Below are positions 1-40,587 of a stretch of 40,587 bases of DNA, one piece after another. The stretch covers positions 1 to 40,587 of IMG/VR virus record IMGVR_UViG_3300020119_000106. The stretch is one strand, 5' to 3'. The position numbers were made by a program, and so were the translations under genes. Each line of letters opens with the position of its first letter. Positions within the stretch are counted from its first letter, which is position 1. Source of the DNA: a virus. The notes beneath the pieces are model-generated. The model made no database searches, was not told where the DNA came from, and saw only the letters and a list, made by a program, of their open reading frames with translations.

Positions 1-127
1 CGCACCCGACGAGCAGCAGCAGGGCGAGGGGAGCAGCCTTCGTCAGGAGACGGCGTGCCCACTCCGACCACGTGAGCCCCGAGGCAGCGACCGCCCGGTC
101 AACCGCCGCCCAAACTTCAGCCGGCGC
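1..127. repeat. Terminal direct repeat, left copy
   Basis: Bases 1-127 are identical to 40461-40587. The overlap is best read as the joining end of a circular assembly, since 127 is a common largest k-mer length. A true terminal repeat of a linear phage is less likely because a minus-strand reading frame continues across the join without a stop. Unique circle length is 40,460 bp. Confidence 0.95.
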
Positions 128-202
128 CCGCAGCTGGCGCTGGGGCTGCTTGTTCTTGCCGGACGCACCCGAGCGCTTCCGCTTCGGCTCAGGCCGCGAC
201 AC
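1..202 (-). CDS. Junction-spanning lipoprotein-like protein, N-terminal part
   Basis: This is the 5' part of a frame that starts at GTG 202 and, on the circle, continues from base 1 (= 40461) down to a stop at 40264, giving 132 codons. The start overlaps the end of the upstream gene by 14 nt. Residues 1-27 are basic (PKRKR). Residues 28-56 resemble the WxxVDxAxxxSGLTWSEWARRLL segment of small phage DNA-binding proteins. Residues 52-67 then form a signal-like stretch ending in LLLLVGC, a lipobox. I see no ATG, GTG or TTG in frame between 202 and the lipobox, so either the N-terminal 45 residues are part of the lipoprotein or a non-standard start is used. Function unknown; a spanin-like or surface role is possible because the next genes are the terminase and late operon. 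Confidence 0.55.
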   Translation of the reverse strand, partial: MSRPEPKRKRSGASGKNKQPQRQLRAPAEVWAAVDRAVAASGLTWSEWARRLLTKAAPLALLLLVGC

Positions 203-359
203 GGTAACCGGCTTCTTTCAGCGCCTCCATGAAGTCCTCAGCGCGGCGCGGGCTCAGGTACTCGAGCTTCCCGCGGCACGAGACCAGGACGCCGTGGAGA
301 TGCCCGAAGGTGAAAGTGACCGTCGCCGCCGTGTTCGTGTAGGTGATCGCGCTGTTCAT
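189..359 (-). CDS. Small hypothetical protein (56 aa)
   Basis: A short protein rich in Thr, Val and Phe in its first half (ITYTNTAATVTFTF) and helical in its last 20 residues (RAEDFMEALKEAGYRVAA). No family recognised. I chose ATG 359; ATG 371 and TTG 395 are in frame upstream and none has a clear ribosome site. It overlaps the GTG start of the junction-spanning lipoprotein by 14 nt, consistent with coupled translation. The 165 bases between it and the upstream gene (360-524) hold no convincing gene, promoter or terminator. Confidence 0.5.
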   Translation of the reverse strand: MNSAITYTNTAATVTFTFGHLHGVLVSCRGKLEYLSPRRAEDFMEALKEAGYRVAA

Positions 360-524
360 GAGAGACAGCATGGACCCGCAGGTAGCTGCGCGCAAGGGGC
401 AATCGCAGAAATCGACAATGGCGACGAGATTGCGGAATCAGTTGCCAGAGTCAGGGTTACACGCGCGCGCGGGCGCGAGGGGGTGGGAGGCCGCCAAGAT
501 TCCCTATCCGCCTAAAACTTGACA

Positions 525-686
525 TCACTGGGCACCCTCTCCCTTATCAATCCCTCCAGACGCGAGACCCTGAGTCGGCTTGCCGTGCTGGGCCAGCGCA
601 GCAGTCATCAGGGCGCGGCCAAGCCAAAAGCAGCCAAACCAGAAGGTCGCCCACATGGCTACGCGCCGCAGAGTTCGCATCGTCAT
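525..686 (-). CDS. Small single-pass membrane protein (53 aa)
   Basis: Starts at ATG 686, overlapping the stop of the upstream nuclease gene (ATGA), so it is probably co-translated. Residues about 9-31 form one hydrophobic, Trp/Phe-rich segment (VAMWATFWFGCFWLG), preceded by three Arg residues that favour an N-in orientation. The tail is short and Gly-rich. No family recognised. It could be a small inner-membrane effector or a holin-type protein, but its place in the replication operon gives no direct support for lysis. Confidence 0.55.
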   Translation of the reverse strand: MTMRTLRRVAMWATFWFGCFWLGRALMTAALAQHGKPTQGLASGGIDKGEGAQ

Positions 687-1024
687 CCTGCCACCTTATC
701 CACTCCGCGCCTTGACTTCCACTCTCGCACGACTTGAACGGCTTCCGAGACGGAACGCACGACGGCGACGTTGACGCCTTCCCTGGTCGCGCGCTGATGC
801 CAGGCAACTTGAGAGGCTTCGAGCGCTCCGCCCTGAGTCTTGACTTCAAGCCAGCCGAGACCTGGTAGGCAAAGGTCGGGGGTGCCTGGTTCTGCGCAGT
901 GCAGCGTGCCGCCTCTGACTCGGTGGATGCCGGCCTGCACTCGGATGACCCAGATTCCGAGCGTGGAGAGCGCGAGTCGGATGCTGCGAGATAGGTCGGT
1001 CTCAGATAGGTCGGTCTCGCTCAT
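683..1024 (-). CDS. VRR-NUC domain nuclease
   Basis: A 113-residue protein matching the stand-alone phage form of the VRR-NUC family, which has the PD-(D/E)xK nuclease fold. The active-site pattern is visible: GTPDLCL (Asp50), then WLEVKT (Glu60, Lys62), followed by SQVAWHQRA (Gln72) and a closing helix (SVSEAVQVV). Phage members of this family are usually linked to processing of branched or recombination DNA, which fits a gene between replication functions and the terminase. Start ATG 1024 overlaps the upstream stop (ATGA). The first ten codons are a perfect 15-nt tandem duplication giving SETDL twice. Confidence 0.85.
   Translation of the reverse strand: MSETDLSETDLSRSIRLALSTLGIWVIRVQAGIHRVRGGTLHCAEPGTPDLCLPGLGWLEVKTQGGALEASQVAWHQRATREGVNVAVVRSVSEAVQVVREWKSRRGVDKVAG
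989..1018. repeat. 15-bp perfect tandem duplication
   Basis: Two adjacent identical copies of AGATAGGTCGGTCTC (989-1003 and 1004-1018). The unit is a multiple of three, so it adds five residues (SETDL) in frame at the N-terminus of the VRR-NUC protein. Confidence 0.95.
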
Positions 1025-1254
1025 TCGTCCACCGGGCAGCAGCGAAGGGCGAGGCGTCCGAGGTCGGTGATGTAGCTCCGATCCACTACGCCAAACACTG
1101 GGTCGACCTCCTCCTGTTCGCGTGTCCTTCCAGTCGCAGCGAGCGCCGCGAGTGCGCCGAACATGGGAGACTCATCACCGACAGGAGGCAGGCGAGGAGC
1201 GTTTTCAGCCCGGCGTTGCAACAAGTATCGTTCCAACGGAGTCAGCCCGCGCAT
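1021..1254 (-). CDS. Hypothetical protein (77 aa)
   Basis: Starts at ATG 1254, 13 nt inside the end of the upstream gene, and ends in an ATGA overlap with the VRR-NUC gene. The sequence shows a short helical N-terminus (LTPLERYLLQRRAENAP), an Ala-rich middle and a C-terminal Cys pair (CCP). I recognise no family. Tight overlaps on both sides make it a credible operon member. Confidence 0.6.
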   Translation of the reverse strand: MRGLTPLERYLLQRRAENAPRLPPVGDESPMFGALAALAATGRTREQEEVDPVFGVVDRSYITDLGRLALRCCPVDE

Positions 1255-1397
1255 AGCCCCGCCTCCCTGAGCTTACGCCGCTGGTAGTAGCGCCGGTTCT
1301 GCACATGCTTGCGCCATTGCTTGTCGGTCCGCACCCGAGTCGGCTGTGCCGGCACTCCAGGTAGGCACGCCTCGCACTCGCAGTACCGCACGTGCAT
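1242..1397 (-). CDS. Small Cys-containing basic protein (51 aa)
   Basis: Starts at ATG 1397, which overlaps the stop of the upstream zinc-cluster gene (TGATG). The N-terminus carries three closely spaced cysteines (YCECEAC) and the rest is strongly basic (KHVQNRRYYQRRKLREAG). This composition suggests a small nucleic-acid-binding protein, but no fourth ligand for a full zinc site is obvious. A start at 1493 would overlap the upstream gene by about 100 nt and is less likely. Confidence 0.55.
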   Translation of the reverse strand: MHVRYCECEACLPGVPAQPTRVRTDKQWRKHVQNRRYYQRRKLREAGLCAG

Positions 1398-1750
1398 CAG
1401 ACCGCCCTCTGGTAATCTCGAAACAAGTAGTCCCGAATGTCGATAGGCGATTCCGGCGCGTAGGAGCCCCCACAGCGAGCGCAACCGGTCCAAGGCCGCC
1501 TATGTGCCAAGTCGAAGCACTCGTCGCATATAGCCCCATCCTTGAGCGGCGGCGGGGACTTCGTGCGGTTGACCCTGTAGAGCTTGCTCGTCTCGCGGCT
1601 GGCGATGCGCATGCAGCCCTTGCAGCGCTTGGCCCAACCGTTGCGCCCTCGGGGGCACCGGTAGAAGTTGGCGTCCGTGAGCTCCAACGTCTCGCCGTGG
1701 CAGTCGCGATGGGTCTCGGGTGGTGACTTGGGGCGACCTGTCCTGGCCAT
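1397..1750 (-). CDS. Zinc-cluster protein (117 aa)
   Basis: Starts at ATG 1750 in a TGATG overlap with the membrane-protein gene upstream. Eight cysteines stand out: Cys17, Cys32, a CKGC pair at about 43-46, a CDEC pair at 75-78 and a CARC pair at 90-93. These look like two zinc-ribbon or HNH-type metal sites. The spacing recalls HNH-associated or recombination-endonuclease-VII-like proteins, but I do not see a clear catalytic HNH triad. The N-terminus is basic (ARTGRPKSPP), as in DNA-binding phage proteins. Likely nucleic-acid binding; exact role unknown. Confidence 0.65.
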   Translation of the reverse strand: MARTGRPKSPPETHRDCHGETLELTDANFYRCPRGRNGWAKRCKGCMRIASRETSKLYRVNRTKSPPPLKDGAICDECFDLAHRRPWTGCARCGGSYAPESPIDIRDYLFRDYQRAV

Positions 1751-2028
1751 CAGTTCACCGCCAACTTCCGCTGCGACTGGCAGCTCTTGCAGGTGCAGCG
1801 CGGCGGCGCGGCTACGGCGATGACGCCTGGTTCGAGCTCCCGCAGCTGGTCGTCGATTGCGGCCAGCTCGTCCTCGGTGGCGGCCTCGAGGGCGTTGTGA
1901 TGCATCCGAAGCTCGGCCATCGCCTGCCAGAGAGCAGCGGTCGCCTCGTCGGCTTTGACCGCGTAGCGCAGGCAGCACCACGCGAGCCACAGGGTCACAC
2001 AGGCTTGCACGACCATCAGCCAAGGCAT
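1750..2028 (-). CDS. Membrane-anchored coiled-coil protein (92 aa)
   Basis: Start ATG 2028 is chosen because AGGAG lies 8 nt upstream; earlier in-frame starts (GTG 2067, or 2253) lack such a site or overlap the neighbour. Residues 2-23 form one membrane segment (WLMVVQACVTLWLAWCCL). It is followed by a charged helix likely to form a coiled coil (AELRMHHNALEAATEDEL) and a C-terminal CTCKSC cluster. The layout of N-terminal anchor, helix and cytoplasmic cysteines is unfamiliar to me. It sits between the replication genes and small zinc proteins. Confidence 0.6.
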   Translation of the reverse strand: MPWLMVVQACVTLWLAWCCLRYAVKADEATAALWQAMAELRMHHNALEAATEDELAAIDDQLRELEPGVIAVAAPPRCTCKSCQSQRKLAVN

Positions 2029-2078
2029 CAGCGGCGCTCCTGCCAGGCGTTGTGCTCGTCGAGCCACTTCGCGTCGGC

Positions 2079-2510
2079 TTAGGCGATGCCGTACTGCCTG
2101 CGCACCAGCTGGGCGAACCGGTCGCGATGCGCCGCAACCTGGTCCCGCGTGAGTTCGCTGCCTGTCCGATCGAAATAATCCATCTTGTGTGCCTCCAATC
2201 GTTCGAGAAACTCCTGCCATGCGTGAAAAACGAGGGCGTTCTTGCGGTCCCACTCGGCGCGCGCTGCGGTGTCGCGCTCCGGGACGGTGGCCACGTCGAA
2301 CGCGCTGTAGTCGTCGGGGAACTGCGCCGTGCCGCCCGCCCCGAAGTCATTGCGCCGGTCCTCCCTGCGCCACTGCGGCTCGAGCTGGGCCCACAGCCGG
2401 TGCAGCCAGGCAGCCGTCCCGCGGTCGGCCACCGCCCGGAGCTTGTCCAGGCCGCGCAGCTTGGTAGCGTCCGCCGCGGGGTCGAACGGGAATTCGCGCT
2501 CGGTGGTCAC
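2079..2510 (-). CDS. Hypothetical protein downstream of the replication initiator (143 aa)
   Basis: Starts in an ATGA overlap with the O-like gene. The protein is mostly helical and charged, with many Trp and Arg residues (AAWLHRLWAQLEPQWRREDRR), and ends in a basic helix (RDQVAAHRDRFAQLVRRQYG). By position it corresponds to the lambda P slot, where a helicase loader follows O, but it is short and I see no DnaC-type ATPase motif. Real gene by context; function unknown. Confidence 0.65.
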   Translation of the reverse strand: MTTEREFPFDPAADATKLRGLDKLRAVADRGTAAWLHRLWAQLEPQWRREDRRNDFGAGGTAQFPDDYSAFDVATVPERDTAARAEWDRKNALVFHAWQEFLERLEAHKMDYFDRTGSELTRDQVAAHRDRFAQLVRRQYGIA

Positions 2511-3340
2511 TTCGCACCTCCGACGAACTCGAGGTACTTCCGCGAGGCCTGCAGGGCGCGGCGCGCGTCGTGGTCAACGTTGGGGCTGACCTCTTGCGGC
2601 CTACCGTTGCGGAATGGCGCTGGCGCTGCTGTGCGGGGAGACTCGGCGGCGTTGCGTATCCACGTTCGCGCCGTGGCCTGCCAATCCGACTTCGGGTCCT
2701 TGAACTCCCAGTCCCGAAACTTCGGGCCTTCGACCAGCCAGTTTACCCGGAGCTCGGCGCAGAGTTTTTTTCCGGTTTCGTCCAGCTCGAAGCCGTCGGG
2801 ACAGCGACGCATTCGGCGCTTCGGGGCACGCGCGGGAGACGGTTCAGATCCTTTAGAAGAGAGCTGAAAAGAAGAAGAATCTGCAGGAGAATCAGACTTA
2901 AACCCAGATTCCGAATCAGGAGAGGGAGATGCAAGAGGGGGAACCAAACCAGCGTTTGCTAGGCTGGCAAAGTCGGTGTTTGCTAGGCCAGTTGCTAGGG
3001 TTTTGCTATCGTGTTTGCTAGGCAGTTTGCTAGGCAGTTTGCTAGCTTTTGCTAGACCCCCTTGGCGCCCTGCCCGAGCGCGCTTCGATGATAGCGATTC
3101 CTCAGGCTCCCTTTCTGGCACAAGCCACTCGTCTCCGGCAATGCCCCACAGTGCGACGCGAGTAAGTTCGTCCGCGGCGCGCTTGTTGCTGCCCCAGCTC
3201 TTGACCATGGCGAGCGAGACGATCCGCTCACCGCTGGACTCGCACCAAAACCCAGCGCGGTACCACAGCGCTTTCGCGGGCTCGCTGAGAGACATGAATA
3301 CGCGCCCGGATAGCTCCGACTCTGTCGGTTCAAAACCCAT
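2507..3340 (-). CDS. Replication initiator, lambda O-like
   Basis: A 277-residue protein. Residues about 15-80 resemble an N-terminal winged-helix domain of phage replication proteins (LSEPAKALWYRAGFWCESS, then VKSWGSNKRAADELTRVALW). A low-complexity middle includes a SKLPSKLPSK repeat, and the C-terminal half is helical, where partner binding would be expected. The middle is encoded by a run of TTTGCTAGG iterons, just as the lambda origin lies within O. ATG 3340 has a strong GAGGAGG site about 8 nt upstream. Function is inferred from layout and the domain pattern. It should bind the iterons and recruit host replication proteins, since no phage helicase is present. Confidence 0.7.
   Translation of the reverse strand: MGFEPTESELSGRVFMSLSEPAKALWYRAGFWCESSGERIVSLAMVKSWGSNKRAADELTRVALWGIAGDEWLVPEREPEESLSSKRARAGRQGGLAKASKLPSKLPSKHDSKTLATGLANTDFASLANAGLVPPLASPSPDSESGFKSDSPADSSSFQLSSKGSEPSPARAPKRRMRRCPDGFELDETGKKLCAELRVNWLVEGPKFRDWEFKDPKSDWQATARTWIRNAAESPRTAAPAPFRNGRPQEVSPNVDHDARRALQASRKYLEFVGGAK
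2954..3056. other. Probable replication origin: iteron array
   Basis: Direct repeats of GTTTGCTAGGC at 2954-2964, 2978-2988, 3013-3023 and 3025-3035. Shorter or imperfect copies lie near 2991-2999, 3001-3008, 3037-3046 and 3048-3056. The last copies are 12 nt apart, about one helical turn. An A-rich stretch (about 2855-2935) lies directly beside the array. Iterons plus an A-rich flank inside an O-like gene is the lambda-type origin layout. Confidence 0.75.
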
Positions 3341-3428
3341 ACTCTGACTCCTCCTCGAGCGACCAACCCATGCGGAACTCGAACTGCTTCAGCGTCTCGC
3401 CTTCCGGCGCTGTCCCGTAATCGCTCAT
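3330..3428 (-). CDS. Tiny hypothetical protein (32 aa)
   Basis: ATG 3428 overlaps the stop of the DnaA-domain gene (ATGA) and its end overlaps the start of the O-like gene by 11 nt. The product is acidic with aromatic residues (EGETLKQFEFRMGW). Its final codons (EEESEYGF) contain the GAGGAGG ribosome site of the O-like gene, so translating this short frame may couple DnaA-domain and O-like synthesis. It may be a leader frame rather than a functional protein. Confidence 0.5.
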   Translation of the reverse strand: MSDYGTAPEGETLKQFEFRMGWSLEEESEYGF

Positions 3429-3775
3429 TGCCTCGTGACCTCCTCTTCAGCCCCAAACCGCTCGAGCAGCTCCGCCGTCGTGACTGCGAACCACTGGTCC
3501 TTCCGGCGCTGCCGCTCAGCCGAGTCAGCCAAGGACATGACGGTCGTGTGGTGGCGCGCGCCGAGCACGACGCCGACTTCGGGGAAGCTCAGCCGAGTGC
3601 AGCGGCGCGCCAGCAGACAGACCAGCATCCGCGCTTCGGCGATTGACTTGGTGCGTTGCCGACCAATGATATCGGCAGGCTCGATGGCGAATACGGCGGC
3701 AACAGCACTGATGATTTCGGACAGCGCGTTCGGACGCGGCAGTGTCTGGATGAGCGGATGTGAAAGCTCAGACAT
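3425..3775 (-). CDS. Stand-alone DnaA domain IV protein
   Basis: A 116-residue protein matching only the C-terminal DNA-binding domain of DnaA. The signature helix-turn-helix is clear: DIIGRQRTKSIAEARMLVC, then LSFPEVGVVLGARHHTTVM (about residues 36-80). There is no AAA+ ATPase part. In host DnaA this domain reads the 9-mer box TTATCCACA. Placed immediately before the O-like gene and its iterons, it probably helps, or competes with, host DnaA at an origin. ATG 3775 gives an 8-nt overlap with the upstream gene; a GTG at 3790 is a weaker choice. Confidence 0.85.
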   Translation of the reverse strand: MSELSHPLIQTLPRPNALSEIISAVAAVFAIEPADIIGRQRTKSIAEARMLVCLLARRCTRLSFPEVGVVLGARHHTTVMSLADSAERQRRKDQWFAVTTAELLERFGAEEEVTRQ

Positions 3776-4361
3776 GGGATGACCTCGCAAGGGAGACGAG
3801 CCAATCGGCGAAAGCAGGCGGAGTGAGAGACGCCTCGCGCTTGCTCAGGGTCGGTTTGATGCGATCGAACCAGCCGCACTGGTGCGTGCCGGAAGCGCGC
3901 CTCCAGTTCGGCTCAGTCGGCAGAGTCGAGCCGCTGTAGAAAAGCCAGGTACGCTTGCGCGCCTTGTGCCCATAGGCGCTCTGCCAAACCTCGCAGGCCC
4001 AGCCGTCGCCGCACGCATACCAGCCTGGCTTCTTGGCAGGCGGAGGCGGGAGAGCGAACTTCTTCCAGGCGTGGCTGCCTGCTGGGTGCTCAAGCACCCC
4101 CCCGAATCGGAGGACGCAATCAAGCGCGGCCGCGAAGCAGCCCATGTCATTGCCAGGCCGGTTGTGGGCGCCCCCGTAGCGCTTGTAGTTCAGCGCCGCG
4201 AAGTTGACCCAGAGCTGACAAGGCGGGTGCGCGACGACCGGATGAGGACCGTCGTACAAGCGCGCATCCCGCTTCTCGTCCCAGCAGTCGACGCCCGGCA
4301 TTGACGGATAGGGCCCCTCTGGGTCGACGTAGAGGGCGGCTACCGTTCGAAGCTCAGACAT
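3768..4361 (-). CDS. PPC-motif protein, cytosine methyltransferase-like
   Basis: A 197-residue phage protein with VVAHPPCQLW (Pro46-Pro47-Cys48), which resembles the PPC catalytic loop of DNA cytosine-5 methyltransferases. The region CVLRFGGVLEHPAGS is also like the later part of that fold. However, the FxGxG cofactor site expected near the N-terminus is absent (the start reads TVAALYVDPEGPYPSM) and the length is about half of a usual enzyme. It may be a degenerate or minimal relative, or an unrelated family using PPC. ATG 4361 overlaps the upstream stop (TGATG). Confidence 0.5.
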   Translation of the reverse strand: MSELRTVAALYVDPEGPYPSMPGVDCWDEKRDARLYDGPHPVVAHPPCQLWVNFAALNYKRYGGAHNRPGNDMGCFAAALDCVLRFGGVLEHPAGSHAWKKFALPPPPAKKPGWYACGDGWACEVWQSAYGHKARKRTWLFYSGSTLPTEPNWRRASGTHQCGWFDRIKPTLSKREASLTPPAFADWLVSLARSSHV

Positions 4362-4603
4362 CAGCGGAGCTCCTTCAGGATTCGGGACCGACGCAGTTTC
4401 TTGAGGGCGCTCGCCTCGAGCTGAAGCACGCGCTGCCGGCTCACCCCGAGCGCAGCCGCCACCTCCTCGACCGTGCGGACAGCTCCGCGCGCAGGCTGGC
4501 GACCCTCGCCGTCATGGTTTCGGGTCCGTTGTGGCTGTGTGGCGCCAATGTGGTCGCGTGTCGGATGTCCAGTATTTTTGGGTAAATAAAAAGGGGCGGT
4601 CAC
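4361..4603 (-). CDS. Sigma-70 region 4-like regulator
   Basis: An 80-residue protein starting at GTG 4603 in a GTGA overlap with the gene upstream. Residues about 44-75 read TVEEVAAALGVSRQRVLQLE and then ALKKLRR, closely matching the sigma-70 region 4 helix-turn-helix that contacts the -35 element. The N-terminal 40 residues are basic and without a clear fold, and region 2 is missing. Such a protein could redirect host RNA polymerase, for example to late genes, for which no other activator is recognisable here. The role is inferred; the domain match is strong. Confidence 0.75.
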   Translation of the reverse strand: MTAPFYLPKNTGHPTRDHIGATQPQRTRNHDGEGRQPARGAVRTVEEVAAALGVSRQRVLQLEASALKKLRRSRILKELR

Positions 4604-4905
4604 TTGGGCGCCGCCTCTCCGCTGGAGGGCGGGAATGCAATCGCGCTCAGCCGCGAGTAATCCCTTAGCGCACGCGTGATTTCGTCGTGCTTCGCTAGCC
4701 ACGCCTCACGACCAGCGTTCGTCTTGGTGTCGATGCTGTCGGCCTCCAGCTCGAGCCGCTTTCGCTTGTCGCTATTCTCTTGCAGCAAGCGCCTCGCGGC
4801 TTCGATTTCAGCCGCCGTGCGAATCAGACCCCAAGCCTTTTTGCCATCCGTGAAGTGGCGATTGAGCGCCGCCTCGTAGTCGCAGTCCTGGATCGCGATC
4901 TTCAA
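4600..4905 (-). CDS. Coiled-coil hypothetical protein (101 aa)
   Basis: First gene after the attP gap. The start ATG at 4905 opens MKIAIQDCDYEAALNRHF. The protein is almost wholly helical and charged, with a likely coiled coil at residues 33-85 (AAEIEAARRLLQENSDKRKR and RALRDYSRL). It ends in GTGA overlap with the sigma-like gene. No family recognised. Confidence 0.6.
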   Translation of the reverse strand: MKIAIQDCDYEAALNRHFTDGKKAWGLIRTAAEIEAARRLLQENSDKRKRLELEADSIDTKTNAGREAWLAKHDEITRALRDYSRLSAIAFPPSSGEAAPK

Positions 4906-4964
4906 GACAGCACCCCCGCAGCTTTCGCGGTCGACAAACCCCGCAAATCCGCGTTTGCGATTCT

Positions 4965-5207
4965 ACTGGTTAAAGGTCGGTCAAAGTAGGAGTCACACCC
5001 GCCGTTTCGAGTAACGAATCCAGCATGATTCCTGCCGCTTCGTTGTCGATTGGTATCCTGGATTGAAAATCCACGTGTCGTCAGTTCAATTCTGACCCTG
5101 GACACCACGATTCGGCCTGTTTTAAGGGGATTCGGTGACGAGGCGTCGTCCAGGCGTTCCACGCAATCGCCTCCCGTAGCTCCCGAATGGTTCAAAACTG
5201 GTAAAAG
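4965..5207. repeat. Candidate integrase arm-type sites
   Basis: Two 11-mers, ACTGGTTAAAG at 4965-4975 and ACTGGTAAAAG at 5197-5207, differ at one base and flank the tRNA-like core on both sides in the same orientation. A GGTCAAAG variant follows the first copy. Arm sites placed like this are typical of attP regions for lambda-type integrases. The whole 4906-5215 stretch is non-coding apart from these elements and the core. Confidence 0.4.
5058..5107 (+). other. Probable attP core: 3' half of a tRNA-Phe
   Basis: The sequence folds as the 3' half of a tRNA on the plus strand. The anticodon loop is TTGAAAA (GAA at 5065-5067, Phe) on a stem of 5058-5062 with 5070-5074. The variable loop is 5075-5079. 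The T arm pairs GTCAG with CTGAC around TTCAATT (5080-5096). The acceptor strand CCTGGAC (5097-5103) is followed by A and CCA. No D arm or 5' acceptor strand matches upstream, so this is not a whole tRNA. It lies 110 bp past the integrase stop, where attP is expected; insertion would rebuild the 3' end of a host tRNA-Phe gene. Confidence 0.8.
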
Positions 5208-5215
5208 TTTGGGGC

Positions 5216-6247
5216 TCATTGGGCCTCGGTTTTCACGGGCTTCTTCGGTGATCGCTTCGTCTTCTCGGGCTGCGACGTGCGTTCGCGCATCAGCTCCCCG
5301 AGTGCATCAAAGGGCAGCTGCCCGTAAACCAGTTCCACCATTCGTGCGTCGCGATGGCCGAGCATCTTTCCGATGAGATGCGGCTCGACGCCCATGGCTC
5401 GGAGGATGTTGCCGTGCGAGCGCCGGAGGTCGCGCGGTGACACGCGGGGCACCCCCGCCTTCTTGCAGGCGACGGTCATGTCCCGACGGACGTTGCCCCA
5501 GGGTTCGAAGGGGGCACCAGCGGCAGCAAGCTCAGCCATCCGAGCAAACGGCCTGAGGACCGGGATCGTACGCCATCGGTGACGGTTCTTGGAGCCGCGT
5601 ACCAGGATGGACGGTGCCTTGTCGGCGAGCTTGAAGTCGGCGCGCTCGGCCAGCCACACGCTCTTGAGGTCGGCGCCAGTGGCCACGATGAAGGCGCACA
5701 CCGCGGCGCGCTTGGGGCTCAGGGCGCGGATGAGTGACGCGGCCTGCTCCAAGGTAAGAGCACGGGTGCCGGGCGTGTACTTGATCTTGAAGTTGTGCGG
5801 CATCACCGCGTCGAGGCTGCGGTGGTACTTGCCCTGGCGAGCCGCCAGCCGGAGAGCGCCACGAAGGGTGGATAGCTCCTTGCCCTGCGTTGACAGCTCG
5901 GCGCCTTCCTGGTCCCGCTTCAGCAGGTAGCGGTCGACCGCCTTGGCGTCGATTTCGACCAGCAGCGTCTCGTCTCCGAGCACGCGCACCAGGTGGCCCA
6001 AGTGGAAGCCGTACATCTTCAGCGTTCCCTCGGCCTTTCGGCGCTGTCGCTGCTGGGCGACGAACTCCTGGAGGGCTTCTGTGAGCGTGGCTTCGTGCGC
6101 GGCTGCGTATGTCGGATCGGCTGCGCGCCGCTCGATGTTGGCGGCTGCGAGCTTCGCGACTTCCCGGTCCTTCGTTTTGAGCGAACGGCGCTTCCCTCGA
6201 AACTGGAAGTAGTAGGTGCCGTTTTCGTGTCGGTAGACTCGTGCCAT
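5216..6247 (-). CDS. int: Tyrosine-type site-specific integrase
   Basis: A 343-residue integrase starting at ATG 6247 (MARVYRHENGTYYF). Residues 1-40 look like an arm-binding domain, about 52-150 the core-binding (SAM-like) domain, and about 160-320 the catalytic domain. Catalytic residues seen are Lys220 (GSKNRHRWRTIPV), Arg275 (PRDLRRS), His298 (MLGHRD) and Tyr308 (ELVYGQL). Two positions are unusual: the TGxR box reads TGADLKSV, so the first catalytic Arg is not where expected, and the HxxR box reads RDLR. It acts at the nearby tRNA-Phe-like attP. The gene lies partly inside the excisionase-like frame. Confidence 0.9.
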   Translation of the reverse strand: MARVYRHENGTYYFQFRGKRRSLKTKDREVAKLAAANIERRAADPTYAAAHEATLTEALQEFVAQQRQRRKAEGTLKMYGFHLGHLVRVLGDETLLVEIDAKAVDRYLLKRDQEGAELSTQGKELSTLRGALRLAARQGKYHRSLDAVMPHNFKIKYTPGTRALTLEQAASLIRALSPKRAAVCAFIVATGADLKSVWLAERADFKLADKAPSILVRGSKNRHRWRTIPVLRPFARMAELAAAGAPFEPWGNVRRDMTVACKKAGVPRVSPRDLRRSHGNILRAMGVEPHLIGKMLGHRDARMVELVYGQLPFDALGELMRERTSQPEKTKRSPKKPVKTEAQ

Positions 6248-6399
6248 GGTTGAATCGTGTGGGCTGCGCGCCACTTCTCGAAGTTGCTGCGGGTGACTCG
6301 AACGGTGTTGCCGTGAACAATCCGCGGCATCTCACGCATGACCTCGTAAGCCTTGGACAGGCTGTAGTTCATCGCGTCGGCGATATCCTCGGCGAGCAT
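6019..6399 (-). CDS. Excisionase-like HTH protein overlapping int
   Basis: ATG 6399 opens a compact MerR/excisionase-type winged helix: LAEDIADAMNYSLSKAYEVM, then VHGNTVRVTRSNFEKWRAAH. The HTH part ends near residue 50, close to the integrase start, but the frame stays open for about 76 more codons and overlaps int by 229 nt. That tail is low-complexity Ser/Arg/Pro, as expected of an out-of-frame reading of int, so the functional protein may be mainly the first 55 residues. The role in excision or int control is inferred from position and fold. Confidence 0.65.
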   Translation of the reverse strand: MLAEDIADAMNYSLSKAYEVMREMPRIVHGNTVRVTRSNFEKWRAAHTIQPWHESTDTKTAPTTSSFEGSAVRSKRRTGKSRSSQPPTSSGAQPIRHTQPRTKPRSQKPSRSSSPSSDSAERPRER

Positions 6400-6416
6400 G
6401 GTCTCGCTAGGCTTGG

Positions 6417-6974
6417 TCAGGCGGCCCCCTTGCTCTGATCGCTGGCGATGAGCACGGTGCGTGGAGCCATGTCTTCGCCCGTTACCAGCCACTCAACCGA
6501 ACAGCCGAGCGCGCGAGCGATGCGCACTGCGCTATCAGCCGTCAGCCCGACTCGCTCTGATGATTCGATTCGTGAAAGCGCGGGCTGCAAGATGCCCGCC
6601 GCGCGAGCCAGCGCATTCTGCGACAGCTTCAGCGCCTTCCTTCGCGCAACGCATCTCTCGCCGAAGCCAGAAAACTGCTCGCTTGGCCCACGCCGAACGC
6701 GCTCGGCAAAGGGAATGGTGCTGTTCAGCAATTGGCCTGCGCCATGAAGATTGGCAATCCACCGCTGCTCAGCGAGAAGCGCGGATGTCTCATCCGGAAA
6801 GGAGCCAAGGATTCGCAGCTCAGGTGCGCCAATGGCAGCGATCCAGTCCCGCACTGCCGGTGCGCCGGACCGAGAAGCGTGCGACGTGAGGCGCCTTGCC
6901 GGGTTCGAGCTCTTGCCGACGTAGCGAATCACGTCGCTGCCTGGAGCGAGCAGCGCGTAAACGTAGACGGTCAT
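6417..6974 (-). CDS. GIY-YIG nuclease fused to an XRE-type HTH
   Basis: A 185-residue protein with two domains. Residues 1-90 match the GIY-YIG nuclease: YVYALL in place of GIYYI, RYVGKSSNPARRLTSH with the conserved Arg, the metal-binding Glu in LLAEQRWIANL, and the late Asn in LLNST. Residues about 98-170 are a Cro/CI-type helix-turn-helix: RRKALKLSQNALARAAGI, then LQPALSRIESSERVG and ARALGCSVEWLVTGE. The fusion suggests a nuclease aimed by, or regulated through, operator-type DNA. ATG 6974 overlaps the gene upstream (ATGA). Early left-operon placement implies expression when the repressor is off. Function beyond the domains is not known to me. Confidence 0.8.
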   Translation of the reverse strand: MTVYVYALLAPGSDVIRYVGKSSNPARRLTSHASRSGAPAVRDWIAAIGAPELRILGSFPDETSALLAEQRWIANLHGAGQLLNSTIPFAERVRRGPSEQFSGFGERCVARRKALKLSQNALARAAGILQPALSRIESSERVGLTADSAVRIARALGCSVEWLVTGEDMAPRTVLIASDQSKGAA

Positions 6975-7282
6975 CGGCGCGACCCTTTCTTGAGGAGATA
7001 CGCAACGGAGTCGTGCTCGTGAACGCAGAGCTGCCGCCGGAACTCGTCACTCAGCTGGGGACACGCGAGCACGCGCTCAACCGAGATCGCGTGTATGCAG
7101 TTGACCCACCCGAACAGAGCTCGCTCCGAAATGCCGAGCCATTTCGCGGCACGTGCGTTAGTCGCGCCCTGAACGGAGATCGCGCGCAAAAGCGCAACGG
7201 CAATAAGTTGCCGATGTTTCGACACGCGAGCGTCACGTACACTGGCCGAGTGTGGCGCTTTTGGGCTACGTTTCGTGGTCAT
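6971..7282 (-). CDS. HTH-containing regulatory protein (103 aa)
   Basis: ATG 7282 (MTTKRSPKAPHSAS) is preferred over an upstream in-frame start that would lie deep in the neighbour. After a basic N-terminus, residues about 42-62 form a probable helix-turn-helix (NARAAKWLGISERALFGWVN). The C-terminus is helical. It overlaps the upstream Cro-like gene by 17 nt and the GIY-YIG gene by 4 nt, making it the second of three DNA-binding proteins at the start of the left operon. It may be a CII- or Cro-like regulator; target unknown. Confidence 0.6.
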   Translation of the reverse strand: MTTKRSPKAPHSASVRDARVSKHRQLIAVALLRAISVQGATNARAAKWLGISERALFGWVNCIHAISVERVLACPQLSDEFRRQLCVHEHDSVAYLLKKGSRR

Positions 7283-7562
7283 GTCCGACCCCCGCAAAAG
7301 GCTGAACCGCAACGGCGTCGTCCTTTTTCCGATGATCGGCGTGCGGCCCCCAGGAGTCGGGGGGTACCTTTCCGCCAGTCCAAGTGGCAATGTCGACTCG
7401 GACAGCGGGCGACGGAGCTGCCTGCCTGGTCAGCCAGTAGTACAAGGCGGTACGAGTGACGTTGAGCGCCTTGGCGCACTGCCCTCGCGTCACCTCGTGG
7501 TCCTTCAGAAAGTCGGACAGCAGGTCAGGCCCATCGCCGACCTCGGGTTGGATATCGTCCAT
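7266..7562 (-). CDS. Cro-like HTH regulator, first gene of left operon
   Basis: A 98-residue protein. Residues 14-60 contain a compact helix-turn-helix (FLKDHEVTRGQCAKALNVTR, then TALYYWLTRQAAPSP), like the Cro/YdaS group of small phage regulators. The tail is short and acidic, then His-rich. ATG 7562 lies only 9 nt after the proposed -10 of the left promoter, so its mRNA is probably nearly leaderless, and I see no ribosome site. It is transcribed away from the repressor, the place Cro occupies in lambdoid phages. Confidence 0.7.
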   Translation of the reverse strand: MDDIQPEVGDGPDLLSDFLKDHEVTRGQCAKALNVTRTALYYWLTRQAAPSPAVRVDIATWTGGKVPPDSWGPHADHRKKDDAVAVQPFAGVGHDHET

Positions 7563-7569
7563 TGTCGTG

Positions 7570-7599
7570 ACATGTTAATGAACCTGAACCGACCTGCAA
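7570..7599 (-). promoter_or_regulatory. Left early promoter with operator (PL/OL-like)
   Basis: On the minus strand: -35 TTGCAG (7599-7594), 16-bp spacer, -10 TAACAT (7577-7572). The 20-bp operator 7570-7589 overlaps the spacer and -10 and contains TGAACC twice in tandem. Its exact reverse complement lies at 8051-8070 in the facing promoter. Transcription should start 2-3 nt before the Cro-like start codon. Confidence 0.65.
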
Positions 7600-7616
7600 G
7601 CGAAATCGCCACTTCA

Positions 7617-7632
7617 GTTCATTCTGGTGAAC
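7617..7632. promoter_or_regulatory. Palindromic candidate operator before the repressor gene
   Basis: GTTCA-N6-TGAAC, a 16-bp palindrome sharing the TGAAC/GTTCA half-site with the two promoter operators. It lies 15 bp before the repressor ATG, next to a weak -10-like TATGCT (7635-7640), so it may serve autoregulation. Confidence 0.45.
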
Positions 7633-7646
7633 GATATGCTGATGGC

Positions 7647-8009
7647 ATGGCAGTCCCGGACGACGACCGGGGGGAAGCTCTCGCCTGGTACTTTCGCCTT
7701 CTAGTGCGACAGGAACTGGAGAAGGGCATGACACGCGCACAACTGTGCCAGCGCTTGGGGATCGAGAAGGGGCATCTCTCGCAGATCGAAAACGGCAAGC
7801 TCGGAATAGGGGTTCCGAAGCTCGTCCAATTCGCTTCCGCTTTCGGCGTGATGCCAGGGGAGCTGCTCGATCGCGCGCTCAGCTGGTGGGAGAAGTTCGG
7901 CCGCAAGGAACGAGCTCGAGTCCTTGCCGAGCGCGCCGAGAAGGCCGCCGCCAAGGCCAACGAGTCCGGCGAGCACCCCAGCCAAGCCCCCATCAAAGCC
8001 GCCCGCTGA
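7647..8009 (+). CDS. Prophage repressor, short XRE family (CI-like)
   Basis: A 120-residue protein with an XRE helix-turn-helix at residues about 10-70: LLVRQELEKGMTRAQLCQRL, GIEKGHLSQIENGKLGIG and LVQFASAFGVMPGELLD. A Lys/Ala-rich helical tail follows. There is no S24/LexA-type self-cleavage domain, so induction must work differently from lambda CI (partner, antirepressor or instability). ATG 7647 is chosen because it starts just before the HTH; in-frame ATGs at 7570 and 7576 would place coding sequence over the operator. The gene is flanked by mirror-image operators, which supports its role as the master repressor. Confidence 0.8.
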   Translation: MAVPDDDRGEALAWYFRLLVRQELEKGMTRAQLCQRLGIEKGHLSQIENGKLGIGVPKLVQFASAFGVMPGELLDRALSWWEKFGRKERARVLAERAEKAAAKANESGEHPSQAPIKAAR

Positions 8010-8040
8010 AAAGAATCGACAGCCCAAGTACGATTTCCCA

Positions 8041-8070
8041 TTGCATGGGAGTTCAGGTTCATTAACATGT
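8041..8070 (+). promoter_or_regulatory. Right early promoter with operator (PR/OR-like)
   Basis: -35 TTGCAT (8041-8046), 16-bp spacer, -10 TAACAT (8063-8068). The operator 8051-8070 is the exact reverse complement of 7570-7589, so both early promoters carry the same site in the same position relative to their -10. The first gene starts at 8080, 11 nt past the -10, implying a nearly leaderless mRNA. Confidence 0.65.
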
Positions 8071-8079
8071 ACCTCAGCC

Positions 8080-8259
8080 ATGCAAACCAGACTGACGATC
8101 GAAGTCATCGCCATTCGCGCGGTGCTCGAACTCCCCGAATCCCCCTCGCCCGAGGCCTCTGAGCGCGCGGACGAGTTCACTGCCGACATCATCCGGGCCT
8201 TCCGCCCGCTCGCCAAGTGCCCGGCGCTGCCGGCCCCTCGCAAGACGGGGACGCGATGA
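8080..8259 (+). CDS. Hypothetical protein, first gene of right operon (59 aa)
   Basis: ATG 8080 follows the right early promoter by 11 nt. The product has a short beta-like N-terminus (TRLTIEVIAIRAVLEL) and a helical middle, ending in a basic tail (APRKTGTR). No family recognised. As the first gene under repressor control it would be the earliest right-operon protein made. The next gene overlaps its stop (ATGA). Confidence 0.6.
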   Translation: MQTRLTIEVIAIRAVLELPESPSPEASERADEFTADIIRAFRPLAKCPALPAPRKTGTR

Positions 8260-8747
8260 GTCGCGCGGTGGCGCTACCGACGAGCCTCTCCAGCCTACTG
8301 GAGCTCGCCGTCAACGACGCAAAGAAGTGCGAGGCGCTCCCCGAGCGCTACCGGCTCAACATGGGGGAATGGGTCGTACGCCCGAAGAATCAACCCGAGG
8401 TGTGCGAAGTCTGCATGGCCGGCGCAGTCATGACCCAATCTCTCGGGTTCGAGGCGTCGATTGAGCGGCTCGACCCGGCAAAGGTCGGCTCTGACGCGGT
8501 GAAGAGCGCGATGTGGGCAATCGACTCAATGCGCACAGGCGAGTTTCGGTGCGCGCTGGACGACCTCGACCTCCGTCTCGATGAGACACCGGAGCAGCTC
8601 GCTGCGCTGATTCGATGCGAGAACCTCGTGGAGGCTGACCGCAGCGCAGACATTGATGATGAGGATGACGACGGTGAGCTCAAGGACCGCGCCGAGTGGT
8701 CCACATACCTGCAATGCGCCGCAATCCTACGCGAGGTCGGCCTGTGA
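8256..8747 (+). CDS. Hypothetical acidic protein (163 aa)
   Basis: ATG 8256 overlaps the previous stop. The N-terminal half contains a CEVCMAGAVM motif (Cys57, Cys60 by my count) within a segment common in phage proteins of unknown role. The middle is helical and the C-terminal third is strongly acidic (SADIDDEDDDGEL). The acidic run might mimic DNA or bind basic partners, but I see nothing that decides this. Function unknown. Confidence 0.6.
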   Translation: MSRAVALPTSLSSLLELAVNDAKKCEALPERYRLNMGEWVVRPKNQPEVCEVCMAGAVMTQSLGFEASIERLDPAKVGSDAVKSAMWAIDSMRTGEFRCALDDLDLRLDETPEQLAALIRCENLVEADRSADIDDEDDDGELKDRAEWSTYLQCAAILREVGL

Positions 8748-9121
8748 TCTGGCTCCATCACCCCTACGTCGAGGCTCGCTGCGAGTCGTGCGGCACCGTC
8801 GTCGAGTGCGATGGCGAGCTCGATACCGTCGACCCTGACGAGCAGGTGTGCAGCGGCTGCTTCGCCGAGTCGCAGGCTGCGGCGCAGGAAGAGGCTGTGC
8901 GCGAGTTCCGGTGGATGTCTCGCGATTACCTCCGCTGTGGCTCCTGCAAGGGGACCGGCATCTACCGCGATGAGCATTGCTACTGCCGCAAGGGGAAGGC
9001 CTTGCACGACGCTGAGGCGGCGCGGTTCGCGTTCGTTCGCCATCTGCCAGCGCTCGCAGTGACGTCACCTCGACACATGACCGAAAGCGGGATCGACCCG
9101 CAGCAAAGGATTGCGAAGTAA
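8744..9121 (+). CDS. Double zinc-ribbon protein (125 aa)
   Basis: Starts at GTG 8744 in a GTGA overlap. It has two cysteine clusters: CESCGTVVEC followed by CSGC (about residues 14-45) and CGSCKGTGIYRDEHCYC (about 74-90), each with four Cys suited to one zinc. The second resembles the CxxCxGxG repeats of DnaJ-type zinc fingers. Probably a structural or nucleic-acid/protein-binding zinc protein; function unknown. Confidence 0.65.
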   Translation: MIWLHHPYVEARCESCGTVVECDGELDTVDPDEQVCSGCFAESQAAAQEEAVREFRWMSRDYLRCGSCKGTGIYRDEHCYCRKGKALHDAEAARFAFVRHLPALAVTSPRHMTESGIDPQQRIAK

Positions 9122-9480
9122 TGGGACAATCAACAGACGCGATTCTGGTTTACGGAGTGGACCTAGGAGAAGAGTTGCCGGACTCGCTATCCTTTGACGA
9201 GGACAGCCACGACGAGAAGAGCAACCCTGTTGGGTATGCGTTCTGGATGGGGAAAGCAGTGGACGGGGTCGAGCTGGTCAGTCACTGCTCAGACCGCTGC
9301 CCCATGTACATCCTAGCCGCCGCCGCGAGCGAGACCCGCGCGTGGCGGGGAGACCCGAAGCTAATCACCGAGCTGAAGGTCGACCCTGCCTGGGACGCGG
9401 CGCTCGACGCATTCGCCGATGCAAACGGCATTGAACTCCCGAAGCGGCCCGGGTGGCTGCTCGCGTCGTGGTGGTCATGA
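9121..9480 (+). CDS. Hypothetical protein (119 aa)
   Basis: ATG 9121 overlaps the upstream TAA (TAATG). Features are an N-terminal strand (DAILVYGVDLGEEL), the central segment GYAFWMGK and VSHCSDRCPMYILAAAAS, and a Trp-rich C-terminus. The pattern resembles small conserved phage proteins of unknown function; I assign no role. Co-directional and overlapped on both sides. Confidence 0.6.
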   Translation: MGQSTDAILVYGVDLGEELPDSLSFDEDSHDEKSNPVGYAFWMGKAVDGVELVSHCSDRCPMYILAAAASETRAWRGDPKLITELKVDPAWDAALDAFADANGIELPKRPGWLLASWWS

Positions 9481-9812
9481 TGACGCTCGAAGAAGAGGGC
9501 CCCTGTATCCACCATCGCTCTGCGTTCGACACGCTGCCGTGCCCGCCGCCAGCTCCGGAGGATGACGGCTACCTGTCGAATGTGGTGCTCGCGTTCCCGG
9601 GTGGCCAGACGCCGCTACCGAGGCCGACGAAGGCGCAGCTGCAAGACTCGGCGCTTGCCTGGCTGGCACTCGCGCAGACGCAGCTGGGAAGCGTGCGCTA
9701 CTGGGCTGAGCAAGGTGACCGCACCTTCGAGACGATGAAGTCGCTTCAGGTGCTGGCGTCGCAAATCGAGCATGTGCGCCGTGCGCTGACTGACTCGGAG
9801 TTGGTGAAATGA
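9477..9812 (+). CDS. Hypothetical protein (111 aa)
   Basis: Starts at ATG 9477 (a second ATG at 9480 is equally placed). The N-terminal half is Pro-rich with His/Cys residues (GPCIHHRSAF), and the C-terminal half is helical (KSLQVLASQIEHVRRAL). No family recognised. It overlaps both neighbours by 4 nt. Confidence 0.55.
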   Translation: MMTLEEEGPCIHHRSAFDTLPCPPPAPEDDGYLSNVVLAFPGGQTPLPRPTKAQLQDSALAWLALAQTQLGSVRYWAEQGDRTFETMKSLQVLASQIEHVRRALTDSELVK

Positions 9813-10096
9813 GCATGGATCGCGTGCTGGTGCGCGTCGAGCGCGAGCGCCAGCGACAAGAAGCGCTGAGGGTCGCTGGCAAGTTCGCCTTCACATGCGC
9901 GGACGCTGGCATGACCAATGCGGAGCGCTTCATGGTGCTCGCCGAAGAGTTCGGAGAGGTCGCCCATGAGCTGAACGAAGGTATCGGTGACGGGCGCAGC
10001 GTATCGCTTGAGCGCCTGCGTACGGAGCTCGTGCAGGTCGCCGCTGTGTGCGTGGCTTGGTGCGAGGCCATCGACGGCGGGAGGGCGGAGCGGTGA
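9809..10096 (+). CDS. MazG-like nucleotide pyrophosphohydrolase
   Basis: A 95-residue protein of the all-alpha NTP pyrophosphohydrolase (MazG-like) type. The metal-binding EExxE pattern is seen in FMVLAEEFGEVAHELNEG, and the second helix pair in RLRTELVQVAAVCVAWCEAI. Phage members trim nucleotide pools or (p)ppGpp-like signals during infection; the substrate cannot be read from sequence. It starts in an ATGA overlap. A second, different MazG-like gene lies at 13005. Confidence 0.75.
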   Translation: MSMDRVLVRVERERQRQEALRVAGKFAFTCADAGMTNAERFMVLAEEFGEVAHELNEGIGDGRSVSLERLRTELVQVAAVCVAWCEAIDGGRAER

Positions 10097-10266
10097 CCTG
10101 CTGCCAACATTCTCAGTACAGCTTCGTCTTGCTCAACGGCATCTACGCGCGCTGCCAGCGTTGCGGGCATGAGTTCATGGTCATACTCGGCGGCCCTGAC
10201 CGACGCGGGTACTGCGAGGCTGATGGCTTGCAGAACGATGTGCCTGGAGTGGAGGCGCGGCAATGA
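10093..10266 (+). CDS. Small zinc-ribbon protein (57 aa)
   Basis: GTG 10093 start in a GTGA overlap. Paired cysteines near the start (TCCQHSQ) and in the middle (CQRCGHEFM) form one probable zinc ribbon, with a further Cys near the C-terminus. Its stop overlaps the exonuclease-annealase start, so it may be translated together with it. Function unknown. Confidence 0.6.
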   Translation: MTCCQHSQYSFVLLNGIYARCQRCGHEFMVILGGPDRRGYCEADGLQNDVPGVEARQ

Positions 10267-11750
10267 ATGCGAAGCTGGAAACCAAACAGCAGGTCCTGCT
10301 CATCGACCTGGGCAGCCTGTTCTGGCCGGCGTGGTTCTCGTCGATCAAGGACGAGCTGAGCGCCGCTCACGATCGCTCGGTCAGCGTGGTCCGACGCATG
10401 CGCGAGACCTACCCGGGCGCGCTGGTCGCGGTGTGCTGTGACTCCCCGTCTAACTTTCGCAAAGAGCTGGAGCCGAGCTACAAGGCGAACCGCCCGCCGC
10501 GCGACTCCGCCGCTTTCGAGCAGTTGCGGCTGGTGAAGGAGACGCTCGCGAAAGACGGACTGCTCGTCTGGGAGGCGGACGGCTTCGAGGCGGACGACGT
10601 GCTTGCGACGGCTTGCCGAGCCGCCGTGAAAGCTGGTCATGAGGTGGTGGTCGCCAGCGCCGACAAGGACCTGACGCAGCTAGTCGAGCATGGCGTCTCC
10701 TGGGTGAGCCCCAAGACTGGCGAGCTGCTGACGCGCGACGGCGTGCGGGCGAAGTTCGGCGTGTGGCCCGAGCAGATGCGCGACTACCTCGCGATGTGCG
10801 GCGACTCCAGCGACAACGTGCGCGGTGTGCAAGGCGTCGGGCCGAAGGGAGCGGTCAAGCTACTCGAGGAATACGTCACCCTCGAACAGGTGATGGCGGA
10901 GGTCGTGAAGCCGCGCGCGAAGCCGGTGGCGACGCTGAACATTGACGCGAAGCTGAAGGAGTCGCTCGCGTGGATGGCGACGACGGTCAAGCTCGTGTCG
11001 CTCCGCTACGACGTGCCGATTAGCTGGGAAGAGATTTACGAGAAGCGCGAAGTGAAACCGCTCACCAAGGAAGCCGCTATGCCAGAGATGACTGATGCCG
11101 AATACGAGTCGGCCGAACGAGAGATGATTGCCGATGGGCACGCGACCGACGCCGCCGTCGCCGATGCTGAGCCTAAGGCGCAGCTGGTCCGGCGAGAGGC
11201 TGAGCCGGCGCGGAGCGTGGCTATGGCCGTCGTCGCGCCTCCCAGCTGGGAGCTCGCGCTGGAGCCAACGACGCTCAAGCTCGCCTATACGCTTGCGCAG
11301 GACCTGTTTAACTCGCGGCTCTACTCGCGCTTTCCGTCTGCCGAAGCCATCTTCGCAGTCATCATCCGCGGTCGAGAGATGGGGCTCGGCGCGCTGACCT
11401 CGCTCGACCTGTTCCACATCGTGGAGGGCAAGCCGGCGCCGCACGCGCACTTCATCATTGCTCGCGCGAAGGCCTCCCCTGAGTGCGAGTACCTGGAATA
11501 CATCGGCGGGGACTCGACCTATGCCGAGTGGGAAGGGCAGAGCAAGCGCGGTGCTGCGCTCGGGCGTCAGCCAGTGAAGCTCCGCTACACCATCGAGCAG
11601 GCGAGGAAAGCCAACGTCGTCAAGCAGGGCAGCAACTGGGAAAAGCGGCCCGACGAAATGTTGAGGAAGACTGCGGGCGTCCAGCTCGCTCGCGTGATCG
11701 CGCCTGGTGCGACAATGGGTCTCTATTCGCAAGAGGAGCTGGCAGGTTGA
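10263..11750 (+). CDS. FEN-type 5'-3' exonuclease fused to RecT-like annealase
   Basis: A 495-residue two-domain protein. Residues 10-265 are a full flap/5'-3' exonuclease as in Pol I and T5 D15: LLIDLGS (Asp15), CCDSPSNFRKELEPSYKANR (Asp60 and arch Lys/Arg), FEADD (109-112), ADKDL (Asp134, Asp136), GDSSDN (Asp181, Asp184), then the helix-hairpin-helix GVQGVGPKGAVKLL. All acidic metal ligands appear present. Residues 268-335 are an Ala/Glu-rich linker. Residues 336-495 match RecT/Bet-type single-strand annealing proteins: AVIIRGREMGLGALTSL, HIVEGKPAPHAHFI, RYTIEQARKANV and WEKRPDEMLRKTAGVQLARV, ending GLYSQEEL. The chain would resect 5' ends and anneal the exposed strand, work done by two proteins (Exo and Bet) in lambda. 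Confidence 0.85.
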   Translation: MNAKLETKQQVLLIDLGSLFWPAWFSSIKDELSAAHDRSVSVVRRMRETYPGALVAVCCDSPSNFRKELEPSYKANRPPRDSAAFEQLRLVKETLAKDGLLVWEADGFEADDVLATACRAAVKAGHEVVVASADKDLTQLVEHGVSWVSPKTGELLTRDGVRAKFGVWPEQMRDYLAMCGDSSDNVRGVQGVGPKGAVKLLEEYVTLEQVMAEVVKPRAKPVATLNIDAKLKESLAWMATTVKLVSLRYDVPISWEEIYEKREVKPLTKEAAMPEMTDAEYESAEREMIADGHATDAAVADAEPKAQLVRREAEPARSVAMAVVAPPSWELALEPTTLKLAYTLAQDLFNSRLYSRFPSAEAIFAVIIRGREMGLGALTSLDLFHIVEGKPAPHAHFIIARAKASPECEYLEYIGGDSTYAEWEGQSKRGAALGRQPVKLRYTIEQARKANVVKQGSNWEKRPDEMLRKTAGVQLARVIAPGATMGLYSQEELAG

Positions 11751-12085
11751 TGTCTGCCGACCCTGCCATCAGCGAGCTCACCGAAGCCGCCCACTGCGTG
11801 CTGGCTTGGATAGACCGGTCTGTCGACACCGGGCGACTGGCGGCGGAGCGGCTGGAGAGGGCGCTGGCGGGGGTGAAGGAGAGCGCCTCCGGGTGGCATC
11901 CGGTAAGCGAGCTGCCGCCTGACGAACGCTGCGTACTTGTGGCTGGCGACGGCTTCATTGGTGTCGCTTTTCGCATGGGAGACGACTGGTTCGAGGCGAT
12001 AGGCGACACCTCGGACGGTGAGCGCCCATTCCCCGAGTTGGTGGAGCATTGGCACGAGTTGCCGGAGGACCCGCCCAATGTCTGA
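11750..12085 (+). CDS. DUF551-type protein (111 aa)
   Basis: Starts at ATG 11750 in a TGATG overlap with the recombination gene. The N-terminal half is helical. The C-terminal half carries the DUF551 pattern: GWHPVSELPPDERCVLVAGD, a central strand region, and the closing VEHWHELPEDP. DUF551 proteins are common small phage products without known function. A second DUF551-type protein lies at 13363. Confidence 0.7.
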   Translation: MSADPAISELTEAAHCVLAWIDRSVDTGRLAAERLERALAGVKESASGWHPVSELPPDERCVLVAGDGFIGVAFRMGDDWFEAIGDTSDGERPFPELVEHWHELPEDPPNV

Positions 12086-12326
12086 CTGCGAATACCCCCA
12101 CTACTTCAAGGACGTGCGCCACCTCGAACGCATCGACGTCTACCGCGTGCTGCGGCTATTCGGCGTGACGGACCCGTGCCTTCAGCATGCAGCGAAGAAG
12201 CTGCTGTGCTCGGGAGGGCGGGGCAGCAAGACGGCTGACCAGGACATCGAGGAGGCGATTGAGACGCTGCTTCGGTGGCGGGCGATGCAGCAGGAAGACA
12301 AAAAGAAAGAAGACCCCAATGTCTAA
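12078..12326 (+). CDS. Conserved phage hypothetical protein (82 aa)
   Basis: ATG 12078, overlapping the previous gene by 8 nt. The sequence HYFKDVRHLERIDVYRVLRL, followed by GVTDPCLQHAAKKLL and GGRGSKTADQDIEEAIETLL, is a pattern I recognise from many phage genomes as a short conserved helical protein of unknown function. The C-terminus is Lys/Glu-rich. Confidence 0.7.
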   Translation: MSDCEYPHYFKDVRHLERIDVYRVLRLFGVTDPCLQHAAKKLLCSGGRGSKTADQDIEEAIETLLRWRAMQQEDKKKEDPNV

Positions 12327-13008
12327 CCAATCCCAACCCGCCATCCTCCCCGCAACTCTGCCCGCAGGAACCCGCACCCGATACGGCAACGAGGCCACGA
12401 GTGAGCTCACGCTGCTCGCCGCAAGCGAGAGATACTGTGGTCACTTCACTGGTTTCTCTGGGCCGGTGACATTTGGCGTCGCCGTGATCGACTGGGACCT
12501 GGTTGCGGTACAGGCTGCTGTGCCGGCTGAGAAGGACAGGCCGATTCAGGCTGGCGACTGGGTGGAGGTGACCAGTGGCAATGACTCGTTGCCACTCAGC
12601 AGCAGGCACGCGGTGCGCGCGTCGTGGGAAGACCAGTACGGTGACAAGTACTTGGATCTTGACGGCTTCGGCTTAGGCGGATGGGACCTGGACCGCTTCA
12701 GGCGCGTCGACGGCCCGCATCCTCAATCGGCGGATGAGCCGACCACCGCGAGTTGCCCCGAGTGCCAAAAAATTGGATTCGGGCACTACCCTGGGTGCTC
12801 ACGGCAACCGCTGGTCGACCCCTACACCGAGCACCGGGTGAACGTCGACGAGCGCGCGGACACGTGGGTCTACACGACAGGCTACGCGAGCGCCCGCCTC
12901 GAAGCCTGGTCACGCGCCGAGAAGCCGCGGGTCAGGAACACCGCCGACCAGCGCGAGTTTCGGAAGGCGCACCCCTGGCAAGAATTCGACGAGTCGGAGA
13001 GCCGATGA
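12319..13008 (+). CDS. Hypothetical protein (229 aa)
   Basis: ATG 12319 overlaps the upstream stop. The first 130 residues look beta-rich (RTRYGNEATSELTLLAASER, IDWDLVAVQAAV, AGDWVEVTSG). A CPECQ pair with a downstream Cys (GHYPGC) may bind zinc. The last 60 residues are charged. I recognise no family. Confidence 0.55.
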   Translation: MSNQSQPAILPATLPAGTRTRYGNEATSELTLLAASERYCGHFTGFSGPVTFGVAVIDWDLVAVQAAVPAEKDRPIQAGDWVEVTSGNDSLPLSSRHAVRASWEDQYGDKYLDLDGFGLGGWDLDRFRRVDGPHPQSADEPTTASCPECQKIGFGHYPGCSRQPLVDPYTEHRVNVDERADTWVYTTGYASARLEAWSRAEKPRVRNTADQREFRKAHPWQEFDESESR

Positions 13009-13370
13009 AACCGCAATACGAGCCGAAAACAATCACGCAAGCGCTCGGGTACCTCGTAGAGGAAGCCGGCGAAGTGCAAGCGGCGGTCGGCAAATCGATT
13101 CGCTGGGGCCTGGACAGCGTAAATCCCGAGCTTCCTCCTGCCGAGCAAGAGGCAAACGGGTACTGGATTCTGCGAGAGCTGCGTGACCTGGAAGGCGCGA
13201 TCAAGCGTGCCCGTCGGTTCTTGGCGGACGAGGAATTCGGCGAGATGCCCGATATCGACCATGCGCTGGCTACGCTTTGGGGCTGCTTGCGCTCGGGAAA
13301 TGTAGACGGCGGAGGCGCGGCTCTGCGGCTGCTGGAAACTGCGCTGCGGGAAGAAGGCCTCTGTGACTGA
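13005..13370 (+). CDS. Second MazG-like nucleotide pyrophosphohydrolase
   Basis: A 121-residue all-helical protein. The opening TQALGYLVEEAGEVQAAVGK has the EExxE metal site, followed by SIRWGLDSVNPE and the second acidic helix ELRDLEGAIKRARRF. This arrangement matches phage MazG-like pyrophosphohydrolases with the GKxxRxGxxSxNPE insertion. It differs clearly from the 9809 protein, so the two are separate family members rather than a recent duplication. ATG 13005 overlaps the upstream stop (ATGA). Confidence 0.7.
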   Translation: MKPQYEPKTITQALGYLVEEAGEVQAAVGKSIRWGLDSVNPELPPAEQEANGYWILRELRDLEGAIKRARRFLADEEFGEMPDIDHALATLWGCLRSGNVDGGGAALRLLETALREEGLCD

Positions 13371-13755
13371 CCCCACAACCCCCGCCCAAGTCGACCTGCT
13401 GGAATCGGCTGAGGCTGCTCTGGAAACGCTGTGCGACCTGATGCCGACTTGGCGCATCAAGTCTCAGAACGCGCGCGGTCGCGTGGCAATCAAGGCCATC
13501 AGGGATGCGCTAGCCGAGTTGCGGGCGCATCGGTGGATTCCGTGCAGTGAGAGGATGCCGGAGCCAGAGCGCCGCGTCACCGTGTTTGGTCTGCGTCACG
13601 AGGATGAAGAGCCGGTAGCGTTCGAGGCCTTTCATATGCCGAATTTCGCCATCACGCATCGCTGGCAATTCCGCGGCGGTCAGTACTGCCACGAAAGCGC
13701 GGTCACCCACTGGATGCCGCTCCCCGCCCCACCCGCAGTGAAGGAGCCGACATGA
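13363..13755 (+). CDS. DUF551-type protein with helical N-terminus (130 aa)
   Basis: Starts at GTG 13363, 8 nt inside the previous gene. The first 55 residues are helical (LLESAEAALETLCDLMP). Then comes the DUF551 domain: HRWIPCSERMPEPERRVTVF, an aromatic central part and AVTHWMPLPAPP. Same domain order as the protein at 11750. Function unknown. Confidence 0.7.
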   Translation: MTDPTTPAQVDLLESAEAALETLCDLMPTWRIKSQNARGRVAIKAIRDALAELRAHRWIPCSERMPEPERRVTVFGLRHEDEEPVAFEAFHMPNFAITHRWQFRGGQYCHESAVTHWMPLPAPPAVKEPT

Positions 13756-13916
13756 AACGCCGCATCATCCGAGCCCAGCGCGCTGACCGCCCATTCGAGG
13801 GATGTGTCACGAGGTGGTGGGTAATCTTGGAGTGTCGCCATGCTCGCCACGTGCTCGCCAGCAGTATTGGCGGGTTCTTGGAATGCCGTGAGTGCGAACC
13901 GAAGGGGCCGAGGTGA
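13752..13916 (+). CDS. Small Cys-rich protein (54 aa)
   Basis: ATG 13752 overlaps the previous stop, and its own stop overlaps the next GTG. It has Cys residues at about 18, 29, 46 and 49 (GCVTRW, ECRHARHV, ECRECEP), enough for one small zinc site, and a basic N-terminus (KRRIIRAQR). Too short for firm assignment, but tight overlaps support a real gene. Confidence 0.55.
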   Translation: MKRRIIRAQRADRPFEGCVTRWWVILECRHARHVLASSIGGFLECRECEPKGPR

Positions 13917-14482
13917 TGGTCTGCCGAAACGCTGAGCGATACTGCACGCAACACGACCACCTGTGGAACGGCGCGAACACGGAGTGCCTGCGCTGCGGCA
14001 CCAAGCGAGACGGGGCCGACTCAACCAAGCCCGGAGCAGGTGCGGTGACGAGTGAACATCGAGAAGCCGCGGCTGTGGCCTGGTACCACCCCTACGGGTG
14101 GAAGCACATGCAGGTCATCATGTGGATTAACAGCGGCCTCCCCAATGCCGGAATCGCGCCAAGCCTCATACTGTCGGCCCAAGCCATCGCAGAAGCCGAG
14201 CTCCGCGGCCAACGCACGCGCGACGCGGAGGTGGATGGGCTACAGCGCGAACTGGCGGAGTTGCGGTCCCAAGCCAACGAGTACGGTGCGCACCCGGGCG
14301 ACATCGCAGGCAAGGGAGCCGTAGCCGATGAGCAGCTGGCTGACGACTTGCGCTGCGTGCTGTGTGACCTGAAGATACTGCAGCAGCACCGCGCCGAAGC
14401 CTGCGCCGACTATGACCTGAGCGTGATGGCCCTGCAGTCGCTCGACCGCATCACCGCAGCCCTGGCTCGAGGTGGCAAATGA
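13913..14482 (+). CDS. Hypothetical zinc-ribbon plus coiled-coil protein (189 aa)
   Basis: GTG 13913 (or ATG 13916). The N-terminus has CRNAERYCTQHDH and CLRCGTK, a probable zinc ribbon. The middle is mixed, and residues about 95-125 form a coiled coil (AQAIAEAELRGQRTRDAEVD). A CVLCDLK pair follows, then a helical end. No family recognised. Confidence 0.6.
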   Translation: MMVCRNAERYCTQHDHLWNGANTECLRCGTKRDGADSTKPGAGAVTSEHREAAAVAWYHPYGWKHMQVIMWINSGLPNAGIAPSLILSAQAIAEAELRGQRTRDAEVDGLQRELAELRSQANEYGAHPGDIAGKGAVADEQLADDLRCVLCDLKILQQHRAEACADYDLSVMALQSLDRITAALARGGK

Positions 14483-14766
14483 CCGAGACGGTGGACCCCG
14501 GTAGCTTCTGTCCCGACTGCGGGCTTTACGACTGCAGGACGAAGAGCCTCGCCGATGAGGTGGCCCGACTCCGCGCCGAGCTCGCCACCCTTCGCGAGCG
14601 GGAGCAGCTGGAGGCGGCGGTGGTTGAGGCTGCAATCAAGCTGGCTCTCAAGGCTCAAAGCAACGACGCGGACGACGAGGACATCGGAGACGAGCTGGAC
14701 GCGCAATCGCTAGCCGTCGACGCCCTCCTCGCTCATCGACAGAGGAACAACGATGGAAACGCCTGA
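14479..14766 (+). CDS. Zinc-knuckle plus coiled-coil protein (95 aa)
   Basis: ATG 14479 in an ATGA overlap. The N-terminus has CPDCGLYDC (three Cys), followed by a heptad-like helix (ADEVARLRAELATLREREQL) and an acidic stretch. Cys pair plus coiled coil also occurs in the gene just upstream, suggesting related helper proteins. Role unknown. Confidence 0.6.
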   Translation: MTETVDPGSFCPDCGLYDCRTKSLADEVARLRAELATLREREQLEAAVVEAAIKLALKAQSNDADDEDIGDELDAQSLAVDALLAHRQRNNDGNA

Positions 14767-15007
14767 AGATTTTTGGCAGCGACTCGACCGAGAAATAGAG
14801 CAAGGCGAAGATGGTGGCGTCTATCTTGGTGGCCATGCTGCGGAGCTAATCGAAGCCCGCGACGACGCCGTGGCGCTGGTTGCTCGGGCTGAAGTCATCT
14901 CCGAACTGGAGCGAGTAGCCGAGTCGTCTCGGTGGAACGACGACCGCAACATGCTGACCGGCATCTGCAAGATGCTGCGCGCCAAGTTTGCATTGGAGAC
15001 CCCATGA
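14753..15007 (+). CDS. Hypothetical helical protein (84 aa)
   Basis: ATG 14753 lies 14 nt inside the upstream gene; the end overlaps the next gene (ATGA). Mostly helical and acidic (ETPEDFWQRLDREIEQGEDG, then LIEARDDAVALVARAEVIS). No family recognised. Confidence 0.55.
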   Translation: METPEDFWQRLDREIEQGEDGGVYLGGHAAELIEARDDAVALVARAEVISELERVAESSRWNDDRNMLTGICKMLRAKFALETP

Positions 15008-15912
15008 CCATCCCCGACCCCCTCGCCACCCACATCTACACCGGCGGCCTCCCTCGTGTCTGCGAGGAGCTTGCGAAGCTGATGCGGGCCTGCGCGCGAG
15101 TCTGCGAGGTCACCGGATGCGACGGTAGCGATGGATACCAGTTGCCGAAGCTGGAACAGGCGCCAGGATGGCTGCATCGCAGCGTCGAGGGCATCGAATC
15201 GGAGTCGCGCAAGTGGCCAGCCTGGAAGCGCGATGCGGCAAGCGCGGACCCACACCTGGGCATTCCCGATCCTCACCCAGCGCCAACACCGTCACCCGGT
15301 GAGGACAAGCCAATGCGCGAGTGCACCGATGGCGCCTACTCCGCAGCGATTCGACTTGAACGCGAGCGCGATGCCGCACGGGAGGAGCTGGAGCGGGTCA
15401 CGGCGGAGAATGCGAGGCTGACGAGCGAACTTGCTGAAGCTATGCGCATGGGCAAGCAGCTTGGTGAGAGCTCGGGGGCCATCATCATCAACCTGTCCGC
15501 CAAGCTCACCGAATCCGAACGCCTCGTGTCGGAGCTGCGGGCCGAGCTTGCAAAGCGGGAGGCGGTTGTGGAGACGAGGAGCCGACTGAAGGCGATGACG
15601 GAGCATGCCAGGTCCTTGCTGATGTGGGCTAATGAGCAGCCCGGCTCCTTACCTGCTTGCTGGACAGCGTTGACGTTCGAGGCGGGCGCAGCCGTCGCGC
15701 ACCTCGCCGCCCTAGAGCAGCCCCAAGCTGGGCCGGCCATTGTGGAGATAGCGATCGTTCCTGGTGATTGGCCGAAGGCCGAGGTCGTGGCTCGTCGCGA
15801 CTGCATCCCGTGTCTTTGCAAATCGGGTTCCGACCGGGTGATGGTTGGCGAGAAGCACGCGGAGCATTGTCCGATATCGAAACTACAAGCTGAGGAAGAG
15901 AGGGAGGCGTGA
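15004..15912 (+). CDS. Hypothetical coiled-coil protein (302 aa)
   Basis: ATG 15004. Residues 1-100 are mixed with several Cys; about 115-200 form a long coiled coil (ERDAAREELERVTAENARLT, then SELRAELAKREAVVETRSRL). The C-terminus holds a Cys/His cluster (CIPCLCKSGS, then HAEHCPISK) suited to zinc. It is the second-longest protein of the right operon after the recombination protein. No family recognised; a scaffold or multimer-forming role is plausible from the coiled coil only. Confidence 0.6.
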   Translation: MTIPDPLATHIYTGGLPRVCEELAKLMRACARVCEVTGCDGSDGYQLPKLEQAPGWLHRSVEGIESESRKWPAWKRDAASADPHLGIPDPHPAPTPSPGEDKPMRECTDGAYSAAIRLERERDAAREELERVTAENARLTSELAEAMRMGKQLGESSGAIIINLSAKLTESERLVSELRAELAKREAVVETRSRLKAMTEHARSLLMWANEQPGSLPACWTALTFEAGAAVAHLAALEQPQAGPAIVEIAIVPGDWPKAEVVARRDCIPCLCKSGSDRVMVGEKHAEHCPISKLQAEEEREA

Positions 15913-16322
15913 GCATACCGAACAGGGCGACGTTTCTGCCTGTCCCTCAGGTGTTCATTTTGAATCAGGTGTGCCTGCCGATCTCGCGCGCGTTCGGTGG
16001 GGTTTACTTGGTAGGCAGCTGTCTAGAGAGACGCGACTATCGCGACGTTGACGTGCGCTGCATCGTGAGCGACTCCGAATACCTGCGGATGTTTCCTGGC
16101 TGCTTTCCCGCGTGCGAGGCGCTTCATTCAACATGGTCGGTGTTGTGCGCAGCGGTCTCGGTCTACCTGCAAAAGCTGACTGGGCTGCCGGTTGATTTTC
16201 AGATTCAACAACAGACCGACGCGAATACTAAATACGGCAACGCGAGGCGCCACCCGATCGGAATGTTTCCAAACTTCGAGACCCACGTCAGCGACCCGCC
16301 GGTCAGTGAGGGGGAGGGGTGA
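15909..16322 (+). CDS. Nucleotidyltransferase-fold protein
   Basis: A 137-residue protein starting at GTG 15909 (GTGA overlap). The pattern GGVYLVGSCLERRDYRDVDV gives the Gly-Ser and Asp46/Asp48 of the polymerase-beta nucleotidyltransferase fold, and VDFQIQ supplies a third Asp (about 96). This minimal set is typical of stand-alone MNT-type enzymes, some of which are antitoxins that modify a partner. No HEPN partner gene is next to it. It is the last gene of the right operon, convergent with the lysis genes 4 bp away. It could modify a host tRNA or protein; target unknown. Confidence 0.65.
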   Translation: MSIPNRATFLPVPQVFILNQVCLPISRAFGGVYLVGSCLERRDYRDVDVRCIVSDSEYLRMFPGCFPACEALHSTWSVLCAAVSVYLQKLTGLPVDFQIQQQTDANTKYGNARRHPIGMFPNFETHVSDPPVSEGEG

Positions 16323-16326
16323 TGCT

Positions 16327-16743
16327 TCAGTGGTCAGTCTCGGCCGTGACGCGGGCGAAGCACTCTTCGCGCCCTGGCCCTGGCGCCATCGGCCGGCAGA
16401 GGTCCAGCTTCACGTCGAGCGCAGAACGAGCAGGGGGCGGCGTGGTCACGGGGATGCTGGGCTTGGTGAGCTGCTGACCGCCCAGTATGCCGCCCACGGT
16501 GACGACCGCAGTCGTGGCCAGCGCGATAATCTGCTTCACGAGCTGATGGGTTCCGGTGGCCTCGATGTTCTCCAGCTTGTCGATGATTTTCGCGTCGGCC
16601 AGTTTGCCCTCTTGCGCCAGACCTTCGAGCCCGCCCAAGCGCTTGTCGTGCTCGTGCAGAATCTCGTAGACGTCGGGAGCCTGCGGTTCCCGGTCCGGCT
16701 TGGACGGGTGCCGCCTTGGAATGCCTGGAAGCTCGCGGGTCAT
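16327..16743 (-). CDS. Lysis-cassette membrane protein (138 aa)
   Basis: ATG 16743, in a 4-nt overlap with the gene upstream (ATGA). Residues 24-66 form a coiled coil (VYEILHEHDKRLGGLEGL), followed by one membrane segment at about 72-90 (IALATTAVVTVGGILGG). A Pro/Thr-rich tail with two Cys residues comes last (CRPMAPGPGREEC). Last gene of the late operon. The topology fits a holin-associated or inner-membrane spanin-like protein, but no family match is certain. Confidence 0.6.
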   Translation of the reverse strand: MTRELPGIPRRHPSKPDREPQAPDVYEILHEHDKRLGGLEGLAQEGKLADAKIIDKLENIEATGTHQLVKQIIALATTAVVTVGGILGGQQLTKPSIPVTTPPPARSALDVKLDLCRPMAPGPGREECFARVTAETDH

Positions 16744-17003
16744 TTGGTAAGGCTCGCGATCACGAACACCAGCGACGACAGCGATACCGCGAGGGCGAGC
16801 GCGGCGACCACGTAGGGGCCCCAGGACTGGCGCATCCACAGCGCCGTCTTTGCCTTCTCGTGCGCCCTGAAAGCAAGGTTCAGCGCGGAGTCGGTTCGCT
16901 TCTCGACGGTGGCGAGCGTCGACTTGATATCGTTTATCCCTTCGAGAATCAGGCCGATGGTGGTCTGCTTCCTGACTGGCGTGACTGCGTTGGGGTCGCT
17001 CAT
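16740..17003 (-). CDS. XhlA-like or holin-like membrane protein (87 aa)
   Basis: ATG 17003 overlaps the lysozyme stop (ATGA). The N-terminal 55 residues are a charged helix (LEGINDIKSTLATVEKRTDS) and residues about 63-85 form one C-terminal membrane segment (YVVAALALAVSLSSLVFVIA). The order of coiled coil then C-terminal anchor resembles XhlA-type hemolysin/holin helper proteins. It sits directly after the endolysin gene, supporting a role in lysis. Confidence 0.65.
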   Translation of the reverse strand: MSDPNAVTPVRKQTTIGLILEGINDIKSTLATVEKRTDSALNLAFRAHEKAKTALWMRQSWGPYVVAALALAVSLSSLVFVIASLTK

Positions 17004-17731
17004 GACTTGTTCTCGTCCTCTGGGAATCTCCAGGGGACACCTCGCCACTCGGACAGCGTTCGACGAGCTTCAGCCTGAAGGTTGTGAATAGTGTCGCCAA
17101 CCGGGTCAGGATGCCCCGGCCAGTAAAGTTGCGCCGGGTCGAGCTTCCGAAGCGCGACGGTTTGCGCATTGTGCAGGCACACCAGGTTCGCGGCGTTGCG
17201 CGGCACGATGCCTGGGTTGCCTTCGGTCTTGATGGCGGCGCACTTCGCGGCGTTTTCCCAGTCGCCCTTTAGCAGAAACGCGGTGCAGTTCTTGAAGATG
17301 CCGACCCATCCAGGCCCGACCGCCCACGCCATCGAACTGGCGAACAGTTGCGCGTCGGCTGGCCAGGAGTCCCAGTCGGGCAGGTGCTTGCGCATGTAGG
17401 ATTCGTTCGCCAGCAGCTTGGAGCGGACGAGCGTGTCCACGCCTTCGTCGGTCAGCCGAATCTTGGTGACAGGACGTGCGTAGTTGAAATGCAGCTTGCT
17501 GAGCCGAGTTTGGGCCTTCAGGTTGTTCCAGTCGGCGATCACTTGCTCCGGGGTCGCCCTGTCCGTCGTGCCCTCCAGGACCCACGGCAACTCCAGCGCG
17601 GAGCTCACCGGGTCAATGAGGTTGCCGATTCCGACCGTCACCAGTCCCTTCACGTCGAGGTAAGGCCAATGCACCAAGCCCTCGAAGCGCACGCTGAACT
17701 CGCGGAACCGGTCGACAACGGACTGGCGCAT
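17000..17731 (-). CDS. Endolysin, T4-type lysozyme (GH24)
   Basis: A 243-residue muramidase. The N-terminus gives the catalytic Glu-8-Asp-5-Thr pattern: RFEGLVHWPYLDVKGLVTVG with Glu17, Asp26 and Thr32. SSMAWAVGPGW and LRKLDPAQLYW follow in the helical domain. It has no signal peptide and no hydrophobic anchor, so it should wait in the cytoplasm for a holin. Longer than T4 lysozyme (164), with extra sequence in the middle and at the C-terminus. ATG 17731 overlaps the previous stop (TGATG). Cuts host peptidoglycan at the end of infection. Confidence 0.85.
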   Translation of the reverse strand: MRQSVVDRFREFSVRFEGLVHWPYLDVKGLVTVGIGNLIDPVSSALELPWVLEGTTDRATPEQVIADWNNLKAQTRLSKLHFNYARPVTKIRLTDEGVDTLVRSKLLANESYMRKHLPDWDSWPADAQLFASSMAWAVGPGWVGIFKNCTAFLLKGDWENAAKCAAIKTEGNPGIVPRNAANLVCLHNAQTVALRKLDPAQLYWPGHPDPVGDTIHNLQAEARRTLSEWRGVPWRFPEDENKS

Positions 17732-17952
17732 CAGGGCCTTGGCTTCCCGGCATGAATCAGCGCCTCGGCCGCCGCTTCCGCCGCGAGGTCCCCGGCATCG
17801 GCGGCCGCGTTAACTTTTGCGCGCGCGATTGAGATCGTCACGTCGGGCGCCTGCGCGATGGTCTCTAGCAGGTCGACCAGCGGCGCCACGAAGATGCGCG
17901 GCAGCCCGAGCGCATGGGCGGCGGTCGCGACAGCAGTCTCTAATAGCGGCAT
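17731..17952 (-). CDS. Hypothetical lysis-region protein (73 aa)
   Basis: ATG 17952. A hydrophobic Ala-rich N-terminal half (PLLETAVATAAHALGLPRIF, then VAPLVDLLETIAQ) leads into an amphipathic Ala/Asp-rich helix. It overlaps the lipoprotein gene by 13 nt and the lysozyme gene by 1 nt. Small phage proteins with this look often sit near holins; function not assigned. Confidence 0.55.
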   Translation of the reverse strand: MPLLETAVATAAHALGLPRIFVAPLVDLLETIAQAPDVTISIARAKVNAAADAGDLAAEAAAEALIHAGKPRP

Positions 17953-18173
17953 GACGCTTCCTTCATGCGCACTGTGTGGCGGGCTTTGATGCTTTCGAAA
18001 TCGGGGCAGGCGGCGAGGCTTCCGGCGTCCGCGCAACCGGCGACCAGTTCGGCAACGTAGCGAGCCTCTAGCGCTTCTCGCTGGGTACATGGTGGGAGCG
18101 GCGCTGGGCAGCCCACAACCAGGCTAGCGAGACCACAAGCCAGAAGCGCGGCCACTTGACGGGCGGCATTCAC
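17940..18173 (-). CDS. Small lipoprotein of the lysis cassette (77 aa)
   Basis: GTG 18173 start (GTGA overlap). A signal peptide of about 21 residues (AARQVAALLACGLASLVVGC) ends in the lipobox LVVGC, with Cys22 as the lipidated residue. The mature part is 55 residues with three further Cys. Position beside holin and lysozyme genes makes an outer-membrane spanin (Rz1-like) role plausible, although the usual nested Rz/Rz1 arrangement is absent and the mature part is not markedly Pro-rich. Confidence 0.65.
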   Translation of the reverse strand: MNAARQVAALLACGLASLVVGCPAPLPPCTQREALEARYVAELVAGCADAGSLAACPDFESIKARHTVRMKEASCRY

Positions 18174-18424
18174 GACGGCTCCTTGTCCAGCGCAGACGCG
18201 ACCTTATTGACGGCGTTGCCGTCCTTGAACACCTTCCGCAGCACGGCGTCCCGAGTTCCAGCCGCCGGCACATAGTGCGCGATGCCCGCGAGCACGGCCC
18301 CCGCAAGGCCCTGCCAGCCCTCCGGCAGCAGCTTGAGCTGGGCATTCGCCCACGTGAGCACGGCGCCAGCGATGACGACGGCGAGGCCGGAGAGGGCTTG
18401 TTTTTGCTTTGGAGATAGGGTCAT
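18170..18424 (-). CDS. Holin-like protein (84 aa)
   Basis: ATG 18424 with AAAGGAAC upstream. Two hydrophobic stretches, at about residues 11-31 (LSGLAVVIAGAVLTWANAQL) and 38-54 (GLAGAVLAGIAHYV), are followed by a charged tail (RDAVLRKVFKDGNAV). Two membrane passes, small size and a place at the head of the lysis genes suggest the holin that releases the endolysin. Confidence 0.65.
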   Translation of the reverse strand: MTLSPKQKQALSGLAVVIAGAVLTWANAQLKLLPEGWQGLAGAVLAGIAHYVPAAGTRDAVLRKVFKDGNAVNKVASALDKEPS

Positions 18425-18435
18425 GGACGTTCCTT

Positions 18436-18756
18436 TCAGGTGACTACCTGCGCGGTCAGAAGCTTCACGGCGAGCAGCGCCGCCTGCGCGCGAATCGCGC
18501 CGGCCGGGAGTGAGTTCACGACCGCGGGTATTCCCAGGCCGGCCTCGATCGCAGCAGACACGTTGAGCGCTCCGGAGCTGTCGACCGCGTAATAGGTGCA
18601 ACCGGGTACTTGCTGACCGGCGAGAACTCGCGTCGCCCAGTCAGCCGGAATCACCACGTGAATGCCGCCACCGGCATCACACCCACGAGTAGGTGCTTCG
18701 AGATTGTTGCACACGTCCGCGTCGAGCTGAACCGCACCAGCTATGCGTTTGGTCAT
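18436..18756 (-). CDS. Hypothetical protein between appendage and lysis genes (106 aa)
   Basis: ATG 18756 overlaps the appendage gene (ATGA). The N-terminal half has three Cys and Gly-rich loops (CDAGGGIHVVIPADW), and the C-terminal half is Ala-rich and helical (AIRAQAALLAVKLLTAQVV). No signal peptide. It may be a virion or chaperone component of the adjacent appendage; unknown. Confidence 0.55.
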   Translation of the reverse strand: MTKRIAGAVQLDADVCNNLEAPTRGCDAGGGIHVVIPADWATRVLAGQQVPGCTYYAVDSSGALNVSAAIEAGLGIPAVVNSLPAGAIRAQAALLAVKLLTAQVVT

Positions 18757-19724
18757 GCGAGCACCCCCAAAGCTGTCACTGCCGCCCGAATCGCCGTCCA
18801 GTCCGAAACCCGCGGCGCGTGAACGAACGCAACGAACTCCACGTCAGCGCTAGCCCCAATTGACCCGAGTACCATGCCGGTACCTCCACCCACGTTCCCG
18901 AGGCTACCGGTTACCGGCGTCGTGCCGAGCTTGAGATAGTCAGAGGCGCTGTTGCCAGCGTTGATCTCTACAATGACCCAAGTGCCTAGAGCCGCGCCGC
19001 CGTTGACCGCACTCGATGATCCGCTGTTGGCGACCACTTGAGGCGACACACCGCTCTGCACTAATTGCGGCTGGAAAGCGCCTGCGGTGTACAGTATGAG
19101 GTTGCTGTTCGTCCAACTAACCTGCCTGAAAATAGCGAACATCGACCATGGCGTCGTGCCCGGCGCGGCGGGGATGTTCGTGGACGTGAGCAGTCGCCCA
19201 GTGGCGCCGTTGGTGGCTAAGCCTACTAACCCATTCCCGAGCCCCGGCGTGATTATTAGCTGAGCGGTCGCGCCTGCTTGCGAGAAATTCTTGCCGTTGC
19301 CGCTCTGGTCCGCGAGTGCGGCGCACGTAGCCTTCCAGGTGTCAGTAGTGACCAGCGTCCCCCCGCTAGGCGTAATCGAAAGCCCCGACGCGGCTCCGGT
19401 CAGCGCGATCGGAACTGTGGCTGCGACAGACACGCCAGACATCGCCGGAGTAACACCGAGGCCATCGTAGTAAATGTTACCGGTAGTACCTGTTCCGGTC
19501 AGCTTGATCCAAATCGGAACTGGTGCAGTAGCCAGCGTACCAGTCAGCGCCATTGTCGCTGTTGATGTGTTGCCGGCATTTGCCAGCAACGCGCCGCCGT
19601 AGGTGAGCCCACGGTTGGTCTGTACGGCCTGGTAGGCGCCGGGGAAAAGGGCGGCGAAATTGCCGCTGAACCTGTTTCCGACCGGGGCCCGACGGTTCCC
19701 GTGAACACTGCGACGAAGCTGCAT
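18753..19724 (-). CDS. Tail appendage or fibre protein, lectin-like (323 aa)
   Basis: ATG 19724 overlaps the stop of the gene upstream (TGATG). The sequence is Gly/Thr/Ala-rich and beta-strand-like. Its C-terminal 200 residues resemble concanavalin-A/laminin-G-type modules (ALADQSGNGKNFSQAGATAQ, PWSMFAIFRQVSW and ALGTWVIVEINAGNSASDYL). Such modules commonly bind surface glycans. The N-terminus would attach to the virion. Position after the ejection proteins fits a receptor-binding appendage. Confidence 0.65.
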   Translation of the reverse strand: MQLRRSVHGNRRAPVGNRFSGNFAALFPGAYQAVQTNRGLTYGGALLANAGNTSTATMALTGTLATAPVPIWIKLTGTGTTGNIYYDGLGVTPAMSGVSVAATVPIALTGAASGLSITPSGGTLVTTDTWKATCAALADQSGNGKNFSQAGATAQLIITPGLGNGLVGLATNGATGRLLTSTNIPAAPGTTPWSMFAIFRQVSWTNSNLILYTAGAFQPQLVQSGVSPQVVANSGSSSAVNGGAALGTWVIVEINAGNSASDYLKLGTTPVTGSLGNVGGGTGMVLGSIGASADVEFVAFVHAPRVSDWTAIRAAVTALGVLA

Positions 19725-20140
19725 CAGCTGTCCCGCACGGTGTTGTTGCCGGGCTTGCCGCTGTACTTCACCACTTCCAGTGAGGTCGGCGAACCGGTGC
19801 TTGCTCGGGCCAGAAAGATGGTCTCGCTCGGGCCGGCCGTCGGGCAAAGCACCTGTACGAGTTCGCCCGATGGCAGCAGCGCGCCGCGCTGCGGGCTCTG
19901 TCCACCCGTGGCGCTTGCGGCAACCGATGGGTCAATCGTGGCGCCCGAGTTCTTGGTGAAGAAGTAGCGGGAGTCCGCACCCACGCTGCGCAGCCCGAGA
20001 AACTCTCCGTACCAGCCCACAGGGATAGCATCAACGCGACCGCTGCCAGAACCGGCACCCGTTGCAACCGTGTACCCGGCGCAGTCGGTGTTGTTCGTCC
20101 CATCGCCGAAGGTGCCCTTTACGTCATTCGCTCTGTCCAT
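19724..20140 (-). CDS. Small virion or appendage protein (138 aa)
   Basis: ATG 20140 overlaps the previous stop. Gly/Ser/Thr-rich with beta-type patterns (GSGRVDAIPVGWYGEFLGLR, then GELVQVLCPTAGPSETIFLA). No family recognised. By context it may link the appendage protein to the tail. Confidence 0.6.
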   Translation of the reverse strand: MDRANDVKGTFGDGTNNTDCAGYTVATGAGSGSGRVDAIPVGWYGEFLGLRSVGADSRYFFTKNSGATIDPSVAASATGGQSPQRGALLPSGELVQVLCPTAGPSETIFLARASTGSPTSLEVVKYSGKPGNNTVRDS

Positions 20141-23064
20141 CAGGTGTCCTGCTGTTGCGCGCTTGGTAAGCGCATGGGGTTGGTCAACTTGCTCGCGTCG
20201 ATGTTGCTCTGCGGCTGCGGCGCGGGCTGCATCGGACGATCGGTTTGCTGTGTCTCGCCGGTCTTCTGCATGTCGGCGAAGGTCTGCTGAATCGATGCGA
20301 GCTTCTGCGGCTCTAGCGAGTCGTCGCCGATGAATCCGAACGCCGTCGAAAGGAAGATGGTCTTTTGGTAAGGGAGGCCCTCTTGACGCTCCGCCACCAT
20401 GTCCGCGACCTTGCTTCGCAGGTCCTGAAACGTCTTCGGGTAGAACTGCTGGACGGCGCTGAGCGCATCGCGGTCGAGCTCTCCGCGTCCTAGGTCCGCA
20501 ATCACGGCCCGCGGGTTCACGGCGCCACGAACGGTCGACAGGTAGGTGCGCATCGCGGTCGGCGGAACCATCGGCTTGACGGCGCGCGGGGTGAGCGAGC
20601 GCGTGGGCGAGTGCGCAGACTGCGGGATTGTCTGGGCCAGGTGCTGGTAGATTTCGAGCAGCTTGCGGCTCGCGGCGGCGCCCACGTCGGGGTATTGGTC
20701 ACTCAGGTGCTCGACGGTATTGGAGACGTGCTGCCCAGCAATCTCAGGCGTTGCCAGTCGCTTCACCTGGTCGACGGTTTCGGTGAATTGCTTGGCCAGC
20801 GCCGGCACGGAGGCTGCGGGACGCGGCATGTCGCGCCCGCGGCCAGTTTCGACCGCGCGCGGAGAGGCTTCGAGCGCCGCAATCGAGCTCGCGGCTTCCG
20901 TCGTCTTGCCGGTGAGCGCACGTGCCGTTGACTCAAGCGTGCCGCCCATCTCGGATGCGTCACGAGCCAGCGCCGCAATCGTCGCATTACCTCGCGTGCG
21001 CATCAGGTTGTTCGCAAGCGCCGTGCCTGCGCCGTACACGAGGCCTCCGAGCGGATGACCGGAGACGGCAGAGGCTAAGAAAGCCGCTATTCCGGTTCCA
21101 TGGTCACTCGGGCTCACGATGCGATTGCCGTGGTTGATGGTCTTTTTCGCAATCTCGCGAAGCGACAGCATCGAGTGGAGCTGGCGCGTCAGGTCCTTGT
21201 AAGCGGTCGGGTCTTCGCCCATTGCGCGCAGCGCGGTCTCAGCCTTGCCGTCGAGATATTCCTTCAGCTGCCGTTCCATGCGCTGCAGGTACTCGGCTGC
21301 CTTCGGCGGAGCTGGCGGCAGCCCGCCTGCGGAGCCCGCCTTCGGCTGGAACACGCTGCGCAATTTCTCCTGCCAGTCTTTGAGCTCCAGAAAGCCAGAT
21401 TTCTCCGGGGCGGGGGCACCAGAAATCGGAAGCGGGCGCAGCTCTTTGCTAACTTCGTTGCCAGCCTCGTCGAAGGTGCGCACCTCGGCCAGGATTTCCG
21501 ATGCACCTGCCTGCTTTGCAGCAAGCAGACGATGGCGTCCGTCGGTCAGGCTGGGCGGAGCACCGGGAGACACTTCCACGCGCACAGGCTTGAACCGCTG
21601 CGACGAGTTCATCGTCTTGCGTTCGCCGAGCGCAATCTGCTGCACTTCCTCGGGCGTTGCTCCGTCGTAGGCGCTGCTATGCACGCGCATGTCGCGCATT
21701 CCTTCGCGCGAGTACTCGAAGTTTTCGACGCCGCTTTCGAGCGCGTCTCGCGGCTGCTTCTCGAGCAGATACCCAAGCTGCTTGTCGACCGCGCGCGCCT
21801 TGCCGCGATCGGGCCCGTTCTTCAGCGCCTTGTACCAGTCCGAAGACTTCACCTGGTCGACGAATTCGCTCGCCCGCGGCGCAACGGTAGCAGCCTCCGG
21901 GTGAGCCTTCAGCGCGGCGTCAATCTCGCCCATGACTCCGGTGCGCTTTGCCCCGACCTCGTCTACGGCGCGGTTCAGCTTCTCGGCGATGTCATCGACC
22001 TTGTCGCCCTTCGCGATGAGCGGCTGCCCCGCGTATTCGCCTGTCTCGAGCTTGTATTTCAGCGCGTCCGCAGTTGCTTGCGGCGCGCGGGCTTCGAGCT
22101 TTCGCAGCTCAGCCTGGCCACCGATCGCGCGCCCCGCGTGCTCCTTCGCGACGGCTTCCAGCGAACTCTTCGATTTGATGAGCGCCGCGCTTCCCAGCTC
22201 GCCGGCAGCTCCCAGCCCTGTGCCGAGCACGCCGCCCAGCAGCGCGCCATGTCCGAGGCCAGATACGAAGTTTTCTACCGTCTGGTCATGGTCCTGCAGA
22301 GCCTGGTCGCTGATGGCGCCTTGCGCACCGTAGAGGCCGCCTTCGACGGCACCCTGTGCGCCGAGCTCGGCTGCGCGCTTGAGCACCTTGCCCGCGACAC
22401 CCTTGCCGCCCAGTGATTCCAGGCCCCTGGCGACCCCGCGCTCGACGATGCTGCCGGCGCCGCTGATAGCCCGCGGCACAGCCCCGACGGCTCGTCCTGT
22501 GGCGCGCAGCGCGCTACCAAGGCCATCTGCCGCTTTGGCTGCGCCCGCCGCTTCCGCGAGAGCTCCACCCTCTGCCAGAGCGCCGGCACCCTCGGCCCCG
22601 AGCACCGCGCCCTCAGCGCCAGCGCTAGCGCCACCGGAGAGCAGCAGGGGAGCAATCGCGCCACCAATTTCGCCGGCCGCGCTTGAGATTGGGTTCTGCC
22701 GCTTCAGCGCGCCCAGCGCTTCGGCGCCGCCCAGCGCGCGCCCGACCACATCGGAGCCGCCAAAGGTCAGGGTTCGAGCCGCGCCGGCGGCCGCCGCCTT
22801 CGCCTCATTGCCGAAGCCCTTGCCGTACTGGCGCTTCTCGTTCAGCTCAGCAAGCTCGGTGGGGGCGACGACGCGAATGCCGGGGTGAGCCACGTCGCCC
22901 GGGTCGACCGTGATGAGTCGGTCGCGAGAGTCGCGCGCGAATACCTTCTGCCCCTTTGGGAAAAAGGCCTTCCCTGCGCGCGCAGCTGCGGCGTACTGCT
23001 CGGCGGGGATGGGCGTCCCGTCGGCAGTGTACGCTTGCGGCTGAACGAGCTCCGGCTCGGCCAT
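20140..23064 (-). CDS. Large ejection-type virion protein with ParB-like segment
   Basis: A 974-residue protein. Residues 90-300 are Gly/Ala-rich and hydrophobic, as in proteins that line or cross membranes during DNA ejection. Residues about 490-537 resemble the ParB/sulfiredoxin-type fold: SSQRFKPVRVEVS followed by SLTDGRHRLLAAKQAGASEI, with the DGxHR core at 508-512. The C-terminal 400 residues are helical, ending Gln/Pro-rich. Size and place, with the 619-residue protein, match the internal virion proteins of podoviruses. ATG 23064 overlaps the upstream stop (TAATG). The ParB-like segment may be an enzymatic cargo or a structural relic. Confidence 0.7.
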   Translation of the reverse strand: MAEPELVQPQAYTADGTPIPAEQYAAAARAGKAFFPKGQKVFARDSRDRLITVDPGDVAHPGIRVVAPTELAELNEKRQYGKGFGNEAKAAAAGAARTLTFGGSDVVGRALGGAEALGALKRQNPISSAAGEIGGAIAPLLLSGGASAGAEGAVLGAEGAGALAEGGALAEAAGAAKAADGLGSALRATGRAVGAVPRAISGAGSIVERGVARGLESLGGKGVAGKVLKRAAELGAQGAVEGGLYGAQGAISDQALQDHDQTVENFVSGLGHGALLGGVLGTGLGAAGELGSAALIKSKSSLEAVAKEHAGRAIGGQAELRKLEARAPQATADALKYKLETGEYAGQPLIAKGDKVDDIAEKLNRAVDEVGAKRTGVMGEIDAALKAHPEAATVAPRASEFVDQVKSSDWYKALKNGPDRGKARAVDKQLGYLLEKQPRDALESGVENFEYSREGMRDMRVHSSAYDGATPEEVQQIALGERKTMNSSQRFKPVRVEVSPGAPPSLTDGRHRLLAAKQAGASEILAEVRTFDEAGNEVSKELRPLPISGAPAPEKSGFLELKDWQEKLRSVFQPKAGSAGGLPPAPPKAAEYLQRMERQLKEYLDGKAETALRAMGEDPTAYKDLTRQLHSMLSLREIAKKTINHGNRIVSPSDHGTGIAAFLASAVSGHPLGGLVYGAGTALANNLMRTRGNATIAALARDASEMGGTLESTARALTGKTTEAASSIAALEASPRAVETGRGRDMPRPAASVPALAKQFTETVDQVKRLATPEIAGQHVSNTVEHLSDQYPDVGAAASRKLLEIYQHLAQTIPQSAHSPTRSLTPRAVKPMVPPTAMRTYLSTVRGAVNPRAVIADLGRGELDRDALSAVQQFYPKTFQDLRSKVADMVAERQEGLPYQKTIFLSTAFGFIGDDSLEPQKLASIQQTFADMQKTGETQQTDRPMQPAPQPQSNIDASKLTNPMRLPSAQQQDT

Positions 23065-24923
23065 TACTCGACCACCTCTTGAGCGGACTCAGGCAAATCG
23101 CTGTCGTCCGGCTCAGCGCTGCCAGCTGAGGAGGCGCCGCGGCCGAGCGTTTCCTTGTTGGCCTTGATTTGGTCCTGCATCTGGCGTTTGAGCTCGTCGA
23201 GCTTCGCGGCTGCGCCGGGCGAGCGGAAGAAGTGCTCGGGGTCGCCGACCATGCGCTCGATGTTCTGCTTCGTCGCTTCCTGGAAGGTCGCCACGCCCAT
23301 CGCGTCGTGCGCTTCGAACACCAATCCGCCCAGCAGCGACTCAGCGCGTGCGCGGTCCTCATCGCCCCATGCGCGGGATGAAGCGCTGTCGGTCAGCTGC
23401 TTCAGCCGGTCAATCTTGCCGATCGCCTCGTTTGCGGATCGGACCACCTTCTGCGCAGCGGTCTTTTCCTTCGCGTTGCCGGCATAGCGAACCGAGCCAT
23501 CCGGGAAGCGCACCGCGAGGGGGGAGTCCCCCGCGCCAGCGATTGGCTTGCCGTTCGCGTCAGTCCTACCATTGAGGTAGTCGGCGGTTTTCTTCGCCTC
23601 GGCCGCAGCCTTGAGCCCGCGCAAAAAGTTCCCGCCACCTCCCCCGCCGGTCACGCGCTGCTGGAGCGTATCCTCCACGGCCTTTTCGCCCGCGAGTTGG
23701 TACGCCTGAGCCTTGAGCTGCTGGCGCTGCAGGGCGCCTTGCTGCAGAGCCTCTTGCCCCTTGGCGTAGGCGTCCGCGTTACCGATTTGGTCGAGCTGAT
23801 TGGCAAGCATCGCATCGCGCACCGCGTAGGCGCGTGCGCGCATGTCGTTCTCCGCCATCTCCGGAGTGCCGTAGAGAGCGAGCGCTTGGCCGTACTGGTT
23901 GTCGGCGCGCTTTGCTGAATCGCTCGCGCGCTCGTACTTCTCGCGCTCAGTCTGCATCCATTGGTCGATCGCCCGGTTTGCCATGTCGAGCCCGGGGTTT
24001 TCTCCGCCCCGCAAGCCCTGGACGTAGCCACCAAGCGCAATCGAAAGGCCCGTCATGACCTGCGAAGCGACGCCCTTTTCGCCCCAATACCGATGCAGGT
24101 CCGGCGGCGGCATCGTCGCCACTTCCTGCTCACGCTGGTCGCGGGTCTGCTGCAATTGCTGCAGTCGGTCGTTGACCGCCTGGCGCTGCAAGCGCTGGTC
24201 GATCACGTCGTCCATTTGCTGCGTGTATTGCGCGTCACGGCGCGCCAGCAGCTGTTCTCTCTGTGCGTGAATGTCGTCCAGGTCGGCGACTTGCTTCGCC
24301 TCGAATTCCTGCCCGCGGCGCTCGATGTCAGCGCTGAGCTCCTTTGGTACTTCGCCGTAGGTTGTGTATTTCTCCGTGCGCTTGCCGAGTGCGAGCCCGG
24401 ACTTGACGGGACCGCCGCCTCCGCGCGTGGCTTCGCGAAACGCCAGCTCTTGTTCCGGCGTGAGCGTGAGCGCGCCATCGTTCGCGGGCTGCTCGCCGCC
24501 ACCGCGAGGGGCCGAATGTGGAGCAAGGTCCGGGCCGGTTCCGCCACGCGACGCGCGTGGGAGGGGCACGTCGAACTTGGTCGGTATCGCCGACCCGGAC
24601 TCATGTGAGACGGATGCCGGGGTCTGCAAGCGATCGATAAGCGACCGCGCGTCCTGCTGCTGCTGCTCCGCCACGCTCGGCACCCCGCGCCCGTAGTTCG
24701 CGCTGGGCATCCCAAACACGCCCGCCCCGTCTCCCAAATCTCGCGGATCGCCACCGCCCGGGCCAGCCACGGCAAGCGCAGGTGATGGCGGGCGCATCGC
24801 GTTCGCCGCAATCTCCGTGTGCCCCATGGCCCGAAGCTGCTCCGGCGACAGCGCCATCGGCATCACCGTACCGTCAGGCAGGTGCACATCAGCGAGACCA
24901 TCAGCGCGAAGGGAGTAGGCCAC
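23064..24923 (-). CDS. Ejection-type internal virion protein (619 aa)
   Basis: GTG 24923 start. Residues about 195-275 form a long Gln/Arg-rich coiled coil (LQRQAVNDRLQQLQQTRDQR). A small hydrophobic patch follows (QVMTGLSIALGGYVQGL), and the remainder is helical with a Gly run (VTGGGGGGNF). No enzymatic motif seen. Coiled-coil internal proteins of this size are usual next to nozzle genes in podoviruses, where they form the ejection conduit. Assignment rests on context and composition. Confidence 0.6.
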   Translation of the reverse strand: MAYSLRADGLADVHLPDGTVMPMALSPEQLRAMGHTEIAANAMRPPSPALAVAGPGGGDPRDLGDGAGVFGMPSANYGRGVPSVAEQQQQDARSLIDRLQTPASVSHESGSAIPTKFDVPLPRASRGGTGPDLAPHSAPRGGGEQPANDGALTLTPEQELAFREATRGGGGPVKSGLALGKRTEKYTTYGEVPKELSADIERRGQEFEAKQVADLDDIHAQREQLLARRDAQYTQQMDDVIDQRLQRQAVNDRLQQLQQTRDQREQEVATMPPPDLHRYWGEKGVASQVMTGLSIALGGYVQGLRGGENPGLDMANRAIDQWMQTEREKYERASDSAKRADNQYGQALALYGTPEMAENDMRARAYAVRDAMLANQLDQIGNADAYAKGQEALQQGALQRQQLKAQAYQLAGEKAVEDTLQQRVTGGGGGGNFLRGLKAAAEAKKTADYLNGRTDANGKPIAGAGDSPLAVRFPDGSVRYAGNAKEKTAAQKVVRSANEAIGKIDRLKQLTDSASSRAWGDEDRARAESLLGGLVFEAHDAMGVATFQEATKQNIERMVGDPEHFFRSPGAAAKLDELKRQMQDQIKANKETLGRGASSAGSAEPDDSDLPESAQEVVE

Positions 24924-27299
24924 TCAGAACGCCCCCGGGCGCGCGTAGAGCGATGGGTCATGCGCTGGCATTGGGCCGAGCCCAGAGCCCTGCAGGGCCG
25001 CTAGCTGGCGCTCGAGCTCTTCCGTCTTGCGCTGCTGCTCAGAGAGCGCCGCGGTGTTCACCATGGTGAGCCCCTCCGTGTCGACCACCTTGCCGTGCGG
25101 CGTATCGCGAACGGTTCCAGCAGCGGCAGAGTGCTCAAGGTCCTGAGCCATGGGGCCCACGTGGCGGCCGGGGGCGGCGCCGGGCGCGTGCGGGTCCTTG
25201 TATTCGTAGGAGTAGCCGCGCGCCGGCCGAAGGTCGACAGCGGGCGCCTGCTGCTGGCGCGCGTAGGCGTCGTCTAGCGCCGCGGTATCGGGCGGGGCAG
25301 GCGCAAAGGATGCCGTAGGCGGCGCGTCCGCGCTCAGCGCTGCCAGCTGAGTCTCCAGCTCACGAATGCGCGTCTTGCTGTGCACATCGCTCGATCGCTG
25401 CCCGCCGAGCCTGTTCAAGTCGTAGTTTGCGTCGCCGATGTAGCCTGTTTCGCCATCGCGAGTGCTGCCGGGGGATACCGGTGCGCCTGACGACGCTGCG
25501 TGCTGGATTGGCTGAATCGGCTGGCCCGCGAGGTAGGCCGCGATCGCCGGGTCGAACTGCGGCGCGTTGAATACGTCACCCCAAGCTGGTGGCGCAGCAG
25601 ATGCCGCCGGCATGAACGGCGACGCCTGCGCACCAATCGAGCGAATAGGCGATGCCGTTGCGCTGTGTCCGAGCATCGACGTTGCTGCGCTGCTCATCGG
25701 GGTCGACGCTGGCGCGCGCGTAAGGTTGCCAAGGATTGAAGCGTTGGCGTCTGCCACGGAAAGCGGGGGAGCAGAGGCGCCCGTGAGCTTGCCCGGAGCC
25801 TGCTGCATGCGCGCCATCACGGCGGACTGCATCGCGCTTGGCCCAGGGCCAGCTCCAGGAACTCGGTTCAGCACGTCGGCGGGAGCGAACTGGCTCGCGC
25901 GGTAGCCCGAGTTCAGCGCGCCGAGCACCTGCGCATACGAAGGCGTTGCGTACGAGCCTTCGGGGATGCCGGGGTCAGCGGGCGCGGACATGCTCTTTCC
26001 GACGCCTTTCCAGAAGGGCTCAGCGGGCGGCGTCGCAGCCGCCGCGTTCTTCGTGTCGGTCGTCGGCGAAGTAAGAGTGATAGGGCGAATGTTCTTCTTC
26101 TGGTTCTCGTCGGACGAGCGATACTGGTCTTTGTTAAGCTGGCCGGCGGTATTGCTGCTGACCGTGATGCCCTGGTAAGGCGACGTTGAGCCGCTCGGGT
26201 TGTTGGCATTCACCGGCGCAGAATCGCCCGCGTTTGAGACAGCGTTCGCTGCCGCGCCGAAGCCGGCTGCCGCCATGTTCAGGTTGGCGGCATCGTGCGC
26301 GTTCGCGTTGTTCTGATTCGCGATATTAGTCGTCGTCGTCGAGCTGAGCCGCCCGGTGTCCGCGTTGGCTTGCGCTCCAAGCGCATTCGAGGCCTGGTTC
26401 GCGCCGAACTGGTAGGCGTTCTGCCCTTGCGCATTCGCCTGCATGCCGAGCTGTTGCTGCTGAGCGCCAAGCTGGCTGTAGATGCCGCTCGTCTGGTTGT
26501 TGATTTGCTGCTGCGACTGACCAAGTGCGGCGTTCTGCGCCTGAAGCCCTTCGTTGCCCGCTCGCACAGTCGTTGCCTGGTTGCCGGCCTGTCCAGCGAG
26601 CGCGCCCGCGCTGCCGTAAGCGTTCCCAGCGCCTTGGAGCGCCGCTAGCTGCATCTGGTTGTAGTTCTGCTGCTCCTGCAGGCGCGCTGCCGCCGCTTGC
26701 TGGTTCGTCGTCTGGTTAATCATGGCATTGTTGAACGCCGCTTGACCCATCGCCGCTTGTCCGCTGCCGAGCGAGCGCCCAGAGCGCGCCATTGCAAGCT
26801 GCTGGTTTATGGCGTCGCTCTGACCGAGACGCAGCTGCGCTTCGGCGACGCTTGGACCCATCGCTGCCGTACCCTTGTCGGTCAACAAATCGCCTGTGCT
26901 GTTCAGTCGACCGATCCCCGCGTTGGTTGCGCTGAGCGCCGCGAGCTGGCGCTGCTGGTCTGCCGGATTCGCGGCGATTTGCTGCGCGCCACGGAGCTGT
27001 GCGGCGTTCGCGATATCGAAGTTCGAGTTGGCGTTGCCGTAGAGCGCGGCCTCGCGCGCGTTCTGTGCTTGCTGCTGCTGTAACCCCTCAGAGTACTGCA
27101 ATGCGGCGAGCTGATTGGTGAGCTCGTTGCCGCCGTATTGCACGGGTGGAGGGGCAGGAGCCGTATTGTCGTCGCCGCCGCCCAAAAGGCTAGTCAGCCC
27201 GCCTATCACCGCTCCGCCGGCCATGCCCCACGGCCCTAGCGGAGCTCCGGCCGCCGCTCCCATGCCAGCTCCGCCAAGTACTTTGCCAGCGTCAGCCAT
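24924..27299 (-). CDS. Gln/Asn/Ala-rich virion protein with S74-type domain
   Basis: A 791-residue protein starting at ATG 27299 (TGATG overlap). Residues 1-45 are Gly-rich and hydrophobic, and 60-360 are strongly Gln/Asn/Ala-rich helices. Two motifs resemble the Ser-Asp...Lys start of Peptidase_S74 intramolecular chaperones: SSDENQKKNIRPI (about 395-407) and SSDVHSKTRIREL (about 636-648). The later part has YSYEYKDP, RHVGPMAQDLEHS (about 712-724), and LTMVNTAALSEQQRKTEELE, all typical of S74. Such domains help trimers fold and then cleave themselves off. Virion component between nozzle and ejection proteins. Confidence 0.7.
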   Translation of the reverse strand: MADAGKVLGGAGMGAAAGAPLGPWGMAGGAVIGGLTSLLGGGDDNTAPAPPPVQYGGNELTNQLAALQYSEGLQQQQAQNAREAALYGNANSNFDIANAAQLRGAQQIAANPADQQRQLAALSATNAGIGRLNSTGDLLTDKGTAAMGPSVAEAQLRLGQSDAINQQLAMARSGRSLGSGQAAMGQAAFNNAMINQTTNQQAAAARLQEQQNYNQMQLAALQGAGNAYGSAGALAGQAGNQATTVRAGNEGLQAQNAALGQSQQQINNQTSGIYSQLGAQQQQLGMQANAQGQNAYQFGANQASNALGAQANADTGRLSSTTTTNIANQNNANAHDAANLNMAAAGFGAAANAVSNAGDSAPVNANNPSGSTSPYQGITVSSNTAGQLNKDQYRSSDENQKKNIRPITLTSPTTDTKNAAAATPPAEPFWKGVGKSMSAPADPGIPEGSYATPSYAQVLGALNSGYRASQFAPADVLNRVPGAGPGPSAMQSAVMARMQQAPGKLTGASAPPLSVADANASILGNLTRAPASTPMSSAATSMLGHSATASPIRSIGAQASPFMPAASAAPPAWGDVFNAPQFDPAIAAYLAGQPIQPIQHAASSGAPVSPGSTRDGETGYIGDANYDLNRLGGQRSSDVHSKTRIRELETQLAALSADAPPTASFAPAPPDTAALDDAYARQQQAPAVDLRPARGYSYEYKDPHAPGAAPGRHVGPMAQDLEHSAAAGTVRDTPHGKVVDTEGLTMVNTAALSEQQRKTEELERQLAALQGSGLGPMPAHDPSLYARPGAF

Positions 27300-30200
27300 C
27301 AAACGATCCTGTCTGCGGGCTTGTTGAGCCGCGCGCCTTCTGGTGCACCATTTTCCAATGCCAAAGCGATCAGCGCAACGCCTTCTGTAGCGCTCGCTTC
27401 AGAAATCTGAACGCGAAGCGCGCTCAGTGAACGCTGCTCCGTCGAGCCGAGGTCAGTGAGTATCGTGCTGAGCTCTCCGACCACGGTATCGGGAGCGACG
27501 TTCGTGTAAACCCGAGTCGCCGTATGTGCGACACCGCGATCGGTGGTCTTGTCGACGGTCAGCGTGCACGCGCTGCGCAGCTCGAGCAGGGTTGATAGGC
27601 GCTGGACGCTACCTTGCTCGGTTGGGCCGAAGGGGCGCAGGTCTCCAGTGCGAACCTGCATCGTGATCGGTTGCGCAGCGTCGGCGAATGCGCCGTTCGT
27701 CACTTTGATAAAGGTCCCGTCGTTGATGTCCGACGTGAACATGGCGAGCTCGCCGCCATACCAAGAGCCAATCCCGTATTGAGCCGCAGGCGTGCCAAGC
27801 GCCCCAGAATCAGTAATAAGATCGACACTCCAGCACTTGTGCACGAGGTCATAGACAAGCTGCGCGCCCTGATTAGAAGCATTGACGCAGACCCAGCGCA
27901 CGGTTTGCTCCGTCGCCTTTACCAGGGCTGCACAGCCGCAAATCACCGGGTACGTGGCGAGCGTATCCATCACAGAGTCCACCGCTTGTGGTGCGCCGAA
28001 CCCGCGCGGCAGCAGGTACAGACCCCGTGATGTCTGGAAAAACACGCCGTCGTCACAAGCGAATACGCTGCGTGGCTCGATGCATCCAAGCGCAAATGGG
28101 AGTCGCGTGAGCCCGCCGAAGTCACCGATCCCCGCGTCGTCGGGCCCTTCGCCGCTGGCGATGTAAATGCCCTCCTGGGTGAACAGCACGAGCGAGTCGC
28201 ACCAGGCAATCCCCGTGCACGCGCTCGGCAGAACGATCCGGAAGGCGTCGGAGTCCGCAAAAGATGGCGATTGGTCGCCAAGAATCAGCTTTGACGCGTG
28301 CACCACGTCGGGGCGAATCAGCCCTCCCACGTATAGCCGGCCACCGCCGACGCATGCGAAGCGTCCACCCGGCGGGAAGGTGTTGGCCAGCGTCTGCCCG
28401 ACCTGGGTATACACTATCGGCTGAACCGCAGCCGTCGCGTCGCCGAGCCGGTCGACCACCGACACCGTTCCCGTCGCGGCGATCCCAGGGCCGCTGATGA
28501 TTGCCACCAAATAGAACGTCTTGTCGTTGCTCAGCGTTCGATAGATTTCGATCGAATAGCTGGCTCGCTGAGTCGCTCCGAGCTGGGCAATCACTAGCGT
28601 GTTCTGTGTCTGCCCAGCGCCCATTGTCGCTTTGACCGGGTTCGCCGGGGCAGAAAGCTCAAAACGGCCGGCGCCATTATTCGACCGGAACACGACCGTG
28701 TAGTAGTAGTCCGACGAGGCGGTGAGCGAGCCGCCGGCTGCGGGCGTAATTGTGAGAATCGCCGGCTGATGGAGGAACCCCTCCTCGACGGCGCCCCGAT
28801 CATCCACGCGGGTTAGCGTCCCCATCGGAACGAAGCTGCAGGTGTCGGCGAAGGCCGATTGCACCGATCGCCGCGAGGGCGAATCGCTGAAGTGCTTCAG
28901 CTGCAAGATCCGGAACTCGTGACCCGAGGCGACGCCAGCGCCGCTTTTAGAGATCTGCGACGGTAGGGGGATTGCGTAGGCCGCGCTCGTGCCGATTCTA
29001 GAGACGACGGGTAGTCCTTTGAGATCCACCGCCGCCGACGTGACCAGGATGTCTTGAGCCGAGAACTGGATCGGGCACGAGGCAGGAGAAATCCCGCTCG
29101 GGGCAGGGAGCCTCAATAACACCGCGTAGTACGGGCCGCCCGTCTCAACCTTTGCCCAGATGTAGCAGAGCGTGCCCACGCTAAACGGGACCGATAGCGG
29201 GTAAAGGCACGGCTGGATATTCACGCCCGACAGCACTGCTGTCGTCGACACGTCAACAAAAGAAAAGGTCCCCGGCGCCGCCCCTGCGATCGCTGAAGCG
29301 TAAACGGCGCGGGCGCTACCATTCGACAGCAGCGCCAGTAGCGGGCGCGACGTATCCGCCGCCGAAAGGGTCTGCGTGCCGACTAGCGCGCCGAGCCCAG
29401 TCGCGTACACGCGAACCTTGGAGGTCGTCGATGCTGTAATCGCGTAACCGACATAGATGGGTGTAGTCGTCGAGCCAACGATCGAAGACGACGTGATCGG
29501 GTTCGCCTCTGCGAACGTCGTCGTTGAGGATTGCGCCAGCGCCGCGCTCAAAAGCCCGAATGTCAGCGCGTTGCCACCGTAGGTCGTAACGAACAGGCAA
29601 TTGGTGGAATTGTACGGGTACACGTCCCAGGAGAGCGTTCCGCCTCCAGTAACAATAATCTCGGCACCGAAGCCGGTCAGCGACGTGAGCACTCGGCCAC
29701 GGATTGTCGTGTCTCCGGCGTTCAAATAGGTCAGCGCTAGGGTGGAGCCGATCAAGACCAGCCGCGGGTACAGGATGCCGCCTACTCCTAGCGCCGCCGC
29801 CCGGAAGTCCTGCATAAAAGCCAGGGTCTGGTTTGTGGCTTCGACCGCGGTTACCCGAATAATTTTGTCAGTAGCGAAGGACGGGTCTGTGTACGTGACC
29901 GCGGTCCACAGATACCCGAATGCGTAGCAGGAGGCGCAAGGCGTCGTGTCCTGTCCGGCGGGAGACCGAGTTGGGACTGGGAAAAAAGAGGTATCCGGCA
30001 GCCAGCCGCTCACCGCGCCAGCGACGCGCGGCATAAGCGTCGGATTGTCGATAGCGACAGCCGATATGAAGTCCGCTCCAGCCTGGTCGTACAGAGAGCA
30101 TCCGTCGTCAGTGATGATGAACGACGACTCCAGCGCGCCACCGATACAGCGCGCCGCATTCCCGCTGGGCGTCGTTGCTCCTGGATAGGCGTAGCCGAAG

Positions 30201-30343
30201 CGCTTTCCGATGCGCCCATTCTTGCGCATGCGCGCATTCTGCATGTACGACAGCGCAGGCAGCTGAAGCACCGCGCGCTCGATGCCCTCGTTTTGGCCCT
30301 GCTCGAACACGGCCGCGGTGAGCTTGATCTTTGGATCTCCCAT
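27299..30343 (-). CDS. Tail nozzle / tail tubular B-like protein (1014 aa)
   Basis: ATG 30343 overlaps the previous stop. The N-terminus (ALSYMQNARMRKNGRIGKRF) and the many beta repeats with Gly and aromatic turns match the large nozzle (tail tubular B, or stabilisation) proteins of short-tailed phages. The region GGRLYVGGLIRPDVVHAS, then SLVLFTQEGIYIASGEGPDD, is propeller-like and is shared by this group. Its length (1014) is at the high end. It forms the distal tail tube through which DNA leaves. Confidence 0.75.
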   Translation of the reverse strand: MGDPKIKLTAAVFEQGQNEGIERAVLQLPALSYMQNARMRKNGRIGKRFGYAYPGATTPSGNAARCIGGALESSFIITDDGCSLYDQAGADFISAVAIDNPTLMPRVAGAVSGWLPDTSFFPVPTRSPAGQDTTPCASCYAFGYLWTAVTYTDPSFATDKIIRVTAVEATNQTLAFMQDFRAAALGVGGILYPRLVLIGSTLALTYLNAGDTTIRGRVLTSLTGFGAEIIVTGGGTLSWDVYPYNSTNCLFVTTYGGNALTFGLLSAALAQSSTTTFAEANPITSSSIVGSTTTPIYVGYAITASTTSKVRVYATGLGALVGTQTLSAADTSRPLLALLSNGSARAVYASAIAGAAPGTFSFVDVSTTAVLSGVNIQPCLYPLSVPFSVGTLCYIWAKVETGGPYYAVLLRLPAPSGISPASCPIQFSAQDILVTSAAVDLKGLPVVSRIGTSAAYAIPLPSQISKSGAGVASGHEFRILQLKHFSDSPSRRSVQSAFADTCSFVPMGTLTRVDDRGAVEEGFLHQPAILTITPAAGGSLTASSDYYYTVVFRSNNGAGRFELSAPANPVKATMGAGQTQNTLVIAQLGATQRASYSIEIYRTLSNDKTFYLVAIISGPGIAATGTVSVVDRLGDATAAVQPIVYTQVGQTLANTFPPGGRFACVGGGRLYVGGLIRPDVVHASKLILGDQSPSFADSDAFRIVLPSACTGIAWCDSLVLFTQEGIYIASGEGPDDAGIGDFGGLTRLPFALGCIEPRSVFACDDGVFFQTSRGLYLLPRGFGAPQAVDSVMDTLATYPVICGCAALVKATEQTVRWVCVNASNQGAQLVYDLVHKCWSVDLITDSGALGTPAAQYGIGSWYGGELAMFTSDINDGTFIKVTNGAFADAAQPITMQVRTGDLRPFGPTEQGSVQRLSTLLELRSACTLTVDKTTDRGVAHTATRVYTNVAPDTVVGELSTILTDLGSTEQRSLSALRVQISEASATEGVALIALALENGAPEGARLNKPADRIV

Positions 30344-30771
30344 CAGGCCGCCCACCAGTTTGCGCCGTCGTAGTACAGCAAGAACAATCCAACCGTTCCG
30401 GCTCCGTAGAACTTGCTGGTCGCGTTGTTGACGAGCCTCGCGACGTTGTTAGCCATGCCAGACGGCTTGATTGTCAAGGTGTTCGCAGCCGCGCGCTTGA
30501 GCAACCACGCAAACCCGGGCTTACCGTCAGAGGGCGCGGACAAGACCAAGAGCACATTGCCCGTCGTGACATCGCACAGCGCAATCTGGCCGGTCGTGAT
30601 GATCGACTTATCGACGCTGGTGTTTGGATTGACCCGCACCTGTGCCGGCTGGTCAATTTTCCCATCCGAAAGCGCCTGCGTCTCGGTGGCGACGTTCTGT
30701 TCGAAGCGTGACAGCTGCTGGCCGAGGCGAGACGCGTTATCGGTGATGAATTGCTTGATGAGCTCGAGCAT
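30343..30771 (-). CDS. Small fibre-like tail protein (142 aa)
   Basis: ATG 30771 overlaps the connector stop. A helical N-terminus (ELIKQFITDNASRLGQQLSR) precedes a beta-rich part (ITTGQIALCDVTTGNVLLVL and NTLTIKPSG). It ends in GLFLLYYDGANWW, a C-terminal motif common in trimeric phage fibre or head-spike proteins. Likely a structural protein attached at the connector or tail; exact position unknown. Confidence 0.6.
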   Translation of the reverse strand: MLELIKQFITDNASRLGQQLSRFEQNVATETQALSDGKIDQPAQVRVNPNTSVDKSIITTGQIALCDVTTGNVLLVLSAPSDGKPGFAWLLKRAAANTLTIKPSGMANNVARLVNNATSKFYGAGTVGLFLLYYDGANWWAA

Positions 30772-31517
30772 CAAATCCACCGCCGGTCAGCAGCCCACTC
30801 GGGGAACTGGCGGTAAGCGTCGATGTCTACCACTTGCGGAGTCGCCCCCTGGGCGCGCTTGTCGGCCATCTCCTGCACGCGGTCGCGCTCGAGCTGGAAA
30901 AGCGCCATCAAGTCGCTTGCGTCGAGCTTCGCAATCACGCGCATCTCTACCGCAGCCTTCAGCGCGATGATTTTCTGCCAGCCGTTGACGGTCGTGAAAA
31001 AGTCGTTCGTCAGGTTGACCAGCGGCGTGAACGCCGGCACGTAACGCAGCGTTGCGCCGATGATAGTGGTCGGCACCGGCAGAAACTCAACCTGCGAAGT
31101 GGTCGTCGCGCCGGAAACGAGCGACTGCACGCCCTTGATTCGGTAGCCTTTCGGCGTGCGCCGCCCCCACGTCTGAAAGTTCATCAGGCGCATGCGCTCT
31201 GCCTGCTCGAACGGGGCGACGTATTCCCAGTCGTCAGCCGCCCAGGGCAGATGAATTGTCTGCTCCTGGTAGAAGTCGCTCGGCAGGTCGTAAACCGACG
31301 TGGCTGGGACGATGCTGATCGTCGCGTCCTTGACGTAGTACTCGTGCCCGCCGCTCGCCACGAGCAGGTCATAGAGCTCGCCGATCGCGCCGTTGATGAG
31401 CGTCGTGACCGAGCCTGAGCCCGCGTCGGGAATGAACGCATTCGCGCCGCCAGGGCGCTGGTCGGAGTAGAGCCGGGCGAGGTCAATCAGACCCTGGAGA
31501 TTGATTTCACTCGCCAC
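30771..31517 (-). CDS. Head-tail connector / tail tubular A-like protein (248 aa)
   Basis: GTG 31517. The N-terminal helices (LQGLIDLARLYSDQRPGG), strand part (YDLPSDFYQEQTIHLPW) and C-terminal helices (LFQLERDRVQEMADKRAQG) fit the adaptor proteins that join portal to nozzle in podoviruses (T7 gp11, P22 gp4). Its place directly before the nozzle gene supports this. Confidence 0.65.
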   Translation of the reverse strand: MASEINLQGLIDLARLYSDQRPGGANAFIPDAGSGSVTTLINGAIGELYDLLVASGGHEYYVKDATISIVPATSVYDLPSDFYQEQTIHLPWAADDWEYVAPFEQAERMRLMNFQTWGRRTPKGYRIKGVQSLVSGATTTSQVEFLPVPTTIIGATLRYVPAFTPLVNLTNDFFTTVNGWQKIIALKAAVEMRVIAKLDASDLMALFQLERDRVQEMADKRAQGATPQVVDIDAYRQFPEWAADRRWI

Positions 31518-31531
31518 GGCTCACGCCTCTT

Positions 31532-31762
31532 TCAGGATTCGTCGGACTTGTATTTGCTCTGGCAGTTCAACACGAACGTCTCGAGCGCCTCGGAGGCGGC
31601 CGCCCAATCCTTGCGCGCGCCCGCCTCGTAGAAGTCGCGGGCGGCGACGGTGTTCGAGTCCTCGTCTCCCTCGTCGTCCATTCCTTCGCCTTCGGGCATG
31701 TCGCCCTTGCCGAGCCCCTTGGGGAGCAAGGCAAGGAGCTCTTCACCGCCCTTGTCCGCCAT
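31532..31762 (-). CDS. Small acidic protein (76 aa)
   Basis: ATG 31762 in a TGATG overlap. Acidic Gly-rich N-terminal half (MPEGEGMDDEGDEDS) and a helical C-terminus (DWAAASEALETFVLNC). Sits between decoration-like and connector genes. Possibly a head-completion or assembly factor; no family recognised. Confidence 0.6.
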   Translation of the reverse strand: MADKGGEELLALLPKGLGKGDMPEGEGMDDEGDEDSNTVAARDFYEAGARKDWAAASEALETFVLNCQSKYKSDES

Positions 31763-32163
31763 CAGACGGTCCCCGAGTCACACACGATGACAGTGCCGCT
31801 GATGAAGTTCTGCGCGCCGGCAGCGGGCGGGTCCTGAACCGCGTTCGAGTTGTCCACGATGAGGATATCAACCGTCGCCGGAGTCGACGTGCCGAAGTTG
31901 GCAATCGGCCCCGGCTGCGCCCAGCGCTGCACGCCAGTGCCCGCGACGTTGAGTTCGCAGGAAGTGCCGCAGTGAATCTTCCAGGCGTGAGTCAGCGTGA
32001 GCCGGAAGATCCCCTGGCTCACCCGCACGCAGCTTGCAATGAACAAGTTTTGCGGGTTGCCGGGGCTCGTGGGCGGGTTCGCCGCGTCGACGAAGAACTT
32101 GAACTCGATGTAACGGACGCCGGGGGTGTTCTCGGCGCCATGGTACATGCCGACGTCGGCCAT
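31762..32163 (-). CDS. Hypothetical virion protein (133 aa)
   Basis: ATG 32163 overlaps the upstream stop (TAATG). Beta-rich, with two closely spaced Cys (HCGTSCELNV) and strand patterns (FRLTLTHAWKIHC and ATVDILIVD). Likely a capsid-associated or decoration protein by position after the capsid gene; not recognised by family. Confidence 0.55.
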   Translation of the reverse strand: MADVGMYHGAENTPGVRYIEFKFFVDAANPPTSPGNPQNLFIASCVRVSQGIFRLTLTHAWKIHCGTSCELNVAGTGVQRWAQPGPIANFGTSTPATVDILIVDNSNAVQDPPAAGAQNFISGTVIVCDSGTV

Positions 32164-32669
32164 TAGTTCCCCGTGAATTCACCGCGACGAAAGCGGACGT
32201 TGATGATCGAAACCGGCACGACCACACCGGCTCCAGATTTCGCGATGTTCAGCCACAAGCCGCCGCCGGCCGGAATCGCCGCACCCGCCGAGGTCAGCAA
32301 GGTGAACGACTTCGACTGATTCTGGCTGATGTTGCCCGAGTCAGTGATCGCCGTGGTGATGCTCAGTCCGGTCGCCGTCGCGCCGCCCACGCCGTCGTTG
32401 CTCTTCAGCGCGATGGTGGCGAAGTTGGTGTTGTCGGCCGTGATGCCGGCACCGGTGCAAGTCAGCCGAGCGCTGACCATGTACACGGTGAAGTCGTAGG
32501 GGTTCGTCCACAGCAGCGTGTCCGCCGTTGCGGTCGAAGCCATGCCGTCCGCCGCGAGCTTGTCGAAACGCTCGTGGAAGTCCACGAGCTGAGCAACCGT
32601 AGGGCCGCCGCCGTATGGCGACGCCTGCGCGCCAACCATGGATTTTTGGAGATCGCCAATGTTTGACAT
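32163..32669 (-). CDS. Capsid-associated decoration or head-fibre protein (168 aa)
   Basis: ATG 32669 with GAGGAAA 10 nt upstream, a separate ribosome site in an otherwise overlapped operon, so it may be made in quantity. A helical N-terminus (VAQLVDFHERFDKLAADG) precedes an Ig-like beta region (YDFTVYMVSARLTCTG and GGLWLNIAKSGAGVVVPVSI). Position directly after the major capsid gene fits a head decoration protein. Confidence 0.6.
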   Translation of the reverse strand: MSNIGDLQKSMVGAQASPYGGGPTVAQLVDFHERFDKLAADGMASTATADTLLWTNPYDFTVYMVSARLTCTGAGITADNTNFATIALKSNDGVGGATATGLSITTAITDSGNISQNQSKSFTLLTSAGAAIPAGGGLWLNIAKSGAGVVVPVSIINVRFRRGEFTGN

Positions 32670-32687
32670 CTGGTTATTTCCTCAGGC

Positions 32688-33923
32688 TCAGAAGGTTGCG
32701 ATCACGCAATCCGCAGGGGTGTCGTTCTCGTTGTTGAAGTACGCGCCCAAGCGGTACTGGTAGTCGTCGCCGTTGGGGTTCCGCATAAACATCTTCAGAC
32801 CGTCGAAGTTCAGCAGCATCGGCACGTCGCCTGCGCTGCGGCGCGTCCACGACGTCGGGCGGAGCAGCCAGCAATTGCCGCGCTGCACATCGGTCTCATC
32901 GTGACAACGGATCGAACCGTTGCCCGTCAGGAGCTCGATGGCCTTGTAACCGACCTTCGGAGAATCGGTCGCGACGTCGATCACCTTGTAGGTGCTCTGG
33001 TCCTTGAAGATGTCGCGCATGTCGAGCGGGTTCAGGTACGCATCCGTGACGTTGATGTTTGCGTCCCGCGCTTCCGCGCCGGCATCAATCAGCGTCTGCG
33101 CCTTCGGACCCGAGCTGCCCACCCGGAAGCCGGACAGGTAATTCACGTCGCCAGCCGTGCCTCGGTTGACGCCGAGGAAGGAATCACCGCCACCCGGCTG
33201 GGTGATGGGATTCCAGCCGAGTACGCCAATGGGAACCAAGTTCTGGTCACCCTCGCGGATGATAATGTCGGAGGCCGCAGCCGCCGCAATCTGGTTCCAG
33301 TTGCCGCTCGAAAGCGTCAACGTGGCGTTGTTCGAGCCGTCGTTTCGCACGACCGAGCCGATTTCAACCGAGCGCCCGCTGTCCCGAAGGATGCCGGTTG
33401 CCGGGTTGATGAGCTGCACCTTCATGCCCTTGAAGAAGCCAGAGACCTGGGACTTCGCCGAAAGGGTGATGGTGCCGGTTGCGACGTTCGACCCGCTCGA
33501 GATGATGCCGCGCTGCCCGGAGCCATCCGACCAGAGCGAGCGAGACTCGGCGCGCGCGAACGAGTATCGCGAGCGATCCATCTGATGCTTCAAGAGCTCG
33601 ACGATTGCGCCTTTGCCCTTTTTGCCCGAGACGAACGCCTCACCCGTGATGCTGCCGACTTCGTACAGGCGGCGGCGCCCGAGCGAGAAGCGAACCTCTT
33701 GGGTTGCGCCGATGTTGCCGATTGCGGCCGAGATAGTCGCCGAGCCGCCCGCGCCAGGCGCGATGCTCACGACTACATACTTCGTGCCTTCACCGGTAAA
33801 CTCGGTGTCTTTGCCCATCTGCCCGATGAGCTTGGATGCCATGTACCCAGGGATCGAAATCTCGTCCGGGTAGAGAACTTTGAGTAAATTGGTGCTGGTT
33901 GCGACTGATTGGGGACCGGCCAT
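32688..33923 (-). CDS. Major capsid protein
   Basis: A 411-residue protein following the scaffold gene. The N-terminal arm (ATSTNLLKVLYPDEISIPGY) and a beta-rich, Gly-rich core (GTKYVVVSIAPGAGGSATIS, then SLGRRRLYEVGSITGEAFVS) resemble HK97-fold capsid proteins of podoviruses that use a separate scaffold. AYLNPLDMRDIFKD and GDVPMLLNFDGLKMFMRNPN mark the C-terminal part. Assignment rests on gene order (portal, scaffold, capsid), size and N-terminal pattern. Its ribosome site (GGAG, 7 nt before ATG 33923) is part of a hairpin. Confidence 0.8.
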   Translation of the reverse strand: MAGPQSVATSTNLLKVLYPDEISIPGYMASKLIGQMGKDTEFTGEGTKYVVVSIAPGAGGSATISAAIGNIGATQEVRFSLGRRRLYEVGSITGEAFVSGKKGKGAIVELLKHQMDRSRYSFARAESRSLWSDGSGQRGIISSGSNVATGTITLSAKSQVSGFFKGMKVQLINPATGILRDSGRSVEIGSVVRNDGSNNATLTLSSGNWNQIAAAAASDIIIREGDQNLVPIGVLGWNPITQPGGGDSFLGVNRGTAGDVNYLSGFRVGSSGPKAQTLIDAGAEARDANINVTDAYLNPLDMRDIFKDQSTYKVIDVATDSPKVGYKAIELLTGNGSIRCHDETDVQRGNCWLLRPTSWTRRSAGDVPMLLNFDGLKMFMRNPNGDDYQYRLGAYFNNENDTPADCVIATF

Positions 33924-33930
33924 AGCCTCA

Positions 33931-33952
33931 CTCCGCGTGGTGAGACGCGGAG
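33931..33952 (-). promoter_or_regulatory. RNA hairpin at the capsid gene ribosome site
   Basis: On the minus-strand RNA, CTCCGCGT pairs perfectly with ACGCGGAG (8 bp) around a 6-nt loop. The 3' arm contains the GGAG ribosome site of the major capsid gene. No U run follows, so a terminator is unlikely. Better read as a translational switch or an RNA-processing site between scaffold and capsid genes. Confidence 0.6.
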
Positions 33953-33965
33953 CAAACGCTGAGGA

Positions 33966-35120
33966 TTATTCCTCGCCGTCTAGGAGCAGTCCTCCAAGGC
34001 CAATGTCTCGAAAGAAGCTCGCAGGTGTTTGCCGCGCGATCTCGGCGACCCGCTCCTGCTCAGTCATCGGGCGGCGCGTGCCACCGGTCAGCTCTGAGAG
34101 GGCTGCGGGAATCGTTGCTCGGGGTGGCGGGCTCGGCGCCTGTTTCGCGGCTTCGGTTCGAGCTGTCGCGGGCTCGCCCAGCGCGGGGCTGGCAGTTCGT
34201 CTTTCGTCCGTCGCTTGAGCGTTGCTGGCGTGGACCGGCTGGAACAACTCCGATTGCACCTTGAGGCGCGATTCGAGGATACCGAACGCGCGCGCGTTGT
34301 CAAGTGGAGCACGATGCTGATTGTAGTAGTCGACCTTGATGGCGTTCAGGTGCTCTTTGATTTCGTTGCGCGTGCGCTGGTCGTCGGCGAGCCGAGCAAC
34401 AAGCGGGAAGTGCTCAGCCGCCTCCGGCGACGCCGCGATGCTCACCATCTGCTCCTTCAGATTCTCGATGGTCTGCGCGCGCTCGCGGGTCGGCCCCTGC
34501 TCGGCGAGCTGCTGCAACTGCTGTCGCATTTCCCCGAGCTGAGCCATGATTTCAGGCGGGACAGCGGACTTTTGCACCTTGCCGCCGGCCACCGCCTGCG
34601 AAATCTCAGTCCAAAAATCGAGTGGATCTTTGCGCGAGAGGTGCCCGAGGGTCTCGAGCACCGTCTTCGGGTCGCCACTGTTGAGCCCACGCTCGATGGC
34701 GCTGAGCATTGTGCCGCGCGCTTCGACCTGCTCCTTCAGCTCGAGCGTCTTACCCTTCGTTTTTTCGAAGCGCTCCTCTTTTGCCGTAGCTCGAGCAACG
34801 GCCGCGTTCGCTTTTCGCGTCGCCTCCCGCGCAGCGTCACGCGCCGCAAGCAAGCGATCTCGAATCTCTTTGGCGCGTTGCGGCGTGAGCGGCTTCGACT
34901 CATCGTCCAAATCAGCAAGGTCGTCTTCGGGCTGGAACTTGCCCTTTTCGTCGCGCGCTTTCGTTGCCGCCGCTTCGGCTTTCGCGATTTCGCCAGGGCC
35001 TTCACTCGGCTCATCGTCGAACAGCCCCAAGCTCGACACGAACTCGTCCAGAGCGGCGCTCGGCGCGACATCCGCGGTCGTTCCGGTCGGGGTGGTTACT
35101 GCTGCTACCTGGTCTGACAT
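33966..35120 (-). CDS. Scaffolding protein
   Basis: A 384-residue acidic, largely helical protein between portal and capsid genes, the standard place for the scaffold. It has a disordered N-terminus (ASKP/DDEP-rich), long charged helices (RDRLLAARDAAREATRKANA, then LGEMRQQLQQLAEQG) and a Pro-rich stretch. A C-terminal segment follows (QTPASFFRDIGLGGLLLDGE), which would bind capsid subunits. ATG 35120 has GAGGA just upstream, overlapping the portal stop. It would guide capsid assembly and then leave or be degraded; no protease is seen. Confidence 0.7.
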   Translation of the reverse strand: MSDQVAAVTTPTGTTADVAPSAALDEFVSSLGLFDDEPSEGPGEIAKAEAAATKARDEKGKFQPEDDLADLDDESKPLTPQRAKEIRDRLLAARDAAREATRKANAAVARATAKEERFEKTKGKTLELKEQVEARGTMLSAIERGLNSGDPKTVLETLGHLSRKDPLDFWTEISQAVAGGKVQKSAVPPEIMAQLGEMRQQLQQLAEQGPTRERAQTIENLKEQMVSIAASPEAAEHFPLVARLADDQRTRNEIKEHLNAIKVDYYNQHRAPLDNARAFGILESRLKVQSELFQPVHASNAQATDERRTASPALGEPATARTEAAKQAPSPPPRATIPAALSELTGGTRRPMTEQERVAEIARQTPASFFRDIGLGGLLLDGEE

Positions 35121-35126
35121 GGTTCC

Positions 35127-37118
35127 TCACTGCATTGGGGCAGCGGGGGCTGCCATTGGCATCGGTTGGGGCTGCATCGGCGCCATGGGCGTCGGAGGCG
35201 GCGCATTCGGGGCCGCAAGCCCGGGGTTCGCGTTCTGTTGCGTGATTTGGGCGGCTGAAGCCTTGGCTGCAGCGTCGGCTTGCGCGCGAAGGGCGGCCGC
35301 AACGTCGATGTCCTTCTCGAACTTGATGAGCCGCTCGATTTTCTCAGCCGATTCGCCATCTGCTTCGAGCCGATTGAGCCGGCGCACGGTCAAGCGCTTG
35401 GCCAAGTCGAGGTCCATGTACGGGGTCGGCATCATCTCAGCCGTGTACTCAGTGTTTTTGCACAGGGCGTCCAACCGGCGCTCGATATTGCGCTCGGGAG
35501 CGAGCGTGTCGCCCAGCAACGCCTCAGCGTCGGGATTGTCCATGTTGGAAAGCGCTTGCTCTTTGGTCAGCAGGCCCTCTTTCATCCACTCGATGGTCTG
35601 TTCCGCGCGTGCCGCGGGGTCGGTCGCGAACAAGTTGGTCGGCTTGCACTTGAGCTTGTACTCATCGGCCTTGAGGTCGATGGTTTTCAGCTGCATCCGG
35701 CGCAAGTCCTTGTCGTTGCCGAGCACCACTTCGTAATTTTCGTTGCGCTCGGCGAGCGTGCGCCCGCAACGCATGATGTTTTTCGCCGAATCGGTGTGAA
35801 AGCGCTCCCAGCTGCGGAACTCCAGCGTGTGCCGGGCGTTCTCCCGGTCCTGCAAGTGGCGCATCGGGGGCGCACTCGTCACCCCTTGGGGTCGCGCGGC
35901 CTGCATGCTCAGGTCGCTGAGGCCAACCTGGTCGCGTCCGTCCGCGCGCAGCTGCGCATTGCGCTGAAAAAGCTCCGGAGGGACGCCGGGGCTCTGCAGG
36001 TACTGCATTGCTTGGCCCGGCGGGACCTTGCTTTCGAGGATGTTGGCCAGCTCGTTCGTGATCCGCGCGGGCATGATGCCGGCGTTCTTCCACGTGACGA
36101 GCATTGGGCGCGCGTGGCGGTCGATGATTCGGTCAATGCGCTCATCCCACCGGTTCATGGTGAGCTGCACAGGGGCGAGAATCTCCGGCAGCCCACGCGA
36201 CCAGAATTGCCCGGGCACCAGGTAAGGGCGGAACCACGATTGCGGGAAGAAGTCGTAAGGCCATGGCGACTCCGTGAGCACGAAGCCGTCTTCCAGCGTG
36301 CAGATGTGGCGCCCATCGTGATTGGGAGCGACCGCGCGGCCGTCCTTTTCGCCTTTGCCCCACGCGCGCGGGTCGCTCAGGTCAACGCGGCCGCTCGGCA
36401 AGTGCCAGCCCTTGCAGACCACAATCATGTCGCTGATGGTGCCGTCGCGGTAGGTGTCGTGGTCGGCATCCTCAGCCTTCACCGGCGCCTGGTCCTTGAT
36501 GCGCTGAATCACCTCGCGCGGCGCGTTGTCGTAGTAGGCGAGCAGCTCGCCGCGGTCGACGGTATTGCGGCAGAAGTGTTGGCGCGGGCGACGCGAACGG
36601 GCTTCACGCTTGGGGACGAAGTGCTCCCAGGGCTCGCACTTGGTGGCGATGATTCGTTCGTTCGCCTCGTCGGCAAACCATTCGACGCCGCCGCCCTCGA
36701 ACAGCATGCCGTAGGTGCAAATCTCCACGCCTAGGTCGCCGTAAATCTCGCACTCGTCGAACTGTCCCTCGACGAAGTCCTGCATGTTCTCGGCGCGCTC
36801 GCGCAGCTCCGAGTCCCCACGCTTGGTGACGAACAGCGGGCGGACCCGGTTCTGTACCAGCTGATTGATGAGCGTGTTCGCTGTGGCCTGAATCAGGTTG
36901 TAGGCGGCTGCATCTTGCAGAATCGAGTCGATGACGGTCAGGATTGAAGCCGCGCCGCTGAGCGAATACTTCATCGAGCCCGCGTAGAGCGCGAGCGCCA
37001 GGTTTGCGATCTCGCGCCGCTGCCGCCCCTCCTGCTCCCAGTAGGTGCTGACGATGGTCGAGATTGCGGTGCCCGCGTCCTCGGTGTCCTTGCGGAACCA
37101 TGCGCCGTCGTAGGCCAT
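35127..37118 (-). CDS. Portal protein
   Basis: A 663-residue protein starting at ATG 37118 (MAYDGAWFRK), in a TGATG overlap; an in-frame start 32 codons upstream lies in the neighbour. The sequence shows the portal pattern of podoviruses: an N-terminal helical wing (IVSTYWEQEGRQRREIANLA), a stem (LYTYG-like CTYGMLFEGGGVEWF) and a crown-side region (ILAPVQLTMNRWDERIDRII). The C-terminal tail is Pro/Met/Gln-rich. Twelve copies form the DNA entry and exit ring on which the terminase docks. Size matches BcepC6B/Bpp-1-type portals as I recall them. Confidence 0.8.
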   Translation of the reverse strand: MAYDGAWFRKDTEDAGTAISTIVSTYWEQEGRQRREIANLALALYAGSMKYSLSGAASILTVIDSILQDAAAYNLIQATANTLINQLVQNRVRPLFVTKRGDSELRERAENMQDFVEGQFDECEIYGDLGVEICTYGMLFEGGGVEWFADEANERIIATKCEPWEHFVPKREARSRRPRQHFCRNTVDRGELLAYYDNAPREVIQRIKDQAPVKAEDADHDTYRDGTISDMIVVCKGWHLPSGRVDLSDPRAWGKGEKDGRAVAPNHDGRHICTLEDGFVLTESPWPYDFFPQSWFRPYLVPGQFWSRGLPEILAPVQLTMNRWDERIDRIIDRHARPMLVTWKNAGIMPARITNELANILESKVPPGQAMQYLQSPGVPPELFQRNAQLRADGRDQVGLSDLSMQAARPQGVTSAPPMRHLQDRENARHTLEFRSWERFHTDSAKNIMRCGRTLAERNENYEVVLGNDKDLRRMQLKTIDLKADEYKLKCKPTNLFATDPAARAEQTIEWMKEGLLTKEQALSNMDNPDAEALLGDTLAPERNIERRLDALCKNTEYTAEMMPTPYMDLDLAKRLTVRRLNRLEADGESAEKIERLIKFEKDIDVAAALRAQADAAAKASAAQITQQNANPGLAAPNAPPPTPMAPMQPQPMPMAAPAAPMQ

Positions 37119-37396
37119 CAGGTCTTCACTCCAAGTTGCGAAAGTCCGTGCCGCTCGCACAGGTGCGGCGCGAAGTGGAACCCTGCGCGCTCCTGGCAGC
37201 CGCCAACCGAGCAAGTGCCAGCCGGCTTTTCTTCAGCTTCGGGCTCAAAATCCAGCGCTGGGGCAGGGACGGTATCGGGATGCGCCGGCTCGAGTTCGAC
37301 TTCGGAGAAGCCGTGTATCTCCGCCTGCGGCTCACTCAACACTAGGCGACGCACACCCGCAGCGCGCATCTCGGCAGCCAATGAGAGCCAGTTCAC
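37118..37396 (-). CDS. Small protein with C-terminal zinc-finger-like cluster (92 aa)
   Basis: GTG 37396 start in a GTGA overlap. Residues 1-25 are helical, the middle is acidic and Pro-rich, and the C-terminus has CSVGGCQERAGFHFAPHLCE followed by RH. This gives C-x4-C-x12-C-x2-H, a possible zinc finger. It lies directly before the portal gene. Function unknown. Confidence 0.6.
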   Translation of the reverse strand: MNWLSLAAEMRAAGVRRLVLSEPQAEIHGFSEVELEPAHPDTVPAPALDFEPEAEEKPAGTCSVGGCQERAGFHFAPHLCERHGLSQLGVKT

Positions 37397-37851
37397 GACG
37401 GCACCGATTCGACGAGGGCCTTCAAGATGCCGTCAATCATTCGCCGCCCGATGGCTTCGCCGAACTTCTCCGGCGTCTCGCCATCGCGCATGAACCGAAT
37501 CACGTCCTCGTAGTGATAGTCTACGTAACCCTCGCGGGTCGACTCGCCGCGCTTGGTCCAGTAGAACCGGAAGCCTCGGCCCATGTGCTCAGGGTCGACT
37601 CGAGGCACCCGGAAGCCGATGCCAGCCGCGCGCCGGTCGAGCTCGAAGCGAACCTTCTCGGCGAAGCTTCGGAACAGATGCTCTTCATCGCGGCTGAGCT
37701 CGCGGCCCTCAAACACCTCGTTGCGCTCGGGGATGAGGTCCATTTCGCGCTCGAGCGCTTCCAGCACGCCGTCGACGTACGGGTCAGCGACCACGCCGGG
37801 GGTAGCGCCGATTTCTTTGGGCTCAGTGAGCGCCTCGGTTGATTCAGCCAA
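37393..37851 (-). CDS. Hypothetical protein (152 aa)
   Basis: Best start is TTG 37851, with GAGGTG just upstream and overlap of the previous gene's stop; the next in-frame ATG would remove 37 residues. The protein is acidic and helical at the N-terminus (VDGVLEALEREMDLIPERNE) with a mixed C-terminus (GYVDYHYEDVIRFMRDGETP). No family recognised. Lies in the small cluster between TerL and portal. Confidence 0.6.
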   Translation of the reverse strand: MAESTEALTEPKEIGATPGVVADPYVDGVLEALEREMDLIPERNEVFEGRELSRDEEHLFRSFAEKVRFELDRRAAGIGFRVPRVDPEHMGRGFRFYWTKRGESTREGYVDYHYEDVIRFMRDGETPEKFGEAIGRRMIDGILKALVESVPS

Positions 37852-38095
37852 TGGGCACCTCGTCGAAAGTCGTCACATCTCCTGCGCGAATCACCCCGCG
37901 CGGGCAGCCTGGTTGCAGGTCGAGAAACCCGCCTGCCTTGAAATCGGTCGCCACCGTGCCGTGGAAGTCGACACGCAGCGCGCGCACCGTTGTCTCACCG
38001 CGACGCACCACCCACACGCGATCGTCAACCGCGGTGCGGTCGTACCAGACCACAGCGGGCTCCGGACCCGGGACGATGGTGTCCGCGCGTTTCAC
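37844..38095 (-). CDS. Hypothetical protein (83 aa)
   Basis: GTG 38095 gives a GTGA overlap with the gene upstream and is preferred; GTG 38143 is also open but would overlap by 52 nt. Beta-rich (PAVVWYDRTAVDDRVWVVRR, then RVDFHGTVATDF), ending in an acidic strand. No family recognised. Confidence 0.55.
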   Translation of the reverse strand: MKRADTIVPGPEPAVVWYDRTAVDDRVWVVRRGETTVRALRVDFHGTVATDFKAGGFLDLQPGCPRGVIRAGDVTTFDEVPIG

Positions 38096-38325
38096 TTCTT
38101 CGGCTGCTCTTTCACGGCGCACGGCTCGCTCACTAGCGCCCACGGAATCAGCACCACAGCCGGCTCATCGCGGTCGATGGCCACCGTGCAGTTGGGCAAG
38201 CGCGTGACCACCACGCCAAGCGCCTGCGCGTCGATGTCATAGCCCTTGCTAGCCTCGTACATCACCCGCGGTGGTTTCTCGAAATAGCGCACGGGGTTCG
38301 AGACAGATACCTTGTCGAGCTTCAT
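38092..38325 (-). CDS. Hypothetical protein (77 aa)
   Basis: ATG 38325 overlaps the TerL stop (ATGA). Likely a small beta-type protein (ALGVVVTRLPNCTVAIDRDE, then PAVVLIPWALV) with a Lys-rich end. No family recognised; part of the packaging-gene cluster. Confidence 0.55.
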   Translation of the reverse strand: MKLDKVSVSNPVRYFEKPPRVMYEASKGYDIDAQALGVVVTRLPNCTVAIDRDEPAVVLIPWALVSEPCAVKEQPKK

Positions 38326-39848
38326 CCGATCATCCTGTCGAGTGCGTTGTTGAATGGGCTGCGCCCGGTCTGCGCGAGCATCTCAATCGCGAGGCGCTCA
38401 TCGTCGGTCATGGTCGGCAATTCGTTCGCGACTGCCGCGCCCGGTAGCGCCTGCATGGCGAGCAGCAGCGCCGCCGCGTAGTCGCAATGGCGACCGTCAC
38501 CCGTCTTCGGAAACACAATCTGACTACCGCCTTGCTGCCGCGGTCGCTTCTTCAGCGCAATCAGGTCGGCGCGCATCTGCCGATTGGCAGGCAGCGAAAG
38601 CTGGCGCTTGCCGAACAGGGTCTCGAGGCGCTTGCCGTCGGCCGTGTCGTCGCGCGTCAACATCGTGAACAAGAGCCCCGTGTTCGCGAGCTCGGCGATG
38701 TTTTGCAGTAGGTCGAAACCCCACTGGTCGGTGTAGACCTCGAACAGCTCGTAAGGCAGCAGGTCCTCCGCCATCTCGGCGAGCACGTCAGAAGCCCGCA
38801 ACGGCGACTGCCGCGAGCCCACCCATTCGCGGGCGAGCACGACTTGCCACAGCTCCCCGGGAGCCATCGTGAGCACGAGCAGGGTCCAGCCGTTGCCGCG
38901 CGTTGCTGGGTCCATGACCGCCGCGTACTGCTGGCCGTACACGAACGGGATGTAGGCGTCGTTCGCGCGCTGGCAGGCGGCCACGTCGAGCGCGCTCAGC
39001 ATCGCGTCTTCGGGCTGAGCGAAGCGCGACATCACGTCGCACTCGTAGGTCATGTCGTTGTCTTGCCGGATGCGCTCGCAGTACTCAGGCGTGTACAGCG
39101 CTGGCCGGAGCTGCGGCCCCGAGGCGATCATCACCACGCAGTCCTCACCCGGCTTGCCGAAGCGGTCCTGCACTAGGTCGAACACCGGCCCCCGCGGCGC
39201 CCACAGTGAGCCGACGAGGAATATCTGTGCGCCGGGGCGCATGCGCGCTTGGATGGCGGTGAGCGCGTGCGAGAGGTTGATAACGCCGTCCTCCTCGCCA
39301 ATCATGCGCGGGGCCTCATCGAAGATGGCCGCGAGCAACCAGCGCGAAATCAGCGCCTGCCCTGCGCGGCTGCCGGCAGTGACCTTGATTTCAACCACCC
39401 ACCCCGAGCGGTTCCGAATGCGGATGCTGTCTGTCGTCGGCTTGCCCACGAGCAGCTTCGACAGGTGCGGGCTCTGCGTGACGGCACCCACGAGCTTGGA
39501 AAAGGTCTCGTTGGCTTGGTCGATGCGCACGCTCACGATGGGCACGCGCGGCACCTCGCCCGGCTTCAGCCCCGAGCAGTCACCGGTGTACGCGGCGACG
39601 AGACCAGCGGCAGCGACGATGGTCGACTTGGCGCAACGCACAGCAGCCCCGAGGCATACCTTGCGAGGCTTGGTTCGAGGCAGCGCGGCGAGCGCTTGCG
39701 GCCCGCCCACCATCTCGGCCACGACGGGATTGTTCGCGAGGTCGCCCAGCGGTTCGCCGCCGATGATTCGGCAGACGGCGCGCTGCGCATCCGAGGCGGT
39801 ATCGAGCCCGAACCCATCCTGATGCGTGAGCAGCGCCTCGAGGTTCAC
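38322..39848 (-). CDS. terL: Terminase large subunit
   Basis: A 508-residue packaging motor. ATPase domain: a variant Walker A GAAVRCAKST (67-76), Walker B LLAAIFDEAP (Asp177-Glu178) and a coupling motif near LVGSLW (211-216). Nuclease domain of RNase H type: Asp313 (VMDPATRGNG), Asp374 (VYTDQWG) and Asp456 (RHCDYAAALLLA). The Walker A is atypical because the usual GxGKS/T is replaced by RCAKST, a form seen in some terminases. GTG 39848 overlaps the TerS stop (GTGA). It drives DNA into the procapsid and cuts the concatemer; sequence alone does not say whether cos or headful. Confidence 0.9.
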   Translation of the reverse strand: MNLEALLTHQDGFGLDTASDAQRAVCRIIGGEPLGDLANNPVVAEMVGGPQALAALPRTKPRKVCLGAAVRCAKSTIVAAAGLVAAYTGDCSGLKPGEVPRVPIVSVRIDQANETFSKLVGAVTQSPHLSKLLVGKPTTDSIRIRNRSGWVVEIKVTAGSRAGQALISRWLLAAIFDEAPRMIGEEDGVINLSHALTAIQARMRPGAQIFLVGSLWAPRGPVFDLVQDRFGKPGEDCVVMIASGPQLRPALYTPEYCERIRQDNDMTYECDVMSRFAQPEDAMLSALDVAACQRANDAYIPFVYGQQYAAVMDPATRGNGWTLLVLTMAPGELWQVVLAREWVGSRQSPLRASDVLAEMAEDLLPYELFEVYTDQWGFDLLQNIAELANTGLLFTMLTRDDTADGKRLETLFGKRQLSLPANRQMRADLIALKKRPRQQGGSQIVFPKTGDGRHCDYAAALLLAMQALPGAAVANELPTMTDDERLAIEMLAQTGRSPFNNALDRMIG

Positions 39849-40201
39849 GACGCCTCTTTGGCCGGCGCAGCGAACACCGCCGGATCGAAAGGCGCACCCT
39901 TCGGCCTCTGACCCATCTTCACGCCGAGGATGTCAGACGCGATCTCGACCACCTTGCAGGCCGAGTGCGAGTCCGGGTCGACAATGACCCTCTGGTCTTT
40001 GCCGATGGTTCGCTCGCGGTTCAGCGCGCGATCGTAAATCTCGTCGAGCCGCGCAAGCATCTCGCGCTTCAGCTCTTCGTCGTCTTCCACCGTAGACAGC
40101 TCAGCCAGCGGGCGAAACGCTGGCAACGCTACGGTGCCATTAGCTTTCAGGCGGGTGATAACAGCGGTGGGCTTCGCGGGCCCAGGCGTCTGCTTCGGCA
40201 T
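39845..40201 (-). CDS. Terminase small subunit (by position)
   Basis: A 118-residue protein directly before TerL, overlapping it. The N-terminus is basic and Pro-rich (PKQTPGPAKPTAVITRLKAN). A helical middle follows (EELKREMLARLDEIYDRALN), and the C-terminus contains SHSACKVVEIASDILGVKMG. No classic HTH is obvious, but size, helix content and place fit TerS, which selects phage DNA for packaging. ATG 40201 lacks a clear ribosome site. It is the first clearly late gene after the junction-spanning lipoprotein. Confidence 0.65.
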   Translation of the reverse strand: MPKQTPGPAKPTAVITRLKANGTVALPAFRPLAELSTVEDDEELKREMLARLDEIYDRALNRERTIGKDQRVIVDPDSHSACKVVEIASDILGVKMGQRPKGAPFDPAVFAAPAKEAS

Positions 40202-40263
40202 GGTCGAGCATTTTGGCCATGAGGCTGAAATGCTGACAAACCTGTGGAGAGTGAATAATCAGG

Positions 40264-40587
40264 TCAGTGGCAGCACCACCGCGCCGGCTCGCCCTTCCTG
40301 CTCGCCATTCTCGAGCAGCTGCCGTCGTCCGGAACCGGCAGCGCGTCGGACACATACCCGACCTGATCGCCAGACTCGCACATCTCGCGCGGGGGCGGGG
40401 GCTCCATCGCTGGCGCGGGGCCTGCGTCTACGCTCACGGTTGGCTCTTCAGCGATGCCGCCGCACCCGACGAGCAGCAGCAGGGCGAGGGGAGCAGCCTT
40501 CGTCAGGAGACGGCGTGCCCACTCCGACCACGTGAGCCCCGAGGCAGCGACCGCCCGGTCAACCGCCGCCCAAACTTCAGCCGGCGC
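40264..40587 (-). CDS. Junction-spanning lipoprotein-like protein, C-terminal part
   Basis: Continuation of the frame that begins at 202; bases 40461-40587 duplicate 1-127, and a codon boundary falls at 127/40587, so the frame is kept. This part carries the lipobox LLLLVGCGG (Cys67 of 132) and the mature region: a Pro-rich stretch (AGPAPAMEPPPPREM), three further Cys and a basic end (SRKGEPARWCCH). A Pro-rich mature lipoprotein of about 65 residues is reminiscent of outer-membrane spanins, though it lies next to the terminase rather than the lysis genes. Stop TGA at 40264-40266. Confidence 0.55.
   Translation of the reverse strand, partial: APAEVWAAVDRAVAASGLTWSEWARRLLTKAAPLALLLLVGCGGIAEEPTVSVDAGPAPAMEPPPPREMCESGDQVGYVSDALPVPDDGSCSRMASRKGEPARWCCH
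40461..40587. repeat. Terminal direct repeat, right copy
   Basis: Identical over all 127 bases to the left end of the window; marks the closing point of the circular assembly. Confidence 0.95.

Follow-up and report, generated by a model that had tools for sequence, protein, structure and literature searches.

A GIY-YIG nuclease domain fused to a CI/Cro-type HTH in the switch-like region of a phage: a possible operator-directed nuclease

Results

The fusion gene and its surroundings

The DNA analysed here, in the following called the window, is a complete IMG/VR record of 40,587 bases with a GC content of 64%. On its minus strand lies a gene (6417-6974) that starts with ATG and encodes a protein of 185 amino acids, which according to Pfam, structural models and a full-length homologue combines a GIY-YIG domain with a CI/Cro-type HTH. 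The GIY-YIG domain (residues 1-86, positions 6717-6974), delimited by Pfam, alignments and fold, carries residues Y6, Y18, R28, H32, E69 and N84 and is followed by a short linker (residues 87-103, 6666-6716) placed by alignment to the homologue. Pfam, a model and a PDB match define the adjoining P22-c2/CI-type HTH (residues 104-168, 6471-6665), and its recognition helix is predicted by the model and by helix comparison at residues 130-137 (6564-6587).

The start of the fusion gene overlaps by 4 nt with an HTH-like open reading frame (6971-7282, minus strand) that shows weak Pfam matches below the cut-off, and this in turn overlaps by 17 nt with a small HTH gene in Cro-like position (7266-7562, minus strand; PHROG transcriptional repressor, E 7.3e-5), the first gene of the integrase-side operon. 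Downstream of the fusion follows a tyrosine integrase (5216-6247, minus strand; phrog_1, E 1.4e-35). On the opposite strand, a divergent XRE regulator (7647-8009, plus strand; Pfam HTH_31, E 3.5e-8) is bracketed by an operator-like inverted repeat of 30 nt (left copy 7570-7599, right copy 8041-8070; 87% complementary), the 18-nt core of which is found twice in identical form, where none would be expected by chance. The palindrome GTTCA-N6-TGAAC (7617-7632) may be a third operator. This arrangement resembles a lysis-lysogeny switch whose integrase-side operon contains the fusion. An earlier note on this DNA had placed the gene in an immediate early operon, between regulators and integrase. Its position between the two HTH genes and the integrase is borne out, whereas the immediate early timing can at present only be inferred, the scan of 4800-8400 for sigma-70-like or consensus promoters having returned no promoter-like site; terminator-like sites in the same interval number two as compared to 2.6 expected. 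The neighbours of the fusion that were scanned are HTH genes and the integrase, with no methyltransferase gene among them as would be expected beside a type II restriction enzyme with a GIY-YIG fold. A further open reading frame (6022-6492, minus strand) is HTH-like and by eye resembles an excisionase; it overlaps the start of the integrase by more than 200 nt in another frame and matches no Pfam family at E 0.01.

The N-terminal half resembles the catalytic domain of I-TevI

Residues 4-74 match the GIY-YIG family PF01541 with 32.4 bits as compared to a cut-off of 22.6 (E 1.2e-7). In alignments with nine and then thirteen viral relatives the fusion shows Y6, Y18, G20, R28, H32, W44, E69 and N84, all of them residues that are invariant or nearly so among viral GIY-YIG proteins, and the active-site set of two tyrosines, arginine, glutamate and asparagine is complete (Y6, Y18, R28, E69 and N84). 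The GIY-YIG core with its Arg, Glu and Asn in place, as described in the earlier note, is therefore confirmed. We take these five residues to be the equivalents of the catalytic residues of I-TevI; E75 of the latter is named in the title of the matching PDB entry. In a full-length AlphaFold2 model computed from fourteen sequences, residues 1-80 reach block pLDDT values of 90-98 and the remainder values of 43-79, the model being poor past residue 90. The best PDB match is the catalytic domain of I-TevI (1ln0), with a Foldseek probability of 1.00 but an E-value of only 0.047, followed by the N-domains of UvrC, and VIA-align superimposes 84 residues on the I-TevI domain at 2.5 Å with a Z-score of 9.4. 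Structure prediction, which had been suggested as a check, thus upholds the GIY-YIG fold. Taken together, sequence and model indicate that the N-terminus of the fusion is an intact I-TevI-type GIY-YIG domain, for which endonuclease activity is predicted. None of the eight Pfam families that match the protein at E≤1 is a NUMOD, an AP2 or the DNA-binding module of I-TevI.

The C-terminal half resembles the DNA-binding domain of P22 c2

The second claim of the earlier note, a standard XRE domain in the C-terminal half, proved equally sound. Residues 111-163 match HTH_3 (PF01381) with 43.5 bits as compared to a cut-off of 23 (E 3.3e-11), and searches of PHROGs and of PDB sequences catch the HTH half only, the former with phage transcriptional regulators and the latter with the P22 c2 repressor (E 1.8e-6). 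Folded alone from two sequences, this half forms five helices with a mean pLDDT of 75.1 in the top model; of the five computed, two stay below 50. The model matches the DNA-binding domains of P22 c2 in entries 1adr (E 9e-4) and 3jxb (TMq 0.70, 1.4 Å, 38% identity). By sequence and model, then, the C-terminus is a P22-c2/CI-type HTH of lambda-repressor-like fold, predicted to bind operators. Different from P22 c2, 434 and other CI-type repressors however, the fusion lacks the repressor peptidase half and instead contains an N-terminal nuclease domain. In the 434 repressor, positions 28, 29 and 33 contact bases. The recognition-helix region reads LQPALSRIE in the fusion, EKGHLSQIE in the XRE regulator of the window and SQPAIAKVE in the repressor of phage Magia.

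A second fusion occupies the same switch position in a different phage

A search for the same domain order in other phages, likewise suggested beforehand, was successful. A scan of viral_contigs built on repressor-like HTHs yielded one full-length relative, 48% identical across residues 1-170 (E 6e-40). It is encoded at 1501-2034 of locus L125, which together with L141 and L142 belongs to a single phage record, of which 16.8 kb were compared, and it passes both Pfam cut-offs (GIY-YIG, E 4.9e-9; HTH_3, E 1.9e-10). Since a full-length homologue exists in another phage record, we can exclude that the fusion is a chance open reading frame or an assembly chimera.

Conservation can be read from this one pair, the two verified members: each of the eight GIY-YIG signature residues examined is identical at an overall identity of 48-49%, with 44 of 83 residues identical in the GIY-YIG part, 3 of 17 in the linker and 35 of 65 in the HTH. 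Within the latter, identity amounts to 3 of 8 residues in the recognition helix as compared to 16 of 19 in residues 150-168, which in sequence terms shows a recognition helix diverging on a conserved scaffold. That only two members were verified in the collections searched would suit a decayed or accidental fusion without function; an open frame, a protein conserved at 48% and the conservation of both active site and position make this highly improbable.

In the second phage, a Cro-like gene (L125:1259-1504) overlaps the fusion by 4 nt, a divergent XRE gene (748-1215) faces the fusion side, and the far end of the fusion operon is formed by a Phage_integrase gene (L141:3507-4796). The fusion therefore holds the same switch position in both phages, behind a small HTH gene, in the integrase-side operon and divergent from an XRE gene. 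The L141 neighbours, as far as the genes were scanned, are again HTH genes and the integrase, with no methyltransferase. The integrase of the window finds no match in this record at E≤0.01, and of the called genes of the window plus two added open reading frames just two, the fusion and gene 4600-4905, have a protein match there. At the DNA level, positions 4661-4904 of the window share 86% identity with L141 across 244 nt, which indicates that the two phages, different as they are, draw on one gene pool. Gene 4600-4905 (minus strand), of unassigned function, resembles the start of L141 at this 86% DNA identity, the remaining L141 stretch compared being unlike it.

Relatives of the nuclease half are homing-type

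Two profile scans of viral_contigs for the nuclease half gave 24 and 80 loci, the latter being the best 80 of 130 confirmed; with four loci shared they comprise 100 loci and, after removal of 21 duplicate open reading frames, 79 distinct proteins. Among these, Pfam finds GIY-YIG in 76, NUMOD3 in 28, NUMOD1 in 17, AP2 in three and HTH_3 in one (L043, E 0.004), the last lying under the cut-off and beside a resolvase-like HTH, so that none of the 79 relatives kept has a clear CI/Cro-type HTH. The NUMOD counts place the GIY-YIG half, on sequence grounds, in a branch of phage homing-type nucleases with various DNA-reading tails, in which a CI/Cro-type head is unusual.

This grouping bears on what we regard as the main rival explanation, namely that the fusion is a free-standing homing endonuclease of the immunity region: in related phages without the gene it would cut the control region, and repair would then copy in the gene together with the flanking immunity genes. 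Occupation of one switch position next to non-matching integrases would fit such transfer of a module, and PMC10448857 describes nuclease genes at the boundaries of genetic exchange. However, the protein of the window is without a NUMOD or I-TevI DNA-binding domain, and since the fusion overlaps its upstream neighbour by 4 nt in both phages, it looks like an integrated part of the operon. No gene-less allele of the fusion locus was found; a near relative record of 23.8 kb (G001) lacks any match to three proteins of the window, namely the fusion, the integrase and the exonuclease-RecT protein described below, and says nothing on the locus. On balance we consider homing of the immunity module unlikely; it could coexist with an operator-directed nuclease.

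How widespread is the fusion itself? With the fusion of the window as query, 223 records of the phages collection and 99 of the plasmids collection were matched, none covering 80% of the query, and the same holds for the 317 phage records matched by its homologue. Two narrow pattern scans of genome_contigs gave no match and one distant GIY-YIG match, respectively, and no full-length relative, while 198 genomes from the phylum of an uncultured Hymenobacter (G002, the source of locus L037) gave one HTH-only match and no fusion. Nor did a scan of viral_contigs with both fusions as query return a third member, so that the scans of this collection overall contain one full-length relative (L125, identical with L142). 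The best viral structure match in BFVD, over 158 columns, is a protein of 190 amino acids from an uncultured Caudovirales phage (A0A6J5KZ42, "HTH_XRE domain containing protein"), which by name and structure match is possibly a third fusion.

Several candidates were discarded. The long match in L025 (query residues 3-148) passes through a stop into low-complexity sequence; L074, L076, L078 and L094, with matches to residues 140-166, reveal no clear CI/Cro-type HTH on Pfam scan; and by eye the HTH-only loci L126, L128, L136, L138, L143-L145 and L147-L151 have no GIY-YIG domain (L127, L129-L135, L137, L139 and L140 were left out of this reading), L146 has a GIY-YIG domain without a CI/Cro-type HTH, and a protein of phage phiS, which had been aligned, is not GIY-YIG and was dropped. 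The nearest stand-alone GIY-YIG relative (L013:2983-3483, 45% identity) ends in what looks by eye like a ribbon-helix-helix, with no supporting Pfam match.

The fused HTH resembles foreign repressors

Whose operator would the fused HTH read? Compared by Smith-Waterman z-scores, it is far from the regulators of its own phage (XRE 3.7, Cro-like protein 0.8, product of 6971-7282 -0.1) and close to the repressors of Magia (19.8), Meifeng (17.3), PfDIW6 (20.0), mEp235 (18.3), Aval (15.8) and the L125 phage (13.1), a contrast that is biased in that five of these six foreign repressors were picked as best database hits; the L125 repressor was not so picked. Two other small HTH proteins of the L125 phage score 1.9 and -1.4. 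For the HTH of the L125 homologue (8.7 with its own repressor, 6.0 with the XRE of the window and 10.4-23.7 with the five) the contrast between own and foreign is weaker. No copy of the operator deduced for the Magia repressor, read by eye as ATAACCAAAGTTAT, occurs in the window even when three mismatches are allowed; this is compatible with a foreign target, although it is no proof of one.

The target ideas of the earlier note, in which the operator-like sites are those of the phage itself, of a competing prophage or of the host, can at most be ranked. Because the fused HTH is so distant from the XRE, Cro-like and HTH genes of its own phage and its recognition helix differs from that of the XRE, the switch operators of that phage are the least likely target. 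The palindromes of the switch rather look like sites for the XRE regulator. This also speaks against a nuclease in the service of integration, excision or early replication that would let the HTH choose the site and then cut or nick the DNA of the phage itself: although the gene sits in the integrase operon of both phages, the integrases differ, so that a shared att-linked function is not evident, and the XRE to which the palindromes seem to belong has a different recognition helix. We regard such a role as improbable.

A purely regulatory role, also raised in the earlier note, has more in its favour. The HTH would repress the integrase operon or the switch, with cleavage rare or absent; the gene sits among regulators in both phages, the HTH is of repressor type, and I-TevI is a documented autorepressor (PMC2988022). 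But why would a regulator retain an active site? A fold used for dimerisation only would not need the eight signature residues, all of which are kept at 48% identity, and the fused HTH is unlike the regulators of its own phage. Since all catalytic-site residues are retained in so distant a homologue, the comparison disfavours a regulator with a mere nuclease fold, and we consider this explanation unlikely.

Discussion

Our tentative reading, somewhat better supported than any of the alternatives, is that the fusion is an operator-directed nuclease of a temperate phage, which may most likely be aimed at the control region of a second temperate phage, or of a prophage, sharing its host. An intact nuclease retained over deep divergence, a repressor-type reader with a variable helix and a place in the switch operon of different phages together suggest a nuclease that is steered to operator-like sites. 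That these would not be the operators of the phage itself is suggested by the cost of cutting them and by a reader unlike the phage's own regulators. The operator of a rival phage is favoured instead, because the fused HTH resembles the repressors of foreign phages and because a precedent exists in the nuclease Odn, which shows that such a weapon exists (PMC8263062).

We envisage that the nuclease is made from the integrase-side operon of the temperate phage. The repressor-type HTH, presumably dimeric as are the P22 c2 proteins to which it is related, would read an operator-like palindrome, and the I-TevI-type domain, held on a tether of about 17 residues, would cut beside it. Expression during infection or induction could then damage a competing phage or prophage. 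Binding without cutting near its own promoter might in addition allow self-repression, as with I-TevI. For the fusion, binding to DNA, cutting, choice of target and timing are all inferred.

Odn (Gp88) of the Vibrio phage ICP1 is described in PMC8263062 as a nuclease of the GIY-YIG superfamily with a captured RepA-like reader that cuts the origins of satellites; on our reading the fusion would be its counterpart for the immunity region. Homologous nucleases of E. coli phages combine T5orf172 with RepA_N, and their RepA_N domains vary along with those of the satellites (PMC10448857). Like the fusion, these are phage nucleases of the GIY-YIG superfamily whose attached DNA-reading domain is similar to a control protein from other mobile elements. 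They differ in that T5orf172 and a RepA_N-like domain, neither of which was found in the fusion, are directed at satellite origins, whereas the fusion joins PF01541 to a CI/Cro-type HTH (HTH_3) in an immunity region; its mode of action may nevertheless be similar. Phages of Gordonia and Mycobacterium have a small GIY-YIG gene immediately in front of a RepA-like or replication initiation gene, with an overlap of 1 nt (L006:959-2133, L007:869-2111, L010:875-2117), gene pairs recalling the nuclease-RepA pairing of Odn.

I-TevI of phage T4, which can repress itself without cutting (PMC2988022), shares with the fusion the GIY-YIG fold and residues (1ln0) and a C-terminal DNA-binding domain that contains an HTH. 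It is however intron-encoded and has a linker of 75 residues and a zinc finger, as opposed to about 17 residues, a repressor-type HTH and a place in a switch operon. The NUMOD-bearing phage nucleases belong to the same GIY-YIG branch as the fusion, but differ from it in that the clear CI/Cro-type HTH is missing among the relatives kept. As a regulator-like fusion, PMC1564403 mentions a LuxR-type module at the N-terminus, and in PMC10688885 XRE and GIY-YIG are separate genes. In the literature as judged on titles and the beginnings of abstracts, we found no description of a fusion of GIY-YIG with a CI/Cro-type HTH. The components are thus known and precedents exist for the principle, whereas the literature so judged yielded neither the combination nor its constant location in the switch.

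More speculatively than for this one protein, temperate phages may carry repressor-guided nucleases in their immunity regions, with a fast-changing recognition helix on a fixed scaffold that lets them cut the operators of heteroimmune rivals and perhaps replace the immunity module of these with their own. If so, phage immunity would have a third layer in addition to repression and exclusion, and Odn an equivalent in the contest of prophage against prophage. Should the fusion indeed cut at repressor sites, the immunity operator, the oldest known specificity system of phages, would become a target against rivals, and the specificity could be read from repressor sequences. If on the other hand it were only an autoregulated homing nuclease, it would still be a compact cutter of 185 residues with a well-understood class of DNA reader. 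The fusion also supports the view that GIY-YIG nucleases freely trade DNA-reading heads.

Other genes of the window

Catalogued kin of the virion genes of the window are nearly absent. For a large gene near the end of the record (38322-39848, minus strand), the only counterpart lies in one phage record (Virus Rctr16k, terminase-like, E 3e-11); neither PHROGs nor Pfam gave a family for it at the limits applied. The open reading frame 3425-3790 (minus strand) encodes 121 amino acids that consist mostly of the C-terminal DNA-binding domain of DnaA (Bac_DnaA_C, E 3.9e-18). Finally, open reading frame 10263-11750 (plus strand) combines a complete PolA-type 5'-3' exonuclease (5_3_exonuc_N, E 5e-28; 5_3_exonuc, E 5e-21) with the C-terminal portion of a RecT annealing protein (E 1e-8), and its sequence identifies the predicted product as a one-chain exonuclease-annealase.

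Follow-up and report, generated by a model that had tools for sequence, protein, structure and literature searches.

A FEN-type nuclease joined to a RecT/Red-beta-type annealing core in a widespread phage protein family: a probable single-chain exonuclease-annealase recombinase

SynExo two-component recombinases pair an exonuclease with an annealase. The two partners are mutually matched, and their coupling is hard to study and hard to export to other bacteria. In the lambda Red system the pair consists of a 5'-3' exonuclease of the toroidal lambda Exo type (Exo, or Red-alpha) and the RecT/Red-beta annealase Red-beta. In the RecE-RecT systems, represented by the Rac prophage and by gp53-gp54 of Gordonia phage Wizard, a RecE-type nuclease is followed by a separate RecT with a C-terminal extension, and the pair is located beyond integrase and repressor. 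Phage T7 provides a further combination, in which gp6, an exonuclease of the FEN family, works with the annealing ssDNA-binding protein gp2.5; the two are separate proteins, and gp2.5 is an OB-fold SSB and not RecT-like. The Pol I 5' nuclease, Xni/ExoIX and T5 FEN are FEN nucleases that are either fused to a polymerase or stand alone, with no annealase joined to them in the records searched.

The phage protein described here retains the exonuclease-annealase pairing of SynExo systems, but places it in one chain and employs a nuclease that is neither of the YqaJ/lambda-Exo nor of the DUF3799 type. Its nuclease domain is homologous to those of Pol I, Xni/ExoIX and T5 FEN and carries the same acidic ligands, while its annealing core matches the Red-beta structure 7ujl and has a detectable relative in Wizard gp54. 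Unlike Red-beta, it has no C-terminal domain for binding Exo and SSB. Both halves belong to families already known, and they are paired much as in SynExo systems. What sets the protein apart from every system named above is its single chain, its FEN nuclease and its lack of the C-terminal domain, and the combination is apparently undescribed: no account of such a FEN-annealase fusion was found in open-licence papers.

The fusion is encoded by the IMG/VR virus record IMGVR_UViG_3300020119_000106, the 40,587 bases of which were analysed as a whole and are referred to below as the window. Judging by its gene content, the source virus is a temperate tailed phage. The gene and its setting are as follows.

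10263..11750, + strand: FEN-RecT fusion gene, 495 aa (Pfam, PHROGs, more than 50 contigs with the same architecture)
5216-6274, - strand: tyrosine integrase
6417-6974, - strand: CI/Cro-like regulator
7275-8009, + strand: CI/Cro-like regulator
32688-37214, - strand: head and portal-like genes

The fusion gene forms part of a rightward early operon beyond the integrase and repressor. Its reading frame begins with the ATG at 10263 and runs without interruption up to the stop codon at 11748-11750, overlapping the upstream ORF (10048-10266) by four bases (ATGA) and the next ORF, with its ATG at 11750, by one (TGATG). A first-pass annotation had read this ORF as an exonuclease and an annealase in one polypeptide; the ORF itself and the Pfam and PHROGs matches agree with its coordinates and domain limits to within a few residues. 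The parts of the protein are listed below.

10293..11027, + strand: 5'-3' exonuclease domain of FEN type, residues 11-255, with conservation as far as about 262 (PF02739, PF01367)
11049..11258, + strand: disordered acidic linker, residues about 263-332 (low pLDDT, fast divergence)
11094..11105, + strand: acidic-aromatic motif DAEY, linker residues 278-281 (post hoc pattern)
11259..11747, + strand: RecT/Red-beta annealing core, residues 333-495 (PF03837, phrog_4171, 7ujl by profile and fold)
11637..11639, + strand: W459, aligned with Red-beta W143 (profile alignment; invariant in 50 of 50)
11691..11693, + strand: R477, aligned with Red-beta R161 (profile alignment; invariant in 50 of 50)

The nuclease half matches both Pfam halves of the 5'-3' exonuclease above their curated cutoffs (5_3_exonuc_N at residues 11-166, E 5e-28; 5_3_exonuc at 167-255, E 5e-21) and the PHROGs exonuclease family phrog_107 (8e-40). 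Profile matches in the PDB comprise the 5' nuclease of Taq Pol I, E. coli Xni/ExoIX, T5 FEN and T4 RNase H, and the Pol I and Xni nuclease models of NCBIfam match below their whole-protein cutoffs. All nine acidic ligands of FEN enzymes are present (D15, D60, E109, D111, D112, D134, D136, D181 and D184), and these, along with K74 and R77, are invariant across 50 aligned members, one of which is gapped at D15. The nuclease half thus reads, as had been claimed, as a complete member of the FEN / 5'-3' exonuclease superfamily, with the corresponding activity predicted from its sequence.

Assignment of the C-terminal half relies on more distant matches. Pfam RecT (PF03837) passes its cutoff of 24 bits with a score of 35.3, but the match is limited to the final third of the core (residues 436-493). 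The RecT-like PHROGs families phrog_561 and phrog_4171 are both matched, the latter across residues 338-492, and NCBIfam adds a weak match to lambda Bet at the C-terminal end, below the whole-protein cutoff. In a profile search of the PDB with this half, Red-beta 7ujl was the sole sequence matched (E 0.0026). An AlphaFold2 model of the half reached a pLDDT of 89.6, and a fold search of the PDB with this model again returned 7ujl as the sole significant match (E 2e-4, TM 0.57/0.60), at 17% identity between the annealing core and Red-beta. The profile and fold matches to 7ujl rule out the alternative that this half is something other than an annealing protein, and point to a domain of the RecT/Red-beta type with predicted annealing activity. 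W459 and R477 are aligned with W143 and R161, two residues that touch the template strand in the structure of Red-beta (PMC9512822).

The end of the chain differs from that of free annealases. In 51 fused members the protein terminates 0-10 residues past the annealing core, whereas free RecT relatives that are not cut by a contig end continue for 101-126 residues beyond it. The core of the fusion stops where Red-beta 1-177 stops, without the C-terminal partner-binding domain. In Red-beta, annealing needs no more than residues 1-177, and lambda Exo and SSB are bound through the C-terminal domain (PMC9512822, PMC8303780, PMC5052646). With the nuclease attached covalently, an Exo-binding part would be unneeded, and the missing domain is the strongest structural hint at a role of the nuclease half as partner exonuclease. 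Deletion of the C-terminal domain leaves Red-beta able to anneal but not to recombine (PMC5052646); another part must therefore provide the contact with the host or SSB.

The fusion is probably a phage single-chain recombinase of the SynExo exonuclease-annealase type. At double-strand ends the FEN half would strip away the 5'-ended strand, and it might also trim the 5' flaps left by annealing. The RecT/Red-beta core, carried on a flexible acidic linker, would coat the emerging 3' single strand in cis, the resected strand being handed over within the same protein, and would then pair it with a complementary strand. For the phage, the biological role of such resection followed by annealing would lie in end joining, concatemer formation and recombination without RecA. 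The covalent link would stand in for the Exo-binding C-terminal domain of Red-beta, and the FEN domain for a partner nuclease of the RecE/YqaJ or lambda Exo type. Read in this manner, the natural fusion constitutes independent evidence for coupled work of nuclease and annealase, and suggests that a FEN nuclease can fill the place usual for RecE or lambda Exo. It allows a test of whether the C-terminal domain of Red-beta serves mainly as a tether, and is a candidate one-gene enzyme for recombineering.

The same domain order was found in one frame in 51 other IMG/VR contigs, by scans with the whole protein, with its C-terminal part and with an alignment of that part. A genome scan added two more contigs, from MAGs labelled Betaproteobacteria and Myxococcota. 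A sequencing or assembly error merging separate genes, the frameshift that might have produced the fusion, is ruled out by these more than 50 contigs, in which the architecture is held in one frame across 35 clearly different linkers, and it retains next to no probability. All complete members consist of a single open frame, and the polypeptide is accordingly genuine. Identity to the window protein ranges from 32 to 78% across 17 aligned relatives. The ratio dN/dS, where dS was measurable among nine pairs, amounts to 0.06-0.31 for the FEN half and 0.02-0.21 for the RecT half, the annealing core being the more constrained in most pairs examined. The low values in both halves indicate that both are under purifying selection and are being kept. 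The fusion represents a widespread phage family without the C-terminal domain that free Red-beta uses for binding its nuclease, a conclusion that goes beyond the first-pass annotation.

Cultured phages and plasmids yielded no fusion, no record among them having a match that spans 80% of the protein. The best viral-protein match of the full-length model is UniProt A0A6J5MUB0 from an uncultured Caudovirales phage, a 462-aa 'PIN_53EXO domain containing protein' that aligns over the full length at 35% identity; it appears to belong to the same family, though named for the nuclease half only. The MAG L114 is the sole carrier of the fusion among 399 genomes of its order. One further record, IMGVR_UViG_3300046739_000338 (L065, L101), bears 127 identical bases at its contig ends and its fusion gene runs across them, so that it is probably a complete 58-kb genome with the fusion. 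Several other candidates were set aside. A PolA match in an 'Acinetobacter phage' record is surrounded by bacterial housekeeping genes, the 545-aa RecT frame L132 in a bacterial genome is not a FEN fusion, and no annotated RecT adjoins the FEN gene of Rhodococcus phage E3.

Three apparent free annealing cores within the fused clade (L059, L065 and L072) proved to be genes truncated by contig ends, and trees were built without them. In the RecT tree (support 78) as in the FEN tree (support 46), a branch sets the fused proteins apart from the rest, a topology that is compatible with a single fusion event and does not reject it. One pair of relatives shows an unequal divergence of its halves. Between L014:7995-9410 and L016:3226-4644 the annealing halves are 99% identical at the protein level with a dS of 1.3, the nuclease halves are 50% identical, and DNA similarity ends upstream of the linker. 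This pattern suggests either that nuclease halves have been swapped at the linker or that constraint is very unequal, and extreme on the annealing half.

In each of the 32 fusion phages tested, FEN domains number one per genome, the one within the fusion. Family A polymerase (PF00476) was detected neither in the window nor in 31 relatives, and no polymerase domain follows the 5' nuclease, which speaks against a remnant of Pol I. With neither a family A polymerase nor a second FEN in the 32 phages, a flap nuclease could be needed for replication, and the nearest relatives of the nuclease half are the Pol I 5' nuclease, Xni and phage FENs. The protein might accordingly be a replication enzyme, its FEN half removing RNA primers or 5' flaps of the lagging strand and its RecT core merely holding FEN on ssDNA. 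We regard this as unlikely. Host Pol I and Xni already perform primer and flap removal, the residues by which Red-beta holds the template strand are invariant, and the annealing core is more constrained in most pairs. The early-operon locus beyond integrase and repressor, moreover, resembles that of the exonuclease-RecT pair of Wizard.

The gene order of Wizard runs from integrase through repressor to a RecE-like exonuclease, directly followed by the free RecT relative, and the FEN half of the fusion occupies the place of the Wizard exonuclease. This nuclease-first order of the chain speaks for the recombinase reading and against a protein that anneals first, in which FEN would merely trim 5' flaps later and a host or unrecognised nuclease would resect. 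Such a division of labour, which seems improbable to us, is in keeping with the structure specificity of FEN enzymes. An early model of Red recombination likewise has joints trimmed by a 5'-3' exonuclease or by Pol I through its flap activity (PMC7496540). The frequent preference of FEN enzymes in this family for flaps or nicks, rather than blunt ends, weighs against the recombinase reading. The search for partner nucleases was directed at two families only, and neither YqaJ (PF09588) nor DUF3799 (PF12684) was detected in the 32 fusion phages, whose records may be fragments; this again disfavours the anneal-first reading. YqaJ was found in 3 of 12 free-RecT records, and because the other 9 had no match to it either, the missing known partners are weak evidence for FEN as the partner. 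No FEN scored above cutoff in the eight viral records searched that encode a free RecT relative.

The acidic linker between the halves, which had been noticed before, has a pLDDT below 50 over residues 268-332 of the full-length model. It varies from 45 to 196 aa among relatives and diverges faster than the domains in most of nine pairs. The DAEY motif has counterparts in the linkers of relatives (DADF, DIDF, EAEF and DIEY); the pattern [DE][AI][DE][FY], chosen post hoc and counted in related sequences, occurs in 9 of 35 dereplicated linkers as against 0.4 in shuffles. Methionine is enriched 3.3-fold in the first 22 linker residues, where 27 of 36 dereplicated members have one (residue 273 in the window protein, 11079-11081), and may be left over from a former recT start or serve as an internal start. 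In the latter case the gene would give two products, a start at the linker head yielding the annealing domain on its own as well, and many annealase subunits would then share few nucleases, an arrangement compatible with the recombinase reading. Shine-Dalgarno pairing at the first linker ATGs is indeed better than at the other ATGs of the gene, but resampling of synonymous codons with amino acids fixed places this signal at chance level (mean p 0.52). With 6 of 48 members lacking a linker ATG and the sequences being related, a second product appears doubtful.

SSB is encoded by 7 of the 32 fusion phages and in several of them starts at or just past the stop codon of the fusion. Downstream of the fusion at 32 loci lies a conserved protein without known family (e.g. 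L072:875-1336, L008:9407-9811 and L089:5759-6253), for which no Pfam, PHROG or cultured-phage match was found. Its C-terminus is often acidic with a final aromatic residue (DADSIPF, DDADVAF, DEGQIKW), resembling the tip of SSB. Because SSB is encoded at about this position in other fusion phages, this protein may replace SSB or act as a partner of the fusion. Neither SSB nor the conserved small protein is encoded directly downstream of the fusion gene in the window. A more far-reaching version of the recombinase reading, plausible but short of probable, is that of a self-contained one-protein machine. Within an annealing ring or filament, every subunit would bear its own nuclease on a flexible leash, and resection, loading, annealing and flap trimming would take place in a single complex that lacks the Exo-binding C-terminal domain, possibly with new contacts through the linker motif and the downstream small protein.

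Two other regions of the window show unusual gene content. The CI/Cro-type HTH regulator at 6417-6974 (- strand) has a GIY-YIG nuclease match above the Pfam cutoff at its N-terminus (residues 4-74), an unusual pairing with the HTH at residues 111-163. Four big neighbouring ORFs at 20140-30355 (- strand), of 974, 619, 792 and 1018 aa, are nearly without family match, the exceptions being a Peptidase_S74 end in the 792-aa ORF and weak internal-virion and ParB-like matches.
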